A DNA stretch of 64,000 bases from Taklimakanibacter albus (GTDB lineage: Bacteria; Pseudomonadota; Alphaproteobacteria; Rhizobiales; Aestuariivirgaceae): contig NZ_JAENHL010000006.1 in the NCBI RefSeq assembly GCF_016595235.1, positions 992,001 to 1,056,000 on the forward strand. Direction: 5' to 3'. The notes under the pieces were generated by a model. The model was not told the DNA's origin and made no database searches. It worked only from the letters and a program-made list of their open reading frames with translations. Positions 1 through 64,000 of this stretch are shown in pieces. Every line of letters begins with the position of its first letter. The first letter of the stretch is position 1. Both the position numbers and the translations under genes were made by a program.

Positions 1-488
1 GATCACGCTTGGTCCGAAGACCGAGACGAGAGCCAGGGCGCAGAGCAGGACCGGGATGCTCATGACGAGATCCATGGTCCGCCCGAGGACGATGTCGGCC
101 CAGCCCCCGAAATAACCGGCGACGAGCCCGATCGAGACGCCGATGAAGGAAGCGATCAACGAGGCGAGAACGCCGATGGTGAGAGAGGTTCGCGCGCCAT
201 AAGCGAGGCGGACCATGACATCGCGGCCAAGCCCGTCGGTGCCGAACAGAAATTCCGCACCAGGTCCCACCGGCATGCCGGTCGGGGTGAGACCCGTGTC
301 GCGATATTGCTCGAAGGCCGAGTGCCCGGTCCAGGCTTCGACGACGCCGGCGCCCAGGGCGAAGGCGACGAGCAGCAGGATGAAGCTCAGCGCCAGCAGG
401 CCGGCTTTGTCGCGCAGCAGCCGGCGCAGCGTGAGCTCGAATGAGCCGCGCTGAACGACCGCCGGCGCGCTGTCGGTGGCTGGTGCGG

Positions 489-492
<4 letters not shown>
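1..492 (-). CDS. Dipeptide/oligopeptide ABC transporter permease (DppC/OppC type), partial
   Basis: Inner-membrane subunit of a peptide importer. The gene is cut by the left window edge, so only about the first 164 residues are visible. They show a short cytoplasmic N-terminus, a first membrane helix rich in Leu/Ala/Val at about residues 30-50, and then the FGTDGLGRDV stretch that typifies DppC/OppC permeases just before the transmembrane permease domain. The ATG (492-490) overlaps the stop codon of the upstream ATPase gene as ATGA, so the two are translationally coupled. The partner DppB-type permease should lie further left, outside the window. Family assignment is firm; the substrate is inferred from neighbours. 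Confidence 0.88.
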
Positions 493-2306
<1,814 letters not shown>

Positions 2307-2362
2307 ATCAAGACGAGGAAGACGAATGTCTCACGCCCGTTATGGACGTGAGACATCGAGTG

Positions 2363-4108
2363 TTAGCGCGACAGCCAGACGTTGGTCCAATCTCCCTGGC
2401 CACCCGGCGCATAGGGGAGGAAGTTCCGCACTGCCGGGCCGTGATAGAGCATCGTATAGACGGCGACGAGCGGGACGGTCGGCGCATCGGCCATCACCGT
2501 TTCATCGACCTGCTGCCAGAGCTTGACCGACTCTTCCGCATCCGTGGTGGCGGATGCCTTCGCCGCGAGCTCATTGGCCCGGTCGCTGTTGTAGTCGGAG
2601 AAGTTGAAGGTGCCGTGCGTGCCGTTATAGCTGTATTGCGGCAGGAAGATCGAACCCGCCGCACCACCCGGCCAATCCGGCGACCAGCCCGCCGGCACCA
2701 GATCCCACACGCCATTCTGGGCGTTGCTGAAGTTGGTGATGAGCCGCGGATAGAAGTCGGCCGGCGGCACCGGGCTGATTTCGATCTCGAAGCCGGCTTT
2801 CTTGAGGCTTTCCTGAATGGTCTGCGCGAGCGCCGGGTCGGAGCCGATATTGCGATAAGGCATCTTGAGCTTCAGCCCGTTCGGGTAGCCCGCTTCGGTG
2901 AGAAGCGCCTTGGCCTTTTCCGGATCGCCCTTGGCGTCCTTCGAGGGATAGAGATCGAATTCGTGATAGCCGATGACATTCGGCGGGAAGATGCCGTTCA
3001 GCGGCTTGGCGAATGTCGGTCCACCGAGCTGCTGCACGATCGCGGCCTTGTCCATCGCATAGGAGAGGGCCTGGCGCACTTTGACATTCTTGAGCGCGCC
3101 GCCATTGTTGTTGGAGACCGTGTTGATCCAGACGAAGCGGGTACGGCCCGTCGTCACTGTCGACATCTTCTCGTCGCCCTGGGCGATGAGCATCTGCGCG
3201 CTGGCCGGCGGGATGGAATGATCATAGAGCATGTCGCCGTCGCCGGATTGCAGCTGCTGCATCGCCGCGTCGGCCTGCACGCCGGCGACGATCTCGATCG
3301 CATCGACATAGGCTTTGCGCAGCGGATCCGTCTCGGGCTTCCAGGCGGGATTACGCACGAGCCGCAGCATGCTGTCGGGCACGTAGCTTTCGATCGTATA
3401 GGGGCCGTTCGAGATGAAGTTGGTTCGGTATTCCGGGCTGTCGGGCATGTAGTTCAGCACTTCGACAGGGGCGGGCGCCGCCGTCGCGAGCGACAGAAGA
3501 TAGATGAAGTCGTTGGCGGGAGTCTTGAGATTGAAGGTGACGACATCGGCCGACGGCGTTTCGATGCCTGTGATGTCGTTGGCCTCGATATAGGCCTTCA
3601 TGGGCTCGACCTTCGCCTCGACCTTGGCGAAGCCGGCGCAATAGTCGGCGAGGCCGACGATCAGATTCTCGAAATAGGTGAGGTGCGGTGAGCCGATCGC
3701 CGGGTTGCACATGCGCTTGAAGCCGCGCTCGATGTCCTCGGACGTGATCTGGCGGGCGCCGCCGGGTGCGTTCCACATGGCGCCCTGGCGGAGCTTGAAG
3801 GTGTAGGTGAGCCCGTTATTGGTGGGGACAGGCACGTCCTCGGCGAGATCGCCGACAGCCTTCACCTGCTCGGCCGTGTCGGCCGAGGCGGCGAAGCTGA
3901 TCAGCTGGCGCCACACGGCGCGCTGGAAATTGACGGCGTCGGAGGTCGCCGGCGGAATGGTGTCGAAGCGGTCGACCTCGGCGCTGCCGAGGATGCGTAA
4001 CGTCCCGCCTTTCTGCGGCTCCTCGGCGAATGCCGGGCCGGCTTGGAAAATGGCGGTTGCCGAAGATAGCGCGAGAGCCATCAGGGCGGCGGTCGAATTG
4101 GATCTCAT
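2363..4108 (-). CDS. Extracellular solute-binding protein family 5 (peptide-binding, DppA-like)
   Basis: Periplasmic receptor that delivers peptides or related solutes to the DppC/DppDF transporter encoded downstream. The 581-residue protein starts with a Sec signal peptide ending in a likely AFA|EE cleavage site near residue 28, followed by the GGTLRIL start typical of SBP_bac_5 proteins. Length and the Trp/Tyr-rich C-terminal lobe fit the family. A strong ribosome site (GGAGG, six bases before the ATG on the minus strand) supports the start. It is the first gene of the leftward operon and is divergent from an amidohydrolase operon of peptide-catabolic enzymes, which suggests that its ligand is a peptide or proline-containing compound. 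Nickel, heme or opine ligands are known for other members and cannot be excluded. Confidence 0.92.
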   Translation of the reverse strand: MRSNSTAALMALALSSATAIFQAGPAFAEEPQKGGTLRILGSAEVDRFDTIPPATSDAVNFQRAVWRQLISFAASADTAEQVKAVGDLAEDVPVPTNNGLTYTFKLRQGAMWNAPGGARQITSEDIERGFKRMCNPAIGSPHLTYFENLIVGLADYCAGFAKVEAKVEPMKAYIEANDITGIETPSADVVTFNLKTPANDFIYLLSLATAAPAPVEVLNYMPDSPEYRTNFISNGPYTIESYVPDSMLRLVRNPAWKPETDPLRKAYVDAIEIVAGVQADAAMQQLQSGDGDMLYDHSIPPASAQMLIAQGDEKMSTVTTGRTRFVWINTVSNNNGGALKNVKVRQALSYAMDKAAIVQQLGGPTFAKPLNGIFPPNVIGYHEFDLYPSKDAKGDPEKAKALLTEAGYPNGLKLKMPYRNIGSDPALAQTIQESLKKAGFEIEISPVPPADFYPRLITNFSNAQNGVWDLVPAGWSPDWPGGAAGSIFLPQYSYNGTHGTFNFSDYNSDRANELAAKASATTDAEESVKLWQQVDETVMADAPTVPLVAVYTMLYHGPAVRNFLPYAPGGQGDWTNVWLSR

Positions 4109-4237
4109 TGATTGTCCTCCCTCTCTGTCGTTGCGGGCCTGGATGCGCGATTTCCTAGCATCGAGCCGGCGTGTCTGCTTAATTTCAGCGGGCCCTCAAA
4201 CCGACGAGCGGGTGCCCCCTCATCTGTCCTGTGAGCA

Positions 4238-4247
4238 TTTGATCAAG
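4238..4247. promoter_or_regulatory. Candidate operator, TTTGATCAAG
   Basis: The core TTGATCAA (4239-4246) is a perfect eight-base palindrome. The same core recurs at 4321-4328, about eight helical turns away, in the spacer shared by two divergent operons. Such paired sites suit cooperative binding of a dimeric regulator, but no regulator gene is in the adjacent sequence, so the protein is unknown. Confidence 0.4.
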
Positions 4248-4319
4248 CAACTCGATTTGATAAGTCTGCCTGTTCGCCTTGTCAATGATATGATGTCGAG
4301 CGCTGTCGAGTTGTGATTA

Positions 4320-4329
4320 TTTGATCAAA
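4320..4329. promoter_or_regulatory. Candidate operator, TTTGATCAAA
   Basis: A perfect ten-base palindrome in an AT-rich stretch 80 bases before the GTG start of the amidohydrolase gene. It is the better-conserved member of the pair with 4238-4247. The position is compatible with overlap of the rightward promoter. Confidence 0.42.
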
Positions 4330-4409
4330 CTTCTTTACACCCTCGCGTCCTGTCGCCTAAAGTCGCGCCCGAAAGCTCCCGCATAAGGCGCGGGCAAAGG
4401 AAGGGGCGT

Positions 4410-5669
4410 GTGAAAGTGGCAACCATTCTTATGCGCAACGCCAGCTATTTCGACGGCGTTGGCGATGAGCTGCGTCCCGGAATGAATGTTCTGGTCGTCG
4501 ACGGGCGCATAGAGGCCGTCTCCGACCGGCCGATTCCGGTGCGGGCAGGGGTCGAGTTCGATTTGGGCGGCAGAGCGCTTCTGCCGGGATTGATCGATGC
4601 GCATGCGCATGTCTTCGCGGTCAATCTGGTGGAAGCCCGCAATCGCAACATGACATTGACCGAGATGACGGCGCGCGCGGTACCGCGCATTCGCGCCATG
4701 CTCGACCGCGGTTTCACCAGCGTGCGTGATGTCGCCGGCGGCGATGTCGGCATAAGAGTAGCGATCGCCGAAGGCTTTATTCCCGGACCCCGCTTGTTCG
4801 TGGGCGGTCCGGCGCTCGGCCAGACCGGCGGCCACGGCGATCACCGTAGCCGTACGGATGACCGCACCGATATCGATTACAATTCCGGCGCCTTCACCTT
4901 CCAGTGCCGGCTCGTCGATGGGCCGGACGAGATGCGCCGCGTCGTGCGCAATGAATTGCGCAAAGGCGCCGATCACATCAAGGTCCTGGCCTCGGGCGGG
5001 GTGGGGTCGCCAGACGATGCCATCGAGAATCTGCAATTCAGCAAGGAAGAGCTCGAGGTCGCGGTGCGCGAGACGGCGGTGCGCGGCAAATATGTCTGCG
5101 CCCATGCCTATACGAGCGAGGCCATCCGGCATGCCGTAGGCGTGGGCGTGCGCACCGTCGAGCATGCCAATATGATCGATGCCGACACCGCAGGCTTCGT
5201 CGCCGGCAAAGGCGCCTATGTGGTGCCGACGCTCGTCTGTTACGAAGAGACGGCCAAACATGGCGAGCGGCTCGGCCTTTCGCCCTATGTCATGGACAAG
5301 CTCGACCTCGTCAATCGTACCGGCATCGCCATGCTCGGCATCTGCAAGACGGCCGGCGTGAAGCTCGGCTTCGGCACCGATCTCATGGGCGAGATGGAAT
5401 ATGCGCAGTCGGACGAATTCGCGATCCGTGGCCGCGTCCAGAAGCCGGCCGACATCCTGCGCTCGGCGACGTCGGTCAATGCCGAAATCCTCCAGCAGAG
5501 CGGCCGGCTCGGCGTCATCGCACCGGGCGCGGAGGCCGATCTGATCGTCTGTGACGGCGATCCGCTGCGCGAAATATCACTGCTCGCCGATCCGAAGAAG
5601 AATCTGCGCCTCATCATGAAGGCCGGGGCCATATACCGGACCGATCTGTCCGGCCGCGAACTGAACTAG
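4410..5669 (+). CDS. Metal-dependent amidohydrolase (imidazolonepropionase / Xaa-Pro dipeptidase-like)
   Basis: Cytoplasmic binuclear-metal hydrolase of the amidohydrolase superfamily. All expected ligands are visible: HxH at His65 and His67 in LIDAHAH, the bridging lysine at Lys191 (HIKVLASGG), His232 (CAHAY), His252 (VEHAN) and Asp324 (FGTDLMGE). The subgroup with the HIKV...ASGG and VEHAN motifs includes imidazolonepropionase-like and Xaa-Arg/Xaa-Pro dipeptidases. The start is GTG with a strong Shine-Dalgarno AAAGGAAGGGG. It heads a four-gene operon with an aminotransferase, an FAD oxidase and a prolyl oligopeptidase, next to a peptide importer, so a dipeptidase role is the most economical inference. 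The exact substrate is not determinable from sequence. Confidence 0.85.
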   Translation: MKVATILMRNASYFDGVGDELRPGMNVLVVDGRIEAVSDRPIPVRAGVEFDLGGRALLPGLIDAHAHVFAVNLVEARNRNMTLTEMTARAVPRIRAMLDRGFTSVRDVAGGDVGIRVAIAEGFIPGPRLFVGGPALGQTGGHGDHRSRTDDRTDIDYNSGAFTFQCRLVDGPDEMRRVVRNELRKGADHIKVLASGGVGSPDDAIENLQFSKEELEVAVRETAVRGKYVCAHAYTSEAIRHAVGVGVRTVEHANMIDADTAGFVAGKGAYVVPTLVCYEETAKHGERLGLSPYVMDKLDLVNRTGIAMLGICKTAGVKLGFGTDLMGEMEYAQSDEFAIRGRVQKPADILRSATSVNAEILQQSGRLGVIAPGAEADLIVCDGDPLREISLLADPKKNLRLIMKAGAIYRTDLSGRELN

Positions 5670-5685
5670 TGCGACAGTTTTTTAG

Positions 5686-6864
5686 GTGACCGATATGCGG
5701 CGCTTGGCAAAGCGAATTTCGACGACATCGGTGAAGAGCTTCGGCATGTATGAGAAGGCGGCGCGGCTGGCCGATGCCGGCCTCGATCTCATTCATCTCG
5801 AGGTCGGCCGGCCCTATGCCGATACGCCCGCGCATATCAAACAGGCGACGATCGCCGCGCTGACGGCGGGCAAGGTTCATTACAGCGATCCGCGCGGCAC
5901 GCCGGAGCTGCGCCAGACGCTGGCCGAGAAGCTGCGCCTGCGCAACGAAATGAATGTCGGGCCGCAGGATGTCCTGGTGACCAACGGTCTCACCCATGCC
6001 TCCTTCGCCGTCTTCATGGCGCTGCTCGATCATGGTGACGAGGTCATCCTGCTCGAGCCGCATTATCCGCAGCATGTCGGCAAGATCGAGCTCGCCGGCG
6101 CGGTGCCGGTCTTCGCCAGGCTCGATGTCGAGAACAATTTCGCGATCGACCCGGCGGCGGTCGAAGCCATGGTCACGCCGCGCACCCGCGTGATCGTGCT
6201 GGTCAACCCCGCCAACCCGACCGGGCGCGTCTATAGCCGGGCGGAGCTTCAGGCCCTTGCCGATATCGCCACCCGCCACGACCTCATCGTCGTATCGGAC
6301 GAGGTCTATGAGGACATCACCTATGACGGCGTCCGGCATATCAGCATCGCGGCACTCGACGGCATGGCGGAGCGGACGGTGTCGATGTTCGCCTTCACCA
6401 AATCCTACGCCATGGATGGCTGGCGCATCGGTTATCTGGCGGCGCCGCAATGGCTGATGCCGGCCTTGCTCAAGGTCACGCTCAATGACGTGACCCATGT
6501 GAACACCTTCATCCAGGATGGCGCCCGCGCCGCTGTCTTAGGACCTGAGTCCGTGCTGCAGGAGCTGGTGGCGGACGACCTCAGGAAGCGCGATTTCGTG
6601 GTCAAGTCGCTGAACCAGATGCCGGGGGTGAGCTGCGCTTTTCCGGAAGGAACCATCTATGCCTTCCCGGATATCAGGCAGACCGGCATTCCCTCGCAGG
6701 AGCTTGCCGACATGATCCTCGAGAAGGCCCGTGTCGTGGTCGAGGCCGGCAGCTTCTATGGCGCCGCCGCCGAAGGCCGTTTGCGCATCTGCTTCGGCTC
6801 GGAGTCGATGGCGCGGCTGGAGCAGGGAATGAAGCGGCTCCAGACATTTTTCAACGGGCTGTAA
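5686..6864 (+). CDS. PLP-dependent aminotransferase, class I/II
   Basis: Fold-type I aminotransferase acting on an amino acid, probably one released by the neighbouring peptidases. Visible landmarks are NPANPTG (about 174-180), SDEVYED (Asp205 to the PLP ring nitrogen) and the Schiff-base lysine Lys239 in AFTKSYAMDGWRIGY. Its 392-residue length is standard for the AspC/AAT-like subgroup. The called start is GTG at 5686; an in-frame ATG at 5695 is an alternative, removing only three residues. The gene follows the amidohydrolase by 16 bases and its TAA overlaps the next ATG by one base (TAATG). Amino-acid preference is unknown. Confidence 0.88.
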   Translation: MTDMRRLAKRISTTSVKSFGMYEKAARLADAGLDLIHLEVGRPYADTPAHIKQATIAALTAGKVHYSDPRGTPELRQTLAEKLRLRNEMNVGPQDVLVTNGLTHASFAVFMALLDHGDEVILLEPHYPQHVGKIELAGAVPVFARLDVENNFAIDPAAVEAMVTPRTRVIVLVNPANPTGRVYSRAELQALADIATRHDLIVVSDEVYEDITYDGVRHISIAALDGMAERTVSMFAFTKSYAMDGWRIGYLAAPQWLMPALLKVTLNDVTHVNTFIQDGARAAVLGPESVLQELVADDLRKRDFVVKSLNQMPGVSCAFPEGTIYAFPDIRQTGIPSQELADMILEKARVVVEAGSFYGAAAEGRLRICFGSESMARLEQGMKRLQTFFNGL

Positions 6865-8183
6865 TGGGCCGGCGTGCCGCGATGACGGCAACGAGCGAAT
6901 ACCGAAGCACATCCTGGTGGCGCACCGCGTCGCCGCCGCCGCCAACCGCGCCGCTGAATGCGGATCTCAGCGTCGATGTCGCCGTGATCGGCGCAGGCAT
7001 GACCGGACTGACGGCGGCCTGGCACCTGGCGCGGCAAGGTGCGCGCGTTGCCGTGCTCGAGGCCGAGGCGATCGGCAGCGGCGCCAGCGGCGTGAATGCC
7101 GGTTTCGTGGTGCCGAATTTCGCCAAGGTCGACCCCGCCGCGGTTCTGGCCCGGCTCGGCAAAGAGCGCGGCAAGAGGCTGCTGGCCCTGATCGGGGCGG
7201 GAGCCGATCGCGTCTTCGCCACCGTGCGCGATCAGGCGATCGACTGCGATGCCGAACAGGTCGGCTGGATGCAGGTCGCTCACACCGACGCGATGCTGGC
7301 GATCCTGCGCCGGCGCGCCGAGGACTGGCAGGCCCTGGGCCGGCCGGTTCGTATGCTTTCCGCCGACGAGGCCCGCCGGCGCACCAGCCTCAGATTCTGT
7401 GCCGGTGCATTGCTCGATGCGAGCGGCGGCATGCTGCATCCCTTGAGTTACGTACGTGGCCTGGCGCGGATCGCGATCGGCGCCGGCGCCGTGGTGTTCG
7501 AGAAGGCCGGCGTCCAGTCCATCGAACGGAAGGGCGCCGGCTGGCGGCTGGGTGTCGACCGACACTCTGTCGAGGCAGACAAGGTGCTGCTCTGCACCAA
7601 CGCCGCCGAATATGGGATCGCGCGCCAACTTTCCCGTTCCGTCGTACCGCTGCCGGTCTATCAGCTCGCGACCAAGCCCTTGCCGCATGGTGTCGCTGAG
7701 CGCATCGCGCCCGGCCGGCATCCCATCGCGGATACGCGCGCCAATCTGTTCACCTATCGTCTGGATCGCGACAACCGCCTGATCAGCGGCGGCGTCGCCA
7801 TGGTGCCGCTCGGCGCGCATGAGCGCATGGCGCGTATGATCACGCGCCGTCTCATGCGTGAGCTCGGCCTCGTCGAGATGCCGGCGCTCGACCATGTATG
7901 GCGCGGCACCGCCGCCATGACGACGGACTTCCTGCCGCATCTCTACGAGCTTGGACCGGGATTCATCGGCGGCATCGGCTGCAATGGCCGCGGCATCGCC
8001 TTGACTGCCATGCTGGGCGAGGTGCTGGCCCAGGCGGCGTCCGGCGCACGGCTCGACGAGCTGCCCATTCCGCTGGCCAAGGCGCGCCCGATTCCGTTCC
8101 ATTTATTGGCGCGCGCCGCGCCGTCGGTCGCCATCGCACAAGCGAAATGGCAGGATCATCTTTCGATCAGAGGACACTCATGA
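6864..8183 (+). CDS. FAD-dependent oxidoreductase of the DAO family
   Basis: Amine or amino-acid oxidase/dehydrogenase of the D-amino acid oxidase / glycine oxidase / gamma-glutamylputrescine oxidase type. The dinucleotide-binding fingerprint VIGAGMTGLTAAWHLA lies at about residues 43-58, followed by the acidic end of the second strand (VLEAEAIGSGASG). The C-terminal segment GGIGCNGRGIALTAMLG fits the family's closing FAD-binding motif. The tryptophan-rich N-terminus (YRSTSWW) resembles the PuuB-like subgroup. It overlaps the aminotransferase stop by one base and the next gene by four bases (ATGA). Together with its neighbours it may oxidise an N-alkyl or imino acid such as a proline derivative; this is inference. 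Confidence 0.86.
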   Translation: MGRRAAMTATSEYRSTSWWRTASPPPPTAPLNADLSVDVAVIGAGMTGLTAAWHLARQGARVAVLEAEAIGSGASGVNAGFVVPNFAKVDPAAVLARLGKERGKRLLALIGAGADRVFATVRDQAIDCDAEQVGWMQVAHTDAMLAILRRRAEDWQALGRPVRMLSADEARRRTSLRFCAGALLDASGGMLHPLSYVRGLARIAIGAGAVVFEKAGVQSIERKGAGWRLGVDRHSVEADKVLLCTNAAEYGIARQLSRSVVPLPVYQLATKPLPHGVAERIAPGRHPIADTRANLFTYRLDRDNRLISGGVAMVPLGAHERMARMITRRLMRELGLVEMPALDHVWRGTAAMTTDFLPHLYELGPGFIGGIGCNGRGIALTAMLGEVLAQAASGARLDELPIPLAKARPIPFHLLARAAPSVAIAQAKWQDHLSIRGHS

Positions 8184-10255
8184 AGGACCAAGCGACTCCC
8201 GGCACGCTCACGCTCGATCTCCTCTATGCGACGCCGTCCATTATCGGCACGACACCTGAGGCTTGCTTCTGGTCGGCTGACGGCGCCCGTCTCGGCTTCC
8301 TGTGGAACGATCGCGGCGAGAGCTTTCGCGATGTCTGGACATATGATGTCGCGCGTGCGGTGAAGCGCAGGGTCACTCGTCTTGGCGACGACAAGCGCGG
8401 CGAGGCCGGTCCCGGAATAACCGAAGCCGTCTGGCTCGGCGACGGACGGATCGTCTTGGTCCTGGCCGGACGCCTTTATATTGTCGGCGCGGACGGCACG
8501 CCGGGTGAGATCGAGCCGGACTGCACCGATGTGAGCGCTTTGGCCGTTTCAGCCGACGGGGCGAGGCTCGCTTTCACCGCGCGCGGGTCGCTTTTGGTCA
8601 AGGATTTCGGCACGGACGCGCCGGCCTGCTTGCTTGTCCCGGCGGGCGAGCGCATCGCCATCGAGACCTTCGAATGGGCAAAGAAAGGCGATCTGATCGC
8701 CTTCGTTCTCGCCGACAACAGCAAAGTGCGGCAGATCGAGATCGCATATGATGCGCAAGGCGTCGCGCATCGCGATACGTTCACGCGGGCTTTCCCGGGC
8801 GATGAGATCGTACGGCTGCGGCCCGGAGTCGTCTCGGCGGCGCGCGGCGAGCCGATCTGGTTCGATCGTCCCGACGAGCAGAATGCGATCTGGGGTTTTG
8901 GCCTCTCCGGCGACGGCCGGTCGCTGTTTGTCAGCGAGAGCGACCTCAGCATCAAGAACCATACGATCTTCGTCTATGACGTTGCGACGGCGGCGCACAC
9001 GACCTATTATCATTTCCATGACCCGATCCAGATCCGGCCCGACTGGCAAGTGGCCTGGGCACCCGGCGACCGCGGCCTGATCCTCCTGACCAACCGTGAC
9101 GGCTACAATCATCTCTATCGCCTGCCGGCGGGGGGCAGGGCGCCCGAACGGATCACCGAGGGGACATGGGAGATCGAAGCATTCCAGCTCGATCGCCGGC
9201 ATGAGCAGATCTACTTCACCGCCAACCGGTCGCATCTGGCGGAGCGGCAGCTCTATCGCGTTCCGGTGGCGGGCGGAGAGGTGGAGGCGCTGACCACCGA
9301 GCCGGGGACGCACAAGCCCGTCTATTCGCCGACCTTCGACTGGGTTGCCGACCGCTTCAGCGACGACCGCTCACCGCCTGAGATCTATGCGCGGCGTCTC
9401 GGCGGCGACCAGACGGCAATCCGGCTGACGCAGTCGCCGCTGCCGGCGTTTTGCACGCGCAACTGGGCCCAAGTGCGTTATGTCGACTGCGTGAGCCGCG
9501 TCGACGGCGCGCCGCTGACCGCGCGGCTGATGCTGCCCCCCGATTATGAGCCCGGCCGGCGTTATCCGCTGGTCGTCGGCTCGGTCTATTCCGACGCTCT
9601 GTGCAATCAGTGGGGCGGGCGCGACATCCACCCGTCCTGGGGCTTCGACCAGTGCCTCGTTGCCAGCGGCTTTCTGGTCGTCAATCCCGGAATAAGGGGC
9701 AGTTTCGGGCGCGGCAAGGAGTGGAACCGCCCGATGCTGCATTCCTATGGCACGCTCGATATCGAGGATATCGCCGACTGCGTGCGCGGGCTGATCGAGC
9801 AGGGCTATGCCGATCCCCAGCGCATCGGCCTGTGGGGCTCGAGCTATGGCGGGCTGATGACCCTGATGTCCTTGTTCAAGAAGCCGGGTTTCTATGCCGC
9901 GGGTGTCGCCGGCGCGCCGGCGACCAATGTTTCCCATGCCTATCCGGAACAGGAATGGATCATGGGGGCGCCGCGCGGCGACGACTATCCGGCGCGCTAC
10001 GAGCGCCAGTCGGCGCTCTATCACACGGCAGGACTGGCCGACCCGTTGATGATCATCCACGGCACCCGCGATGAGGTGGTCCTTTATGCCGATACGATTG
10101 CCCTCATCGAGAAGTTCATCGCGCAGGGCAAGCGGTTCGAGCTGGTGACATTGCCGGGATCGGGCCATTCCTGGGCGCGGGAGAGCCTCGCCCAGACCCG
10201 GTTTGCCTATGGAAAGATGGTGGAGTTCTTCACGACACATCTGAAACCGCGATAG
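8180..10255 (+). CDS. S9 family peptidase (prolyl oligopeptidase / acylaminoacyl peptidase-like)
   Basis: Serine peptidase of 691 residues with an N-terminal beta-propeller and a C-terminal alpha/beta-hydrolase domain. The catalytic triad can be read: nucleophile Ser555 in GSSYGG, Asp631 in HGTRDE and His663 in GSGHSW. There is no signal peptide, so it acts in the cytoplasm on imported oligopeptides. The open frame extends upstream inside the previous gene, but the ATG at 8180 overlapping the DAO stop as ATGA is the start expected for coupled translation. S9 enzymes of this layout cleave after proline or release N-terminal dipeptides. This fits with a peptide importer and dipeptidase-like amidohydrolase in the same locus. 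Confidence 0.9.
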   Translation: MKDQATPGTLTLDLLYATPSIIGTTPEACFWSADGARLGFLWNDRGESFRDVWTYDVARAVKRRVTRLGDDKRGEAGPGITEAVWLGDGRIVLVLAGRLYIVGADGTPGEIEPDCTDVSALAVSADGARLAFTARGSLLVKDFGTDAPACLLVPAGERIAIETFEWAKKGDLIAFVLADNSKVRQIEIAYDAQGVAHRDTFTRAFPGDEIVRLRPGVVSAARGEPIWFDRPDEQNAIWGFGLSGDGRSLFVSESDLSIKNHTIFVYDVATAAHTTYYHFHDPIQIRPDWQVAWAPGDRGLILLTNRDGYNHLYRLPAGGRAPERITEGTWEIEAFQLDRRHEQIYFTANRSHLAERQLYRVPVAGGEVEALTTEPGTHKPVYSPTFDWVADRFSDDRSPPEIYARRLGGDQTAIRLTQSPLPAFCTRNWAQVRYVDCVSRVDGAPLTARLMLPPDYEPGRRYPLVVGSVYSDALCNQWGGRDIHPSWGFDQCLVASGFLVVNPGIRGSFGRGKEWNRPMLHSYGTLDIEDIADCVRGLIEQGYADPQRIGLWGSSYGGLMTLMSLFKKPGFYAAGVAGAPATNVSHAYPEQEWIMGAPRGDDYPARYERQSALYHTAGLADPLMIIHGTRDEVVLYADTIALIEKFIAQGKRFELVTLPGSGHSWARESLAQTRFAYGKMVEFFTTHLKPR

Positions 10256-10312
10256 GGCGCTTTTTCGGCCCCCTGGTTACCTGAGGTGCAATTCGCGTAA
10301 ACTCCCGATTCG

Positions 10313-13120
10313 ATGTTTGACGATTTTTTCGGCCTTTTGATCCTCGTGCTGGTGGTGATCTTTTTCACCCCGCTCATCCTTTCCATCGTTGCGATGAGCC
10401 GCACCGGCGACTTGAGACGCCGGCTCATGCTGCTCGAGACCAAGCTCGCCCAGTATCAGACCGATGGGGTGCAGCCCCAGCCGGCAGCGGCTGAAGCCGC
10501 GGCGCTGGAGACCCTGGCTCCCGAGGCCGAGGTCGCGGAAACGCCCGCCGCCGAACCGGCCGAAGCAGCAGCGCGCCCGGGCAGGGTCTGGGCACAGGCC
10601 AGCAAGTCTCAGGACCAACCGGACGAGAAACTGGAAACCGAAGCCGGGCCGGAAGTGGTCGAACCGGCCGAAGCAGCCGCCGCCGCGGCGCCTCCGCCAC
10701 CACAACCACCGCCACCCGCCGCACCCCGCGCGGGCATCGAGGAACGTCTCACCTCGCGCTGGCTCGTCTGGGTGGGCGCTATCGCGCTGGCGCTCGCCGG
10801 CATCTTCCTCGTCAAATATTCGATCGAGAATGCGCTGCTCACGCCGGCCATGCGCATCTCCGCCGGGCTCGTCCTCGGCGTCGCGCTGATCCTGGCCGGC
10901 GAGTGGCTGCGCCGGCGTTCCGGCGACCAGCAGATCGCCGCCCTCAAGCCCGATTATGTGCCGGGCGCTCTGGTGAGCGCCGGGCTCTTCATCTGCTTCG
11001 CCAGCATCTATGCCGCTTATGCCCTGGTCGATCTGTTGGGGCCGACGGCCACCTTCATCGGCCTGGCGGCCGTGGCGCTCGTCGCTTTCGTCCTGGCGGC
11101 GCTGCATTCGCCCATCGTCGCGATCATCGGTCTTCTCGCCGGCTTCGCGACCCCGGCGCTGGTGAGCTCGAACGATCCGAGTGCCGGAATCCTCTTCGCC
11201 TATCTCGCCTTCATCGCCGCCGCCGCTTACGCCGTGGTGATCTATCGCGGCTGGGGCTGGCTCGCTTATGGCGCCACGATCGGCGGGCTGCTGTGGACCG
11301 GCATATGGATCACCGGCCCGATGCAGGCCGGCGATCTGATGATCATCGCCGCCTTCCTCGCGGTGCTGTCGGCGGCAGCGGTCTGGCTCGCCTTGCGCCT
11401 GACGCCTGATGACGCGCCTTCGATCTGGGACGGGGCGCATCACCCCGATGGTCCCGAATTCAACGGCTGGCTGGCGGTGACGGGCGCCGTCGGCCTCTTC
11501 GCTTTCGCCGCTTTCCTCTTCCAGGCGCCGATGGTCAATCTCATGCTGGCGGTGGCGGGCGCCGTGGCGCTGGCGTTTGCCGGCCGGCGCTTCGAGCGTT
11601 TCGACGGCTTCATCGCCCATGCGTCCGCGCTGCTGTTCCTGGTGCTGGCGGCCTGGCAGCCGGAAGGCATTCTCGGCCAGTTCCTCTATGACATCGATGC
11701 CGGCATCACTGCGCCGGATGGCGCGCTGTTCGCGCCGGTGGCGAAGAGCTTCGTGCTGTCGCATCTGTTTGCCGCCGCGCTCATCACCGGGCTCGGCTAC
11801 TTCCTGCTGCGCGGCAGCCGGCGTCCGTTTATCTGGGCCGGCATCTCGCTGCTCGGCGCCTTGCTCATCCTGGCGATGGCCTATGCCAGGAGCCGCTTCT
11901 TCACCACCGATCTTCTGTGGACGATCACCGCGACGCTGTCGGCCGCCATCGCCGTGGCGCTGGCCGGCATGCTGAACAAGCTGCGCGAGGATCGGCCTTA
12001 TCGCCTGGCGCTCGGCTTCTACGCCGCCGCCGCCATTGCCGGCGTCAGCTTCGCCTTTGCTTTCGTCTTCCGCGAGGCCTGGCTCACCGTCGCTTTGGCG
12101 CTGCAGCTGCCGGCGCTCGCCTGGCTCGAGAAGAGCCTTGATCTGAAGGAGCTGCGCAAGCTGGCGCTCGTGGTGGCCTCCGTCATCCTGGTCCGCCTCG
12201 CGCTCAATCCTTATGTGCTGAGCTACGAGACCAATCACGCGCTCGGCACGCAATGGATCCTCTATGGCTATGGCATTCCGGCGCTGGCCTTCTTCGCCGC
12301 CGCCTGGATGTTCCGGCAGCGCTTCACCGATCTCACCGTCACAGTCCTCGAAAGCGGCGCCTTCGTCTTCGCGCTGCTGCTGGTGGCGCTCGAGATCCGC
12401 ATCTTCACCGAAGGGCGGATCGCGGCCGAGAATGTCAATCTCTTCGAGCTGGCGCTGCACACGCTGGTCTGGCTCGGCGCCGGCTGGTGGCGCCTTCGGG
12501 CCTACGCCGCGGCCGGGCGCGCCATCGACAAATGGTGGGCCGGCATTCTCATTGTGCTCGGCCTTCTGGGCGTCGTCTTCGGTCAGCTCTTCCTGCTCAA
12601 CCCGGTCGTCACCTATGACAGCGTCGGAGCCACGCCGATCCTCAACACGCTGATCGTCGCCTATCTGGCGCCGGCGCTGCTCGTCGGCCTCATCGCCTGG
12701 AGCCTGCCGGACCTGCCGCAGCTCAAGCAACTGCGCACCCCGCTTTCGGCGCTCGCACTGATCCTGGTGCTCACCTGGGTGACGCTTGAGACCAAGCGCT
12801 TCTTCCAAGGCCAGTTGCTCGACTTCTGGGCGCTCAGCGATGCCGAATATTATGCCTATTCGGTCGTCTGGCTGATTTCGTCCTTCATCCTGCTCGGGCT
12901 CGGCATGTGGCGGGGCGTGCCCTGGCTCAGGCACGGGGCGCTCGCCATCCTGATCCTGACCGTCTGTAAGGTATTCCTGTCCGACATGGCAGCCCTGGGA
13001 GGCCTCTACAGGGTCTTCTCGTTCCTCGGGCTTGGCCTCTGCCTGGTGCTGATTGGCTATCTATATCAGCGCTTTGTCTTCACCGGGAGGAAAGCGGAAG
13101 ATAAGCCTGCTGGGGGCTAA
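10313..13120 (+). CDS. DUF2339 family polytopic membrane protein
   Basis: A 935-residue integral membrane protein of unknown function. After one N-terminal membrane helix there is a short charged segment and a long Ala/Pro/Glu-rich linker (about residues 55-140). The conserved DUF2339 entry follows, ERLTSRWLVWVGAIALALAG, and then around two dozen predicted hydrophobic helices to the end. The family occurs widely in proteobacteria without a known role. It stands alone, 57 bases after the peptidase gene, and no operon partner is evident. The start at ATG 10313 gives the family's usual N-terminal anchor. Confidence 0.85.
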   Translation: MFDDFFGLLILVLVVIFFTPLILSIVAMSRTGDLRRRLMLLETKLAQYQTDGVQPQPAAAEAAALETLAPEAEVAETPAAEPAEAAARPGRVWAQASKSQDQPDEKLETEAGPEVVEPAEAAAAAAPPPPQPPPPAAPRAGIEERLTSRWLVWVGAIALALAGIFLVKYSIENALLTPAMRISAGLVLGVALILAGEWLRRRSGDQQIAALKPDYVPGALVSAGLFICFASIYAAYALVDLLGPTATFIGLAAVALVAFVLAALHSPIVAIIGLLAGFATPALVSSNDPSAGILFAYLAFIAAAAYAVVIYRGWGWLAYGATIGGLLWTGIWITGPMQAGDLMIIAAFLAVLSAAAVWLALRLTPDDAPSIWDGAHHPDGPEFNGWLAVTGAVGLFAFAAFLFQAPMVNLMLAVAGAVALAFAGRRFERFDGFIAHASALLFLVLAAWQPEGILGQFLYDIDAGITAPDGALFAPVAKSFVLSHLFAAALITGLGYFLLRGSRRPFIWAGISLLGALLILAMAYARSRFFTTDLLWTITATLSAAIAVALAGMLNKLREDRPYRLALGFYAAAAIAGVSFAFAFVFREAWLTVALALQLPALAWLEKSLDLKELRKLALVVASVILVRLALNPYVLSYETNHALGTQWILYGYGIPALAFFAAAWMFRQRFTDLTVTVLESGAFVFALLLVALEIRIFTEGRIAAENVNLFELALHTLVWLGAGWWRLRAYAAAGRAIDKWWAGILIVLGLLGVVFGQLFLLNPVVTYDSVGATPILNTLIVAYLAPALLVGLIAWSLPDLPQLKQLRTPLSALALILVLTWVTLETKRFFQGQLLDFWALSDAEYYAYSVVWLISSFILLGLGMWRGVPWLRHGALAILILTVCKVFLSDMAALGGLYRVFSFLGLGLCLVLIGYLYQRFVFTGRKAEDKPAGG

Positions 13121-13201
13121 TATTCCTCAATCACAAAAACTTTGCTTTGAAGTTGAGCGGCCAGCTACAACATCCGCCGTGATCTAGGGAAAACTATAAC
13201 G

Positions 13202-13209
13202 TTACGTAA
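13202..13209. promoter_or_regulatory. AT-rich palindrome TTACGTAA before the nitrilase gene
   Basis: The 116-base spacer before the nitrilase-family gene includes an AT-rich patch around 13190-13215 containing the palindrome TTACGTAA, 28 bases before the ATG. It may be part of a promoter or operator. No -35/-10 pair is clear enough to call. Confidence 0.25.
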
Positions 13210-13236
13210 TAATCACTTAGCGAGGTTTTAGCGATC

Positions 13237-14145
13237 ATGAAGCCCTTTGCCATTGCCGGCATCCAGATGCATCTGGGCCACGGCTCTAACATCGAGGCCA
13301 TGCGCCAGCGCGTCGATCTGACAATGCATCTGTTTCCCTGGGTGCAAATGGTGACATTCTCCGAGCTCGCCTGTTACGGCCCGCTCCTGCAGCATGCCCA
13401 GCCGCTTCCCGGCGCCGCCGAAGACGCCTTCCGCGACATGGCGCGCCATCACCGCATCTGGATCGTCAACGGCTCCATGTATGAGCGCCGCGACGGCGGC
13501 ATTTTCAACACCACCTCGGTCATCAATCCGGAAGGCGACGTGGTCGGCCGCTACCGCAAGATGTTCCCGTTCCTGCCGCTGGAGCAGGGGGTTCAGGCCG
13601 GCACCGAGTTCTTCACCTTCGATGTCGAAGGGGCCGGCAAGTTCGGCGTCCTCAATTGCTACGACATCTGGTTCCCCGAAACGTCGCGCCAGCTCGCCGC
13701 GATGGGCGTCGATGTCATCCTGCATCCGGTCATGACGCATACGATCGACCGCGATGTCGACATCGCCATCAGCCATGCGACCTCGGCGATGATGCAGTGC
13801 TACATTTTCGACATCAACGGTCTCGGCGCCGGCGGCAATGGCCGCTCCTGCGTCTTCGACCCGTCCGGTCGTCAGCTCTTCATGGGCGACACGACCGAGC
13901 AGATCATCCCGATCGAGATCGACATGGAGCTGGTGCGCCGCTCGCGCGAGCGCGGCATCAGGGGCCTGGGCCAGATGGCCAAGAGCTTCCGCGACCGCGC
14001 CGTGGACTTCCCGGTCTATGACCGCGAGCGTTTCGATTCGAGTTATCTCGATTCACTCGGCGCTCTCGCCACGCCGCGCCGCGTCGATGCGCCGGCGCCG
14101 CGCAATGTTCACACGCTGCCGGTCCGCCGCAGCCTGGTGAATTGA
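13237..14145 (+). CDS. Carbon-nitrogen hydrolase (nitrilase superfamily)
   Basis: Cytoplasmic amidase-type enzyme with the Glu-Lys-Cys triad of the superfamily: Glu43 in TFSELACYG, Lys108 in YRKMFPF and Cys141 in VLNCYDIWFPE. The length of 302 residues is typical for aliphatic amidase / N-carbamoyl or omega-amidase branches. The ATG is preceded by GCGAGG. It is followed convergently by the GGDEF-EAL gene after 37 bases and has no metabolic neighbour, so the substrate cannot be inferred from context. The His-rich TFSELACYG..PL region and long helix after the cysteine hint at formamidase- or amidase-like members, but that is weak. Confidence 0.87.
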   Translation: MKPFAIAGIQMHLGHGSNIEAMRQRVDLTMHLFPWVQMVTFSELACYGPLLQHAQPLPGAAEDAFRDMARHHRIWIVNGSMYERRDGGIFNTTSVINPEGDVVGRYRKMFPFLPLEQGVQAGTEFFTFDVEGAGKFGVLNCYDIWFPETSRQLAAMGVDVILHPVMTHTIDRDVDIAISHATSAMMQCYIFDINGLGAGGNGRSCVFDPSGRQLFMGDTTEQIIPIEIDMELVRRSRERGIRGLGQMAKSFRDRAVDFPVYDRERFDSSYLDSLGALATPRRVDAPAPRNVHTLPVRRSLVN

Positions 14146-14182
14146 CGCCTCAGTCCGGCGCCTTCGGCGAGAACCGTGACGG

Positions 14183-16360
14183 TCAGACGGTTTCGAGCAT
14201 CCTCGGCTTGATCTCGCCGGCCGGCATCGGCCGGTTGAAGAAGTAGCCTTGCAGGAACTCGCAGCCGGCGAGGCGCAGGAACTTGGCCTGGAACTCGTCC
14301 TCGATGCCTTCCGCCGTGACCTTGAGGCCCATCGAACGGGCGATCGCGATGGTGCCCTGGACGAGTTGCTGCACATTGGCGCTGGTGGTGATGTCGGCGC
14401 AGATCGAGCGGTCGAGCTTCAGCCGGTCGAAGGGGAAGGTGCGCAAATAGCCGATGCTCGAATAGCCGGTGCCGAAATCGTCGAGCGCGATGGTGACGCC
14501 GCGTTCCTTGAGCCGCCACATGGCGGCGAGCGCGATATCGGGCTCGACCATCAGATGGCGCTCGGTGATCTCGAGCTCGAGCTGGCTCGCCGGGAAGCCG
14601 GTATCGGCGAGCGCCTGGCCGACCATTTCGTCGAAGCGCGGATTCTTGAACTGCACCGGCGAGACATTCACCGACAGGATGAAACTGGGCCAGGCCAGAG
14701 CGTCGAGACAGGCGCGGCGCAACACATAGGCACCGAGCGTCTCGATGAGGCCACCTTCCTCGGCGAGCGAAATGAAGATGTCGGGACGGATCACACGCCC
14801 GTCGAACATGGTCCAGCGCGCCAACGCCTCGACGCCTTTCGGCTCATGCGTCGCCGAATCGACGATGAGCTGATAGGCGACGCCGATCTCCTCGGCGGCC
14901 AGCGCCTCGCGTAAATGATGGGTGAGGCTGGCACGCTCCTGCATCTTGGCGTCGATATTGGCGTCGTAATAGGCGATGCGGTTGCCACCGAGCTTCTTGG
15001 CCTCGTACATGGCGATGTCGGAACGGCGCAGCAATTCATGGATGGTCGTGTCCAGGGAGCAGCCCGCCGCGATGCCGACGCTGGTGCCGAGGCGCAGATC
15101 GCCCTTGGGCGTCTTGAGCGGCTCTCTCAGGAACTCGATGAACTGCTCGGCCACTTTGCGGCCGGTTTGCTGGGCGTCGGGACCGGTGGTGAGGAAGGCG
15201 AATTCATCGCCGCCCACGCGGGCGAGCAGCCCCTTGCCCTGGGCGATATGGCTGAAGCCCGCGGAACAACCGAGCAGGGCGCGGTCGCCGGCGAAATGGC
15301 CATGTGTGTCGTTGACGTCCTTGAAGCCGTCGAGATCGAGGAAGACGACGCACACATCGGGCTGCATGCGCAGGCTCTTCTCGTCGCCGAGCGGGGTGGC
15401 GAGAAGCGAGGCGCGGTTGGGCAGGCCGGTGAGGAAGTCATGCGTGGCGGCGTGCTCGGCCTCCTGCCGGCTGCGCATGGTGGCGCGCAGATTGCTCCAG
15501 GCGGTGATCACCACGCCCATCATGATGAGCGACAGGAGGATAAGGATCGTGGTCACCGCGGGGCTGATCATGGCGAGCGCCTCGGAGCCGCGCGCCCTGG
15601 TCGACCAGACGAGCTTGCCGATCGGAATGCCGGCGGGATCGGCGAGCGTCACGCTTTCGGTGGCGGCAGAATCGGGCGGCGCCAGCGCGAGATCGGCGAT
15701 GACGAACTCCTCGCCGAGACTCTTCACCATCGTTTCCGTCAGATGCTTGGCGATGACCAGCATCCGCTTCTGTCCGGCGGGCAGGGGCATGCCTTCCGAA
15801 AACGGCACCACCGGCCCGGCGACCGCGGCGGCGATGCCTTCCGGAGTCTTGAAGAAGCCGCTCGCCACGGCATATGTGCCGGGCGGGCCGTCGCTTTGCT
15901 TGAGAATGTGCGCGAGCGCCGGTCCGAAGAAGGCGGCCGAAGAGGTATCGAGCGTGCTGCCGCCGCGCAGCGCGAAGAGGTCCTTGCCTGTTTCGTCGAT
16001 CAGGAAGGCGGTGTCGAAGATGATTCCCGTCTCGGTCGAGTCGGTGTAGCCGCTGCGCACGAAATCGGAATTGGGAACATTGTAGAGGCCGGTCACCGCG
16101 TCATCCCAGCGCGCATAGTCCTGGTGACTGTCATGCAGCTTCCTGACGAAGGATTTGACTGCCGCCTGCGCGGTCTGGCGCGTCAGCGCCTCATCGGTGC
16201 GGTCGACCTCGTCGGCGAGATGATTGAGGGAATAGAACACGACGCCGACAGTGGCGAGCAATGCCGCGCCCGCCATGACCGCCATCCAGAATTCAATGGT
16301 TCCCTTGCGCCCGAAACGCGCCAGTACTGCGCCAAAATTCATCGCCTGACCTTGCCCCAT
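14183..16360 (-). CDS. CHASE4-GGDEF-EAL signalling protein
   Basis: Inner-membrane enzyme predicted to control cyclic di-GMP. A first membrane helix (about 22-45) is followed by a periplasmic CHASE4-type sensor with the characteristic HDSHQDYARWDDAV stretch. A second helix (about 264-286) precedes a GGDEF domain and an EAL domain. Both catalytic signatures look intact: GGDEF near residue 383 and EAL near 510 (GVEALARW), with DDFGTGYSS further on. A protein with both sites intact could make and degrade the messenger, or one domain could be regulatory. Two start codons are possible: the called one and an internal ATG six residues later (MNFGAVL). The gene lies downstream of the ATP-grasp gene on the same strand, with 62 bases between. 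Confidence 0.92.
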   Translation of the reverse strand: MGQGQAMNFGAVLARFGRKGTIEFWMAVMAGAALLATVGVVFYSLNHLADEVDRTDEALTRQTAQAAVKSFVRKLHDSHQDYARWDDAVTGLYNVPNSDFVRSGYTDSTETGIIFDTAFLIDETGKDLFALRGGSTLDTSSAAFFGPALAHILKQSDGPPGTYAVASGFFKTPEGIAAAVAGPVVPFSEGMPLPAGQKRMLVIAKHLTETMVKSLGEEFVIADLALAPPDSAATESVTLADPAGIPIGKLVWSTRARGSEALAMISPAVTTILILLSLIMMGVVITAWSNLRATMRSRQEAEHAATHDFLTGLPNRASLLATPLGDEKSLRMQPDVCVVFLDLDGFKDVNDTHGHFAGDRALLGCSAGFSHIAQGKGLLARVGGDEFAFLTTGPDAQQTGRKVAEQFIEFLREPLKTPKGDLRLGTSVGIAAGCSLDTTIHELLRRSDIAMYEAKKLGGNRIAYYDANIDAKMQERASLTHHLREALAAEEIGVAYQLIVDSATHEPKGVEALARWTMFDGRVIRPDIFISLAEEGGLIETLGAYVLRRACLDALAWPSFILSVNVSPVQFKNPRFDEMVGQALADTGFPASQLELEITERHLMVEPDIALAAMWRLKERGVTIALDDFGTGYSSIGYLRTFPFDRLKLDRSICADITTSANVQQLVQGTIAIARSMGLKVTAEGIEDEFQAKFLRLAGCEFLQGYFFNRPMPAGEIKPRMLETV

Positions 16361-16422
16361 AGCAAAGGTTACTGGCTGCCGATCACCAAAGGCTTATGAA
16401 TTTGACAGAAACTGTAGCGGCT

Positions 16423-17880
16423 TCAAAACATTTTATTAACGCTGTCCATCGGCGGCGGTGTAGGCGCCGAGCTTCCCTCCAGCGGAATGGCGTCGAAATG
16501 CTTGTAGAGCGCGCTTATCCATTGCTTGGCGCGGTCTTTCAACTTGCGGTCGTCGGTCTGCATCCGCCCGCGTGAAACGAGAATGCCCATATCGGCGCCG
16601 TGATAGCGATAGTCGCCTGCAGTATACACCCGCAAGTAGAAGGCCTCGTTCTCGCCCGAGACGAGAAACCAGTCGATCGACTTGCGCACCAGCGAGATCT
16701 CGCCATTGTCGTTCATCTGCCAGATGCCCGAGGCCGGTGCCTTGGTGATCATCTCGACCCGGTCGACCGGATATTTGATGATGAGCTGGCTCCAATTGTC
16801 GTATTCGGTCCAGCGCTTCTGCACCTGCGCCAGATCGAGCTCCCAGTCGACATCCATGAATTCCAGCATGTGGAACAGGTAGATCGGGCAGCCGCCATAG
16901 GTCGAGGTGATGAGATTGGTGAGCGGCGAGGCGCCCGACACGCGCGGATTGATCTCGCCCAGATAGACCTCTCGCGTATCGGTATCGATGAGGAAGTCCA
17001 TGCAGAAGGCGCCCTTGTAGCCGGCCTTGTAGAGCCGGTCGCCGAGCTTCTGCGCCATCCGGGTGACGGCCCGGCGTTCCTTGTCGAGGCCGCCGACGAA
17101 CACGTCATTGCCGCACCAGCCGCCCTTATAGGGGGTGACCTCGGCGAAGCCGGTGATGTCGGTCTGGAGCGGGCCGACCAGGGTGCCGTGACGGGTGGCG
17201 ATCGCCTCAACGGTGCCGGGCAGGTGATTGATGCGCCGCATGACCTTGAGCTGCTCGGCGACCAGCTTGTCTTCGTTCTTCTTCCAGTCGGCCTCGGATT
17301 TGATGAAGAAGGTGGTTCGGCCGGAATCCCCATAGGGCGTTTGGACGACCAGATCCTTGCCCAGCTTCGCCTTCATGGCGAGCTTCATGAGTTCGGCGTA
17401 ACTCTTTGCTTTACCGAGAATATTCGGTGCGCTCTTGATGCCGGCCTCATTGCCGAGCTGGGTCGTGACGATCTTCGAGTCGATATGCTTGCGCAGCTTC
17501 ACCGGCGGCAGCGCGATCTTGAGGCCGAGCTCCTTGGCGAGCTTTTCGGTCTCCTCGTCGAGCATCACCAGGATGAGGTGGCCCTTGCCGCGCTCGGCGA
17601 TCCGGGCCCGGACCTCCTTGTGGCGCAGGAGGTAATTGTTCACGTCCTCGATGGAGCGGAACTCGTGCGGCCCGTGCTCGCGCGGCACCGTGATCTTGGG
17701 GTGGGTGGCGTCAAAACTGTCGAAGAAGTTGATGTATTCGAATTTGTTGATCCAGCGCCCGAGCCCCAGGAGATTATAGGGGGTGGGGGATAGGAAATAG
17801 ATCGGCGTCTGGTTATGTCGGAAAAATTTGTAGATATCTGAAAGACTTGTGAGCTTCTGCCGCTTGCCCCGTGGTGCCAT
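16423..17880 (-). CDS. ATP-grasp domain protein of unknown substrate
   Basis: A 485-residue protein with an ATP-grasp fold suggested by the lysine-containing VVQTPYGDSGRTTFFI loop, the GAFCMDFLID strand and the metal-binding LGEINPRVSGAS motif, all in the usual order of biotin carboxylase / carboxylate-amine ligase relatives. No biotin carboxyl carrier or carboxyltransferase gene is nearby. The start chosen is the ATG at 17880 because GGAGGGG sits about six bases before it; an in-frame start 14 residues upstream has no such site. The gene diverges from rpsB. It probably ligates an unknown carboxylate to an amine or thiol; I cannot name the product. Confidence 0.72.
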   Translation of the reverse strand: MAPRGKRQKLTSLSDIYKFFRHNQTPIYFLSPTPYNLLGLGRWINKFEYINFFDSFDATHPKITVPREHGPHEFRSIEDVNNYLLRHKEVRARIAERGKGHLILVMLDEETEKLAKELGLKIALPPVKLRKHIDSKIVTTQLGNEAGIKSAPNILGKAKSYAELMKLAMKAKLGKDLVVQTPYGDSGRTTFFIKSEADWKKNEDKLVAEQLKVMRRINHLPGTVEAIATRHGTLVGPLQTDITGFAEVTPYKGGWCGNDVFVGGLDKERRAVTRMAQKLGDRLYKAGYKGAFCMDFLIDTDTREVYLGEINPRVSGASPLTNLITSTYGGCPIYLFHMLEFMDVDWELDLAQVQKRWTEYDNWSQLIIKYPVDRVEMITKAPASGIWQMNDNGEISLVRKSIDWFLVSGENEAFYLRVYTAGDYRYHGADMGILVSRGRMQTDDRKLKDRAKQWISALYKHFDAIPLEGSSAPTPPPMDSVNKMF

Positions 17881-18001
17881 ATGTCCCCTCCAACCCAGGC
17901 TTGTGACGCCTTGTTCCCGCAAGACTACGCAAAAATGTTACGGTAGGCCAAGGGGGCATTTGGGCTAATGGCCGGGAAGGGGCGGCAGCCCATCAAATGG
18001 C

Positions 18002-18030
18002 TTGTGTTTCGGGGCCTTCCTGCCTATAAC
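18002..18030 (+). promoter_or_regulatory. Candidate sigma-70 promoter of rpsB-tsf
   Basis: TTGTGT at 18002-18007 and TATAAC at 18025-18030 are separated by 17 bases, a good match to a housekeeping promoter. It predicts a transcription start near 18037 and a leader of about 130 bases before rpsB. Confidence 0.55.
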
Positions 18031-18057
18031 GCGCCCCGTTAACTCACACGCGGATGC

Positions 18058-18124
18058 GGGATGAGCACATGGGAGCTTCGGTTCCCCACATAGTGTTTCA
18101 TCCCTCCGGTGCCGGATAATCCGG
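18058..18124 (+). promoter_or_regulatory. Structured rpsB mRNA leader (candidate S2 autoregulatory element)
   Basis: Three nested or adjacent stems can be drawn by eye. GGGATGA (18058-18064) pairs with TCATCCC (18098-18104). Inside it, TGGGAGC/GTTCCCCA (18070-18088) closes a UUCG tetraloop. Downstream, CCGGA/TCCGG (18112-18124) forms a small hairpin 43 bases before the rpsB ATG. Feedback control of rpsB by S2 through its leader is established in other bacteria; whether this structure belongs to a described RNA family is not known to me. Confidence 0.45.
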
Positions 18125-18166
18125 TCACATCATCCGCGGCGGATCAACCGGAAAAGGATATAAAGC

Positions 18167-18931
18167 ATGGCTCTGCCAGAATTCACCATGCGCCAGCTCC
18201 TCGAAGCGGGCGTTCACTTCGGCCACCAGACCCACCGCTGGAACCCCAAGATGAAGGGGTACATCTACGGTGCGCGCAATGGCATTCACATCATCGACCT
18301 CGCCCACACCGTGCCGTTGCTGCACCAGGCGCTGCTCGCCGTCGCCGACACGATTTCGCGTGGCGGTCGCGTGCTGTTCGTCGGCACCAAGCGCGCCGCC
18401 CAGGATTCGATCGCGGACGCGGCGAAGAAGTCGGCCCAGTACTACATCAATTCGCGCTGGCTCGGCGGCACGCTGACCAACTGGAAGACCATCTCCAACT
18501 CGATCAAGCGCCTGCGCCAGCTCGAGGAGACGGTGTCGAAGGAAGGCCAGGGCCTCACCAAGCGCGAGCTCCTGACGCTGACGCGTGAAAAGGACAAGCT
18601 CGAGCAGGCGCTCGGCGGCATCAAGGACATGGGCGGCACGCCCGACATCCTGTTCGTCATCGACACCAACAAGGAGCAGCTGGCGATCAAGGAAGCCAAC
18701 CGTCTCGGCATCCCGGTCGTCGCCATTCTCGACACCAATTGCGATCCGGCGGGCGTCACCTATCCGATCCCGGGCAATGACGATGCCGGCCGCGCCATCA
18801 CGCTGTATTGCGACCTGATCAGCCGCGCGTGCATCGAGGGCATCTCGCAGGGCCAGCGCGGCAGCGGTCATGACATCGGCGAAAGCGAAAACCCGCAGAA
18901 CGAAGAACTGCCGGAACCCGCTCACGTCTGA
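18167..18931 (+). CDS. rpsB: 30S ribosomal protein S2
   Basis: Structural protein of the small ribosomal subunit, needed for binding of S1 and translation initiation. The family N-terminus is clear ([26 protein letters not shown]), as are the later [21 protein letters not shown] and DTNCDP segments. The 254 residues fit the short alphaproteobacterial form. The ATG has AAAGGA upstream. It is followed by tsf after 63 bases, the near-universal rpsB-tsf order, and preceded by a promoter and structured leader. The C-terminal tail after about residue 225 is polar and variable, as usual. Confidence 0.98.
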
Positions 18932-18994
18932 TCACTGATCCAGGGAGTCCGCGCGAAAGCTTTGCGGACTCCCGCTTAATCCACGAGGATAATT

Positions 18995-19921
18995 ATGGCT
19001 GACATCACCGCAGCAATGGTGAAGGACCTGCGCGAAAAGACCGGCGTGGGCATGATGGACTGCAAGGCCGCACTCGCCGCCACCAATGGCGACATGGATG
19101 CCGCCGTCGATTGGCTGCGCGCCAAGGGCCTCGCCAAGGCGGCCAAGAAGTCGACCCGCGTCGCGGCCGAAGGCCTGATCGGCGTCGCCGTCGAGGGCAA
19201 GACCGGCGCGCTCGTCGAAGTCAATTCCGAGACCGACTTCGTCGCCCGCAACGACAAGTTCCAGGCGATGGTCGCCGATATCGCCAAGCTCGCCCTCACG
19301 GCCGGCGGCGATACCGAGAAGCTCAAAACCGCGCATTATCCGGGCTCCAAGCACGCGGTCGCCGAATATGTGGCCGAGATGGTCGCCTCGATCGGCGAGA
19401 ACATGACCGTGCGCCGCACCGCCGTGGTCTCCGTCACCGACGGCGTCATCGGCAGCTACATGCACAACCAGATCGCGCCGGGCCTCGGCAAGATCGGTGT
19501 GATCGTGGCGCTCGAATCGACCGGTAAGAAGGACGAGCTCGCGCAATTCGGCAAGGAACTGGCAATGCACATTGCGGCGACCAATCCGGTCGCCCTTGAC
19601 CTCGCCGGCGTGCCGAAAGAGACGCTCGAGCGCGAGAAGGCCATTCTCGCCGAGAAGAATGCCGGCAAGCCCGAGAAGGTGCTCGAGAAGATCATGGAGA
19701 GCGGTCTCAAGTCCTATGCCAAGGAGAACACCCTCCTGGAGCAGGCTTCCGTCCATGGCGATCATGCCGGCAAGTCGATCAGCCAGCTTCTGGCCGAGCT
19801 CGGCAACAAGGCCGGCGCCCCCGTCAAGCTCAACGCCTATGTGCGCATGCAGCTCGGCGAAGGCATCGAGAAGAAGGAAGACGATTTCGCCGCCGAAGTC
19901 GCCAAGGCGGCAGCGGTCTGA
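18995..19921 (+). CDS. tsf: Elongation factor Ts
   Basis: Guanine nucleotide exchange factor for EF-Tu. The N-terminal UBA-like module ([20 protein letters not shown]) and the TDFVARND core motif that contacts EF-Tu are both present. The length of 308 residues is normal. A GAGG ribosome site precedes the ATG. It shares the rpsB transcript. Unusually, the following gene on this strand (pyrH) is about 680 bases away because a small gene on the opposite strand (19928-20509) is inserted, ending six bases after the tsf stop. Confidence 0.98.
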
Positions 19922-19927
19922 TCAAGA

Positions 19928-20509
19928 TCATGCCCGCGGCGCTGCCTTGAGATAGGCGGCGCCGCGCGGCGATATTCTGTAGCCGGTCTCGAGACTTTCG
20001 GTGAGACCGAGCTCCTTGAGCTTCCTGACCCTAATCTTGAAGGGCTGAGTCTCCCAGGAAAGCCTTGCCGCCAGATCGGCGGCCCGCACCGCCGGATGGC
20101 CGGCGATCAAGTCCAGTACTTTCAGCGTCCACGCCCCGTCCTTGCTGGCTTTGTCGAGGCGCGCGAGACGTTTGGCGATGTCCGTTTCATCGGACTTCGT
20201 CGGCGCCTGTTTCCTGAGCGCGACGCGGGGATCCTGGCCAACGAAACGCAGCGCGATCCTGAACACGTCGCCGCTGCCGAATTTAGCGAGCTCGGCCAGA
20301 AGTTGCGCTTTCCCCGCATAGCCCGCCTTGCGGGCCTCCGCATCGCTGATTTTTTCGGCTTCGATCGCCTTTATGCCGGTGACGGCGACGACGCCGAGCG
20401 CGGTGCGGACTTCGCCGCCTTCCCTGACGCGCGAGCGCGGCCAGCGCCGGAAGGCCAAAGTAATGCTGCCGTCGCGGATACCTTCGAGGATGGCGGTTTT
20501 GAACAGCAT
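19928..20509 (-). CDS. Uncharacterised protein, possible ASCH-like N-terminus with winged-helix C-terminus
   Basis: A 193-residue protein read against the surrounding genes. The first 75 residues ([20 protein letters not shown] onward) have the length and Lys/Arg-Gly pattern of ASCH/PUA-like small-molecule or RNA-binding domains. The last 70 residues ([31 protein letters not shown]) read as a winged-helix fold. The start is set by a perfect GGAGGT five bases before the ATG at 20509; the frame stays open much further upstream, through pyrH, but that part is antisense artefact. It is inserted between tsf and pyrH, tail to tail with tsf and divergent from pyrH. Function unknown; a translation-linked RNA-binding or regulatory role is speculation. 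Confidence 0.75.
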
Positions 20510-20605
20510 TTGACCTCCGGTTCCGGAGTTAATACGAAATGCGTTAGCCTGCTTGAAAAATATGCTATCTCCCTCAAGTCTTTCCATTATTCCTATCGGG
20601 TGAAC

Positions 20606-21325
20606 ATGGCCAAGCTCGCCTTCAAGCGCGTCCTCCTGAAAGTCTCGGGCGAAGTCCTCATGGGCTCGCAGCCCTTCGGCATCGATCTTGCGACCGTCGA
20701 GCGGGTGGCAGGCGAGGTCGCGGAAACCTTGCAGACAGGCGTCCAGCTGAGCCTGGTCATCGGCGGCGGCAATATCTTCCGCGGCATGGCGCAGGCGGCC
20801 AAGGGCATGGACCGGGTGAGCGCCGATCACATGGGCATATTGGCGACGGTGATGAACGCGCTGGCCATGCAGGGCGCGCTCCAGGGCAAGGGCATCGACG
20901 CCCGGGTGCTGTCGGCCATCGCCATGCCGACGGTCTGCGAGACCTATTCCAGGGCCAAGGCGGTCCATCATCTCGAGGCGGGCAGGGTGGTCATCTGCGC
21001 CGCCGGCACCGGCCTGCCGTTCTTCACCACCGATACCGGGGCGGCGCTGCGGGCCGCCGAAATGGGCTGCGACGCGCTGTTCAAGGGCACCAGCGTCGAT
21101 GGGGTCTATTCGGCTGACCCAAAAAAGGACGCATCGGCCGAGCGTTTCGATCGCATCACCTTCAACGAGATACTGGCGCGCGATCTGCGCATCATGGACC
21201 CGGCGGCCATCGCGCTTGCGCGGGATAATGGGATTCCGGTAATTGTGTTCTCCATCCGCGCGCCCGGCGCGGTGCTCCAGGTCCTGAACGGCTCGGGTAA
21301 ATTTACGATAGTGACGAGAGACTGA
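20606..21325 (+). CDS. pyrH: Uridylate kinase
   Basis: Phosphorylates UMP to UDP in pyrimidine nucleotide synthesis; hexameric amino-acid-kinase-fold enzyme regulated by GTP and UTP in relatives. Visible motifs are KVSGEVLMG at the start, [10 protein letters not shown], the [11 protein letters not shown] segment and [16 protein letters not shown]. The ATG at 20606 gives 239 residues, the normal length; an in-frame upstream extension belongs to no known pyrH. It starts a run pyrH-frr-uppS-cdsA with short gaps. The promoter must lie within the 96 bases shared with the divergent unknown gene, or transcription comes through from tsf. Confidence 0.97.
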
Positions 21326-21331
21326 ACCACC

Positions 21332-21898
21332 ATGGCACAACCAACTCCATTCGACTCCAAAGAAATCAAGCGGCGCATGCATGGTGCGGTCGATGCCCTG
21401 AAGCACGATTTCGGCGGCTTGCGCACCGGACGCGCCGCGGTGAGCCTTGTCGATCCCATCCATGTCGACGCCTATGGCGCCTCGATGCCGCTCAACCAGG
21501 TGGCGACTGTCACCGTGCCGGAACCGCGCATGCTGTCGATCCAGGTTTGGGACAGGGGCCTCGTCATCGCCGTCGAGAAGGCGATCCGCGCTTCCAATCT
21601 GGGCCTCAACCCGCAGACCGAGGGCCAGGTCATCCGCCTGCGCATGCCGGATCTGACGCAGGACCGCCGCAAGGAACTCGTCAAGGTCGCCCATCAATAT
21701 GCCGAGAAGGCCCGCGTCGCGGTGCGCAACGTGCGGCGTGACGGCATGGATCACTTGAAGTCGCTCGAAAAGGATCATCATATGGGCGAGGACGAGCACC
21801 GTACGAAGTCGGATGAAGTGCAGAAGATGACCGACGAGACGATCAAGGAGATCGACGCGGCGCTCAAGGTCAAAGAAGCCGAGATCATGCAGGTCTGA
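21332..21898 (+). CDS. frr: Ribosome recycling factor
   Basis: Splits post-termination ribosomes together with EF-G. The 188 residues include family landmarks: [13 protein letters not shown] near the N-terminus, DPIHVDAYG, the IQVWD segment, SNLGLNP and [11 protein letters not shown], and the C-terminal helix ending [10 protein letters not shown]. It begins six bases after the pyrH stop, in the conserved pyrH-frr pair. Confidence 0.98.
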
Positions 21899-21939
21899 GC
21901 GGCAGGTCCGCCGGAATGCGTGGCCATGAGGGTCCGTTG

Positions 21940-22674
21940 ATGACTGTTCCTGGGGGCAGAACTCCAGTGCCGCGGCACGTCGCCATCATCATGGATGGCA
22001 ATGGCCGCTGGGCGCATGCCCGTGGCCTGCCGCGCTCGGCCGGCCACCGCAAGGGCGTAGAGGCGTTGCGCACCGCGGTTCGCGCCGCCGGTGAGATGGG
22101 CATCGGCTATCTCACCATCTTCAGCTTCAGCTCGGAAAACTGGTCGCGCCCGCCGGCGGAGGTGTCCTTCCTGCTCGACCTGCTGCGCCATTTCGTGCGC
22201 CAGGACGTCGCCGAGCTCGACCGCGAGAATGTCCGTATAAGGATCATCGGCGAGCGCCAGGGGCTTGCCGCCGATATCGTGGCGCTCATCGCCGAGACCG
22301 AGGAGCGCACCCGGGCCAATACCGGCCTCACCCTCATCGTCGCCTTCAATTACGGCTCACGCCAGGAAATCACCACCGCCGCCCGCGATCTCGCCATTGC
22401 GGTCAAGGAAGGGCGGATCGCGCCCGACAGCATCACGCCGGAATTATTCGGCAGCTTCCTCGCCACCGAAGGCGTTCCCGATCCCGATCTCCTGATCCGC
22501 ACCAGCGGCGAGCAGCGTCTTTCCAACTATCTGCTCTGGCAGTGCGCCTATACCGAATTCGTCTTCGTCGACGAATACTGGCCGGATTTCAGCCGCGAGA
22601 CGCTGCAGCGCGCCATTGCCGAATACCATACGCGCGAGCGGCGCTTCGGCGGGCTCCAGGCGCAGTCGGCCTGA
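21940..22674 (+). CDS. uppS: Undecaprenyl diphosphate synthase (cis-prenyltransferase)
   Basis: Makes the C55 isoprenoid carrier for peptidoglycan and other envelope polymers. The catalytic MDGNGRWA motif with its Asp, the GHRKGVEA segment, [12 protein letters not shown] and the C-terminal [19 protein letters not shown] motif are all present. The start ATG at 21940 has GAGGG seven bases upstream and gives 244 residues; an in-frame ATG at 21916 would add eight residues and has a weaker site. It is followed by cdsA after two bases. Confidence 0.97.
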
Positions 22675-22676
22675 CC

Positions 22677-23525
22677 ATGGCCGAGACGACCGGCGCGCCC
22701 CAGGGCGCCAATTGGCGCGATCTCGGCATCCGCACCTTGTCCTCGGCGATACTGATTCCCGCCGTCCTGGTCGATGTCTGGCTGGGGGATGCCTGGTTCC
22801 ATCTCCTGGTGGCGCTGCTCGGTGTCATGATGGCGCATGAATGGACCAACATCGTCCACGATCGCAGCTCCTCGCAATTCGCGCTGCATGCGGCGGCCGC
22901 TCTGTGCGGCGCCTTCCTGCCGCTGTCGCATGGCTGGCATATGGCGCTTGGTGTGATTGCGGTCATCTGGGTCTTGAGCCTTCTCCTGGCGCTCGCCCAG
23001 CACCGCCGCCTCAGCCTCTGGGTCGTCTCCGGTGTCGCCTATATCGGCCTGCCGGCGATGGCCTTCGTCATACTGAGGGGCGAGAACGAGGCGGGCATGC
23101 TCGCCATGATGTGGCTCTTCGCGGTGGTCTGGGCGGCTGATATCTGCGCCTATTTCGCCGGCCGTGTCATCGGCGGTCCGAAGCTCGCGCCGAGGATTTC
23201 GCCCAAGAAGACCTGGGCCGGGCTGTGGGGCGCCATCGCCGGCGCGGCTGCCGTGGGGGCCGCGGTCGCCTATGGCGCGGGCCTTGCCGATGTCATCCTC
23301 CTGGGCCTCCTGGGGGGCGTGCTCGCCGTCGTGGAGCAGATGGGCGATCTCTTCGAATCGGCGCTCAAGCGCCATTACGGGGTGAAGGATTCGGGTCGCC
23401 TCATTCCCGGCCATGGCGGCGTTCTCGACCGGGTGGACGGGCTCGTTGCCGCCTCGCTGGTGCTGGCCGCGGTCGTCATCGTTTCGGGTTATATCGGCGC
23501 CGGTAACGAACTTTTTGGCCGCTAA
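22677..23525 (+). CDS. cdsA: Phosphatidate cytidylyltransferase
   Basis: Inner-membrane enzyme making CDP-diacylglycerol from phosphatidic acid and CTP. About eight hydrophobic helices are followed by the family signature near the C-terminus (SALKRHYGVKDSG and then PGHGGVLDRVD). The ATG at 22677 lies two bases after the uppS stop and gives 282 residues; the longer open frame overlaps uppS and is rejected. In most alphaproteobacteria dxr comes next, but here a 251-base non-coding gap and then rseP follow. Confidence 0.96.
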   Translation: MAETTGAPQGANWRDLGIRTLSSAILIPAVLVDVWLGDAWFHLLVALLGVMMAHEWTNIVHDRSSSQFALHAAAALCGAFLPLSHGWHMALGVIAVIWVLSLLLALAQHRRLSLWVVSGVAYIGLPAMAFVILRGENEAGMLAMMWLFAVVWAADICAYFAGRVIGGPKLAPRISPKKTWAGLWGAIAGAAAVGAAVAYGAGLADVILLGLLGGVLAVVEQMGDLFESALKRHYGVKDSGRLIPGHGGVLDRVDGLVAASLVLAAVVIVSGYIGAGNELFGR

Positions 23526-23604
23526 CCATAGACTGTCGAAATGTTGTCGCAATGACAGCGTTTCGTGGTTAATAAGTCGTTTACGCCAAAGGCTTAGGGC
23601 ACAT

Positions 23605-23755
23605 CCGCCAAAGTTGAAGACTTTGGCGGTCAGGATATGCCTCAAGGTATTGATTTGGCGCGAATCCTTCTCGGCGAAGTGATTTCCATTTCGCCGGGAT
23701 GCGCGTTACTGGCACGCACTTTGCGGATAATGGCGGGGCCGGGAAACGTGCCCGG
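23605..23755 (+). other. cdsA-rseP gap with three hairpins
   Basis: Within the 251-base gap three inverted repeats occur in a row. CCGCCAAAG/CTTTGGCGG (23605-23629) is nine base pairs with a seven-base loop. CGGCGAA/TTCGCCG (23672-23696) is seven base pairs. CCGGG/CCCGG (23739-23755) is five base pairs. None is followed by a T-run, so a classic intrinsic terminator is not supported. They could be a leader or attenuator for rseP-bamA. I find no remnant of dxr. Confidence 0.4.
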
Positions 23756-23776
23756 TATTTGAAACAGGATATCACG

Positions 23777-24904
23777 ATGGACTTTCTCGCCACCTTACCG
23801 GCAACCATTTTCTCCTACGGCGCCTATGCCGTCATTTTGCTCGTCGCGCTGACCGTCATCGTCTTTGTCCACGAATACGGCCATTTCAAAGTGGCCCGGC
23901 TGTGCGGCATGAAGGTGGAGGCCTTCTCGATCGGCTTCGGCCGTGAGATCTGGGGCAAGTACGACCGGTACGGCACGCGTTGGAAGATCGGCTGGCTGCC
24001 GATTGGCGGCTATGTGAAGTTCGCCGGCGACGCCAATGCCGCGAGCATGCCTGATCCGGAATCACCGCCCAAACCCGACGAATTCCACGGCAAGCCCATC
24101 TGGCAGCGGGCGCTCGTGGTCGCGGCCGGTCCGGTGGCGAATTTCGTTTTGGCGTTCCTGCTGTTCGCCGTTTACTTCATGGGAGATAAAGTCCTCGGGC
24201 CGCAGCTCGGCGAGATCATGCCCAAATCGGCCGCCCAGGAGGCTGGATTCCAGCCGAATGACACCGTGCTCAGGATCGACGGCGAGGAGGTGTTGAGCTT
24301 CGTCGACATCATCGCCATCGTCAGCCAGAGCGCCGGCAAGAGCCTGCACTTCGACATCGATCGTTCCGGCAGCCCGCTGACTTTGACCGTGATTCCGCAG
24401 TCGTCGGTCGAGGATAGAGGTTTCTTCGGCAAGATCACCATCGGACGGATCGGCGCCCGGCCCAGCGACAATCCTTCGAATCTCCACAATGTGCCGCTGC
24501 CGCGCGCCCTGAACATGGCTGGCGGAGAGATCGAGCGCATTGTGGTGGGAACGCTGCAATATGTCGGCCGGTTGATCGTCGGGCGCGACAGCGTTTCGCA
24601 GCTGGGTGGCGTAGGGACCATGGCCAAGCTGACCGGAGACGCCGCGCAGGTCGGATTTCTCGTCCTCGTCTACATGATCGCGGTGCTCTCGGTGAGTATC
24701 GGATTAATTAACCTGTTTCCTATTCCAATGCTGGATGGCGGCCACCTCGTGTTCTACGCGCTGGAGGCTATCCGCCGTAAACCTTTGGGGCCGCAGGCTC
24801 AGGAATGGAGCTTCAGAATTGGATTTGCCGTCATTATTTTCATCATGCTGATCGGCAATATCAACGACCTTCTAAGGGCCACTATGAGAAACCTAGCCTA
24901 TTGA
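23777..24904 (+). CDS. rseP: RseP-type site-2 protease (RIP metalloprotease)
   Basis: Intramembrane zinc metalloprotease that cleaves anti-sigma factors and signal-peptide remnants. The zinc motif HEYGH (His32, Glu33, His36) lies in the first membrane helix, one PDZ domain follows (about residues 115-205), and the third metal ligand motif PMLDGGHL is near residue 315. The length of 375 residues is shorter than E. coli RseP (about 450, two PDZ domains) and normal for alphaproteobacteria. The chosen ATG at 23777 places HEYGH in the first helix; the upstream in-frame extension is not hydrophobic. bamA follows after 107 bases. Confidence 0.95.
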   Translation: MDFLATLPATIFSYGAYAVILLVALTVIVFVHEYGHFKVARLCGMKVEAFSIGFGREIWGKYDRYGTRWKIGWLPIGGYVKFAGDANAASMPDPESPPKPDEFHGKPIWQRALVVAAGPVANFVLAFLLFAVYFMGDKVLGPQLGEIMPKSAAQEAGFQPNDTVLRIDGEEVLSFVDIIAIVSQSAGKSLHFDIDRSGSPLTLTVIPQSSVEDRGFFGKITIGRIGARPSDNPSNLHNVPLPRALNMAGGEIERIVVGTLQYVGRLIVGRDSVSQLGGVGTMAKLTGDAAQVGFLVLVYMIAVLSVSIGLINLFPIPMLDGGHLVFYALEAIRRKPLGPQAQEWSFRIGFAVIIFIMLIGNINDLLRATMRNLAY

Positions 24905-25011
24905 AATAAGGCAAAAATCTTCATTTGCATTCATTCGGAAAGAGCGTAAAAAGCAACCCGGGTGAGGGGATTCTTCGGGAACTACGCGTAGCAGGGGATT
25001 GAATACAAGGG

Positions 25012-27381
25012 ATGCGTTACCAGTCAGTCATTGTCGCGGTTTTTGCGTGCGTGTTGTCCTTCGCCCTGCCGGTCATGGCGCCTCAGGGTTTTGTGTCGAC
25101 AGCCCAGGCTCAAGCCATCGGCCGCATCATCGTCGAGGGCAATCAGCGCATCGAGGCGGAAACCGTCCTTTCCTATATGCAGATCGGGGCGGGCGACCAG
25201 TTCGATTCCGAGAAGATCGACGAATCGCTGAAGACCCTTTTCCAGACCGGCCTGTTTTCCGACGTCCGGATTTTCCGGCGCGGCAATAATCTTGTCGTGG
25301 TCGTCGAAGAGAACCCGATGATCAATCGGGTGAATTTCGAAGGCAACAGCGAGGTCAAGGACAAGGATCTCGAGAAGGAAGTCGAGCTCAAAGAGCGCAC
25401 GATGTTCACGCGCGCCAAGGTGCAGAGCGACGTCCAGCGAATCATCGCCGTCTATCGCCGCTCGGGCTTCTACTCGGCCCGCGTCGAGCCCAAGATCATC
25501 CGTTTGCCCCAGAACCGCGTCGACCTCATCTATGAGATCACCGAGGGCGCCGAGACCAAGGTCAAGGCCATCACCTTCGTCGGCAACGAGGCGTTCAGCG
25601 ACAGCGACCTGCGTTCGGCGATCACCACCACGGAGCACTCCTGGTGGAAGTTCATGTCCACCTCGGACCGTTATGATCCCGACCGGCTGAACTACGACAA
25701 GGAACTGCTGCGCCGCTATTATTTGAAGAACGGCTTCGCCGACTTCCGGGTGATTTCGGCCGATGCCGAGCTGGCCCCCGATGGCGAGAGCTTCTACATC
25801 ACCTTCACGGTGGAAGAGGGCCCGCTCTACAAGGTCAACAGCGTCGCCGTGAACAAAGGCGACACCAATCTCGACGAAGAACAGCTGCGCAAGGCCGTCC
25901 AGCTGAGCCCCGGCGAGGACTATGACGCGACCAAGGTCGACAAGTCGGTCGAGAACATCACGATCGAGGCCGGCAAGGCGGGCTACGCCTTCGCCAAGGT
26001 CGAGCCGGACATCAAGAAGGACGAGCCGAACCGCGCCCTCGACATCACCTACAACATCACCGAAGGTCCGCGCACTTACATCGAGCGCATCGACATCATC
26101 GGCAATACGCGCACCCTCGACGAGGTGATCCGCCGCGAGCTCCGCCTCTTTGAGGGCGATGCCTATAACCGCGTGCTGGTCGAGCGTGGCCGCCGCCGCC
26201 TGACGTCTCTCGACTTCTTCGAGAAGATCGACATGCGCGAAGAGCCGGGCTCGGCGCCCGACAAGGTCGTGCTGATCGTCGAAGTGGTCGAGAAGTCGAC
26301 CGGTTCCCTCAACCTGACGGCCGGCTACTCCACCTCGGACGGCGTCATCGGCGGTATCAGCGTCAGCGAGCGCAACCTGCTCGGCCGTGGCCAGAATGTC
26401 CGCCTCGACACCCAGCTGAGCTGGGACCGTCAGCAGGTCGATTTCAGCTTCACCGAGCCGTATTTCCTCGACATGCCGTTGTCGGCGGGCGTCGATCTCT
26501 TCGCCACCCGGTCGAGCGACACCGACACGACGAGCTATGACAGCACCCGCTATGGCGGCGCGCTGCGCACCGGCTTCCGTCTCGACGAATGGCAGTCGCT
26601 CAGCTTCAAATACATGCTGGCCCGCCGCGAGATCACCATCGACGACGGCGCCGACGTGTCGCCCGCCATCCTCGACTCGGAAGGCGTGACCTGGAAGTCG
26701 TCCGTCGCCAGCGCCTATGTCTATGACGACCTCGACAATCCGTCGCGCCCGACCAAGGGTTTCCGCGGTAAGGGCACGCTCGAAGTCGCGGGCCTTGGCG
26801 GCGACGTCTATTATGCCAGCATCGACACCTCGGCCTATTACTTCATGCCGCTGCTGTTCGACGGCGTGGTGCTGAAGCTCGAGGCCAATGCCGGCCATAT
26901 GGAGCCGCTGACCAGCGACGACATTCCGATCCAGGACCGCTTCTTCAAGGGCTCGGACAGCTTCCGCGGTTTCAAGCGTGGCGGTGTCGGCCCGCGCATG
27001 GACAATACCCGCGGCGATTCGGACGGGATCGGCGGCCAGACCTATGCCATCGGCACGGTCGAGACGACTTTCCCGCTCGGTCTGCCGGAGGAATTCGGCC
27101 TGGAAGGCGCGGTCTTCTCTGACTTCGGTACGGTCTTCGGTGCGCCCGAAGATACGATGGCCGCGACGGCGAATGGCCTTTGCCGGATTAATCCGAACAA
27201 GCCCGCTGCGGGACAGAAATGCGAAGTGCATGATACGCCCGAGCTGCGGTTGTCAGTCGGCGCCGGCGTGATCTGGCAGTCGCCCTTCGGTCCGCTCCGC
27301 GTTGACGTCGCTTATCCGCTGATCAAGGCTGACTATGACGAGGAAGAACTGTTCCGCTTCTCGGTCGGCACGCGCTTCTAG
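25012..27381 (+). CDS. bamA: Outer membrane protein assembly factor BamA
   Basis: Essential outer-membrane beta-barrel insertase. The signal peptide ends near AQA|QA at residue 35. Five POTRA repeats fill about residues 37-430, and the barrel contains the expected segment FRGFKRGGVGPR and ends in a C-terminal phenylalanine (VGTRF), the outer-membrane targeting signature. The length of 789 residues is normal. In relatives it is followed by lpxD; here a 12-base-pair hairpin and then fabZ follow. Confidence 0.97.
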   Translation: MRYQSVIVAVFACVLSFALPVMAPQGFVSTAQAQAIGRIIVEGNQRIEAETVLSYMQIGAGDQFDSEKIDESLKTLFQTGLFSDVRIFRRGNNLVVVVEENPMINRVNFEGNSEVKDKDLEKEVELKERTMFTRAKVQSDVQRIIAVYRRSGFYSARVEPKIIRLPQNRVDLIYEITEGAETKVKAITFVGNEAFSDSDLRSAITTTEHSWWKFMSTSDRYDPDRLNYDKELLRRYYLKNGFADFRVISADAELAPDGESFYITFTVEEGPLYKVNSVAVNKGDTNLDEEQLRKAVQLSPGEDYDATKVDKSVENITIEAGKAGYAFAKVEPDIKKDEPNRALDITYNITEGPRTYIERIDIIGNTRTLDEVIRRELRLFEGDAYNRVLVERGRRRLTSLDFFEKIDMREEPGSAPDKVVLIVEVVEKSTGSLNLTAGYSTSDGVIGGISVSERNLLGRGQNVRLDTQLSWDRQQVDFSFTEPYFLDMPLSAGVDLFATRSSDTDTTSYDSTRYGGALRTGFRLDEWQSLSFKYMLARREITIDDGADVSPAILDSEGVTWKSSVASAYVYDDLDNPSRPTKGFRGKGTLEVAGLGGDVYYASIDTSAYYFMPLLFDGVVLKLEANAGHMEPLTSDDIPIQDRFFKGSDSFRGFKRGGVGPRMDNTRGDSDGIGGQTYAIGTVETTFPLGLPEEFGLEGAVFSDFGTVFGAPEDTMAATANGLCRINPNKPAAGQKCEVHDTPELRLSVGAGVIWQSPFGPLRVDVAYPLIKADYDEEELFRFSVGTRF

Positions 27382-27410
27382 ACTGAGCACCGGCAAAGCG
27401 ATAAAGGTTG

Positions 27411-27439
27411 CAACGGACGGCACCAGATGCCGTCCGTTG
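27411..27439 (+). terminator. Strong hairpin between bamA and fabZ
   Basis: A perfect 12-base-pair stem, CAACGGACGGCA (27411-27422) with TGCCGTCCGTTG (27428-27439), closes a five-base loop 30 bases after the bamA stop. The following sequence TCGTTTGA has only a weak T-run, so termination efficiency is uncertain. It separates fabZ from bamA transcription at the place where lpxD lies in most relatives. Confidence 0.6.
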
Positions 27440-27458
27440 TCGTTTGAGGATGTACGGC

Positions 27459-27935
27459 ATGCCTGACACTGGGGAACCGAGAGCGCTGGGGAGCGCCGAT
27501 ATTGGACGGATCATGCAGCTTTTGCCGCATCGATATCCGTTCCTGCTGATCGACCGCCTGGTCGATCTCGACGGCGAGCAATCGGGCGTCGGCATCAAGA
27601 ACGTGACCATGAACGAACCGTTCTTCCAGGGACATTTCCCCGGCCGGCCGGTCATGCCGGGGGTGCTGCTCATCGAATGCATGGCCCAGACCGCCGGCGC
27701 CCTGGTGCTCAATCACCTGGGCGACGAGCATGCCGGCAAGCTGGTGTTCTTCATGTCGATCGACAAGGCGCGCTTCCGCAAGCCGGTGGTGCCGGGTGAC
27801 ACGGTGCGTTTCCCGGTCAAGTTGATCCAGCGGCGCCCGCCTGTCTGGCGCTACGCGGCCGAGGCGATCGTCGACGGCAAGAAGGTGGCCGAGGCTGAGA
27901 TCGGCGCCATGCTCATGAACGAGCGCGGCCAGTAG
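27459..27935 (+). CDS. fabZ: 3-hydroxyacyl-ACP dehydratase FabZ
   Basis: Dehydrates 3-hydroxyacyl-ACP in fatty acid elongation. The active-site motif is clear: LLPHRYPFLLIDR, then His59 in FFQGHFPGRPVMPGV and Glu73 in LLIECMAQ. The start at 27459 has GAGGA eight bases upstream and gives 158 residues; the ATG at 27450 overlaps that site, and a TTG at 27408 lies inside the hairpin. In most relatives fabZ sits between lpxD and lpxA; here neither is adjacent, so it stands alone between bamA and the convergent gltA. Confidence 0.95.
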   Translation: MPDTGEPRALGSADIGRIMQLLPHRYPFLLIDRLVDLDGEQSGVGIKNVTMNEPFFQGHFPGRPVMPGVLLIECMAQTAGALVLNHLGDEHAGKLVFFMSIDKARFRKPVVPGDTVRFPVKLIQRRPPVWRYAAEAIVDGKKVAEAEIGAMLMNERGQ

Positions 27936-28060
27936 GCGCCGCCGTCGTTATCTATCTCCGCACTGGACTGCGTTCGAGGGGCCTCAGCACGGTCTCGCTT
28001 TGGGCGAGCCTCCGGAACAGCCGGATGAGCAGCGGGTGGTTCGTCCACCTTCATAAGACA

Positions 28061-28085
28061 ATGGCCGGGTTTTCGGCCCGGCCAT
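28061..28085. terminator. Bidirectional hairpin between fabZ and gltA
   Basis: ATGGCCGGG (28061-28069) and CCCGGCCAT (28077-28085) form a nine-base-pair stem with a seven-base loop in the 173-base spacer between convergent genes. Flanking T/A runs are short. It probably ends gltA transcription and could also serve fabZ. Nothing else in the spacer is recognisable. Confidence 0.55.
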
Positions 28086-28108
28086 CATCGTCCAGTTTTA
28101 GAGGGCAG

Positions 28109-29440
28109 TTATTTGCCGCGCTTGCTCATCTGCACATAATCGCGCTGCGGCGACCCGGTGTAGAGCTGGCGCGGCCGGCCGATGCGCTGTGACGGATCCT
28201 CGATCATCTCCTTCCACTGGGCGATCCAGCCGACCGTGCGCGCCACCGCGAAGAGCACAGTAAACATGCTGGTCGGGAAGCCGAGCGCCCGGAGGATGAT
28301 GCCGGAATAGAAGTCGACATTCGGATAGAGCTTGCGCTCGATGAAGTAGCTGTCATTGAGGGCGACGCGCTCGAGTTCGCGCGCCACGTCGAGCAGCGGA
28401 TCGTCCTTGATGCCGAGCTCGCCCAGAACCTCATGCGCCGTCTTCTGCATGATCTTGGCGCGCGGATCGTAGTTCTTGTAGACGCGATGGCCGAAGCCCA
28501 TCAGGCGGATATGCGAGCTCTTGTCCTTCACCTTGGAGATGAATTCCGGGATCTTGTTGGCGTCGCCGATCTCTTCCAGCATCTTGAGCGCCGCCTCATT
28601 GGCGCCGCCATGCGCCGGACCCCACAGGCAGGCGATGCCGGCCGCGATGCAGGCGAAGGGATTGGCGCCGGACGAACCGGCGAGCCTGACCGTCGAGGTC
28701 GACGCGTTCTGCTCGTGATCGGCATGCAGGATGAAGATGCGGTCCATGGCACGCGCCAGGATCGGGTTGACCTTGTATTCCTCGCACGGCACGGCGAAGC
28801 ACATGCGCAGGAAGTTGGCGGCATAGGACAGCTCGTTCTTCGGATAAACGAAGGGCTGACCGATGTGATATTTGAAGGCCATCGCCGCGATCGTCGGTAG
28901 CTTGGCAATCATGCGGCGTGACGCGATCTCGCGCTGCTTGGGATCGTTGATGTCGGTCGAGTCGTGATAGAAGGCTGACATCGCGCCGACCACGCCGACC
29001 ATCACCGCCATCGGATGCGCATCGCGCCGGAAGCCCTGATAGAAGCGTGCCATCTGCTCATGGATCATCGTATGCATGGTGATCGCATGTTCGAATTCGC
29101 GCCGCTGCGCGGGCGTCGGGAGATCGCCGTAATAGAGCAGGTAACAGGTCTCGAGGAAGTCGCCATGCTCGGCGAGCTGGTCGATCGGATAGCCGCGATA
29201 GAGCAGTACGCCGGCATCGCCATCGATATAGGTGATGTCGGACTCGCACGCCGCCGTCGAGGTGAAGCCCGGATCGTAAGTGAACACACCGGCATCGCGA
29301 TAGAGATGGCCGATATCGACGACGTCGGGTCCGACCGTTCCCTTGCGGACCGGAAGCTCATACGATTTGTTGTCTATGGTGAGGGTGGCGGAGGTCTGCG
29401 CCACATCTGCGGTTTTCTTGGTCGCGGCTGTTGTTGTCAT
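28109..29440 (-). CDS. gltA: Citrate synthase (type II)
   Basis: Condenses oxaloacetate and acetyl-CoA to open the TCA cycle. The 443 residues include the family signature around [14 protein letters not shown] (catalytic His), the earlier histidine in [14 protein letters not shown], and the N-terminal beta-rich domain ([18 protein letters not shown]) seen in hexameric, NADH-regulated Gram-negative enzymes. It is transcribed after gltX with a 61-base gap. In relatives the lpx cluster lies on its other side; here it faces fabZ. Confidence 0.97.
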
Positions 29441-29501
29441 ATCTTCTGTCCCTGCCGTTATCCGTTATATGACCAAAGTTTATTGCAGTGCACCATGACG
29501 G

Positions 29502-30926
29502 TCAACCAGACTTAAGGGCATCCGCAATACGGTTTAATGACTCCGCGCGGCCGAGAACGTCGAGCACATCGAAGATACCAGGTGACGTGCTGGTTCCCGT
29601 GAGCGCCGCGCGCAAGGGTTGCGCCAGCTTTCCGAGCTTGGCGCCGGTTGCTTCCGCATGCGCCTTGACGGCGGCCTCGACGCTCTGGACATTCCACTCT
29701 GTTGCCTCAAGCACCGGTAGAAGCGCCGTCAGCGCGGCGACGCCGCCATCCGCCATGATCTGCCGCGCTTTGTCGTCGAGCGTCAGCGGACGCTCGGCGA
29801 ACAGGAACTGCGCGCTCTTCATCAGGTCGACGAGAGTCTTGGCGCGCTCCTTGAGGCCCGGCATGGCGCGCAGCAGTTTCGCTTTCATGCCGGCATCGAT
29901 GCGGCCGAGCATTTCGGGGCCGCCCGCGACATGCGGCAGGAAGGTGATGAAAGCCGCGAGCAGTTCGGCATCGGGCGTGCCGCGCATATAGTGGCCGTTG
30001 AGATTCTCGAGCTTCACGAAATCGAAGCGCGAGGGCGACTTGCCGATCGCATCGAGACCGAACCAGTCGACCATCTGCTCGGTCGAAAAGATCTCGTCAT
30101 CGCCATGGCTCCAGCCGAGGCGGGCGAGATAGTTGCGCATCGCGGCCGGCAGATAGCCCATGGCGCGGTAGGCCTCGACGCCGAGCGCGCCGTGGCGCTT
30201 CGACAGCTTGGCGCCGTCCGGCCCATGGATCAGCGGCACATGCGTCATCTCCGGCACGTGCCAGCCCATCGCTTTGTAGATCTGCGTCTGGCGCGCCGCA
30301 TTGGTGAGATGGTCGACGCCGCGGATGATATGGGTCACGCCCATATCGTGGTCATCGACCACGACGGAGAGATTGTAGGTCGGGTTGCCGTCGGAACGCA
30401 GGATGATGAGATCGTCGAGTTCCTTGTTCTGGAATACGACGCGACCCTGGGCGTGGTCCTCGATCACCGTCTCGCCCTGCTGGGGCGACTTGAAGCGGAT
30501 CACCGGCTTGACGCCGGCGGGCGCGGTGGCGGGATCGCGGTCGCGCCACGTGCCGTCATAACGGACCGGGCGCTTCTCGGCCTCGGCCTTCTCGCGCATC
30601 GCCTGCAACTCTTCGGGGCTGCAGTAGCAGCGATAGGCATGGCCCTTGGCGAGCAGGATCTCGGCCACCTCGCGATGGCGCGAGGCGCGCGCATATTGCG
30701 ATACGGCTTCACCATCCCAGTCGAGCCCGAGCCAGGTCAGGCCATCGAGAATGGCGTCGACCGCTTCCGGAGTCGAGCGCTCGCGGTCGGTATCCTCGAT
30801 GCGCAGCAGCATCTTGCCGCCGCGGTTCTTGGCATAGGCCCAGTTGAACAGAGCGGTGCGGCCGCCGCCGATATGGAGGAAGCCGGTGGGCGAGGGAGCA
30901 AAACGTGTGATGACGGACGATGACAT
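29502..30926 (-). CDS. gltX: Glutamyl-tRNA synthetase
   Basis: Class I aminoacyl-tRNA synthetase charging tRNA-Glu, and in many alphaproteobacteria also tRNA-Gln. The HIGH-type motif reads [12 protein letters not shown], the KMSKS-type motif reads AKLSKRHGA, and the C-terminal anticodon-binding domain is complete. The start is taken as the ATG at 30926 ([14 protein letters not shown]), giving 474 residues; a TTG six codons earlier is possible but adds no conserved residue. It diverges from comEC with an 82-base spacer containing a seven-base-pair hairpin (30967-30988). Confidence 0.97.
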
Positions 30927-31008
30927 GGCCGCTTTTCTTGGCAAATATGGGGTTCGGGATGTTGGGCGGGGCTTAGCATAGAGCCCCGGCCTGTGTAAGG
31001 GGCGGTGC

Positions 31009-33153
31009 GTGGCGGACTGGGTTCAGGATGTCGGCGCGGAGCAAGGCGCAAGGCTTGATTGGCGCGCCTGGCTGGGCACCCTTGTCGCCCGCCAGTCCGG
31101 CACCTTATTCCTGTGGTCGCCGGTCTGCCTGATGGCCGGCATCTGGGGCTATTTCGCCCTGCCGCGCGAGCCGCCTTCATGGGCCTTGGGCGTGATCCTT
31201 CTGTTCCTGGCGTTCCTCTTCTGGCTGGTCCGGATAAGGCGCGGTCTTGTCGCGACGGTCCTGGTGCTGGCGCTTCTGGGCTTCAGCCTTGCCAAGCTCA
31301 GGACCGAATGGGTCGCGAATCCCGCAATCAGGGCGCCGACCGGTGAGGTCGTGCTGACCGGCGTAGTCGAGGATTTCGAGCTTCGTGGCCCCAAGCGGGG
31401 GGCGGTGGTCCTGCGTATCCTGGCGCTCGAAGGCAAGGGCGTCACCCGCCTGCCATCCCTGGTGCGCCTCACCCTATCCGGCGGGACGCGATTGCGGCCG
31501 GGGCAGGTGGTCAAGGCCAAGGCCCAGCTTTTCCCTCTGCCGTCCCCCGTCATTCCCGGCGGCTATGATCACGGCCGGACCTTGTGGTTCCAGGGCATCG
31601 GTGCGACCGGCCGTCTCTACGGCGACATTGCGATCGAGGGCAGCGATGCATCCTGGCGCCTGCGCTTCAAGGCGGCGGTGCAGGATCTGCGCGATGCGAT
31701 CGGGGAGCGTATCCGCGCAGTGATCCCGCCTGAGCGCAGCGGCGTCGCGGAGGCGCTGATCACCGGCGAACGGGGCAGTATCCCCCGCGCGGTGAATGAC
31801 AGCCTCCAGACATCGGGACTGGCGCACATCCTCTCTATTTCGGGCCTGCATATGACCCTGGTGGCGGGCCTGTGCTTCTGGCTGGTGCGCGCCGTGCTGG
31901 CGCTGTCGCCGGCGCTTGCCACGTCCTATCCGATCAAGAAATGGGCCGCCGTGGCAGGGCTTGCGATGGGCTTCGCCTATATGATTCTGGCGGATGCATC
32001 GGTCGCCACCCAGCGCTCCTACATCATGCTGGCGGTGATTTTCATCGCCATTCTCTGCGACCGGCCGGCTCTGTCGCTGCGCAACCTCGCCATCGCCGCC
32101 CTGATCATCCTGGTCGCCTTTCCGGAGGCGGCGCTCAGCGCGAGCTTCCAGATGTCCTTTCTCGCGGTCATGGGCATTCTCGCCTTCCATGAGGTGTGGA
32201 GCAAATGGCTGAAAGAGGAGGAGCCTGCCTATGGTCCGGTCGGGCGCTTATGGCGGTGGGGGTATCATGGCGTTTCAGCGGCCGCCTTCACCTCGCTGGC
32301 CGCAGGCGGCCTGTCTTCGATTGCCGCCGCCTATCACTTCGGCCGTCTCGCGCCCTATGGGCTGATCGCCAATCTCCTGGCCTTTCTGGCCATGTCCGTC
32401 CTAGTGATGCCGATGGCCCTGTTCTCGGTTCTCGCCATGCCATTGGGCCTGGAAGCCGGGCCGCTGCGCGCCATGGATTGGGGCCTCGTCTGGGTGCAGG
32501 CGGTTTCGGATTGGGTGGCGGGCCTGCCCAAGGCGCAGGGTATGGTGCCGGCGCTGCCGCTGCCCAGCGCCATCCTGCTGGGCCTGGCGGCGATCGTCCT
32601 CTGCCTGACCCGTGGTCCGCTTCGCGGCGCGGCCCTACTCCTGTCACTAATCTCGTTTATATTCATATGGTTGAGAGAGGATCCTGATATCCATGTTGAG
32701 ACAGCGGCCAAGACCATGGCGGCGCGCGGGGCGGAGGGCGACCTCATCCCGGTCCAGGCGCGGCGGGGACGCTTTGCCGTGAGCCAGTGGCTGCGTCAGG
32801 AAGGCGACGACGCACAGCCGGCGGAAGCGGCGCGCCGTCCCGGCTGGACATGTGTCGAGGATGTCTGCCGGACGAGCATCCAGGGCACGCGGGTGGTTTA
32901 TGTGGGCAAGGAGGTGCCGGCCATGGCGCTGCCTTGTGCCGAGGCGGACATCCTCGTCACAGGTTTTCCGCTGCGCGGCCGTTGCCGGTCGGTGAGGCTG
33001 CGCATCGACCGCTTCTCGGTGTGGCGCAAGGGCGCCCATGCCCTCTATATCGACGGCGATACCATTCGCATCGAAACGGCGCGGGATCTTCAGGGTGAGC
33101 GACCTTGGGTAATTATGCCTGAGCCGCGTCGCAAGGACACATCGCGCCCCTAA
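31009..33153 (+). CDS. ComEC/Rec2-type DNA uptake channel protein
   Basis: Inner-membrane channel family for transport of single-stranded DNA in competence. The 714-residue protein has N-terminal membrane helices, a DUF4131-like soluble region (about 100-220), and the Competence-domain core starting at [11 protein letters not shown] and [14 protein letters not shown]. The start is GTG with AAGGGGCGG before it. The C-terminal part lacks the metallo-beta-lactamase HxHxDH motif present in Bacillus ComEC, as in many alphaproteobacterial members. Whether the organism is naturally competent cannot be judged. In several relatives lexA lies beside comEC; here a chorismate mutase gene follows. Confidence 0.88.
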
Positions 33154-33165
33154 GGTGAAAAGTGC

Positions 33166-33474
33166 ATGGCTCTGCCCATGACCGATCAGCATCAGCAGAA
33201 AGCCGCTGACGCGCTCGCCGAGCTGCGTCGGCGCATTGACGGCGTCGACAGCGAGCTCGTGGCGCTGCTTGCCAAGCGTCAGCGCTGTGTCGAAGAGGTC
33301 ATCGAGATCAAGCGCACGGCCCAGCTGCCGGCGCGCATCCCGGCGCGGATCGATGAAGTTCTGGCCCATATCCGCAAACTCGCCGTCGCGGCCGATGTCG
33401 AGCCTGATCTTGCGGTGGCCGTGTGGCGCGAGATGATCGAACAGTTCATCGCCTTTGAAGAGCGGCAGATTTAA
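33166..33474 (+). CDS. AroQ-type chorismate mutase
   Basis: Predicted small all-helical enzyme converting chorismate to prephenate for Phe/Tyr synthesis. The 102-residue sequence matches the AroQ layout: ELRRRIDGVDSELVALLAKR with the two active-site arginines, then EVIEIKR with the catalytic lysine, then PARIDEVL and a final helix WREMIEQFIAFE. It is monofunctional, without a fused prephenate dehydratase. It starts 12 bases after comEC and may be cotranscribed; an in-frame ATG four residues later is an alternative start. Pathway placement is from family knowledge. Confidence 0.85.
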   Translation: MALPMTDQHQQKAADALAELRRRIDGVDSELVALLAKRQRCVEEVIEIKRTAQLPARIPARIDEVLAHIRKLAVAADVEPDLAVAVWREMIEQFIAFEERQI

Positions 33475-33516
33475 TTTAAAGAGTCTCTCGAAAATTCCTC
33501 ACTAACGTTTTGATAT

Positions 33517-34590
33517 CTAGCCGCAAATCTTCCTGAGGCCGGCCCAGTCGGTATCATTGAGCGTGGGGCGCGCCGTAACGCCTTGCGGCAGAGGCTTGAT
33601 CGCGTCGATGCGTTCATCGGTCACCGGATGGGTCGACATGATGTCGGTCATCGTGCCGAACAGGCCACCCGAATCGCCCTTGCCCTCGAGCTTCTTCAGC
33701 TCCTCGAAGAACCGCTTGAGGCCCGTCGGATCGATGGCGGCCTTGACCAGCATGTCCTGGGCATAGGAATCGGCCTCGCGCTCGGCGTCGCGCGAAAAGC
33801 GCAGGATCGCCAGCAGGCCGGCAAAACCGCTGATCGAATCCCCGCCGCCCGAGACGATCTGGAGCAGGAGTTCGATGCCCATGGCGCGGATGAGCTGCGC
33901 TTCGGCATGGCGGTGCTGGACATGGCCGATCTCATGGGCGAGGACGCCGGCGACCTCGTCGGCGCTGCGGGCCGCATCGATCAGCTTGCGCGTCATCACG
34001 ATGCGCCCGCCGGGCAAGGCGAAGGCATTGAGCATGCTGAGATCGTAGACCTTGAGCTCGAAGGGCGGCGCGTCCGGGTTGTCCTCCATGAGACGGGCGC
34101 TCAGCGTGCGCAGCAGCGCGTTGCTGCTGCTCGTGGCGCAGAGCTTGCCGTCACCGGCGAAGCTCGCCTCGACCTGGTCGCCGAGATTCTTGCGCCAGCT
34201 GTCGGGCAGGATGAAAGCCAGCGACTGCGGGGCATAGGAGAGGGTGAGATAGAGGACGGCGATGGCGGCGAGGGCGCTCGCGCCGATGATCGCGGCGAGT
34301 CGGCCGGCGCGCTTGAGATTGGGGCCGCCGGCGAGATGCGGCACGAGACGGACGAGCTCGCGGGCGAAGCTCTCCTGGGTGATGACGAGGCGGGCGCCCG
34401 GGAAGGCCTCATGGCTGAGGCGCAGCGGGTAGCCGGCGCGCATCGGCGCCACGGCGGCGAGGCCGGCGAGGCTCCAGACACGTGGCGTGACTTCCGGGCC
34501 TCCGATGGCGAGCCCGTCCGGCACCAGTTCCAGGGAAACGGCGTGATCGCGGGCGATCTCGCCGTCGAAAAAGCGCGCATCGGTCCGCAT
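33517..34590 (-). CDS. M48 family membrane metallopeptidase
   Basis: Zinc peptidase with HEIGH at His219-Glu220-His223 (GVLAHEIGHVQHRHA) and a downstream metal-ligand region containing EADSYAQDML. A membrane helix at about residues 98-118 anchors it, with roughly 95 N-terminal residues before it forming a small beta-rich domain; the protease domain follows. M48 proteins include HtpX and BepA/Oma1-type envelope quality-control enzymes; this architecture with a soluble N-terminal domain is frequently paired with DUF898 (YjgN) proteins. It starts two bases after the DUF898 stop, so the two are probably one operon and may work together. Confidence 0.88.
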   Translation of the reverse strand: MRTDARFFDGEIARDHAVSLELVPDGLAIGGPEVTPRVWSLAGLAAVAPMRAGYPLRLSHEAFPGARLVITQESFARELVRLVPHLAGGPNLKRAGRLAAIIGASALAAIAVLYLTLSYAPQSLAFILPDSWRKNLGDQVEASFAGDGKLCATSSSNALLRTLSARLMEDNPDAPPFELKVYDLSMLNAFALPGGRIVMTRKLIDAARSADEVAGVLAHEIGHVQHRHAEAQLIRAMGIELLLQIVSGGGDSISGFAGLLAILRFSRDAEREADSYAQDMLVKAAIDPTGLKRFFEELKKLEGKGDSGGLFGTMTDIMSTHPVTDERIDAIKPLPQGVTARPTLNDTDWAGLRKICG

Positions 34591-34592
34591 GC

Positions 34593-35714
34593 TCAGATGC
34601 CTCCCACATCGAAGGCGTCGGCGAGACCCTCGCCGGTGCGTCCCACCGCTTCACGCGACTGCATGATCCGGTCGATATCGACGGTGCCCTGGACCGACAT
34701 GCGGCGGCAGAAATAGCGCACCAGCCTCTGCTGCGCGAAGGGTGTCGCGATGCCGAGCGTGAAGATCACCAGCAGCAGATTGCCGATAATGAGGGCGATC
34801 AAGCTCCAGCCCGTCGCGGCGATCGTGAAGCGCGCCTGGTCGAGCGTGGTGTAGGAGGCGAAGATCGCGATCTCGCGCGCCGTGTAGAACGCCCAGATCA
34901 TGGAGTAGAGCGCCCCGAAGACGAAGAAGCCGGCAAAGAAGGCAAAGACGATGAGGATGCTGAATGCGGCGCTGGGCTTGTCGTCCAGGACCGTTCTGGG
35001 CCAATCGCCGAGCCCATAGATGCTGAAGCCGATCAGCACCGCCAGGAGGATGAGGGCGACGAACGATATCCCCCAGCACACGGCATAGGGGCCGTAGAGT
35101 GGTCCGGCCCGGCCGCGGAAGCGGAACGGCATGGTGCCGATGCGCATGTCGCCGGTCATACGTTCCTGCAGGTTGAGATTCATCGCCGGGGTCGACCAGC
35201 CGAGGGTCATGCCGCTGAGCAGGCTGGTGGCGAAATAGAGGAGGCTGTAGGTCCAGGACGAGCCGACAAGGGCGCCCCTGATGCCGCGCCACAAGGTGCG
35301 CGACAGCTGATAGCGCCGCGCCCGGTACAGCGCCATGCCCCAGAACAGCAGAAAGAACAGGAAGAGGAGGAGGTTGACGACGATGAGCAGGGGATGCTCC
35401 GGCCCGAGCGAAAGCTGCAGCACCATGAGGAGGATAATGACCGGCAGGAAGAACAGGCCGAAGACGATGAGCGCCCCCAGGAACAGCTCGCCGCCGCGGC
35501 CGGTATATTCGAGAGGTTCGCCATTGATATGGACGCAACCCCAGATATGCTTGCGGACATTGGTCTTTGCCCAGAAGCGGTAAATGGTCAGGGTGACCAC
35601 GAAGAGCAGGGCGTTGATGAGGGCGATCCGCCCGAGGCCCGGTTTATCGACATATTCGATGGAAATGGGGGTGCCGGCGCCGGCCCCCGCCGCGTCAACT
35701 GCCTTAAAATCCAT
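34593..35714 (-). CDS. DUF898 (YjgN-like) polytopic membrane protein
   Basis: Inner-membrane protein of about 373 residues with seven or eight hydrophobic segments. The DUF898 landmarks YRFWAKTNVRKHIWG and the later repeat WAFYTAREIAIFASYTTLDQ are visible. The start is taken as the ATG at 35714 (DFKAVDAAG); a longer frame runs 66 residues upstream but its peptide looks non-coding. Function unknown. It is the first gene of a two-gene unit with the M48 protease and diverges from ilvD. Confidence 0.82.
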   Translation of the reverse strand: MDFKAVDAAGAGAGTPISIEYVDKPGLGRIALINALLFVVTLTIYRFWAKTNVRKHIWGCVHINGEPLEYTGRGGELFLGALIVFGLFFLPVIILLMVLQLSLGPEHPLLIVVNLLLFLFFLLFWGMALYRARRYQLSRTLWRGIRGALVGSSWTYSLLYFATSLLSGMTLGWSTPAMNLNLQERMTGDMRIGTMPFRFRGRAGPLYGPYAVCWGISFVALILLAVLIGFSIYGLGDWPRTVLDDKPSAAFSILIVFAFFAGFFVFGALYSMIWAFYTAREIAIFASYTTLDQARFTIAATGWSLIALIIGNLLLVIFTLGIATPFAQQRLVRYFCRRMSVQGTVDIDRIMQSREAVGRTGEGLADAFDVGGI

Positions 35715-35865
35715 GGTATTCCCGCCGTCCTTGCAACCAGTTTTCCAGCTCTGCAAGCTTAAGTAACAGAATGTTGCAGAAATGTCACAGGGCGAGCTTT
35801 TGTTAAGTAAGCCCCAAAGCCTGCCATAATCAACCTTCCATCCGCCAAATTTTGCCAATAACCCT

Positions 35866-35912
35866 ATGTCCGGGAAGCTGTCGGGATGCAAGACAGCCCC
35901 AAAATGGGACAT
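35866..35912 (+). promoter_or_regulatory. Candidate structured leader of ilvD
   Basis: A nested hairpin lies 35 bases before the ilvD start. ATGTCC (35866-35871) pairs with GGACAT (35907-35912), GGG (35872-35874) with CCC (35898-35900), and GCTGTC (35877-35882) with GACAGC (35892-35897), leaving a nine-base loop. The outer strand covers an upstream in-frame ATG. No branched-chain-rich leader peptide is seen, so classical attenuation is not supported. Confidence 0.35.
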
Positions 35913-35946
35913 GAGCCGGATTCAGGGGCGGCGACACGGACAGACT

Positions 35947-37671
35947 ATGGATGCAAAAACCATAACAAAAACAAGACTCCCCAGCCGCCATGTGACTGAA
36001 GGTCCGCAGCGGGCCCCACACCGGGCTTTCCTCTACGCCATGGGCCTGTCGCAGGCCCAGATCAATCAGCCTTTGGTCGGCGTAGCGTCCTGCTGGAACG
36101 AGGCCGCGCCCTGCAATATCTCGCTCATGCGCCAGGCCCAGGCGGTGAAGCGCGGGGTTGCCGCCGCCAACGGCACGCCACGCGAATTCTGCACCATCAC
36201 GGTCACCGACGGCATTGCCATGGGACACCAGGGCATGAAGGCCTCGCTCATGTCGCGCGAATGCATCGCCGATTCGGTCGAATTGACCATGCGCGGCCAT
36301 TGCTATGACGCGCTCGTCGGCGTCGCCGGCTGCGACAAGTCCTTGCCGGGCATAATGATGGCCATGGTCCGCCTCAACGTGCCCTCGGTTTTCATCTATG
36401 GCGGCTCGATCCTGCCCGGCACCTTCAAGGGTCGGCCGGTGACCATCCAGGACGTCTTCGAAGCGGTCGGCATGCATTCGGTCGGCCGGATGAGCGATGC
36501 CGACCTCGAGACGCTGGAGCAGGCCGCCTGTCCTTCGGCGGGCTCCTGCGGCGCCCAGTTCACCGCCAACACCATGGCGACGGTGGCCGAGGCGATTGGC
36601 CTGGCTTTGCCCTATTCCTGTGGCGCGCCCGCCCCCTACGAGATCCGCGACACCTTCTGCTTCGCCTCCGGTGAAAAGGTGATGGAGCTCGTCGCGCGCA
36701 ATATCCGCCCGCGCGATATCGTGACCCTGAAGGCGCTCGAAAACGCGGCGACCGTGGTGGCGGCCTCCGGCGGCTCGACCAATGCGGCGCTGCATCTGCC
36801 GGCCATCGCCCATGAATGCGGCATCAAGTTCGATCTCTTCGACGTCGCCGAGATCTTCAAACGCACGCCCTATATCGCCGACCTGAAGCCGGGCGGCAAA
36901 TATGTCGCCAAGGACATGTTCGAGGCGGGCGGCATTCCGCTCCTGATGAAAACGCTGCTCGACCATGGCTTCCTGCATGGCGACTGCCTGACGGTGACCG
37001 GCCGGACGGTGGCCGAGAACATGGCCAAGGTGAAATGGAATCCGGACCAGGATGTCGTGCGTCCGGCCAATAACCCGATCACCCGGACGGGCGGCGTCGT
37101 CGGGCTGAAAGGCAATCTCGCGCCGGACGGCGCCATCGTCAAAGTGGCCGGCATGAAGAATCTGAAATTCTCAGGCCCCGCTCGTTGCTTCGATACCGAG
37201 GAGGACTGCTTCGCGGCGGTGACCAACCGCCAGTACAAGGAAGGCGAGGTGCTGGTCATCCGCTATGAGGGCCCGCGCGGCGGCCCTGGTATGCGCGAGA
37301 TGCTGGCGACCACGGCGGCGATCTATGGCCAGGGCATGGGCGACAAGGTGGCGCTCATCACCGATGGCCGCTTTTCCGGCGCCACCCGCGGCTTCTGCGT
37401 CGGCCATGTCGGGCCTGAAGCCCAGCTCGGCGGTCCGATCGGCCTGATCAAGGACGGCGACATCATCACCATCGACGCCGAGACGGGGAGCCTCGATGTG
37501 AATGTCACAGTTGCGGAACTTTCTCGCCGTAAAAAGGACTGGAAGCCGCGCGAACATGGCTATGGAGCCGGCGCGCTATGGAAATATGCGCAGCAGGTTG
37601 GTCCCGCTGTGGGCGGTGCTGTGACCCATCCCGGAGGATTGCACGAAGGTGTTTGCTACGCCGATATATAA
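35947..37671 (+). CDS. ilvD: Dihydroxy-acid dehydratase
   Basis: Iron-sulphur enzyme for the third step of valine, leucine and isoleucine synthesis. Three cysteines expected to hold the cluster are visible: Cys49 in [12 protein letters not shown], Cys129 in GCDKSLPG and Cys201 in [16 protein letters not shown]. The segment [15 protein letters not shown] and the C-terminal [13 protein letters not shown] fit IlvD better than phosphogluconate dehydratase (Edd) or sugar-acid dehydratases. The start ATG at 35947 ([19 protein letters not shown]) matches usual IlvD N-termini and gives 574 residues; the upstream in-frame ATG at 35866 lies in a hairpin. Confidence 0.95.
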
Positions 37672-37684
37672 TCGGCGCGCGAGT

Positions 37685-38569
37685 ATGTGGGCGCGTGGAG
37701 TAGTTGCGACAGTTGCGGTGATCACCGCCTGGCTCGCCTTCCACCTCGATTCCGCCCGCGCCGAGGATGGCGGCTGGACCTCCGATTTCTACTCCTATAT
37801 GCCGGCGACGCCGGACATCAAGACGCCGGACCTCGACTTCATCCCCTTCTGGACCGACGACCTGAAGAAGGCCAAGCGGGCCTATAAGGAGGGCGACTTC
37901 GCCAAGGCGCGCAAATATTTCGAGCGCGCTTCCGACGACAACAACATCGTCGCCGACTGGTATCTGGGCCACATGTATCGCCTGGGCCGCGGTGTGCCGC
38001 GCGACGACGCCAAGTCCTTCTCCTATTACGGCCGTGTCGCCGATGCCTTCGATTCGGAGGAAAGCGACCAGAACCGGCTCCGCATCATGGTCGATGCCCT
38101 GGTGCGGGTTGCGGATTTTTACCGCACCGGCAGCAAGGAGGCGGGCGTCAATCAGAATTTCGACCGCGCCAACCGCATCTATCGTCTCGCCGCCACCTAT
38201 GGCCATCCGGCGTCGCAATATGCGCTGGGCGTCATGGCGCTGCGCGGCCAGGGCATGCGCAAGCAGCCGGAGCAGGGGCTGCGTTGGCTCCTGGCGGCGG
38301 CGAAGAAGCGTTATGCGCCGGCCGAGGCCTCCCTCGGCGATCTCTATTGGAAGGGCGAGGTGGTGCGCCGCGACCGCACCCGCGCCATCATGTGGTATCT
38401 GCTCGCCCGCTCGACGACGCGCCCGGGCGAGGCGCCCGGCATCTATGACCAGCTCGACAAGATGCTGGCCGAGACGACCGAGGCCGAAAGGCTGGAGGCG
38501 GAAGCGCGCGCCACCGTCTGGGCCGACCAGTATCCGGCCGACGACGAGGCCAATCAGACGCCGGAATAA
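37685..38569 (+). CDS. Sel1-repeat (TPR-like) secreted protein
   Basis: A 294-residue exported protein. The N-terminus WARGVVATVAVITAWLAFHL is a signal peptide with likely cleavage after ARA. At least four Sel1-like repeats follow, for example KYFERASDDNNIVADWYLGHMYRLGRGV and later copies with ASQYALGVMALRGQG and AEASLGDLYWKGEVV. Sel1 proteins scaffold protein-protein contacts; a specific partner is unknown. The ATG at 37685 lies 13 bases after the ilvD stop; a GTG at 37649 within ilvD would spoil the signal peptide. It may be cotranscribed with ilvD. Confidence 0.85.
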   Translation: MWARGVVATVAVITAWLAFHLDSARAEDGGWTSDFYSYMPATPDIKTPDLDFIPFWTDDLKKAKRAYKEGDFAKARKYFERASDDNNIVADWYLGHMYRLGRGVPRDDAKSFSYYGRVADAFDSEESDQNRLRIMVDALVRVADFYRTGSKEAGVNQNFDRANRIYRLAATYGHPASQYALGVMALRGQGMRKQPEQGLRWLLAAAKKRYAPAEASLGDLYWKGEVVRRDRTRAIMWYLLARSTTRPGEAPGIYDQLDKMLAETTEAERLEAEARATVWADQYPADDEANQTPE

Positions 38570-38673
38570 TCGGGCGTCCGCTCTCCCGAGCACAATCACC
38601 TGCGAAGTTGTTCAACCGCGGCGGCATCGCCGGCGGATGCGCGCGTTATCGCCGCCATAGATATCGCCATGGG

Positions 38674-38685
38674 AACAATGAATTT
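38674..38685 (+). promoter_or_regulatory. Shared 12-mer AACAATGAATTT, copy 1 (before Rieske ferredoxin)
   Basis: The 12-base sequence AACAATGAATTT lies 55 bases before the ferredoxin ATG and occurs again, identically, at 45610-45621 before the hydroxylase gene. Both copies have TATCG a short distance upstream. Identical 12-mers in the two longest spacers of one gene cluster suggest a shared regulator or promoter element. Confidence 0.35.
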
Positions 38686-38740
38686 GCGCGCCAAGCGAAA
38701 GGAAACGAAAACCGGACGAACGAAAACAAAGAGGGACGTG

Positions 38741-39085
38741 ATGGGAGAGGTCGACGCGCAAGGGCAATCGCAAGTCTGGGTGGCCGCCATCCGTGCCGCC
38801 GACCTGGCGCCGAATGACGCGACCCGCATCCAGCACAACCAGTCCTGCATCGCGCTCTACAATCTCGATGGTCGCTTTTACGCGACGGCGGGCATCTGCA
38901 CCCACGCGCATGCGTTCCTGTCCGAAGGCTACATCAACGGCCAGACCATCGAATGCCCGCTGCACCAGGGCCTGTTCCACATTCCCACGGGCAAGCCGCT
39001 GTCGCCGCCCGTCACCGAAGCTTTGAAGACCTATCAGACCAAGATCGAGCAGGGGACCGTCTATGTCCTCGTCGATGGAGGATAA
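38741..39085 (+). CDS. Rieske-type [2Fe-2S] ferredoxin (MocE-like)
   Basis: Small soluble electron carrier for an oxygenase. The Rieske cluster motif is complete: Cys53-x-His55 in GICTHAHAFL and Cys72-x2-His75 in ECPLHQGLFH, with 16 residues between the pairs. The 114-residue length fits single-domain Rieske ferredoxins such as MocE and naphthalene dioxygenase ferredoxin. The start at 38741 follows GAGGG by a few bases; an earlier in-frame ATG (38669) would add a lysine/arginine-rich tail that looks non-native. It opens an eleven-gene same-strand cluster that includes a matching reductase and di-iron hydroxylase, with sugar transport genes between. Partner assignment is inferred from context. 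Confidence 0.9.
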   Translation: MGEVDAQGQSQVWVAAIRAADLAPNDATRIQHNQSCIALYNLDGRFYATAGICTHAHAFLSEGYINGQTIECPLHQGLFHIPTGKPLSPPVTEALKTYQTKIEQGTVYVLVDGG

Positions 39086-39145
39086 GCCGCCACGAAGCAA
39101 CCATCCGAGAGAAAGATCTCCGGATAACCCCATGGGAGGAAATCG

Positions 39146-40450
39146 ATGCCAGCCGTTTCACGTCGCCAGCTTTTGAAAAGCGCCGCGGGTCTAGCCTGCG
39201 CCGCCGCACTGCCGGGTCTCGCCAGCACACCTGCGAGCGCCGCGCCGGTGCACGATCTTCTCAATGCTCTGATCAAGAAATATTCCGATGCCGCCAAGGC
39301 CGCCATGGCCAATGCCGACATCAAGGCGCTGTTCGAGAAGGACGGTTTCCGCGACTATCTCGATGTCTACCCGGTCGGCGATCTCGCCGGCGGCTTCGTC
39401 TGGAAGCCGGGCATGGGCGCGAGCTTCACCGGCCCTTACAGCAAGCTTCAGATCAAAGCGCCGTTCACGGACTATCTGCCGATGAACGAGGGACCGGTGC
39501 TCGACAAGGCCAAGACCTATCGCATCGGCTTCGTCTTCCACGGCTTCAACCATCCCTGGCTGATCAGCCTCGCGGACACGGCGGCCTGGGAGGCGGCACG
39601 CCACCCCAATGTCCAGCTCGAAGTCATCGACGCGGAGTTCGACGACAACAAGATGGGGCAGGTGATCGATACCTGGATCGCCAAGAAGTTCGACGGCATC
39701 GTGCTGTGGCCCTCGCGCGAGGCGCCGATGGGACCGCCGGTCGACCGCGCCATCGCCGCCGGCATACCGGTGGTGAGCCTCGACCGCCGTACGTCCTCGG
39801 AAGTGATCAGTTCCGAAGTTCTCGGCAACTTCTACGCCAACGGCCTGCAGCAGGGACTCTATCTCCAGCACGCCGCGGCGGGAGCGGGCGCCATGATCTG
39901 CAATCGCAAGGATCTCGGCAGCACGGCGGACTCGATCCGCACCGGTTCCTATTTGGAAGTGATCGGCAACAGCCCCGACTATAAGGTCCTGGCGAACTAT
40001 CACACCAACAGCCAGCGCACCCTGGCCTTCAAGGCGACCGCCGATGCGCTGCAGGCCTTCAAGGACATCGCGATCATCTTCAATACCGGCGGCGAGGAGG
40101 CGATGGGCGCCCTCGATGCGGTGCGCGAGGCAGGACGGCTCAACAGCGCGCCCGGAGGCAAGAAGATCATCATCCTCGCCAATGACGACGCCCGCGAGGT
40201 GCTGAAGGAGATCCGCGCCGGCAATATGGACATGGTGGCGCCCTATACGCCGCTCATCGGCGACATCGGCATCCGCGCCGTCATCGCGCATATCGGCCAC
40301 AAGGCGGGACTGCTGCCCGAGGCGCCGCCCAAGCTCATCCTGACGCCCAATCTGCCGATGATCACGCGGGAGAAGATGACCATCGAGGGCATCGAGACAC
40401 TGACACCGGACGAATGGCCCTATGCCTATGGTCCGGAAGTGGCCAGCTGA
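39146..40450 (+). CDS. Tat-exported sugar ABC transporter solute-binding protein (RbsB/CUT2 family)
   Basis: Periplasmic receptor for a sugar-like ligand. The N-terminus has a twin-arginine motif (SRRQLLK) and a likely cleavage after ASA near residue 32. A region of about 90 residues (34-123) rich in aromatic residues comes before the conserved periplasmic-binding-protein type 1 fold, which starts at YRIGFVFHGFNHPWLISL. RbsB proteins normally start that fold right after the signal peptide, so the extension is unusual. The fold continues with DGIVLWPSREAP, AGIPVVSLDRR and a DAVREAGRL segment. A strong GGAGGAAATCG site precedes the ATG. The 434 residues compare with about 300 for RbsB. Ligand unknown; neighbours point to a polyol, sugar or cyclitol. 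Confidence 0.9.
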   Translation: MPAVSRRQLLKSAAGLACAAALPGLASTPASAAPVHDLLNALIKKYSDAAKAAMANADIKALFEKDGFRDYLDVYPVGDLAGGFVWKPGMGASFTGPYSKLQIKAPFTDYLPMNEGPVLDKAKTYRIGFVFHGFNHPWLISLADTAAWEAARHPNVQLEVIDAEFDDNKMGQVIDTWIAKKFDGIVLWPSREAPMGPPVDRAIAAGIPVVSLDRRTSSEVISSEVLGNFYANGLQQGLYLQHAAAGAGAMICNRKDLGSTADSIRTGSYLEVIGNSPDYKVLANYHTNSQRTLAFKATADALQAFKDIAIIFNTGGEEAMGALDAVREAGRLNSAPGGKKIIILANDDAREVLKEIRAGNMDMVAPYTPLIGDIGIRAVIAHIGHKAGLLPEAPPKLILTPNLPMITREKMTIEGIETLTPDEWPYAYGPEVAS

Positions 40451-40491
40451 CCGCACGCGACGGGAGCATCAGCCATGTCAGGGTCAGCAGC

Positions 40492-41484
40492 ATGAGCGCT
40501 GTCGACGACACCCATGCGGCGCGTTCCGCGCCTGCGATCAGGCACCCGGCTCCGTTCCGGGCGCAGATCGGCGGTTTGAGCCGCATTGCCATCCTTCTGC
40601 TGCTGGTTCTGACGGCGCAGCTCGTGACGCCGTCCTTCCTGGCGCCCGCCAACCTGCAGGTGATCCTGATGGCGGTCGCCGCCATCGGTGTCATGGCCAT
40701 CGGCATGACGCTGGTGGTGATCGCCGGCGAGATCGACCTGTCGATCGCCGGCGTCGCCATTCTCGCTTGTGTGTTGGGCGGTATCCTGATCCCGACGGGA
40801 TCGCCGGTGCTCGTCATCGGTGTGACGCTTCTCACCGGGCTCGTCCTGGGCCTGATCAACGGAATCCTGGTCGCCGGTTTGCGCATCCCCTCCCTGATCG
40901 CAACGCTCGGCATGCTCGGCATCGCCCGGGCGCTGGCCAATATCGCCTCTGGCGGCCAGGCGCTTTATCCCGAAAGCATCGGACCTTATGTCTGGCTCGG
41001 CCGCGGCACTCTGCTCGGGCTGCCGGTTCCGGTGCTCATTCTTCTCGTCCTGACGGTTCTCGCCATCGCGTTGACGCGCTTCTCGATCTTCGGGCAAGCG
41101 CTCTACGCCACCGGCGGCAATGTCAAGGCGGCGCGCTTGTCGGGCATCAATGTGGCGGCCGTCCGGATTGCGGTGTTCATGCTATGCGGCTTCTGCGCGG
41201 CGCTCGCCGGCATGCTCGACAGCGCCAGGCTCTCTTATATCAACCCGTCGGGCTTCGAGGGGATCGAGCTCAGCGTTCTGGCGGTGACGGTGCTGGGCGG
41301 CGCTGCCCTTTCCGGTGGCAAAGGCACCATCACCGGAACCCTGGTGGCGGCGCTCATCATCGGCGTCGTCAACAATCTGCTCAACCAGCTGGGCGTCAGC
41401 ATCTATCTCCAGCAGGTGGCGATCGCCGCCGTTATTCTGGCCGTCGTGCTGCCGGATGCGCTCAAGCGGGGGACCGGCAAATGA
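40492..41484 (+). CDS. Sugar ABC transporter permease 1 (RbsC family)
   Basis: Inner-membrane permease of the CUT2 sugar import family, about 330 residues with eight to ten hydrophobic helices. Family landmarks are visible: GMTLVVIAGEIDLSIAG, the GLRIPSLIATLGMLGIARALA segment, and the C-terminal ALSGGKGTITGTLVAALIIG. The start at 40492 gives a normal short cytoplasmic N-terminus. Its stop overlaps the start of a second permease as ATGA, so the membrane part is probably a heterodimer, as in the AI-2 LsrC/LsrD transporter. Confidence 0.92.
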   Translation: MSAVDDTHAARSAPAIRHPAPFRAQIGGLSRIAILLLLVLTAQLVTPSFLAPANLQVILMAVAAIGVMAIGMTLVVIAGEIDLSIAGVAILACVLGGILIPTGSPVLVIGVTLLTGLVLGLINGILVAGLRIPSLIATLGMLGIARALANIASGGQALYPESIGPYVWLGRGTLLGLPVPVLILLVLTVLAIALTRFSIFGQALYATGGNVKAARLSGINVAAVRIAVFMLCGFCAALAGMLDSARLSYINPSGFEGIELSVLAVTVLGGAALSGGKGTITGTLVAALIIGVVNNLLNQLGVSIYLQQVAIAAVILAVVLPDALKRGTGK

Positions 41485-42506
41485 GCGATGCTACTCTCAA
41501 GAGTTCATCCGCAAGCTTTCCTTCGCTGGTGACGTTGCTGCGCGCCGAGCCGCTGCTGTGGCTCATCGCGGCGATCATCGTCACCGGCGCCGTGACGTCG
41601 GAATATTATCTGACCGGCCAGAATATCGAAAATCTCCTGCGCAGTGTGTCGGTCTTCGGCCTGCTGGCGCTTGGCATGACGGTGGTCATGCTGACCGGCC
41701 GTATCGACCTGTCGGTCGCCGCCACGATGATCTTCTCGATCGTGGTGGGGGTGAAGGTCATGGTGCTGCTGGGCGACGGCCTCGGCCTGCGCTGGCTGGT
41801 GAAAGGCAATACTTACGCTGGGCCGAGCCTGCCGTTCCTCGCCATCGCGATCGTCACCGGCTGCGCCGTCGGTGCCGTCAACGGCATCGGCATCGCCTAT
41901 TTCCGCATCGCGCCCTTCATCATGACGCTCGTGTCGCTGACCGCGCTGCGCGGTTTCAACTATGTGCTGACCGACGGCCACCCTTACTATCTGCGCTCGC
42001 CCGTTTTCGCCTTCATCGGCGATCAGGTGGTCCTCGGCATCCCCTTCAGCACATTGGTCTTCCTGGCGGTGCTCGTCGCCTTGATCCTGTTCGTGAACGG
42101 CACGGTTGCCGGGAGCCGCTTCTATGCGATCGGCGGCAGCGAGCGGGCGGCGCTTTATGCCGGCATCAGGACCGAGCGTTTCGTCGTATTGGCTTACATG
42201 ATCAGCGGCTTCTGCGCCGCGCTCGCCGGCATCCTGTTCACCGCGCGGCTCAAATCGGTCGATGCGCCGTTGGCTTCGGGCTACGAACTGACCGCCATCG
42301 CCATCGCGGTGATCGGCGGCACGGCGCTGTCGGGCGGTGTCGGCTCGCCATGGCGCACATTGCTGGGCAGTCTCGTCTTCGCCTCGGGCCTCAATCTTTT
42401 GGCCATCTGGGGCATCGGCACCTGGTATCAGAATCTCATTGTCGGCACAGTGCTCATCGCCGCGGTCGCGCTTTCCCGCATCGGCCGTCCGCGTGCATCC
42501 AGCTAG
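41481..42506 (+). CDS. Sugar ABC transporter permease 2 (RbsC family)
   Basis: Second CUT2 permease of 341 residues, clearly different from the first in sequence but with the same landmarks: GMTVVMLTGRIDLSVAATM, FRIAPFIMTLVSLTALRGFNYVLTDG and the C-terminal TALSGGVGSPWRTLLGSLVF. The extra loop around residues 85-115 (GDGLGLRWLVKGNTYAGP) is longer than in permease 1. The start overlaps the previous stop by four bases; the kinase gene begins ten bases after its own stop. Confidence 0.92.
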   Translation: MSDATLKSSSASFPSLVTLLRAEPLLWLIAAIIVTGAVTSEYYLTGQNIENLLRSVSVFGLLALGMTVVMLTGRIDLSVAATMIFSIVVGVKVMVLLGDGLGLRWLVKGNTYAGPSLPFLAIAIVTGCAVGAVNGIGIAYFRIAPFIMTLVSLTALRGFNYVLTDGHPYYLRSPVFAFIGDQVVLGIPFSTLVFLAVLVALILFVNGTVAGSRFYAIGGSERAALYAGIRTERFVVLAYMISGFCAALAGILFTARLKSVDAPLASGYELTAIAIAVIGGTALSGGVGSPWRTLLGSLVFASGLNLLAIWGIGTWYQNLIVGTVLIAAVALSRIGRPRASS

Positions 42507-42516
42507 GGAGTTCAAC

Positions 42517-44067
42517 TTGCGCGGTCATCTCACCCTCGGAATAGACATCGGCACCACCAATGTGAAGGCCGCCATCCTTGATACGAATACCGGCAAGCTT
42601 GTCGCGTTCGGGTCGAAAGAGCATCCGCTTTTCCATCCCTTTCCGGGCTGGGCCGAGCAGGAGCCCGGTAATTATTGGTCGGCCGTCGTGTCGGCCATTC
42701 GCCAATGCCTCGATCAGGGCCGCTTCGCCGATGACATCGCCGCCGTGGCCTTGTCGGGCCTGGTCGGCGTCACCCTGCCGGTCAACGATCAGGGCCGGCC
42801 GCTGCGCCCGGCGATGATCTGGATGGATGCGCGCTCGGAGCCCGAATGCGAGGACATCAGGACGCGGGTCGGCGAGGCGGCGATCAACCGCAACAACGGC
42901 AACCGCATCGCGCCGTGGTTCATCGATCCCAAGGCGCTGTGGATCAAGCGCCATGAGCCCCATATCTTCTCGGCCATCCACAAATTTCTGTCGCCGTCGG
43001 GCTATTGCACCTTCCGCATGTGCGGCAACTTTACGATGAATACCGGTGATGCCGGGCTCGCTTATGCCTATGAGTATCAGAAGGAGAGCTGGAACGAGGG
43101 CATTGCCAATGCGATCGGTATTCCGCTCGAGATGTTCCCGCGGCTCTACCGCTCGCATGAACTCGTCGGCGAGGTGACGCGCCAGGCGGCGGAGGAAACC
43201 GGCCTGCGTGCAGGCACCCTGGTCGCGGCCGGTGGCACCGATATCAGCTCGGCGGCGCTCGGCGTCGGCGTCACCAAGGCCGGCCAGGCCTATTATTCGA
43301 TGGGCACCGGCTCCAATCTGGGCATCATGATCCCGACCGAGCAGCGGGTCGAGGAATACCGTATTCTCAAATGGCCGCATGTGCTGCCGGGTCTCACCAT
43401 GTTCGACGGTCCGATGGCCTTCACCGGCGCGTCGCTGAAATGGTTCCGCGATCAGTTCGGCGACAGCGAATGGCGCCTCGCCGAAAGGATGGGGCAGAAT
43501 GTCTTCGACCTGTTCACGGCGCAGGCGATGCAGGTTCCGCCGTGCTCGGATGGGCTGCTCTATCTGCCTTATCTCGGCAATACGCTGTCGCCCAACTGGC
43601 ACAGCAACGCCACCGGCGCCTTCTTCGGCATCCGCCCGACGACGACGCGCTCGCATTTCATCCGGGCGCTGATCGAGGGCGTGGCGTTCGATCTCTATTC
43701 CAACATCCGTATCGCCCGCGAAGCCGGCGTCGCCGTCGATGGCCTCATTCTCAATGGCGGGCCGACCAAAAGCCGCTTCTGGAATCAGATCACCGCCAAT
43801 GTCGTGAATGTGCCGCTTCAGGTGCCCGATATCGGCGAGGCGGCGCCGATCGGCGATGCCATTCTCGCCGGCACCGCGGCGGGCATCTACAGCTCGCCCG
43901 TCGAGCCGCTCGACCGGATCGTCAGGATCAAGGAGACCATCGATCCTGATCCCAAGCTGCATGAGCGGTACCGGGCCTTCTTCGACATCTGGTCGTCCTT
44001 CTACCAGCATGTGCGCGGCGACATGGATGCCCATCGCGCACTCGTCGACCGCTACCATTCCGGCTGA
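42517..44067 (+). CDS. FGGY family carbohydrate kinase (xylulokinase-like)
   Basis: Cytoplasmic kinase that would phosphorylate the imported sugar or its processed product. The N-terminal phosphate-binding motif GIDIGTTNVKAAIL, the WAEQEPGNYW segment typical of xylulokinase-like members, DARSEPE, the GGTDISSAALG motif and the C-terminal GLILNGGPTKSRFWNQITAN loop are all present. I choose the TTG at 42517 as start because GGGAG sits six bases upstream and it gives the family's usual N-terminus (516 residues); ATG codons further upstream lie inside the permease gene. Its presence argues that the transported compound is a free hydroxylated carbon skeleton. Substrate cannot be set among xylulose, ribulose, erythritol and cyclitol-like possibilities. 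Confidence 0.9.
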   Translation: MRGHLTLGIDIGTTNVKAAILDTNTGKLVAFGSKEHPLFHPFPGWAEQEPGNYWSAVVSAIRQCLDQGRFADDIAAVALSGLVGVTLPVNDQGRPLRPAMIWMDARSEPECEDIRTRVGEAAINRNNGNRIAPWFIDPKALWIKRHEPHIFSAIHKFLSPSGYCTFRMCGNFTMNTGDAGLAYAYEYQKESWNEGIANAIGIPLEMFPRLYRSHELVGEVTRQAAEETGLRAGTLVAAGGTDISSAALGVGVTKAGQAYYSMGTGSNLGIMIPTEQRVEEYRILKWPHVLPGLTMFDGPMAFTGASLKWFRDQFGDSEWRLAERMGQNVFDLFTAQAMQVPPCSDGLLYLPYLGNTLSPNWHSNATGAFFGIRPTTTRSHFIRALIEGVAFDLYSNIRIAREAGVAVDGLILNGGPTKSRFWNQITANVVNVPLQVPDIGEAAPIGDAILAGTAAGIYSSPVEPLDRIVRIKETIDPDPKLHERYRAFFDIWSSFYQHVRGDMDAHRALVDRYHSG

Positions 44068-44079
44068 GGGGGAAGGGTG

Positions 44080-45573
44080 ATGAGCGAGCATGCGCCGCTT
44101 CTCGAGGTGCGGGCGATCCGCAAGGCCTTTCCGGGCGTCGTGGCGCTCGCCGATGTGAGCTTCGATATTTTGCCGGGAGAGGTCCATGCGCTGGTCGGCG
44201 AGAACGGCGCCGGCAAATCAACGCTCTTGTCGATCATCAATGGGCTCCAGCTGCCCGACAGCGGCGAGATCCGCCGGGATGGCCAGGCCGTCATGCTGCG
44301 CAATCCGTCCGTCGCCCGGGCGCATCGGATCGCGCTGGTCCATCAGGAGCTGGTCCTGTGCCCCAATCTGACGGTGGCCGAGAACATCCTGCTCGGGCAG
44401 GAGCCGAAGGGCCGGTTTGGCCGCACCGACCGCAAGGCCATGTATCAGGAGGCGCGCCGGATTCTGGGCGCCATCCATGTCGATCTCGACCCGGCCCGTC
44501 CCACCGGCGAGCTCAGCCTCAACGAGCAGCAGATCGTGGAGATATGCCGCGCTCTGGTCAGCGATCCGAAAGTGCTGATCTTCGACGAGCCGACGGCCTC
44601 GCTCAATGACGACCAGGTTCAGCATCTCCTGGCCATCATCCGCAACCTCAAGGCCAAGGGTCTCGGCATCGTCTATGTATCGCATCGCCTGGCGGAGGTC
44701 TTCGCGCTCGCTGATCGGATCACCGTTCTGCGTGATGGCCGCGCCGTCGCGACATTGCCGGCGGCGGAGTCCAGCGAGGCGGTGGTGATCCGGCATATGG
44801 TCGGCCGCGATCCGGCGCCGAACCGGATCGAGCGGGGCACCAGCGGCACGGCCGAGGTGGCGCTCGCCGTGCGCTCGCTCGGTGCCGGCAAATTGTTCGA
44901 TGATGTCTCCTTCGAGATCCGCAAGGGCGAGATCCTGGGAATCGCAGGGCTGCTCGGCTGCCAGCGCGAAGCTGTGATGCGCGCTCTGTTCGGCGCCTTG
45001 CCGGTCGACCGGGGTGAGATCCGCGTGGGCGATAGACCATGCCGGGCGCGGTCGCCGCGCCAGGCGATCGTCCAGGGCTTCGGCTTCCTGCCGGCCGACC
45101 GCAAGGGCGAGGGGCTCGTGCTGCCGATGAGTGTCGGCGACAATATCGCGCTGACCATGCTCTGGCGTTTTTCCGCGCTGGGTTTCCTGCGCCGGCGAAA
45201 GAAGGACGGCCTCGCCTGGGAGATGATCCGCATGCTGTCCACCAAGGTGGCGAGCCTGTCGCAAGCGGCGCGCGAGCTTTCCGGCGGCAACCAGCAGAAG
45301 CTGGTCATTGCCAAGTGGATCGCCCGCGGCGGCGAGGTGTTCCTGGTCGAGGATCCGACGCGCGGCGTCGATGTCGGCGCCAAGCCGCAGATCTGGCGGG
45401 CCATCGATGAGCTGACCCGGCAGGGCAAGGCGGTGCTTTTGATCACCAGTGAGCTGCAGGAGCTGATGGATATCAGCGACCGCATCATCGTCATGAGCCG
45501 CGGGCGCGTCACCGGGCATTTTGAGCGGCCGGAATTCTCCGTCGAGGGCATCGCGCGCTGCGCCGTGATGTGA
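44080..45573 (+). CDS. Sugar ABC transporter double ATPase (RbsA/CUT2 family)
   Basis: Energising subunit for the two permeases. Domain 1 has an intact Walker A GENGAGKST (about 40-48), the RbsA-style degenerate signature LSLNEQQIVEI and Walker B LIFDEPTASL. Domain 2 has the expected weak Walker A (GLLGCQREAVMRALFG) with an intact signature LSGGNQQKLVIAKW and LVEDPTRGVD. One strong and one degenerate nucleotide site is normal for this family. The GTG at 44077 precedes the ATG at 44080; GAGGGGGAAGGG upstream favours the ATG. The length of 497 residues is standard. The ORF is followed by 107 bases before the hydroxylase gene. Confidence 0.94.
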   Translation: MSEHAPLLEVRAIRKAFPGVVALADVSFDILPGEVHALVGENGAGKSTLLSIINGLQLPDSGEIRRDGQAVMLRNPSVARAHRIALVHQELVLCPNLTVAENILLGQEPKGRFGRTDRKAMYQEARRILGAIHVDLDPARPTGELSLNEQQIVEICRALVSDPKVLIFDEPTASLNDDQVQHLLAIIRNLKAKGLGIVYVSHRLAEVFALADRITVLRDGRAVATLPAAESSEAVVIRHMVGRDPAPNRIERGTSGTAEVALAVRSLGAGKLFDDVSFEIRKGEILGIAGLLGCQREAVMRALFGALPVDRGEIRVGDRPCRARSPRQAIVQGFGFLPADRKGEGLVLPMSVGDNIALTMLWRFSALGFLRRRKKDGLAWEMIRMLSTKVASLSQAARELSGGNQQKLVIAKWIARGGEVFLVEDPTRGVDVGAKPQIWRAIDELTRQGKAVLLITSELQELMDISDRIIVMSRGRVTGHFERPEFSVEGIARCAVM

Positions 45574-45602
45574 CGGACCGCACGTCGCCGAAACCGATGC
45601 CC

Positions 45603-45634
45603 GTATCGAAACAATGAATTTCCAATCCCGATAC
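45603..45634. promoter_or_regulatory. Inverted repeat GTATCG-N20-CGATAC enclosing shared 12-mer copy 2
   Basis: In the 107-base spacer between the RbsA-type gene and the hydroxylase gene, GTATCG (45603-45608) and CGATAC (45629-45634) are perfect inverted arms. Between them lies AACAATGAATTT (45610-45621), identical to the copy at 38674-38685 before the ferredoxin gene. The spacer may hold an internal promoter and an operator, perhaps for the LysR protein encoded at the cluster end. Confidence 0.38.
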
Positions 45635-45680
45635 CCCGCATTTAAGGCAGGTCGGGAAGATCGAAACGAGGAATGTGACC

Positions 45681-46673
45681 ATGCAAGGGAATGATTCAGC
45701 AAGCTTCGCCGGTATCGGTGGGATCGGTAGCCGCATCTGGCCTCTGACCGGCCCTGAAATCATATCGCGCGATGCCTTGAAGACCTTGCGCGTGCGCGCC
45801 AATGCGCCGGGCCTCATCCGGCTCGCCGTCCACATATCCGCCCTGGCGCTAGGCGTCGGCGCCGTCTATCTGAGCAGCGGCACCTGGTGGCTCATGGTGC
45901 CGGCCATGCTTCTCTATGGCATCGTCATCGTACTACTCTTCGCGCCGCTGCATGAATGTTCGCATGGCACCGCCTTCCAGTCGCGCTGGCTCAATCACGC
46001 TTTGGGTTTCATCGTCGCCTTCCTCACCATGCGGCCGTTCCTCTATTTCAAATACCGGCATGCGGCGCATCACACCTACACCCAGCATGAGGATCACGAT
46101 CCCGACATCGTGCCGTTCCCGACATCGTTCGGCGATTATCTCCGCCAGATCGCCGGCTTTTCCTTCTGGCCGAAACTGGTGGGAACGCTGTGGCGCGGCT
46201 GTCTCGGTCGCTTCTCGGAGGAGGAACGGGAGTTTCTGCCCGAATCCGTCTTTGGCGATGTGAGCCGCGAGATCCGCATCATGTGCGCCCTCTATCTGGC
46301 GATCGTCGCGGTTTCGATCTGGACCGGCAGCACGATCGCGCTGATCTACTGGTTCCTGCCGCGCATGTTGGGCGAGCCGGTGCTGCGCGCCATCCGCATG
46401 GCCGAGCATACCGGCGCCGAGGAGAGCCCGAACCTTCTCGCCAATACGCGCACCACTCTGGCCAATCCGGTCCTGCGCCTGCTGTACTGGAACATGCCCT
46501 ATCACGCCGAGCATCATCTGGCCTCCTCGGTGCCGTTCCACGCGCTCGGCAAGCTCCATGAACATGTCTCGCCGCATCTCGAATGTGTGAGCCGGAGCTA
46601 TTTCCAGGTTCATCGCGACATCCTGCGCGAAGTGCTGAAGGGCAAAAAGCGCGAAATGGCGGCGGGCGAATAG
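45681..46673 (+). CDS. Membrane di-iron fatty-acid-desaturase-family hydroxylase (MocD-like)
   Basis: Predicted oxygenase component. The 330-residue protein has membrane helices and the three histidine boxes of the desaturase/alkane hydroxylase fold: HECSH at 91-95, HAAHH at 127-131 and HAEHH at 275-279, plus His243 in AEHTG. Substrates of this fold include fatty acids, alkanes, xylene, carotenoids and, in the rhizopine MocD system, a methylated cyclitol. There is no fused electron-transfer domain, so it needs the ferredoxin (38741-39085) and reductase (46681-47904). The ATG at 45681 has GAGGA eight bases upstream, better than the GTG at 45675. Lipid desaturation is an alternative, but the sugar-transport context argues against it. 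Confidence 0.88.
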   Translation: MQGNDSASFAGIGGIGSRIWPLTGPEIISRDALKTLRVRANAPGLIRLAVHISALALGVGAVYLSSGTWWLMVPAMLLYGIVIVLLFAPLHECSHGTAFQSRWLNHALGFIVAFLTMRPFLYFKYRHAAHHTYTQHEDHDPDIVPFPTSFGDYLRQIAGFSFWPKLVGTLWRGCLGRFSEEEREFLPESVFGDVSREIRIMCALYLAIVAVSIWTGSTIALIYWFLPRMLGEPVLRAIRMAEHTGAEESPNLLANTRTTLANPVLRLLYWNMPYHAEHHLASSVPFHALGKLHEHVSPHLECVSRSYFQVHRDILREVLKGKKREMAAGE

Positions 46674-46680
46674 GGGCGAT

Positions 46681-47904
46681 ATGACCAAGGATGTCGTCAT
46701 CGTCGGCGGCGGGCATGCGGGCGGGCGCGTGGCGGAGCGCCTGCGCCATGGCGGCTTCAAGGAGCCGATCCATGTCGTTGGACGCGAGATGGAGTTTCCG
46801 TATGAACGGCCGCCGCTCTCCAAAGCCTGCCTGACCGGACCTGAGCCGGTGGCCAACGCTTATCTCATCCCACCGTCGCGCTGGCAGGAGATCGGCGTCA
46901 CCTTTCATCTCGGCAAAGAGGTGACTGAAATCGACCGCGCCGGGCGCCGCATCAGAATGAATGATGGCCAGGTTCTGCCTTACCGCCATCTGGTCCTCGC
47001 CACCGGACTGACGCCCAGGAGCCTGCCGGCACTCACCGAAATTACTCGCCATGTCTCCTATCTGCGCAGCTTCGAAGACGCCCTGCGGCTGCGCACGCGT
47101 CTGTGTCCGGGGACGCGGCTGCTCATCGTCGGCGCCGGGTTGATCGGGCTCGAAGTGGCGGCGAGCGCGATTGGCCGGGGTGTCGAGGTCACCATCGTCG
47201 AGGCCGGCGAGCGTCCGCTGATGCGTCTCCTGCCGGAGCGCCTGGCGCTGTGGCTGAGTTCGACGCATCGCGCGGCGGGGGTCAGGATTCTCTGTGGGCG
47301 CCGGATCGTGCGCGCGGAGTCCGTTGGTGAGACAGTGGCCGTTGCGTTGGATGACGGCACCGACATTTCCGCTGATGAAATTCTGGTGGCGATCGGCGCT
47401 GCGCCCAATGACGGCCTCGCTCGGGCCGCGGGGCTCGACGTCGATGACGGCATTGTAGTGAATGCGCGCGGCGAGACCAGCGATCCGGATATCAGCGCCG
47501 TCGGCGATGTGGCGCGTCATGACAATGTGAGATTCGGCACGCGCCAGCGCCTCGAATCCTGGCGCAACGCCGAGGATCTGGCCGCCATTGTCGCGGCCAA
47601 TCTCTGTGGCGATCGTCAGTCTTATGGTGAAGTGCCATGGTTCTGGACCGATCAATATGATTGGAACATCCAGATCGCCGGCACGCCTTCGCCGGGACTT
47701 GACGTGCTGGAGCGTGGCGCCATCGGTGTGCGCGGTTATCTCGCTTATTATCTCGAGAGCGGCGCTCTGCGCGGTGCGGTGGGAATCGGCTGCGGCCGCG
47801 ACATCCGGATGGCGCGCGAGATCATGCGATCGGGAGCCACTGTCGATCAGGCCGACCTTCTGGCCAAGGGCTTCCGCACCGGTGCCGCGCTCGTCGAGGT
47901 ATAG
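46681..47904 (+). CDS. NAD(P)H-ferredoxin reductase, FAD-dependent (MocF / rubredoxin reductase-like)
   Basis: Flavoprotein passing electrons from NAD(P)H to the Rieske ferredoxin. It has an N-terminal FAD-binding VIVGGGHAGGRVAE, the YERPPLSKACL segment typical of oxygenase-coupled reductases, a central NAD-binding LLIVGAGLIGLEVAASA (about 147-163) and the C-terminal SAVGDVA motif, in the order of BphA4/AlkT/ThcD proteins. The length of 407 residues is normal. It starts seven bases after the hydroxylase gene, which fits with the two being an electron-transfer pair. The acceptor is inferred to be the ferredoxin encoded eight kilobases upstream in the same cluster. Confidence 0.93.
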   Translation: MTKDVVIVGGGHAGGRVAERLRHGGFKEPIHVVGREMEFPYERPPLSKACLTGPEPVANAYLIPPSRWQEIGVTFHLGKEVTEIDRAGRRIRMNDGQVLPYRHLVLATGLTPRSLPALTEITRHVSYLRSFEDALRLRTRLCPGTRLLIVGAGLIGLEVAASAIGRGVEVTIVEAGERPLMRLLPERLALWLSSTHRAAGVRILCGRRIVRAESVGETVAVALDDGTDISADEILVAIGAAPNDGLARAAGLDVDDGIVVNARGETSDPDISAVGDVARHDNVRFGTRQRLESWRNAEDLAAIVAANLCGDRQSYGEVPWFWTDQYDWNIQIAGTPSPGLDVLERGAIGVRGYLAYYLESGALRGAVGIGCGRDIRMAREIMRSGATVDQADLLAKGFRTGAALVEV

Positions 47905-47907
47905 ATC

Positions 47908-49017
47908 ATGATCGAATGCGACGCCGCTATTTGTGTGAGACCGGGGGAAGACCTCGTCATCGACCGGATCAGGGTCGAGCCGCCGCGGGAAGGCGAGGTG
48001 CTGGTCGAGATCGCCGCGAGTGGACTGTGCCACACGGATCTGACGGCGCTCGACGGCAGCAACGCGACCTGCGTCTATCCGCTCATTCCAGGGCATGAGG
48101 GGGCCGGCAGTGTGATCGAGATCGGCAAGGGCGTGACGGGACTGCGTCCCGGCGATCACGTGATTCCGCTCTATGGGCCCGAATGCGGCACTTGCCGCAT
48201 GTGCGCGAGCGGACGGACCAATCTCTGCTGGTCGATCAAGGCGACCCGTGACAAGGGCGTCATGCCGGACGGCTCGGCGCGCTTTCACCGGCAGAGCGAG
48301 ACGGTCCATCACTTCATGGGCACCTCGACTTTCTCGCGTTATACGGTTCTGCCCGAGATCGCCCTGGCGAAGATCCGCGCCGACGCGCCACTCGACCGCG
48401 CCTGCCTGCTCGGCTGTGGCGTCACCACCGGCATCGGGGCGGCGCTCGACGATGTCAGGGCCGGCGACCGTGTCGCGATCTTCGGCCTGGGCGGCATCGG
48501 CATCAATGTGATCCAAGGCGCCCGTCTTGCCGGTGCCGCAGAGATCATCGGAATCGACATCAATGCCAGCCGCATGGATCTCGGTCGCTCCCTGGGCATG
48601 ACGCAATTCATTGACGCCAGCATGGAGGGGGCTCGCACCGTGGAAGCCATCCGCGACCTCACGGAAGGTGGCGCCGATGTCGTCTTCGAATGCACCGGCC
48701 TTATTCCGGTAATGCGCCAGGCCTTCGACTCGACGGCGCCGGCCTGGGGCAGCTGCGTGCTTCTCGGCGTGGAGCCGAAAGGCGCCGAGCTCGCCGTGCC
48801 GCCTGTCGGCCTGCGTTATGGCCGGAAGCTCAAAGGCAGTTATTTCGGCGGTGTTAAAGGCCGCAGCGGGCTGGCGCGTTTCGTCGATCTGTACATGGAA
48901 GGCAAGATCGTCATCGATCCGCTGATCAGCCATCGGCTGAGCCTGGCGGAGGTCAATCAGGGCTTCGCGATGATGAAAAGCGGTGCGGCTCTGCGCAGCG
49001 TAATCGTCTTCGAATGA
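47908..49017 (+). CDS. Zinc-dependent alcohol dehydrogenase, class III-like
   Basis: NAD-dependent medium-chain dehydrogenase of 369 residues. Catalytic zinc ligands are Cys41 (GLCHTD), His63 (PGHEGAG) and Cys170 (LLGCGVTTG); structural zinc ligands are Cys93, Cys96, Cys99 and Cys107. The GLGGIG nucleotide motif and the segments PDGSARF and MGTSTFSRYTV closely follow glutathione-dependent formaldehyde dehydrogenase. The residue four past the last structural cysteine is Lys111, where human ADH5 has its glutathione-binding Arg115, and the nearby acidic DPE is replaced by NAT, so glutathione dependence is doubtful. It lies three bases after the reductase and may oxidise formaldehyde or an alcohol from the oxygenase reaction. 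Confidence 0.9.
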   Translation: MIECDAAICVRPGEDLVIDRIRVEPPREGEVLVEIAASGLCHTDLTALDGSNATCVYPLIPGHEGAGSVIEIGKGVTGLRPGDHVIPLYGPECGTCRMCASGRTNLCWSIKATRDKGVMPDGSARFHRQSETVHHFMGTSTFSRYTVLPEIALAKIRADAPLDRACLLGCGVTTGIGAALDDVRAGDRVAIFGLGGIGINVIQGARLAGAAEIIGIDINASRMDLGRSLGMTQFIDASMEGARTVEAIRDLTEGGADVVFECTGLIPVMRQAFDSTAPAWGSCVLLGVEPKGAELAVPPVGLRYGRKLKGSYFGGVKGRSGLARFVDLYMEGKIVIDPLISHRLSLAEVNQGFAMMKSGAALRSVIVFE

Positions 49018-49832
49018 CGGGCGCTGCCGAGGAAGGCTATGTCTTCCGTCATCGCTATCCGGAGCGCGAGGCCATCTATCGCTCTTTCGCCGACAGAAGT
49101 GCCGAAACCCGCGCCGCTCTGCTGTGCCGGAATGATGTCGCTTACGGCACGCATCCGCGCCAGCGTTTCGATCTCTTTCCGGGAACGCCTCACGGTCCCG
49201 TCCTGATCTTCATCCATGGCGGCTATTGGCGCAGCCAGGCGAAGGAGTCTTTCAGCTTCGTGGCGAGACCCTTCGTTGAGCAGGGATGCTCGGTCGCGAT
49301 TATCGGCTATCCGTTGCTTCCGGATATCTCCTTTTCCGCCCTGTGCGAAAGCGTTCGGACGGGGACCGCGGCGGCTTTGGCGGCGATCGAGGAAATGGGC
49401 CTCTATCCACGCTTCTGGGCGCTGTGCGGCCATTCGGCGGGTGGTCACCTGGCAGCGCTCCTCGCGGCCACGGATTGGTCACCGCACGGGCCGCCGCGCG
49501 GTTGTCTGGCGATCAGCGGCATCTTCGATCTGGAACCGCTGCTGACGACCTCACTGGGCGGGATGCTGGGCCTGGACAGTGCAGCCGCCGCGGCGTTCAG
49601 CCCGCTGCGGATCGATCATTGCCGGGGCCGGCTGCTGGCAGTGGTCGGTTCCGCCGAAACGGAGGCGTTCCAGGCGCAATCGCGGGCCTATGCCGCGCAT
49701 TGGTCGGCGCAGGGTGGCGAGGCCCGGCTCATTCAGTTGAAGCATCGCCATCACTACGATATCCTTTGCGACTTCATGCAGAGCCGGAGCGAGCTTGTGG
49801 ATCACTTCCAGACCTTCATCGCGCCAGATTAG
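49014..49832 (+). CDS. Alpha/beta hydrolase, kynurenine-formamidase / BD-FAE-like
   Basis: Cytoplasmic serine hydrolase of 272 residues. The oxyanion-hole motif FIHGGYW (His68) and nucleophile Ser141 in CGHSAGGH match the arylformamidase-like branch, and a histidine-rich HRHHYDIL segment near the C-terminus supplies the catalytic His. Known members cleave N-formyl or ester bonds. Its ATG overlaps the dehydrogenase stop by four bases (ATGA), so it is part of the same pathway. It could hydrolyse a formyl group, lactone or ester made after oxidation; this is inference. No kynurenine pathway gene is nearby. Confidence 0.87.
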   Translation: MTGAAEEGYVFRHRYPEREAIYRSFADRSAETRAALLCRNDVAYGTHPRQRFDLFPGTPHGPVLIFIHGGYWRSQAKESFSFVARPFVEQGCSVAIIGYPLLPDISFSALCESVRTGTAAALAAIEEMGLYPRFWALCGHSAGGHLAALLAATDWSPHGPPRGCLAISGIFDLEPLLTTSLGGMLGLDSAAAAAFSPLRIDHCRGRLLAVVGSAETEAFQAQSRAYAAHWSAQGGEARLIQLKHRHHYDILCDFMQSRSELVDHFQTFIAPD

Positions 49833-49843
49833 CCGACAGCGCG

Positions 49844-50767
49844 ATGGTCGGCCGCAAGCTTAATTTTGTGAATTTCAGCCAATTACGCTCCTTTTACGCG
49901 GTCGGACGTGAGCTGAGCTTCACCCGCGCCGCCGAATTCCTCAATATCGGCCAGCCGACGCTGACGACGCAGGTCCGCGCGCTGGAGGAGACTTACGACG
50001 TCAAGCTCTTCCTGCGCTCGCCGCGCGGCCTCAAGCTCACCGAAACGGGTGAGGCGCTGCTCGTCATCGCGCGGCAGATCTTTTCGCTGGAAGAGCAGGC
50101 GGTCGAACTGCTGAGCGCCAGTGACGGGCAGGTGAGCGGCAAGCTCAGGGTCGGCACCGTCGGGCCGTTCTTCGTCATGAAGCTCCTGGCCAACTTCCAT
50201 GAGAACCATCCGCTCGCGCAGGTCTTCGTCGAAAGCGGCAATTCCGATCTCATCTATCGAAGGCTTCTCGACTACGAGGTCGATGTCGCCGTGCTCGGCT
50301 TCAACTATGACGATCCGCGTCTCGAGATGATCTCGCTCGGGCGGCATGAGGTCATCGTCTTCGTTCATGAAAGCCATCCGTGGAGCGGCCGGGATCAGCT
50401 GGAGCTGGCTGAGCTCGACGGGCAGCGTTTGATCCTGCGCGAGCCGGGTTCGATGACGCGGCGCGTCTTTGAAGAGGCGCTGGCCCGGCAGCGGGTACGC
50501 CCGAAGGTCGTCATGGAAATCTCCCGCGACGCGGTGCGCGAGGCAGTCGCCGCGGGTCTCGGCATCGGCATCGTGTCGGAGACTGAATTCGTTCCCGACA
50601 GCCGGCTCCAGCCGCTGCGCATCGTCGATCACAAAGCGCATACCGAGGCCTTCGCCATGTGCCTCAGGGCACGCCGGCATCTGCGCCAGATCGATGCCTT
50701 CATGAAGCTTGCCGAAGAGACCCGCACCGAGGCGTCACCGCCTCCGCTTGCCGAGACCGAGCGCTGA
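49844..50767 (+). CDS. LysR family transcriptional regulator
   Basis: DNA-binding regulator of 307 residues with an N-terminal winged helix (SQLRSFYAVGRELSFTRAAEFLNIGQPTLTTQVRALE) and a C-terminal effector-binding domain (SGKLRVGTVGPFFV onward). It lies 11 bases after the hydrolase on the same strand, at the end of the cluster, so autoregulation is plausible. It is the only regulator in the cluster and is a candidate binder for the AACAATGAATTT sites. The ATG at 49844 is used; a GTG at 49868 (NFSQLRSF) is an equally plausible start with closer fit to usual LysR N-termini. Its effector is probably the substrate or a product of the oxygenase pathway. Confidence 0.92.
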   Translation: MVGRKLNFVNFSQLRSFYAVGRELSFTRAAEFLNIGQPTLTTQVRALEETYDVKLFLRSPRGLKLTETGEALLVIARQIFSLEEQAVELLSASDGQVSGKLRVGTVGPFFVMKLLANFHENHPLAQVFVESGNSDLIYRRLLDYEVDVAVLGFNYDDPRLEMISLGRHEVIVFVHESHPWSGRDQLELAELDGQRLILREPGSMTRRVFEEALARQRVRPKVVMEISRDAVREAVAAGLGIGIVSETEFVPDSRLQPLRIVDHKAHTEAFAMCLRARRHLRQIDAFMKLAEETRTEASPPPLAETER

Positions 50768-50773
50768 ACTTCC

Positions 50774-51544
50774 TCAGGCGCCGAACTGCGCCAGCACCGG
50801 CACGTGGTCCGACGGCTTCTCCCAGGCGCGCACATGTTTGTCGATGCGCGTCGATTGCAGGCGGTCGGCGGCTTGCGGCGACAGGAGCAGATGGTCGATA
50901 CGGATGCCGTTGTTCTTCTGCCAGGCGCCGGCCTGGTAGTCCCAGAAGGTGTAGAGGCCGGGCTCGGGATCGAGCGTCCTCACCGCGTCGGTGAGGCCGA
51001 GATTGATCAGCTCACGGAATTTCGCCAGGGTCGGCGGCAGGAACAGTGCGTCATTCACCCAGTCGGCCGGATTCTTGGCGTCGATGGCTTGCGGGATGAC
51101 ATTGTAGTCGCCGGCCAGCACAAACGGCTCTTCGTAGGCGAGAAGGCCTTTCGTATGGGTGATGAGACGGTCCATCCAGGAAAGCTTGTAGGCATATTTC
51201 TCGCTCGCCACCGGATTGCCGTTGGGCAGATAGATCGAGGCGACGCGGATGCCGGAGACGACCGCTTCGACATAACGGGCCTGCTCGTCGCCGTCATCGC
51301 CGGGAAGCCTGGTCCTGACTTCGTCGAAGGGAAGCTTCGACAGGATGGCGACGCCATTATAGGTCTTCTGGCCGTGGACGGCGAGATTGTAGCCGAGCTC
51401 CTCGAAGGCCTGGGCCGGAAAGGCCTTGTCCTCGCATTTGAGCTCCTGGAAGCACACGACGTCGGGTGAGGCTTCCTTGAGCCAGGCGATGACCGTTTCG
51501 AGACGGGCTTTGACGCTGTTGACGTTCCAGGTGGCGATCAGCAT
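50774..51544 (-). CDS. xthA: Exodeoxyribonuclease III
   Basis: AP endonuclease and 3'-5' exonuclease for base-excision repair. The endonuclease/exonuclease/phosphatase fold is clear from ATWNVNSVKARL at the start, the metal-binding glutamate in CFQELKCED, the catalytic segment LAGDYNVIP and the terminal SDHVPVLAQF. The length of 256 residues is normal. The ATG at 51544 is chosen because conserved LIATWNVNS follows at once; an in-frame start 20 codons upstream adds no homology. It ends tail to tail with the LysR gene. xthA near erpA and dgt is common in alphaproteobacteria. Confidence 0.95.
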   Translation of the reverse strand: MLIATWNVNSVKARLETVIAWLKEASPDVVCFQELKCEDKAFPAQAFEELGYNLAVHGQKTYNGVAILSKLPFDEVRTRLPGDDGDEQARYVEAVVSGIRVASIYLPNGNPVASEKYAYKLSWMDRLITHTKGLLAYEEPFVLAGDYNVIPQAIDAKNPADWVNDALFLPPTLAKFRELINLGLTDAVRTLDPEPGLYTFWDYQAGAWQKNNGIRIDHLLLSPQAADRLQSTRIDKHVRAWEKPSDHVPVLAQFGA

Positions 51545-51593
51545 GGGGCACTCGGAGAAAGAAGAAACTGCTCCTTGTTTGCCGGGGATCGCG

Positions 51594-51628
51594 CGCCTGA
51601 GCAAGCCTCGATGCGGCTCGCTCAGGCG
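51594..51628. other. Hairpin between the PAN-module gene and xthA
   Basis: CGCCTGAGC (51594-51602) and GCTCAGGCG (51620-51628) form nine base pairs. Within the loop AGCC (51604-51607) and GGCT (51615-51618) add four more, leaving a seven-base loop. No T-run follows on either strand, so it may act as an RNA-stability element or a Rho-assisted terminator rather than an intrinsic terminator. Confidence 0.45.
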
Positions 51629-51640
51629 ACTGCTGACAAT

Positions 51641-53248
51641 TTACCTCGTGCAGGCGAGGAGGGCGCCGACGCGGGCCGCGATCTCGGCCAGCCGCTTGCC
51701 GCCCGAGGCGTCCATGCACCACACGAAGTGATCCTCGTAACTGGTGTGCCAGCGCGGCCCCGAGAAGCCGCAGCCCTGGCTCAGATTGGTGCGCTGCTGC
51801 TCGATCGAGAGATTGGCGTAACGCCGGCACTCCTGCGCCTTGTCGGGCTTTGCGGCGCACAGATTGAGGAGCTCGTCGCGCCGCGCATCCTCGCGAACGC
51901 GAGCGCGCTGCGGCGCCGACTGGCACCAGGAATAATGCGTGTCGAAATCAGGCCGCCAGCGCTGGCCTTCGAAGCCGCAGCGAAGGGCCCGGTTGCGCTG
52001 CGACTGGCGCACCGCGCGGTTGGCGAAGTCGACGCAGCCGGCGTCTTCCTCACCGCCACCGCCGGCATCGGCGCGGCAGCGATCGAGGCTGCGCTCACGG
52101 GCGCGCAATTCTGCCTCACGGTCGGCGCGGCGCACCGTCATGCACCATTCATAGTGAGCAGTGGTGCTGGGCTGCCAGCGCGCTCCGGTGAAGCCGCAGC
52201 CGAGCCGGCGGGCCTCGCGGATCTGCGCCATGGACTGGCGGGAATAGTCGCCACAGGCCTCGGCACGGTCACCTTCGCTGTCGCCCGAGCGGCAGCGCCG
52301 AAGCTCGTCGGTACGCGCCCGCGATTCAGCCTCGCGCTCGCCGCGCCTGGCGCTCATGCACCAGTTGTAATGGACATTGTAGCCGCCTTGCCAGCGGGCG
52401 CCCGAGAAGCCGCAATTGCGACGGCGCGCGTCGGCGATCTGCGATACGGCTTCCTCGGCATAATCGCGGCAGGTCTCGGCGCGGTCGCCGCCGCCGTCAT
52501 TGCCACCCCGGCAGGAGCGCATATCGGCCGTCCTGCCGGTGCGCTCGGCGCGCACCTGCTCGCGCGTCGCACTGAGGCACCAGCTGTAGTGCTCGCCATA
52601 ACGCTGCGACCAGCGGGGACCGGAGAAGCCGCAGCCGAGATCGCGGGCTTCGCGCGCAGTGGTCACCGCTTCCTCGGCATAGTCGCGGCACTCGTCCTCG
52701 CGGCCACCACCGCCACCGCCGCCGCCACCGCCAGAGCGGCATTCGGCGAGCTTGGTGACGCGGTTGCGATCCTCGCGCTCACGGTCGGCGCGGCTCGCGG
52801 TCATGCACCAGTTGAAATGCTGATCGCGGTTCGACTGCCAGCCGGCGCCGGTGAAGTTGCAGCGCAAGCGCAGATTCTCGTCATTCTGCTGCACCGCGCG
52901 CACCGAATAGTCGCGGCAGATATCTTCGCGGTCGGACGTATCGTTCGCCTTGACACCCGACACGCAGCAATTATTGGCGACCGGATCCGGTACCGCGGAT
53001 TTCAGATAGCAGCGCGCTTTCGGACCCTGGACATCCGGATTGACATAGGTCCAGGCCTTGCAGGAGCTGTTGCTGTCGCAGGCCTGGCGGCAGAGATTGA
53101 AATCGGGGGCGGACAGATCGAGGTCGCGTATGTCGCGACCGGGCCGGTCGGTGTTCCATTCCTGAGCCTGCGCGGTGACGGCACCGAGACAGAGAAGGCC
53201 GAATAGTACGAAGATACGGCTTAGAATGCTCACCAGGATAACCCCCAT
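51641..53248 (-). CDS. Secreted PAN-domain protein with six cysteine modules
   Basis: A 535-residue exported protein of unknown function. The signal peptide ends near AQA|QE (about 28). A PAN/Apple-type domain follows (about 30-100; TDRPGRDIRDLDL, CKAWTYV, CYLKSAV, CCVSGVK). Six tandem modules of 60 residues then fill the rest, each with the invariant pattern C-x18-C-x17-C-x21-C and a central C-[GN]-F-x-G-x-x-W ... H-[YF]-x-W-C. A ten-glycine linker separates modules 1 and 2. With four cysteines per module, two disulphides per module in the periplasm or outside the cell are likely. PAN domains bind proteins or carbohydrates in other systems, so a binding role is plausible. Confidence 0.83.
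   Translation of the reverse strand: MGVILVSILSRIFVLFGLLCLGAVTAQAQEWNTDRPGRDIRDLDLSAPDFNLCRQACDSNSSCKAWTYVNPDVQGPKARCYLKSAVPDPVANNCCVSGVKANDTSDREDICRDYSVRAVQQNDENLRLRCNFTGAGWQSNRDQHFNWCMTASRADREREDRNRVTKLAECRSGGGGGGGGGGREDECRDYAEEAVTTAREARDLGCGFSGPRWSQRYGEHYSWCLSATREQVRAERTGRTADMRSCRGGNDGGGDRAETCRDYAEEAVSQIADARRRNCGFSGARWQGGYNVHYNWCMSARRGEREAESRARTDELRRCRSGDSEGDRAEACGDYSRQSMAQIREARRLGCGFTGARWQPSTTAHYEWCMTVRRADREAELRARERSLDRCRADAGGGGEEDAGCVDFANRAVRQSQRNRALRCGFEGQRWRPDFDTHYSWCQSAPQRARVREDARRDELLNLCAAKPDKAQECRRYANLSIEQQRTNLSQGCGFSGPRWHTSYEDHFVWCMDASGGKRLAEIAARVGALLACTR
51650..52918 (-). repeat. Six in-frame tandem modules, C-x18-C-x17-C-x21-C
   Basis: Module 1 covers 52739-52918, module 2 52511-52690, module 3 52292-52471, module 4 52076-52255, module 5 51857-52036 and module 6 51650-51829. 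Spacing between the four cysteines is identical in all six, while linkers between modules vary from 9 to 16 residues and are Gly/Asp/Glu-rich. The DNA copies are diverged, so the repeats are old and held by selection on the protein, not recent duplications. Confidence 0.9.
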
Positions 53249-53398
53249 TAACGACTCACTCGCGACCCTATCACAGGATCGTGAGCACCAAACAGGAGGG
53301 GAGGATTGTTACAGTTTGCTGACGGGGGCCTCGTTGCAATTTCTCAAACCGATGCAATAATGCAAGCGGTTCTTTGATCGCGACGATCTGCGAGGCCT

Positions 53399-53983
53399 AT
53401 GATGTCACATCAGGTTCTCTTGATTCAGGGCGGCGGCGAAGGTGCTTACCGGGACGATGCGAAGCTCGCGACTAGCCTGCGCGGCAGGCTCGGGCCAGCC
53501 TATGACGTCCGTTATCCGGCCATGCCCAATGAGGGGGAGCCTGACTACCAGAGCTGGAAACGCGTCATCCTGGATGAGGCGGCGGATATGGGCGAGGGCG
53601 CGATCCTCGTAGGCCATTCGATTGGGGCTTCGGTTCTGATCAAAATCTTGACCGATCGAGCTCCGAAGCTATCGATCGCGGGCGTGTTTCTCATCGCCGG
53701 TCCCTTTTGGCATGATCACGACTTCTGGCATTGGGACGAAGTGGCGCTGCCCAAGGATGCGGCCGACCGCTGTCCACGCGATGTTCCTCTATTTCTTTAC
53801 CACGGCGACGAGGACGAGGTCGTTCCCGTTCTCCACCTCGACATGTACATGAAGGCTCTTCCGCAAGCGGTGGTTCGACGTCTCCCTGGACGCAATCATC
53901 AGCTCAATGACGATATGAGGGAAGTGGCGCGCGATATTGTCGGCCTGGATCCGCCGACCATGCCGATATCGATGATCTCGTGA
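53399..53983 (+). CDS. Small alpha/beta serine hydrolase (RBBP9/YdeN-like)
   Basis: A 194-residue single-domain hydrolase. The nucleophile is in VGHSIGAS (about Ser75), the acid in YHGDEDEVVP and the His in PGRNHQLND. Length and motif order match the RBBP9/YdeN group, whose physiological substrates are mostly unknown. Two adjacent ATG codons (53399 and 53402) are possible starts. It diverges from the PAN-module gene and converges with the aldo/keto reductase gene after four bases. Confidence 0.85.
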   Translation: MMSHQVLLIQGGGEGAYRDDAKLATSLRGRLGPAYDVRYPAMPNEGEPDYQSWKRVILDEAADMGEGAILVGHSIGASVLIKILTDRAPKLSIAGVFLIAGPFWHDHDFWHWDEVALPKDAADRCPRDVPLFLYHGDEDEVVPVLHLDMYMKALPQAVVRRLPGRNHQLNDDMREVARDIVGLDPPTMPISMIS

Positions 53984-53987
53984 GTGC

Positions 53988-54941
53988 TTAGGAGGCGCTC
54001 GCTTCGGTGAGTTGTGCGATCTCGGATGAGCTGAGATCGAGCGCCGTCGCCTTGATGAGATCCTGCAACTGCGCGACGCTGGTGGCGCTGGCGATCGGGG
54101 CGACGAGGCTCGGGCGGGCGATCAGCCAGGCGATGGCGACCTGTGCCGGTGTGGCGCCCTGGGCCTTTGAAACTGCATCGAGGGCGGCGAGGATGCGCAA
54201 GCCGCGCTCATTGAGATATGTCCCCATCCCATCGCCGCGTGCCGCGCTCTTGGAGAAGTCGGCGGGGCTGCGGTATTTGCCCGACAGAAAGCCCTTGGCG
54301 AGCGAGAAATAGCTGGTCACGCCGATTTCATTGGCGACGCAGAAGCCTTCGAGCTCGGCTTCGTAGCCCGCCCGGTCATAGAGATTGTAATGGGTCTGCA
54401 GGTTCTCGAAACGCGGCCAGCTATGCCGGGCGCTGATCGCGAGCATGTCGCGCATCGTCGCCGCACTGTGGTTCGAATTGCCGATCACCCGGACCTTGCC
54501 GGCCTTGACGAGATCGGCATAGGCGCCGAGCGTATCCGCGGGATCGGCCTCCGGATCTTCCCAATGTGACAGATAGAGATCGATATAGTCGGTCTGCAGC
54601 CGCTTCAGCGAAGCCTCGACCGCGCTCTTGATATAACCGCTTGCGAGCCCCTTCTTGCCGGGCCCCATTTCCGAGCCGACCTTGGTGGTGAGCACGACAT
54701 TGGCGCGGTTGCCGCGGGCCTTCATCCACTTGCCGATGATGGCTTCGGATTCACCACCTTCATGGCCGTCGGCCCAGCGGGAATAGACATCCGCCGTATC
54801 GATCAGGTTGAAGCCTGCCGCGACGAAGGCGTCGAGCACCTGGAAGGAGGCTTTCTCATCGGCGCTCCAGCCGAAGACATTCCCGCCCAGACCCAAGGGC
54901 GCGACCATCAGGTCCGAACGGCCTATCTTGCGTTTCTGCAT
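53988..54941 (-). CDS. Aldo/keto reductase
   Basis: NADPH-dependent oxidoreductase with TIM-barrel fold, 317 residues. The catalytic tetrad can be read as Asp48 (LIDTAD), Tyr53 (DVYS), Lys87 (TTKVGS) and His126 (LYLSHWEDP). The NSNHSAATM segment and C-terminal ASATSVAQLQDL resemble AKR11/YghZ-like and general stress-type members. It is directly upstream (leftward) of no gene; erpA lies two bases before its start, on the same strand, so the two are cotranscribed. Substrate unknown. Confidence 0.92.
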   Translation of the reverse strand: MQKRKIGRSDLMVAPLGLGGNVFGWSADEKASFQVLDAFVAAGFNLIDTADVYSRWADGHEGGESEAIIGKWMKARGNRANVVLTTKVGSEMGPGKKGLASGYIKSAVEASLKRLQTDYIDLYLSHWEDPEADPADTLGAYADLVKAGKVRVIGNSNHSAATMRDMLAISARHSWPRFENLQTHYNLYDRAGYEAELEGFCVANEIGVTSYFSLAKGFLSGKYRSPADFSKSAARGDGMGTYLNERGLRILAALDAVSKAQGATPAQVAIAWLIARPSLVAPIASATSVAQLQDLIKATALDLSSSEIAQLTEASAS

Positions 54942-54943
54942 GA

Positions 54944-55273
54944 TCAGATGGAGAAGCTAGTGCCGCAGCCGCAGGACATGGTGGCCTGCGGGTTGTTGAT
55001 CTTGAAGCTGCGTCCGATCAGGTCGTCGACGAAGTCGATCTCCGACCCGTTGATATAGACGAGCGAGACGGAATCGATCAGAACGGTGGCGCCGTCCCTC
55101 TCGATCACCAGATCGTCATCGGCGCGTTGGGAGTCGAGCTTGAAGTCATACTGGAAGCCGGAGCAGCCGCCGCCTTCGACCGCGACACGCAAGCCCGCGG
55201 AACCGGGATGGCCGGCCATGATGTCCTTGATGCGGGTGGCCGCTCGGGAAGTTATGGAAACCGTATCCGTCAT
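54944..55273 (-). CDS. erpA: Iron-sulphur cluster insertion protein, A-type carrier
   Basis: Carrier that delivers Fe-S clusters to apoproteins. The three conserved cysteines are Cys37 in GGGCSGFQY, and Cys101 and Cys103 in SCGCGTSFSI. The length of 109 residues is typical. The start is taken as the ATG at 55273 (TDTVSITSRAATR); an in-frame ATG at 55309 would extend into the spacer before dgt. The erpA-dgt divergent pair is conserved in alphaproteobacteria, which favours ErpA over IscA/SufA. Confidence 0.92.
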   Translation of the reverse strand: MTDTVSITSRAATRIKDIMAGHPGSAGLRVAVEGGGCSGFQYDFKLDSQRADDDLVIERDGATVLIDSVSLVYINGSEIDFVDDLIGRSFKINNPQATMSCGCGTSFSI

Positions 55274-55328
55274 GGTCACATATGTCGTGCGCCCCGGTCC
55301 GCTTGTCAACAGGGGGGCATGAGCGGAA

Positions 55329-56516
55329 ATGCGGGCCCCCTATGCGTCAGATCCGGGCAAGAGCCGTGGCCGGCTGACGCCGGAACCCGAAGCGCCGCCA
55401 CGTACGCCCTTCGAGCGCGACCGTGACCGCATCATCCATTCCTCGGCCTTCCGCCGCCTCAAGCATAAGACCCAGGTCTTCGTCTATCATGAGGGCGATC
55501 ACTACCGCACCAGGCTGACCCATTCGATCGAAGTGGCCCAGATCGCCCGCTCGATCGCCCGCGCTCTGCGGCTCGACGAGGACCTGACCGAAGCCCTGGC
55601 GCTGGCGCATGATCTCGGCCACACGCCCTTCGGCCATGCCGGCGAGCGCGAGCTCGACCGCCTGATGCACGATCATGGCGGCTTCGACCACAATGCCCAA
55701 AGCCTCAGGATCGTGACCAGGCTCGAGCGCCGCTATGCCGCCTTCGACGGGCTCAATCTGACCTGGGAGACGCTCGAGGGCCTGGTCAAGCACAATGGGC
55801 CGCTGATCGACGGCGAGGGCCATGCGCTGGGCCATTATCGCGAGACCGGGCTGCCGGCCGCCATCATCGATTATGCCGAGGCGCATGACCTGATGCTCGC
55901 ATCTTTCGCCTCGGCCGAGGCGCAGGCGGCGGCCATCGCCGACGACATCGCCTACAACGCCCATGATATCGATGACGGCCTGCGTGCCGGCCTGTTCGAT
56001 GTCATCGATCTCGGTGACGATCCGCTGGTCGGGGCAGCCCTGGGGCAGGTGCTGAAGGCATACCCCAAGCTCGAGCGGCCGCGCATGATCCATGAAACGG
56101 TGCGCCGGCTGATCTCGGCCATGGTGGCCGACGTGCTTGCCGAGAGCACAAAGCAGCTCAAGGCCTTCAAGCCGGCCTCGGCCGATGAGGTCAGGGGCAT
56201 GCGGACGCCGGTGATCACCTTCAGCGCCCAGATGCGCGAGAAGAACCGCGTGCTGCAGAGTTTCCTGTCGCACCGCATGTATCGCCATGAGCGGGTCATC
56301 GCCATCATGGAACGGGCCCAGCGCGTCATCCGCGATCTCTTCGAAGCCTATATGAACGACCCGAAGCTGATGCCGGTCGACTGGCGCGAGGATTCCTTCA
56401 CCGACGACAAAAGCGGCTTCGCCCGCCAGGTCTGCGATTTCATTGCCGGCATGACCGATCGTTACGCTCTGGACCAACATAAGAAGCTGTTCGATCTCGA
56501 CCCGCTGTTCCGGTAG
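55329..56516 (+). CDS. dgt: Deoxyguanosinetriphosphate triphosphohydrolase-like protein
   Basis: HD-domain enzyme releasing triphosphate from dNTPs. Metal-binding residues are visible: His65 in RLTHSIEVAQIAR, the His94-Asp95 pair in ALAHDLGHTPFGHAGE, and a later aspartate in DDIAYNAHDIDDGL. The length of 395 residues fits the shorter proteobacterial type. It starts the rightward run that in relatives continues dgt-argS-SPOR-nagZ-scpA; here two other genes lie between dgt and argS. Confidence 0.94.
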   Translation: MRAPYASDPGKSRGRLTPEPEAPPRTPFERDRDRIIHSSAFRRLKHKTQVFVYHEGDHYRTRLTHSIEVAQIARSIARALRLDEDLTEALALAHDLGHTPFGHAGERELDRLMHDHGGFDHNAQSLRIVTRLERRYAAFDGLNLTWETLEGLVKHNGPLIDGEGHALGHYRETGLPAAIIDYAEAHDLMLASFASAEAQAAAIADDIAYNAHDIDDGLRAGLFDVIDLGDDPLVGAALGQVLKAYPKLERPRMIHETVRRLISAMVADVLAESTKQLKAFKPASADEVRGMRTPVITFSAQMREKNRVLQSFLSHRMYRHERVIAIMERAQRVIRDLFEAYMNDPKLMPVDWREDSFTDDKSGFARQVCDFIAGMTDRYALDQHKKLFDLDPLFR

Positions 56517-56572
56517 CAACGGGGTAGGAAATCCGCTAATCTTCCATGCGAGAGGCGCGTGTGGAGAGACCC

Positions 56573-58135
56573 ATGGCCGACATCGTCCTCATCAACCCGA
56601 AATTCGAAATCTCCTTCTGGGGCCTGGAACATGCGTTGCCGCTTCTCGGCAAGCGCGCCAATATGCCGGTGGCGGCGCTGCCCTTGATCGCCGCGCTGAC
56701 GCCCGAGCCGCACCGCATCACCTTGATCGACGAGAATGTCGAGGCGATCGATTTCGACCGCTGCGCCAGAGCCGATATCGTCGCATTGACCGGCATGATC
56801 GTACAGCGCCACCGCATGCGTGAGATCCTGACCGAGCTCAAGCGACGGCAAGCCTATACGGTGGTGGGCGGCCCGTGGATCTCGGTGAAGGAGGACTATT
56901 TCGGCAACCTCGCCGATGTGATCTTCGTCGGTGAGGCGGAGGAGACCTGGCCGCAATTCCTCGTGGATTGGGAGGCCGGTACTGTCCAGAAGCGCTACGA
57001 GCAGGCCGAGAAGACCGACATCAGCAAGATCCCGCTGCCGCGCCTCGATCTCCTCAAGATGAACCGCTACGCTTTCGGTTCGGTGCAGTTCTCGCGCGGC
57101 TGCCCCTTCACGTGCGAGTTCTGCGACATCATCGTGATCTTCGGCCGGCGTCCGCGCGTCAAGGCGTCCGCCCAGGTCCTGGCCGAGCTCGATCAGCTCA
57201 AGGCCCAGAAGCTGCCGCTGGTCTTCATCGTCGACGACAATCTCATCGGCAACAAGAAGGCGATCAAGGAGGTGCTTCACGAGGTCATCGCCTGGCAGCG
57301 CCGCAACGGCTATCCGCTGATGTTCGTGACCGAGGCCTCGATCGATCTCGCTGACGACGATGAGCTCATGCGGCTGATGGTCGAGGCCAATATCGGCGCC
57401 GTCTTCGTCGGCATCGAGACCCCGAATGAAGAATCGCTGAAAGAAGCCAAGAAGCTGCAGAATTTGCGCAAAGGCGGCAGTCTCACCGAGAAGGTGCGGC
57501 GCATTCAGGACCACGGCATGGAAGTGTGGGCCGGGATGATCCTCGGCTTCGACAATGATGACGAGCATATTTTTGCCGCCCAGGAACGTTTCCTGCGCGA
57601 GGCGCGTATCTCGACGGCGATGGTAGGCATGCTGTCGGCCATTCCGCGCACGCCACTCTATGACCGGCTCAAGGCGGCGGGCCGGCTCGATGAGGATGAC
57701 GACCCCGCGCATGGCACCAATGTGCATCCGGTCAATATGAGCCGCGCGGCGCTGAGCCAGGGTTATGTGCGGCTGATGGCCGGGCTCTACGAGCCGAAAG
57801 CCTATTTCGACCGCGTCGACGACCTCTATCGCGACGGCGGCATCGTCATCGACCGCGCCTGGAAGGATTATGCGGTGACGCATCCCTGGATGCACCGCGC
57901 GCATGAAGTGCGGCTATGGGCCGAATCGATCGGCCTGATGCTGCGCGTGCTTGCCAAGGTGCCCGACAGCGGCTTGCGCCAGGTCTATCGCCGGCGCTTC
58001 TGGGAGTTCCTCAAAGCCAGGCCCGAGCCGTCACTCCTGCGCGTCTACGCGCTCAAATGCGCCATCCACTGGCACATGCACAAATTCATCCGCAGACTCA
58101 CAACGAGCGAAAAGCCTCTGGTGAATACCTATTAG
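56573..58135 (+). CDS. Radical SAM protein resembling cobalamin-binding hopanoid C-2 methylase HpnP
   Basis: A 520-residue protein with an N-terminal B12-binding-like domain (about 1-130, IVLINPKFEISFWGLEHALP), a radical SAM core with Cys177, Cys181 and Cys184 (CPFTCEFC) and a C-terminal DUF4070-like domain. The DxHxxG cobalamin ligand motif is not evident. Length, the SFWGLEHALP start and the FGRRPRVK segment remind me of HpnP, which methylates hopanoids at C-2, but several paralogous groups share these features. No hopanoid gene is near. The ATG at 56573 follows GGAGAG; the upstream ATG at 56546 has no site. It lies between dgt and argS, which is not its usual place. Confidence 0.8.
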   Translation: MADIVLINPKFEISFWGLEHALPLLGKRANMPVAALPLIAALTPEPHRITLIDENVEAIDFDRCARADIVALTGMIVQRHRMREILTELKRRQAYTVVGGPWISVKEDYFGNLADVIFVGEAEETWPQFLVDWEAGTVQKRYEQAEKTDISKIPLPRLDLLKMNRYAFGSVQFSRGCPFTCEFCDIIVIFGRRPRVKASAQVLAELDQLKAQKLPLVFIVDDNLIGNKKAIKEVLHEVIAWQRRNGYPLMFVTEASIDLADDDELMRLMVEANIGAVFVGIETPNEESLKEAKKLQNLRKGGSLTEKVRRIQDHGMEVWAGMILGFDNDDEHIFAAQERFLREARISTAMVGMLSAIPRTPLYDRLKAAGRLDEDDDPAHGTNVHPVNMSRAALSQGYVRLMAGLYEPKAYFDRVDDLYRDGGIVIDRAWKDYAVTHPWMHRAHEVRLWAESIGLMLRVLAKVPDSGLRQVYRRRFWEFLKARPEPSLLRVYALKCAIHWHMHKFIRRLTTSEKPLVNTY

Positions 58136-58141
58136 AAGGGC

Positions 58142-58573
58142 TCAGCGCGGACAGGGAAAGCCCGGCGCGATCTTGCACTTCTTGGGCGGGCGCGGCCGGT
58201 GCGGCGGACGTGGCCGATGCGGCGGCCTGGGGCGCCAGTGATGCGGCCGGTAGGTGTAGCCGGGGCTGATATAAATCTCCGGGCGCAGCACGATGACTTT
58301 GGTCGGCTCCTCGCCGCGGGCCAGGTAGTTGGCCGATACCCAGCCGCGCAGACCACGACCGCGCACGAGACACCAGCCGTCCTGACAATCGATCACATCG
58401 ACGCCCGAATCTGCCGGCAGCGTGCCGACGCGGTCGAACTCGGTTCCGGGACCGGTGCGCACATTGAGGTCGGTGGCAGTGTAGGCTTCGGCCGCGAATG
58501 CCGTGCCGGCGCCAAAGAGGCCGAGGCTGAAGGCGAGGGCCGCGAGCGGTGATTTCAGGTGATTGAGGCGCAT
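58142..58573 (-). CDS. Secreted SH3-domain protein with proline/histidine-rich tail
   Basis: A 143-residue exported protein. The signal peptide ends at AFA|AE near residue 28. A bacterial SH3 domain follows (ATDLNVRTGPGTEFDRVGTL to GWVSANYL), and the last 45 residues hold repeated RPPH/RPRPP units before a short cysteine-containing end. SH3b domains bind cell-wall peptides in some proteins. The start at 58573 has GGAG six bases upstream. It converges with the radical SAM gene (six-base gap) and diverges from argS. Confidence 0.85.
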   Translation of the reverse strand: MRLNHLKSPLAALAFSLGLFGAGTAFAAEAYTATDLNVRTGPGTEFDRVGTLPADSGVDVIDCQDGWCLVRGRGLRGWVSANYLARGEEPTKVIVLRPEIYISPGYTYRPHHWRPRPPHRPRPPHRPRPPKKCKIAPGFPCPR

Positions 58574-58670
58574 GAAAGGCTCCGGAATCATTGCACTCGA
58601 TTGCTATCACGCGTATGCGACGTGGTCATCCTGTTCGGTTCAGGCTGGCGGATTATCTCGCCTCATCGTA

Positions 58671-58687
58671 AATGACGAGACGTCATT
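58671..58687. promoter_or_regulatory. Inverted repeat AATGACGAGACGTCATT
   Basis: Perfect seven-base arms around a three-base spacer, 81 bases before the argS start and 97 bases before the SH3-protein gene, in their shared 195-base spacer. Compact symmetry fits an operator for a dimeric regulator. The regulator is unknown. Confidence 0.4.
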
Positions 58688-58768
58688 GCCGCTGCTATCG
58701 TTTGACGCCCGCAGGCGCATCCGCTAGGGCAGGGCCGGACAGAAAACCTTTATCGCTCGTAGAGTTAA

Positions 58769-60502
58769 ATGAACCTCTTCGCCCATTTCCAGCACAATGT
58801 CCGCGCCGCGATCGACGCTCTGGCGCGGGAAGGCAGGCTGCCACAGGGGCTTGATCTCAACCGCGTGATGGTCGAGCCGCCGCGTGATTCCGCGCATGGC
58901 GATCTCGCCACCAACGCGGCGATGGTGCTGGCCAAGCCCGCCGGCATGCAGCCGCGCGCCATCGCGCAGCTGGTGGCCGACCGTCTCGTCGCCGATCCCG
59001 ATATTCAGTCCACGGACATTGCCGGTCCGGGCTTCATCAATATCCGCCTCAAGGCCTCCTTCTGGCCGAAGCTTCTCGACGCCGCTTTGGCGCAAGGCCC
59101 TCAATATGGCCGCTCCGCCATCGGTGGCGGCGAGAAGGTCAATGTCGAATATGTCTCGGCCAATCCGACCGGTCCCTTGCATGTCGGCCATTGCCGCGGC
59201 GCCGTATTCGGCGACGCGCTGGCCGAGCTTCTGAGCCGGGCCGGTTATGCGGTCGCGCGTGAATATTACGTCAATGATGCCGGCGCCCAGGTCGATGTGC
59301 TGGCCCGCTCCGCCTATCTGCGCTACCGCGAGGCGCTGGGCGAGGATATCGGCGAGATCCCGTCAGGTCTCTATCCCGGCGACTATCTGAAGCCGGTCGG
59401 GCAGGCGCTCGCTTTCGATCACGACAAGGCGCTGCTCGACATGCCGGAGGCGGCGTGGCTGCCGATCGTGCGCGACAAGGCGGTCGCCATGATGATGGAT
59501 CTCGTCCGTGAGGATCTGGCGACACTCAATATCCGCCAGGAGGTCTTCGTTTCGGAGAAATCGCTGCACACCTCGGGCGAGGTCGATCGCACGGTCGAGG
59601 ATCTGCGGGCGCGCGACCTGATATACGAAGGCCGTCTGCCGCCGCCCAAGGGCGAGTTGCCGGAGGACTGGGAGGACCGCGAGCAGACGCTGTTCCGCGC
59701 CACCCAGTTCGGTGACGACATCGACCGTCCGCTGATCAAGTCGGACGGCTCTTATACCTATTTCGCCTCCGACATCGCCTATTCCCGCCACAAGATCCTG
59801 CGCGGCTTCACCGAGCTCGTCTATGTGCTGGGCGCCGACCATGCGGGCTATGTGAAGCGGCTGGAGGCGATCGGCGCCGCCAATGCCGGCAACAAGTCCG
59901 TCAAGGTCATCGTGCGGCTGTGCCAGCTGGTGAAGCTGTTCCGGGACGGCGAGCCGGTCCGGATGTCGAAGCGCGCCGGCGAGTTCGTCACCTTGCGCGA
60001 AGTGGTCGAGGAGGTGGGCTCCGACGTCGTGCGCTTCATGATGCTCTACCGCAAGAACGAGGCGCCGCTCGACTTCGACTTCAAGAAGGTCACCGAACAG
60101 TCGAAGGACAATCCGGTTTTCTATGTGCAATACGCCCACGCGCGAATCTGCTCGGTCTTCCGCAATGCCGGCGGCCTCGCCGAAAGCGCCGAGAAGCCCG
60201 ATTTTTCAAGGCTTGTCGACGAGGCGGAGCTGCAGGCGATCCGCCGGATCGGTGAATATCCGCGTCTTGTCGAGGCCGCCGCCGTGGCTCACGAGCCTCA
60301 CAGGATAGCCTTTTATCTGTATGATCTGGCTAGCGATTTTCATGCCCTTTGGAACAAGGGCAAAGAGTCGCCGCAATTAAGATTTATTTTGGGTTCCGAC
60401 ATGCAAACTAGCCTTGCACGGCTCGCTTTATTGCGCGTGATTCGCTATGTTCTAGCAAACGGCCTAGGAATCCTCGGAGTGAAGCCCGTAGAGGAAATGT
60501 AG
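58769..60502 (+). CDS. argS: Arginyl-tRNA synthetase
   Basis: Class I synthetase charging tRNA-Arg. The N-terminal Add-1 domain, the HIGH-type motif [12 protein letters not shown], the KMSK-equivalent [13 protein letters not shown] (lysine replaced, as usual in ArgRS) and the C-terminal anticodon-binding DALR domain are complete in 577 residues. The SPOR gene follows after 16 bases. The argS-SPOR pairing is conserved in alphaproteobacteria. Confidence 0.97.
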
Positions 60503-60518
60503 ACGCGGGAACAGGTGG

Positions 60519-63074
60519 ATGGATCAAGATACTTCGAACAGTCCCGGCAAGGCCCGCTGGCGTGAAAGATTGGGCATGGGAAGCTCTGGCAAGGACATGC
60601 CGAAAATTTCCGATGAATTTAAACCGTCAGCCGCACCGGTGAAACCGGCCCCGCGCGCGCCGCAGCCGGCACAGGCCCAACAGCCCGTGACCCGGCCGGC
60701 GCCGATGGCGCCGCGCACCCCGGCGCCGATGGCCCCCCGTGTCCCGCCGAGGCAGGCGCCACAGGCCCAGGCGCCCCTGACGCAGCCCAAGCCGCAGCCG
60801 CGCCCGGTAGCGCCTTTGCCGCAGGGAGCCGCCGGACTGGGCGACCGCCTGCGTGCCGAGCGCCAGGCCGCCGAGCGGCTGGCCGAACAGCGTGTTGCGC
60901 AAGCGCGTGGGGGCAACCGGCCGATGACGCCGCCGCCGGTGCAAGCCGCGCCGCCGGCAGCGCCGCCACCGCAGAGCCAGCGGCCGGCCCAGCCCGAACG
61001 GCCCAAATTCAGCTTCTCGGCCGAGGAACTGGCCAAGGACAAGCGTGAGACCGTGCCGGCAGCTCCGCCGCCGCCCGAGCGCGAATATCCGACCTTCTCC
61101 GGCAAGACGGGGGGAGGTGTGGCACCGCCGCCTTTGACCCCGCCGCGTCCGGCATTGGGCGGCAACGCCGCGGCCCAGCCGCAGCGCCCGCAACCGGCAA
61201 AGCCGCAGGCGAGCCCGCCGCCGGCCGCCGGCCCGGCTTTTCAACCTCGCTACGGCACGCCGCCGCAGCCGCCGGTTCCGAACTATCGCTCGCTCGACCC
61301 GCCGGCAGGTGGCGGCTTCACGCCGAAATCCCGGCCCTATGCCGATACCGCGGCCTTCCGCGAGGACCCGCTGGCCCGTCGTGACGCGCCACCGCCACCG
61401 CGGCCCCAGCCGCCGGTCAATCGCGAATATGACTCCTATCGCCGCCCGCCGGCGCTTCCGCCGGTATCGCAGCAGGCCTATGGCGACGAGCTCGACGGGC
61501 CGTCGCTGCCGGACTATCGCCGCCGGCCCCCAGTCCCGGCGCGCGGCCGTCAGCAGCCGGCTCCGGCGCCGGCCTATGACGAGGATGTCAACGAGGTATT
61601 CGAGGATGAGGAACCGCCGCGCCCGCAGCGCCGGCGCGCCTCGGCGCAGGATTACAACCGCGCCTATCGGGACTATGAGGAAGGTGGCTACGAGGCCGAA
61701 CCACGCCGCCGTCGCGGCCCTTGGCCGTGGCTTCTGGCGATCCTGATCGGCGGCATCGTCCTGACCGGCGGCATCATCTACTATTACCTGACCTACATGA
61801 AGAATCCGGGCCAGGCGAATAACGGCAACGTGCCGGTCATCGAGGCGCCGGACTCATCGTCGAAGACGGCGCCTGAGAACACCGGCGGATCACTGGGCAG
61901 CGCGCCGGGCACAAACCCGACGACCGACGCCCAGCGCAAGCAGATCTATGACCGGATCCTCGGCGACGACGAAGTGAACGGCAACCAGAACCAGGTGGTG
62001 CCGACACAGGAGCAGCCCCAGGCGGTCGAGCCGACGGGCAGCAATGAGGGACAGGGCGCCGCGCCTCTCCCCACGCCGTCGAGCGGTACGCAGGACAATT
62101 CGAGCGAGCCGCTGCCTCTGCCGCTGCCCCCGCCAGGGGCGACCGACCAGCAGGGCTCGTTGCAGAACAATTCGAACCAGCAGACTGCTGCCATGGGAGC
62201 CGTGGATCAAAACACGGCTCCGGCCCCGGAGCCCGCCTCGACCACCGCGGCCGATGGCGGGGCGCCGGTCCCTGGCCAACTCGCAAAGGCCACGGAACAG
62301 ATTGCATCGGCACCACCGCCGGCGGCGGAGCAGGTGGTGAGTGACCCCGAAGAGCTTCCGCCCCCAGCGCAACCGGCCAAGCCTAAGCTCAAGGCTGAAA
62401 AGAAGCCGGTGAAGAAGACCGCCGCCGTCGAGGATGCCGTGGATACGGGCTCCGATGGCGCCGTTGAGCCCCTCGTTCTTGTCCCTCCCGCCCAGCAGCC
62501 CGTCGCGACCCAAGAGGCGCCGATCGCTCAACCCGAGCCGGCCCCGCAAGCGACCGAGAGCGCGGCGAGCGAGCAGAAATCCAAATCGTTTTTCAATAGC
62601 CTCGGCAGCGGCCCGACCGGCAAGCGCAAGCTGACCGGCAAGGCCGCCGAAAATGCCGTGCGTGGCGGCGCCTCCGGCAACTGGGCGAATGCGCCGGACC
62701 CGAACGCCGTTCAGGCCGACTCGTCCGGCAGCGAACCGCAGCAGATCGCCGCGATCACGCCCGCGCCGCAGCCGATCCCGGCGCCGGAACCCGAGCAGCC
62801 GGTGCAGAAGGCCAAGCCGTCAGGTGGCGGCTTCACGGCCCAACTCGCCTCCTTCCGCTCCGAGGCGGAAGCCCAGGCCGAATTCGACCGGCTGCGCGCC
62901 AAGCATGGCGGCGTGCTGAGCGGCTTCAATCCGCGTATCGTCAAGGCGACGGTTGCCGGCAGCTCCCGGTATCGGCTCAGCGTCGGCCCGATGGCCTCCA
63001 GGGCCCAGGCCTCCAAAGTATGTGATTCGCTCATCGCCGGCGGCGAGCGCGACTGCCTGGTGCGTGGCAACTGA
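60519..63074 (+). CDS. SPOR-domain membrane protein with very long proline-rich regions
   Basis: Single-pass inner-membrane protein of 851 residues. About 400 cytoplasmic residues are rich in Pro, Ala, Gln and Arg (many APPPP-like and RPQP runs). A membrane helix follows (about 402-425, PWPWLLAILIGGIVLTGG), then about 340 periplasmic low-complexity residues, and a C-terminal SPOR domain (about 770-850, GFTAQLASFRSEAEAQAE to the end). SPOR domains bind denuded septal peptidoglycan, so a role at the division site is expected. Homologues in relatives are mostly shorter. It is cotranscribed with argS and precedes scpA; the nagZ gene normally between them is missing. Confidence 0.88.
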   Translation: MDQDTSNSPGKARWRERLGMGSSGKDMPKISDEFKPSAAPVKPAPRAPQPAQAQQPVTRPAPMAPRTPAPMAPRVPPRQAPQAQAPLTQPKPQPRPVAPLPQGAAGLGDRLRAERQAAERLAEQRVAQARGGNRPMTPPPVQAAPPAAPPPQSQRPAQPERPKFSFSAEELAKDKRETVPAAPPPPEREYPTFSGKTGGGVAPPPLTPPRPALGGNAAAQPQRPQPAKPQASPPPAAGPAFQPRYGTPPQPPVPNYRSLDPPAGGGFTPKSRPYADTAAFREDPLARRDAPPPPRPQPPVNREYDSYRRPPALPPVSQQAYGDELDGPSLPDYRRRPPVPARGRQQPAPAPAYDEDVNEVFEDEEPPRPQRRRASAQDYNRAYRDYEEGGYEAEPRRRRGPWPWLLAILIGGIVLTGGIIYYYLTYMKNPGQANNGNVPVIEAPDSSSKTAPENTGGSLGSAPGTNPTTDAQRKQIYDRILGDDEVNGNQNQVVPTQEQPQAVEPTGSNEGQGAAPLPTPSSGTQDNSSEPLPLPLPPPGATDQQGSLQNNSNQQTAAMGAVDQNTAPAPEPASTTAADGGAPVPGQLAKATEQIASAPPPAAEQVVSDPEELPPPAQPAKPKLKAEKKPVKKTAAVEDAVDTGSDGAVEPLVLVPPAQQPVATQEAPIAQPEPAPQATESAASEQKSKSFFNSLGSGPTGKRKLTGKAAENAVRGGASGNWANAPDPNAVQADSSGSEPQQIAAITPAPQPIPAPEPEQPVQKAKPSGGGFTAQLASFRSEAEAQAEFDRLRAKHGGVLSGFNPRIVKATVAGSSRYRLSVGPMASRAQASKVCDSLIAGGERDCLVRGN

Positions 63075-63234
63075 GCCTGCCGTCAAGAAAGTGTCATCGC
63101 CAGGCCGCGTGCGGGCCGGCCTGAGCTGAAATCCAGCGATTACTCGAAAAGCTTGGAATCTGGGGATAATCTGTACTGGGGCAGGCGAATCACCTCCGCT
63201 TTTGCGACAAGCGGACGAAAGCGATTGCACGAAG

Positions 63235-64000
63235 ATGACGAGCGAAGAGAACACACCCGAAACCAAATGGCCGGACGGCGAAGGCCCGGTCCGCCAGGAG
63301 GCTGCGCCTGAGCCGGCCGCCGATGAAGAGACCTTCATCGTCGACATCCTGGGCTTCGAAGGTCCCATGGACCTGCTCTTGGACCTCGCACGCCAGCACA
63401 AGATCGACCTGTCGCAGATTTCGATGCTGGCGCTGGTCGAGCAGTATCTCGCCTTCATCGAGCAGGCGCGTCAACGCCGTCTCGAGATCGCCGCCGACTA
63501 TCTGGTCATGGCGGCATGGCTCGCTTATCTGAAGTCGCGGCTACTCCTGCCGCGCGCGCCCGGCGACGAGGAAATGCCGGCCGAGGATCTGGCTGCGCAA
63601 CTGTCGTTCCGCCTGCAGAAGCTGCAGGCCATGCGCGATGCGGCCGCCAAGCTCATGGCCCGCGACCGGTTGGGACGCGACGTGTTCGAGCGCGGCGAGC
63701 CGGAGAAGCTCGTCTTCGATACCCGCGTCGAATATACCGACAATCTCATCGACCTGCTCAAGGCCTATACCAACCGGCGCCAGAAGCTGGCCCGCCACAC
63801 CACCTATACGATCAAGCGCGTCAAAGCGTGGTCGATCAAGGATGCGCGCCAGATTCTCGAACGCCTGGTCGGCCGCATGGACAATTGGGGCAGCCTCGAT
63901 ACTTGGCTCGCCGATTATTTCGCGACGCCGGAAGGTCGCACCACGGTGATCGCCTCGAGCTTCACCGCGAGCCTCGAGCTTGCCCGCGAAGGGGTGATTG
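63235..64000 (+). CDS. scpA: Segregation and condensation protein A, partial
   Basis: Kleisin subunit of the SMC-ScpAB chromosome condensation complex. The first 255 residues are visible before the right window edge. An acidic N-terminal tail precedes the conserved FEGPMDLLLDLARQHKIDLSQIS and YLVMAAWLAYLKSRLLLP motifs. The start ATG at 63235 gives a normal N-terminus. It follows the SPOR gene after a 160-base gap that holds no gene. scpB is expected just beyond the window. Confidence 0.95.
   Translation, partial: MTSEENTPETKWPDGEGPVRQEAAPEPAADEETFIVDILGFEGPMDLLLDLARQHKIDLSQISMLALVEQYLAFIEQARQRRLEIAADYLVMAAWLAYLKSRLLLPRAPGDEEMPAEDLAAQLSFRLQKLQAMRDAAAKLMARDRLGRDVFERGEPEKLVFDTRVEYTDNLIDLLKAYTNRRQKLARHTTYTIKRVKAWSIKDARQILERLVGRMDNWGSLDTWLADYFATPEGRTTVIASSFTASLELAREGVI

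Follow-up and report, generated by a model that had tools for sequence, protein, structure and literature searches.

Plants and algae contain methylated sugars and cyclitols. To our knowledge, few enzymes that remove the methyl group from such compounds have been described. One of the closest systems is MocDEF, which acts on rhizopine (3-O-methyl-scyllo-inosamine) and for which methyl removal has been proposed; a membrane oxygenase of the FA_desaturase type, a Rieske ferredoxin and an FAD reductase are encoded together, and transport is of the CUT2 type. In marine Flavobacteriia, 6-O-methyl-D-galactose is demethylated by a P450-dependent system that releases free formaldehyde (PMC10033563). 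According to that report, the alcohol dehydrogenase (ADH) of the system does not act as a thiol-dependent formaldehyde dehydrogenase and prefers aromatic compounds, yet growth on the methyl sugar is severely impaired when the ADH is knocked out (PMC10033563).

The locus described here lies in a window of 64,000 nucleotides from Taklimakanibacter albus (contig NZ_JAENHL010000006.1), the whole stretch of DNA that was analysed and to which coordinates refer. Eleven genes occupy positions 38741-50767, all on the + strand, as the first-pass annotation had reported and as Pfam assignments and coordinates bear out; each Pfam domain named below is over its cut-off. The genes encode, in order, a ferredoxin, a binding protein, two permeases, a kinase, a transport ATPase, an oxygenase, a ferredoxin reductase, an ADH, a hydrolase and a LysR regulator. 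Successive intergenic gaps are 60, 41, -4, 10, 12, 107, 7, 3, -4 and 11 bases, as calculated from coordinates that include several inferred start codons. Like the P450 system (PMC10033563), the locus combines an oxygenase, a ferredoxin and a reductase with genes for a zinc ADH and an esterase-type hydrolase close by. It differs in having an FA_desaturase-type oxygenase in place of the P450, and in its CUT2 importer and sugar kinase, neither of which is noted for the flavobacterial system in the sections of the published account used here (PMC10033563).

A synteny survey, as proposed in the first-pass annotation, found all eleven genes in identical order in 8/8 untruncated relatives whose oxygenases share 61% identity or more (L009, L010, L012, L013, L014, L028, L029 and L033), one of them a betaproteobacterium. 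This order is kept despite identities as low as 38% for some cluster members. When seven flanking proteins of the window were compared with the relatives' loci, none adjoined the cluster again except in the genome of L009, the nearest relative. Rearranged or reduced versions of the set are present in Nioella, Pelagibacteraceae (SAR11) and actinobacteria. Kinase and oxygenase share a locus 19 times across Alphaproteobacteria, Betaproteobacteria and Actinomycetota, a count that does not represent independent events because the SAR11 loci are near-duplicates, and 11 loci with a rearranged or reduced set still pair the two genes. Oxygenase-bearing loci were also reached when searches started from the kinase or the binding protein, which contradicts the idea that homologous clusters always lack the oxygenase. 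The importer, reductase, ADH and PanB-like genes are all missing from three Streptomyces loci, which reduces the common core to oxygenase, kinase, ferredoxin and LysR, the last not being seen in L019, a 13-kb contig. No binding-protein or ADH match at E 1e-60 was found anywhere in two of these Streptomyces genomes. The eleven genes are a real conserved set rather than a chance adjacency, and the combination is not confined to this genome. We found no published description of this eleven-gene set.

The membrane oxygenase (45681..46673; FA_desaturase, PF00487, E 1e-38) is presumed to be a methyl hydroxylase. It carries three histidine boxes, HExxH (residues 91-95), HxxHH (127-131) and HxEHH (275-279), whose named residues are invariant in 24/24 aligned rows, and it presumably has a diiron centre. 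As in the MocDEF system, it is encoded together with a Rieske [2Fe-2S] ferredoxin (38741..39085; PF00355, E 1.4e-17) and an FAD ferredoxin reductase (46681..47904; Pyr_redox_2, PF07992, and Reductase_C, PF14759), and CUT2-type transport and a proposed methyl removal are likewise shared. The earlier description of the locus as MocDEF-like holds to the extent that the oxygenase is about 32-35% identical to MocD. In a tree where the desaturase comparison consists of just two presumed desaturases, both on very long branches, the window sequence falls in a ten-row clade (99/99 support) and the MocD-type sequences L031 and L061 in a separate eleven-row clade (99/98). On this placement, the oxygenase is a MocD-like relative outside the MocD clade. 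In addition, the ferredoxin falls under the MocE cut-off (84.6 of 136.15 bits) and the binding protein under that of the rhizopine SBP model (51.5 of 420 bits). Unlike the MocDEF system, the locus has no PanB-like gene, and no mocA- or mocC-type gene or MocR was found among the eleven genes or eight flanking proteins scanned, in line with the first-pass annotation as regards mocA and mocC. A LysR regulator is present in place of MocR, and the FGGY kinase, ADH and hydrolase are additional to the MocDEF complement.

Like other CUT2 (RbsABC-like) importers, the transporter comprises a sugar-type periplasmic binding protein (39146..40450; Peripla_BP_4, PF13407, E 5e-36), two BPD_transp_2 permeases (40492..41484, PF02653, E 1e-34; 41481..42506, PF02653, E 3e-37) and a double-domain ATPase (44080..45573; ABC_tran, PF00005, two stretches). 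Unlike them, it has an additional N-terminal segment in the binding protein, at about residues 35-118 and conserved in a 15-row alignment, while matches to CUT2 binding proteins cover residues 119-430. The carbohydrate kinase (42517..44067, start inferred from relatives; FGGY_N, PF00370, and FGGY_C, PF02782) shares both domains, the fold and the Asp of the GGTD motif with FGGY xylulokinases and autoinducer-2 kinases; the nearest solved structures are 5ya0 and 2itm, and 2itm is the best Foldseek match. Asp242, which we take to be the catalytic Asp of FGGY kinases, is invariant in an alignment of 19 rows. However, QMHG, the xylulokinase motif and also observed here in 2itm, is replaced by SGLVGV, invariant in 19/19 kinase rows. 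The protein scores 333 bits against XylB (TIGR01312; cut-off 380) and, for each of the 12 NCBIfam families matched, stays below the family cut-off. It is 59-99% identical in 18 loci. In plasmid records, beyond two Sinorhizobium matches in each case, identities are at most 35.5% for the kinase (best 60 of 1117 listed) and at most about 30% for the binding protein (best 60 of 582 listed). By these comparisons, the kinase forms a separate, dedicated FGGY clade without the xylulokinase motif.

The zinc ADH (47908..49017; ADH_N/ADH_zinc_N) had been annotated as class III-like. Class III is indeed its nearest family, but the protein is under the family cut-off (436 bits against 544, TIGR02818) and its glutathione site is rewritten. 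Asp55, Glu57, Gln111, Arg114 and Lys283, which we take to be glutathione contacts in class III ADH, are altered at 5/5 positions in 9 of 10 full-length cluster ADHs and at 4/5 in that of L019, which retains Arg114. The first three are replaced by N, T/S/K and W, respectively, in 11/11 loci, Arg114 by Lys in 10/11, and Lys283 by P/A/V in 10/10 readable loci; Thr46, a sixth contact shared with class III enzymes, is retained in 11/11. Among five housekeeping ADH copies, four keep 5/5 contacts and one keeps 3/5. Because the site is rewritten, ordinary glutathione-dependent formaldehyde oxidation is unlikely; by these residues, the cluster ADH is a diverged class III copy and not a normal glutathione-dependent formaldehyde dehydrogenase. 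The adjoining alpha/beta hydrolase (49014..49832; Abhydrolase_3, PF07859; HGGYW motif) is presumed to act on a formyl ester or formamide. Its nearest solved structure is Lipase 1 (9n8r, E 1e-33), it also matches kynurenine formamidase (4e11, E 7e-12), and its family matches include Abhydrolase_3, BD-FAE, HaHSL (under cut-off) and other esterases. S-formylglutathione hydrolase belongs to an esterase D-type family, and none of the matches at E 0.001 was to esterase D.

Removal of a one-carbon unit is best supported by the swap of this dehydrogenase/hydrolase pair for a PanB-like enzyme in other versions of the set. The ADH is present in 10 of the 19 kinase-oxygenase loci, a PanB-like gene in six and neither in three (Streptomyces); the two were found together in 0/19, within the locus sequence examined. 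A PanB-like hydroxymethyltransferase hence replaces the ADH in six of the nine loci without it, as in rhizopine-type loci. PanB-like genes come directly after mocDEF-type genes in two rhizobial loci, and three further genomes have them next to MocD-like oxygenases. Since 6/9 ADH-type genomes searched have PanB-like genes elsewhere, the exchange is per locus and not per genome. The T. albus genome also contains a parallel set with genes for a PhyH-family oxygenase, a CUT2 transporter, a ribokinase-like kinase, D-ribose pyranase and a PanB-like protein.

On the basis of these sequences, the operon probably provides a self-contained route for importing a methylated sugar, ketose or polyol, hydroxylating its methyl group, removing the one-carbon unit and phosphorylating the skeleton. 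The dedicated CUT2 importer would take in the methylated compound. NADH would supply electrons, by way of the FAD reductase and then the Rieske ferredoxin, to the membrane diiron oxygenase, which would use them to hydroxylate the methyl group and so turn R-X-CH3 into R-X-CH2OH. The dehydrogenase and hydrolase would convert the one-carbon unit to formate without glutathione, a PanB-like folate enzyme would take their place in other lineages, and the dedicated FGGY kinase would phosphorylate the freed skeleton. The logic of import, oxidative demethylation and phosphorylation was put forward in the first-pass annotation and is supported by the conservation of the set across phyla and by the PanB-like swap, with MocD kinship, the class III assignment and uniqueness altered.

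The LysR protein (49844..50767, start inferred; PF03466, PF00126) would control the operon via a single operator upstream of the ferredoxin gene. A pattern scan of the window and relatives located an imperfect inverted repeat, CATGG-GAA-CAATG (38668..38680, + strand), which is presumed to be this operator. The pattern matches once in the 64-kb window and once at each of eight other canonical loci, beginning 73-93 bases ahead of the ferredoxin start in all nine, and was absent from 10/10 rearranged loci scanned. In six of the nine copies, the two arms match perfectly and one pair of positions covaries (CATTG..CAATG / CATTC..GAATG).

The one-carbon step may take different forms. It is quite possible, if short of probable, that free formaldehyde is released and is then detoxified by the ADH and hydrolase, whether with some thiol or with none at all; this overlaps with the proposed route and differs in the one-carbon step only. 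Hydroxymethyl ethers decompose spontaneously. Formaldehyde is also the reported product of P450 demethylation of 6-O-methyl-galactose (PMC10033563). However, a separate gene of this genome (G000:C8:1120594-1121694; 615 bits to TIGR02818) already encodes an intact enzyme of the glutathione type. The cluster ADH is, moreover, 66% identical in a locus from Pseudonocardiaceae, a group known for mycothiol rather than glutathione. We tentatively suggest a formaldehyde-free demethylation, itself somewhat doubtful, in which R-X-CH2OH would be retained and the rewritten dehydrogenase would oxidise it in situ, giving R-X-CHO, which the hydrolase would deformylate to formate. The PanB-like proteins of sister cassettes would then constitute a hitherto unrecognised family transferring the hydroxymethyl group to folate.

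Related oxygenases occur in sarcosine oxidase/betaine clusters of Ruegeria and next to a guanidino-acid decarboxylase gene in Rhodobacteraceae M382; the methyl group could therefore sit on nitrogen, or there could be no demethylation at all. In the first case, the oxygenase would convert an N-methylated amino sugar or amino polyol to a carbinolamine, the ADH would form an N-formyl compound and the formamidase-like hydrolase would free formate. The kynurenine formamidase match agrees with this, as does the best NCBIfam match of the oxygenase, the L-arginine hydroxylase GntB, though far under cut-off (55 of 380 bits). It is nonetheless unlikely: the eleven genes lack an aminotransferase, a deaminase and any other nitrogen gene, the nearest solved relative of the hydrolase is a lipase, and the CUT2 transporter and FGGY kinase suit a neutral polyhydroxy compound. 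In the second case, a C-methyl or ring carbon would be hydroxylated, the ADH would oxidise the alcohol or lactol and the hydrolase would open a lactone before or after phosphorylation. An ADH without a glutathione site could work in series with the hydrolase in this way, but such a pathway is improbable, as a one-carbon product is indicated by the swap for a PanB-like hydroxymethyltransferase and by the presence of PanB-like genes next to mocDEF-type genes and in the vicinity of two further families of oxygenase. That a transporter operon and a lipid desaturase system unrelated to it lie side by side by chance, as the Pfam name FA_desaturase and the 107-base gap ahead of the oxygenase gene might suggest, is ruled out by the order kept in 8/8 loci and the 11 rearranged or reduced loci with paired kinase and oxygenase.

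The proposed demethylation pathway, if conserved from soil rhizobia to SAR11, would supply a missing step in carbon cycling. The exchange of ADH and PanB-like genes predicts a new one-carbon enzyme function, also beside the long-known mocDEF genes. With an oxygenase of another family, the locus is a second example of a presumed sugar demethylase accompanied by an ADH/hydrolase pair, and a question that the 2023 flavobacterial study did not answer can thereby be tested directly. If the formaldehyde-free route is true, it might account for two puzzling members of the P450 methyl-galactose clusters, the ADH and the esterase, and, together with the dedicated kinase clade, would represent a methyl-sugar pathway common to rhizobia, SAR11 and actinomycetes.

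The eleven genes grouped by the first-pass annotation (ferredoxin, CUT2 sugar importer, FGGY kinase, oxygenase, ferredoxin reductase, alcohol dehydrogenase (ADH), hydrolase and LysR regulator) form a real, conserved operon. Domain searches recovered the named domains in all of them, on the forward strand at 38741-50767 of the window (G000:C6:992001-1056000, in a genome of 7.17 Mb). Measured from coordinates, nine of the ten internal gaps span 60 bases or fewer, the other being 107 bases 5' of the oxygenase gene, and 171 bases are free upstream of the ferredoxin gene. The flanking genes include those for Sel1, Exo_endo_phos, PAN and aldo/keto reductase proteins and, upstream on the same strand, a dihydroxy-acid/6-phosphogluconate dehydratase-type gene (35866-37671) that adjoins the cluster in the window and in locus L009 only. 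None of the seven flanking proteins compared with other loci was found again beside the cluster, except in the genome of L009, and the unit therefore ends at the borders first proposed.

Scanning genomes with the oxygenase returned 19 loci, the closest named one being 'Rhizobiales bacterium Y(2018)' (oxygenase 96% identical), and a search of plasmids contributed two more, from Sinorhizobium mexicanum and S. terangae. Synteny is strict among close relatives: all eleven genes are present in order at all eight untruncated loci with oxygenase identity of at least 61%, and the ninth such locus (L011) is a 4-kb contig whose four genes, all that fit, are also in order. Xenophilus, a betaproteobacterium, is among them. 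Loci beyond close relatives have a changed order or fewer genes. In Nioella (L015) and Pelagibacteraceae (L020-L022, L025, L027), divergent blocks hold the genes for the importer, kinase, oxygenase, ferredoxin and reductase together with LysR-like genes. A Microbacteriaceae locus (L019, 13-kb contig) has every cluster gene except LysR. Three Streptomyces loci (L016, L018, L023) show only oxygenase, kinase, ferredoxin and LysR, to which a Pseudonocardiaceae locus (L017) adds the ADH and reductase. Two of the Streptomyces cassettes (L018:77-6372; L023:7709-14155), without importer or one-carbon genes, lie near trp/his-type genes; the neighbours scanned at these two loci include an anthranilate synthase gene in both and a phosphoribosyl-AMP cyclohydrolase gene in L023.

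The cluster is an accessory unit. Six of 397 genomes in the order sample match the oxygenase at E 1e-60, with only the organism's own genome and G336 exceeding 47% identity. The kinase clade is rare, with members in one of 385 genomes in the class sample (the organism's own), three of 398 in the phylum sample and two of five in the genus, own included; its other two phylum-sample matches (G336, G1030) are at loci that carry the oxygenase. Among the plasmid matches listed, kinase or binding-protein identity exceeds 60% only in the same two Sinorhizobium records, past which kinase homologues reach at most 35.5% (best 60 of 1117 records). Searches seeded with the kinase or binding protein thus agree with those seeded with the oxygenase.

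Alignment of the ferredoxin upstream regions of the nine loci with canonical order revealed a single conserved block, CATnnnnAnAATGAA, followed directly by TTTG in eight. The derived pattern, drawn up from this alignment afterwards and from loci of which several are closely related, has a single occurrence in the entire window and a single one in each of the eight other canonical loci, its first base 73-93 bases 5' of the ferredoxin start; it was not found in the 10 rearranged loci scanned. Six of the nine copies are perfect inverted repeats in which one base pair covaries (CATTG..CAATG or CATTC..GAATG), and the left arm is imperfect in those of the window, L009 and L010. Because a LysR gene belongs to the cluster, the natural reading of this repeat is a putative LysR-type operator.

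The oxygenase had been likened to that of MocDEF, the rhizopine ferredoxin oxygenase, for which Bahar 1998 is cited. This likeness extends to architecture, including three histidine boxes in the alignment, but not to phylogenetic placement. In a tree of 48 rows, the window protein belongs to a clade of 10 (support 99/99) and the MocD-type oxygenases of the rhizobial loci L031 (with iolE and MocA-family genes alongside) and L061 (annotated MocD-like) to another of 11 rows (support 99/98); the window protein is therefore MocD-like in architecture and not MocD. A second set of SAR11 oxygenases groups with the MocD-type clade. The two presumed lipid desaturases included (Priestia, Eleftheria) have very long branches, and the deeper root is therefore not settled by this tree. 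Oxygenase relatives were also seen in other settings, the first two of them linked to nitrogen compounds. In Ruegeria (L030:2558-12894; L032), one lies with a ferredoxin inside a sarcosine oxidase/betaine, quaternary amine cluster, and in Rhodobacteraceae M382 (L060:6307-9273) the pair is directly 3' of a 5-guanidino-2-oxopentanoate decarboxylase gene. A Cupriavidus relative (L059:5885-11532) adjoins alpha/beta hydrolase, iron-containing ADH, FAD oxidoreductase and rubredoxin genes, a further pairing of ADH and hydrolase in which the electron carrier differs.

On balance, the operon is best read as a route that imports a sugar-like compound and demethylates it oxidatively, a reading that we regard as somewhat probable. 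The kinase (59-99% identity across 18 loci) has a predicted FGGY fold (mean pLDDT 75), with E. coli xylulokinase as the top Foldseek match to the model. In place of the QMHG motif of xylulokinases, all 19 aligned rows carry an unvarying SGLVGV, and Asp242 of the GGTD motif is conserved. The binding protein is of CUT2 type with an additional conserved N-terminal segment (39248-39499, ~84 residues) outside most structure matches. Neither comparison points to a ligand. Since no isomerase or second dehydrogenase is present among the eleven genes, the freed skeleton, for example a ketose or alditol, is probably a direct substrate of the FGGY kinase.

The closest solved structures to the cluster ADH are class III ADHs. 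In the cluster ADHs, residues differ at the substrate contacts Asp55, Glu57, Gln111, Arg114 and Lys283 of the human enzyme. The first three are N, T/S/K and W in 11 of 11 loci, Arg114 is K in 10 of 11 (Arg retained in L019) and Lys283 is P/A/V in all 10 readable loci; the sixth contact, Thr46, is unchanged in all 11. Five housekeeping ADHs (own genome, two from Nioella, SAR11, Xenophilus) all keep Asp, Glu and Arg, and four keep Gln and Lys; the genome therefore encodes a normal-looking glutathione enzyme in addition to the cluster ADH. Pseudonocardiaceae use mycothiol, and the ADH of their locus is 66% identical to the cluster ADH. In the genomes of Nioella and two SAR11, whose loci carry a PanB-like gene, the best cluster-ADH match is ~50% identical or absent (E 1e-60); nothing in two Streptomyces genomes passes this threshold. 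The simplest reading is that the cluster ADH would act on a thiol-independent substrate. It may directly oxidise the hydroxymethyl product to a formyl group, which the hydrolase would then take off.

There is a striking apparent parallel with the P450 system for 6-O-methyl-D-galactose, where a zinc ADH and an esterase are encoded near the demethylase (PMC10033563), as the ADH and hydrolase are near the presumed demethylase here. There, knockout of that ADH severely impairs growth on the methyl sugar, the enzyme is inactive on formaldehyde with glutathione, mycothiol or bacillithiol, it prefers aromatic compounds, and the authors rule out a role in the reaction after demethylation (PMC10033563). 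This preference and exclusion do not favour hydroxymethyl oxidation as a reading of the P450 system.

Elsewhere, a hydroxymethyltransferase-type (PanB-like, PF02548) gene takes the place of the ADH. Ten of the 19 loci with kinase and oxygenase carry the ADH, six the PanB-like gene and three, all Streptomyces, neither; within the DNA compared, none has both. A BLAST-similar hydrolase adjoins the ADH at nine of the ten ADH loci, and at L017 a different alpha/beta hydrolase does. The five PanB-like proteins scanned from kinase or Moc-type loci score 68-109 bits, below the panB cut-off of 207.55, and are therefore not ordinary PanB. In Rhizobium lentis and R. etli IE4803, a PanB-like gene, far below that cut-off and annotated as 3-methyl-2-oxobutanoate or ketopantoate hydroxymethyltransferase, lies directly 3' of the mocF-type gene (mocDEF-type genes through PanB-like gene, L031:9905-13478 and L061:6899-10401); its product is perhaps a one-carbon enzyme of rhizopine catabolism. 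At least five plasmid records are common to the oxygenase and PanB-like matches listed (PanB-like identity at least 57%), with the two genes ~2 kb apart in all five (L031 among them).

The exchange holds for single loci and not for whole genomes. Six of the nine ADH-type genomes searched have a PanB-like gene elsewhere, and its neighbourhood was read in five. In three (L089, L091, L092) it adjoins a further MocD-like oxygenase gene, and in L090:4537-6311 it immediately follows an FA_hydroxylase-family (PF04116) gene. In the organism's own genome (L088:42-7125; G000:C8, about 16041-23124), it lies in one row with genes for a PhyH oxygenase, a CUT2 importer (permease, binding protein, ATPase), a ribokinase-like kinase (score 299.3, cut-off 299.65) and a D-ribose pyranase (above its family cut-off), a set that looks like a methylated-ribose cassette. 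Two SAR11 loci (L021:261-20686; L025:512-14514) surround the kinase cassette with four and three FA_desaturase-type oxygenase genes, respectively, and with several PanB-like genes, forming dense islands of putative demethylases. PanB-like genes thus accompany oxygenases of three families. PanB has known folate chemistry, and both this and the neighbourhoods fit a role for PanB-like proteins as a putative general handler of the carbon freed by methyl oxidation.

In the open-licence literature (subscription journals being outside the scope), neither a description of this gene combination nor PanB-like enzymes in demethylation were found among the matches listed, and as far as that literature goes the operon is undescribed. 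Three papers describe MocDEF and its rhizopine-inducible promoter (PMC10107442), a Pseudomonas syringae mocDEF that adjoins a xylose isomerase gene and whose function is called unclear (PMC5132102), and MocR regulons, with no PanB-like gene mentioned in the rhizopine and hydroxymethyltransferase passages (PMC5320631). Two features are surprising and open to test: the pairing of a hydrolase with a class III ADH whose contact residues are rewritten, and a PanB-like enzyme that takes the place of both elsewhere.
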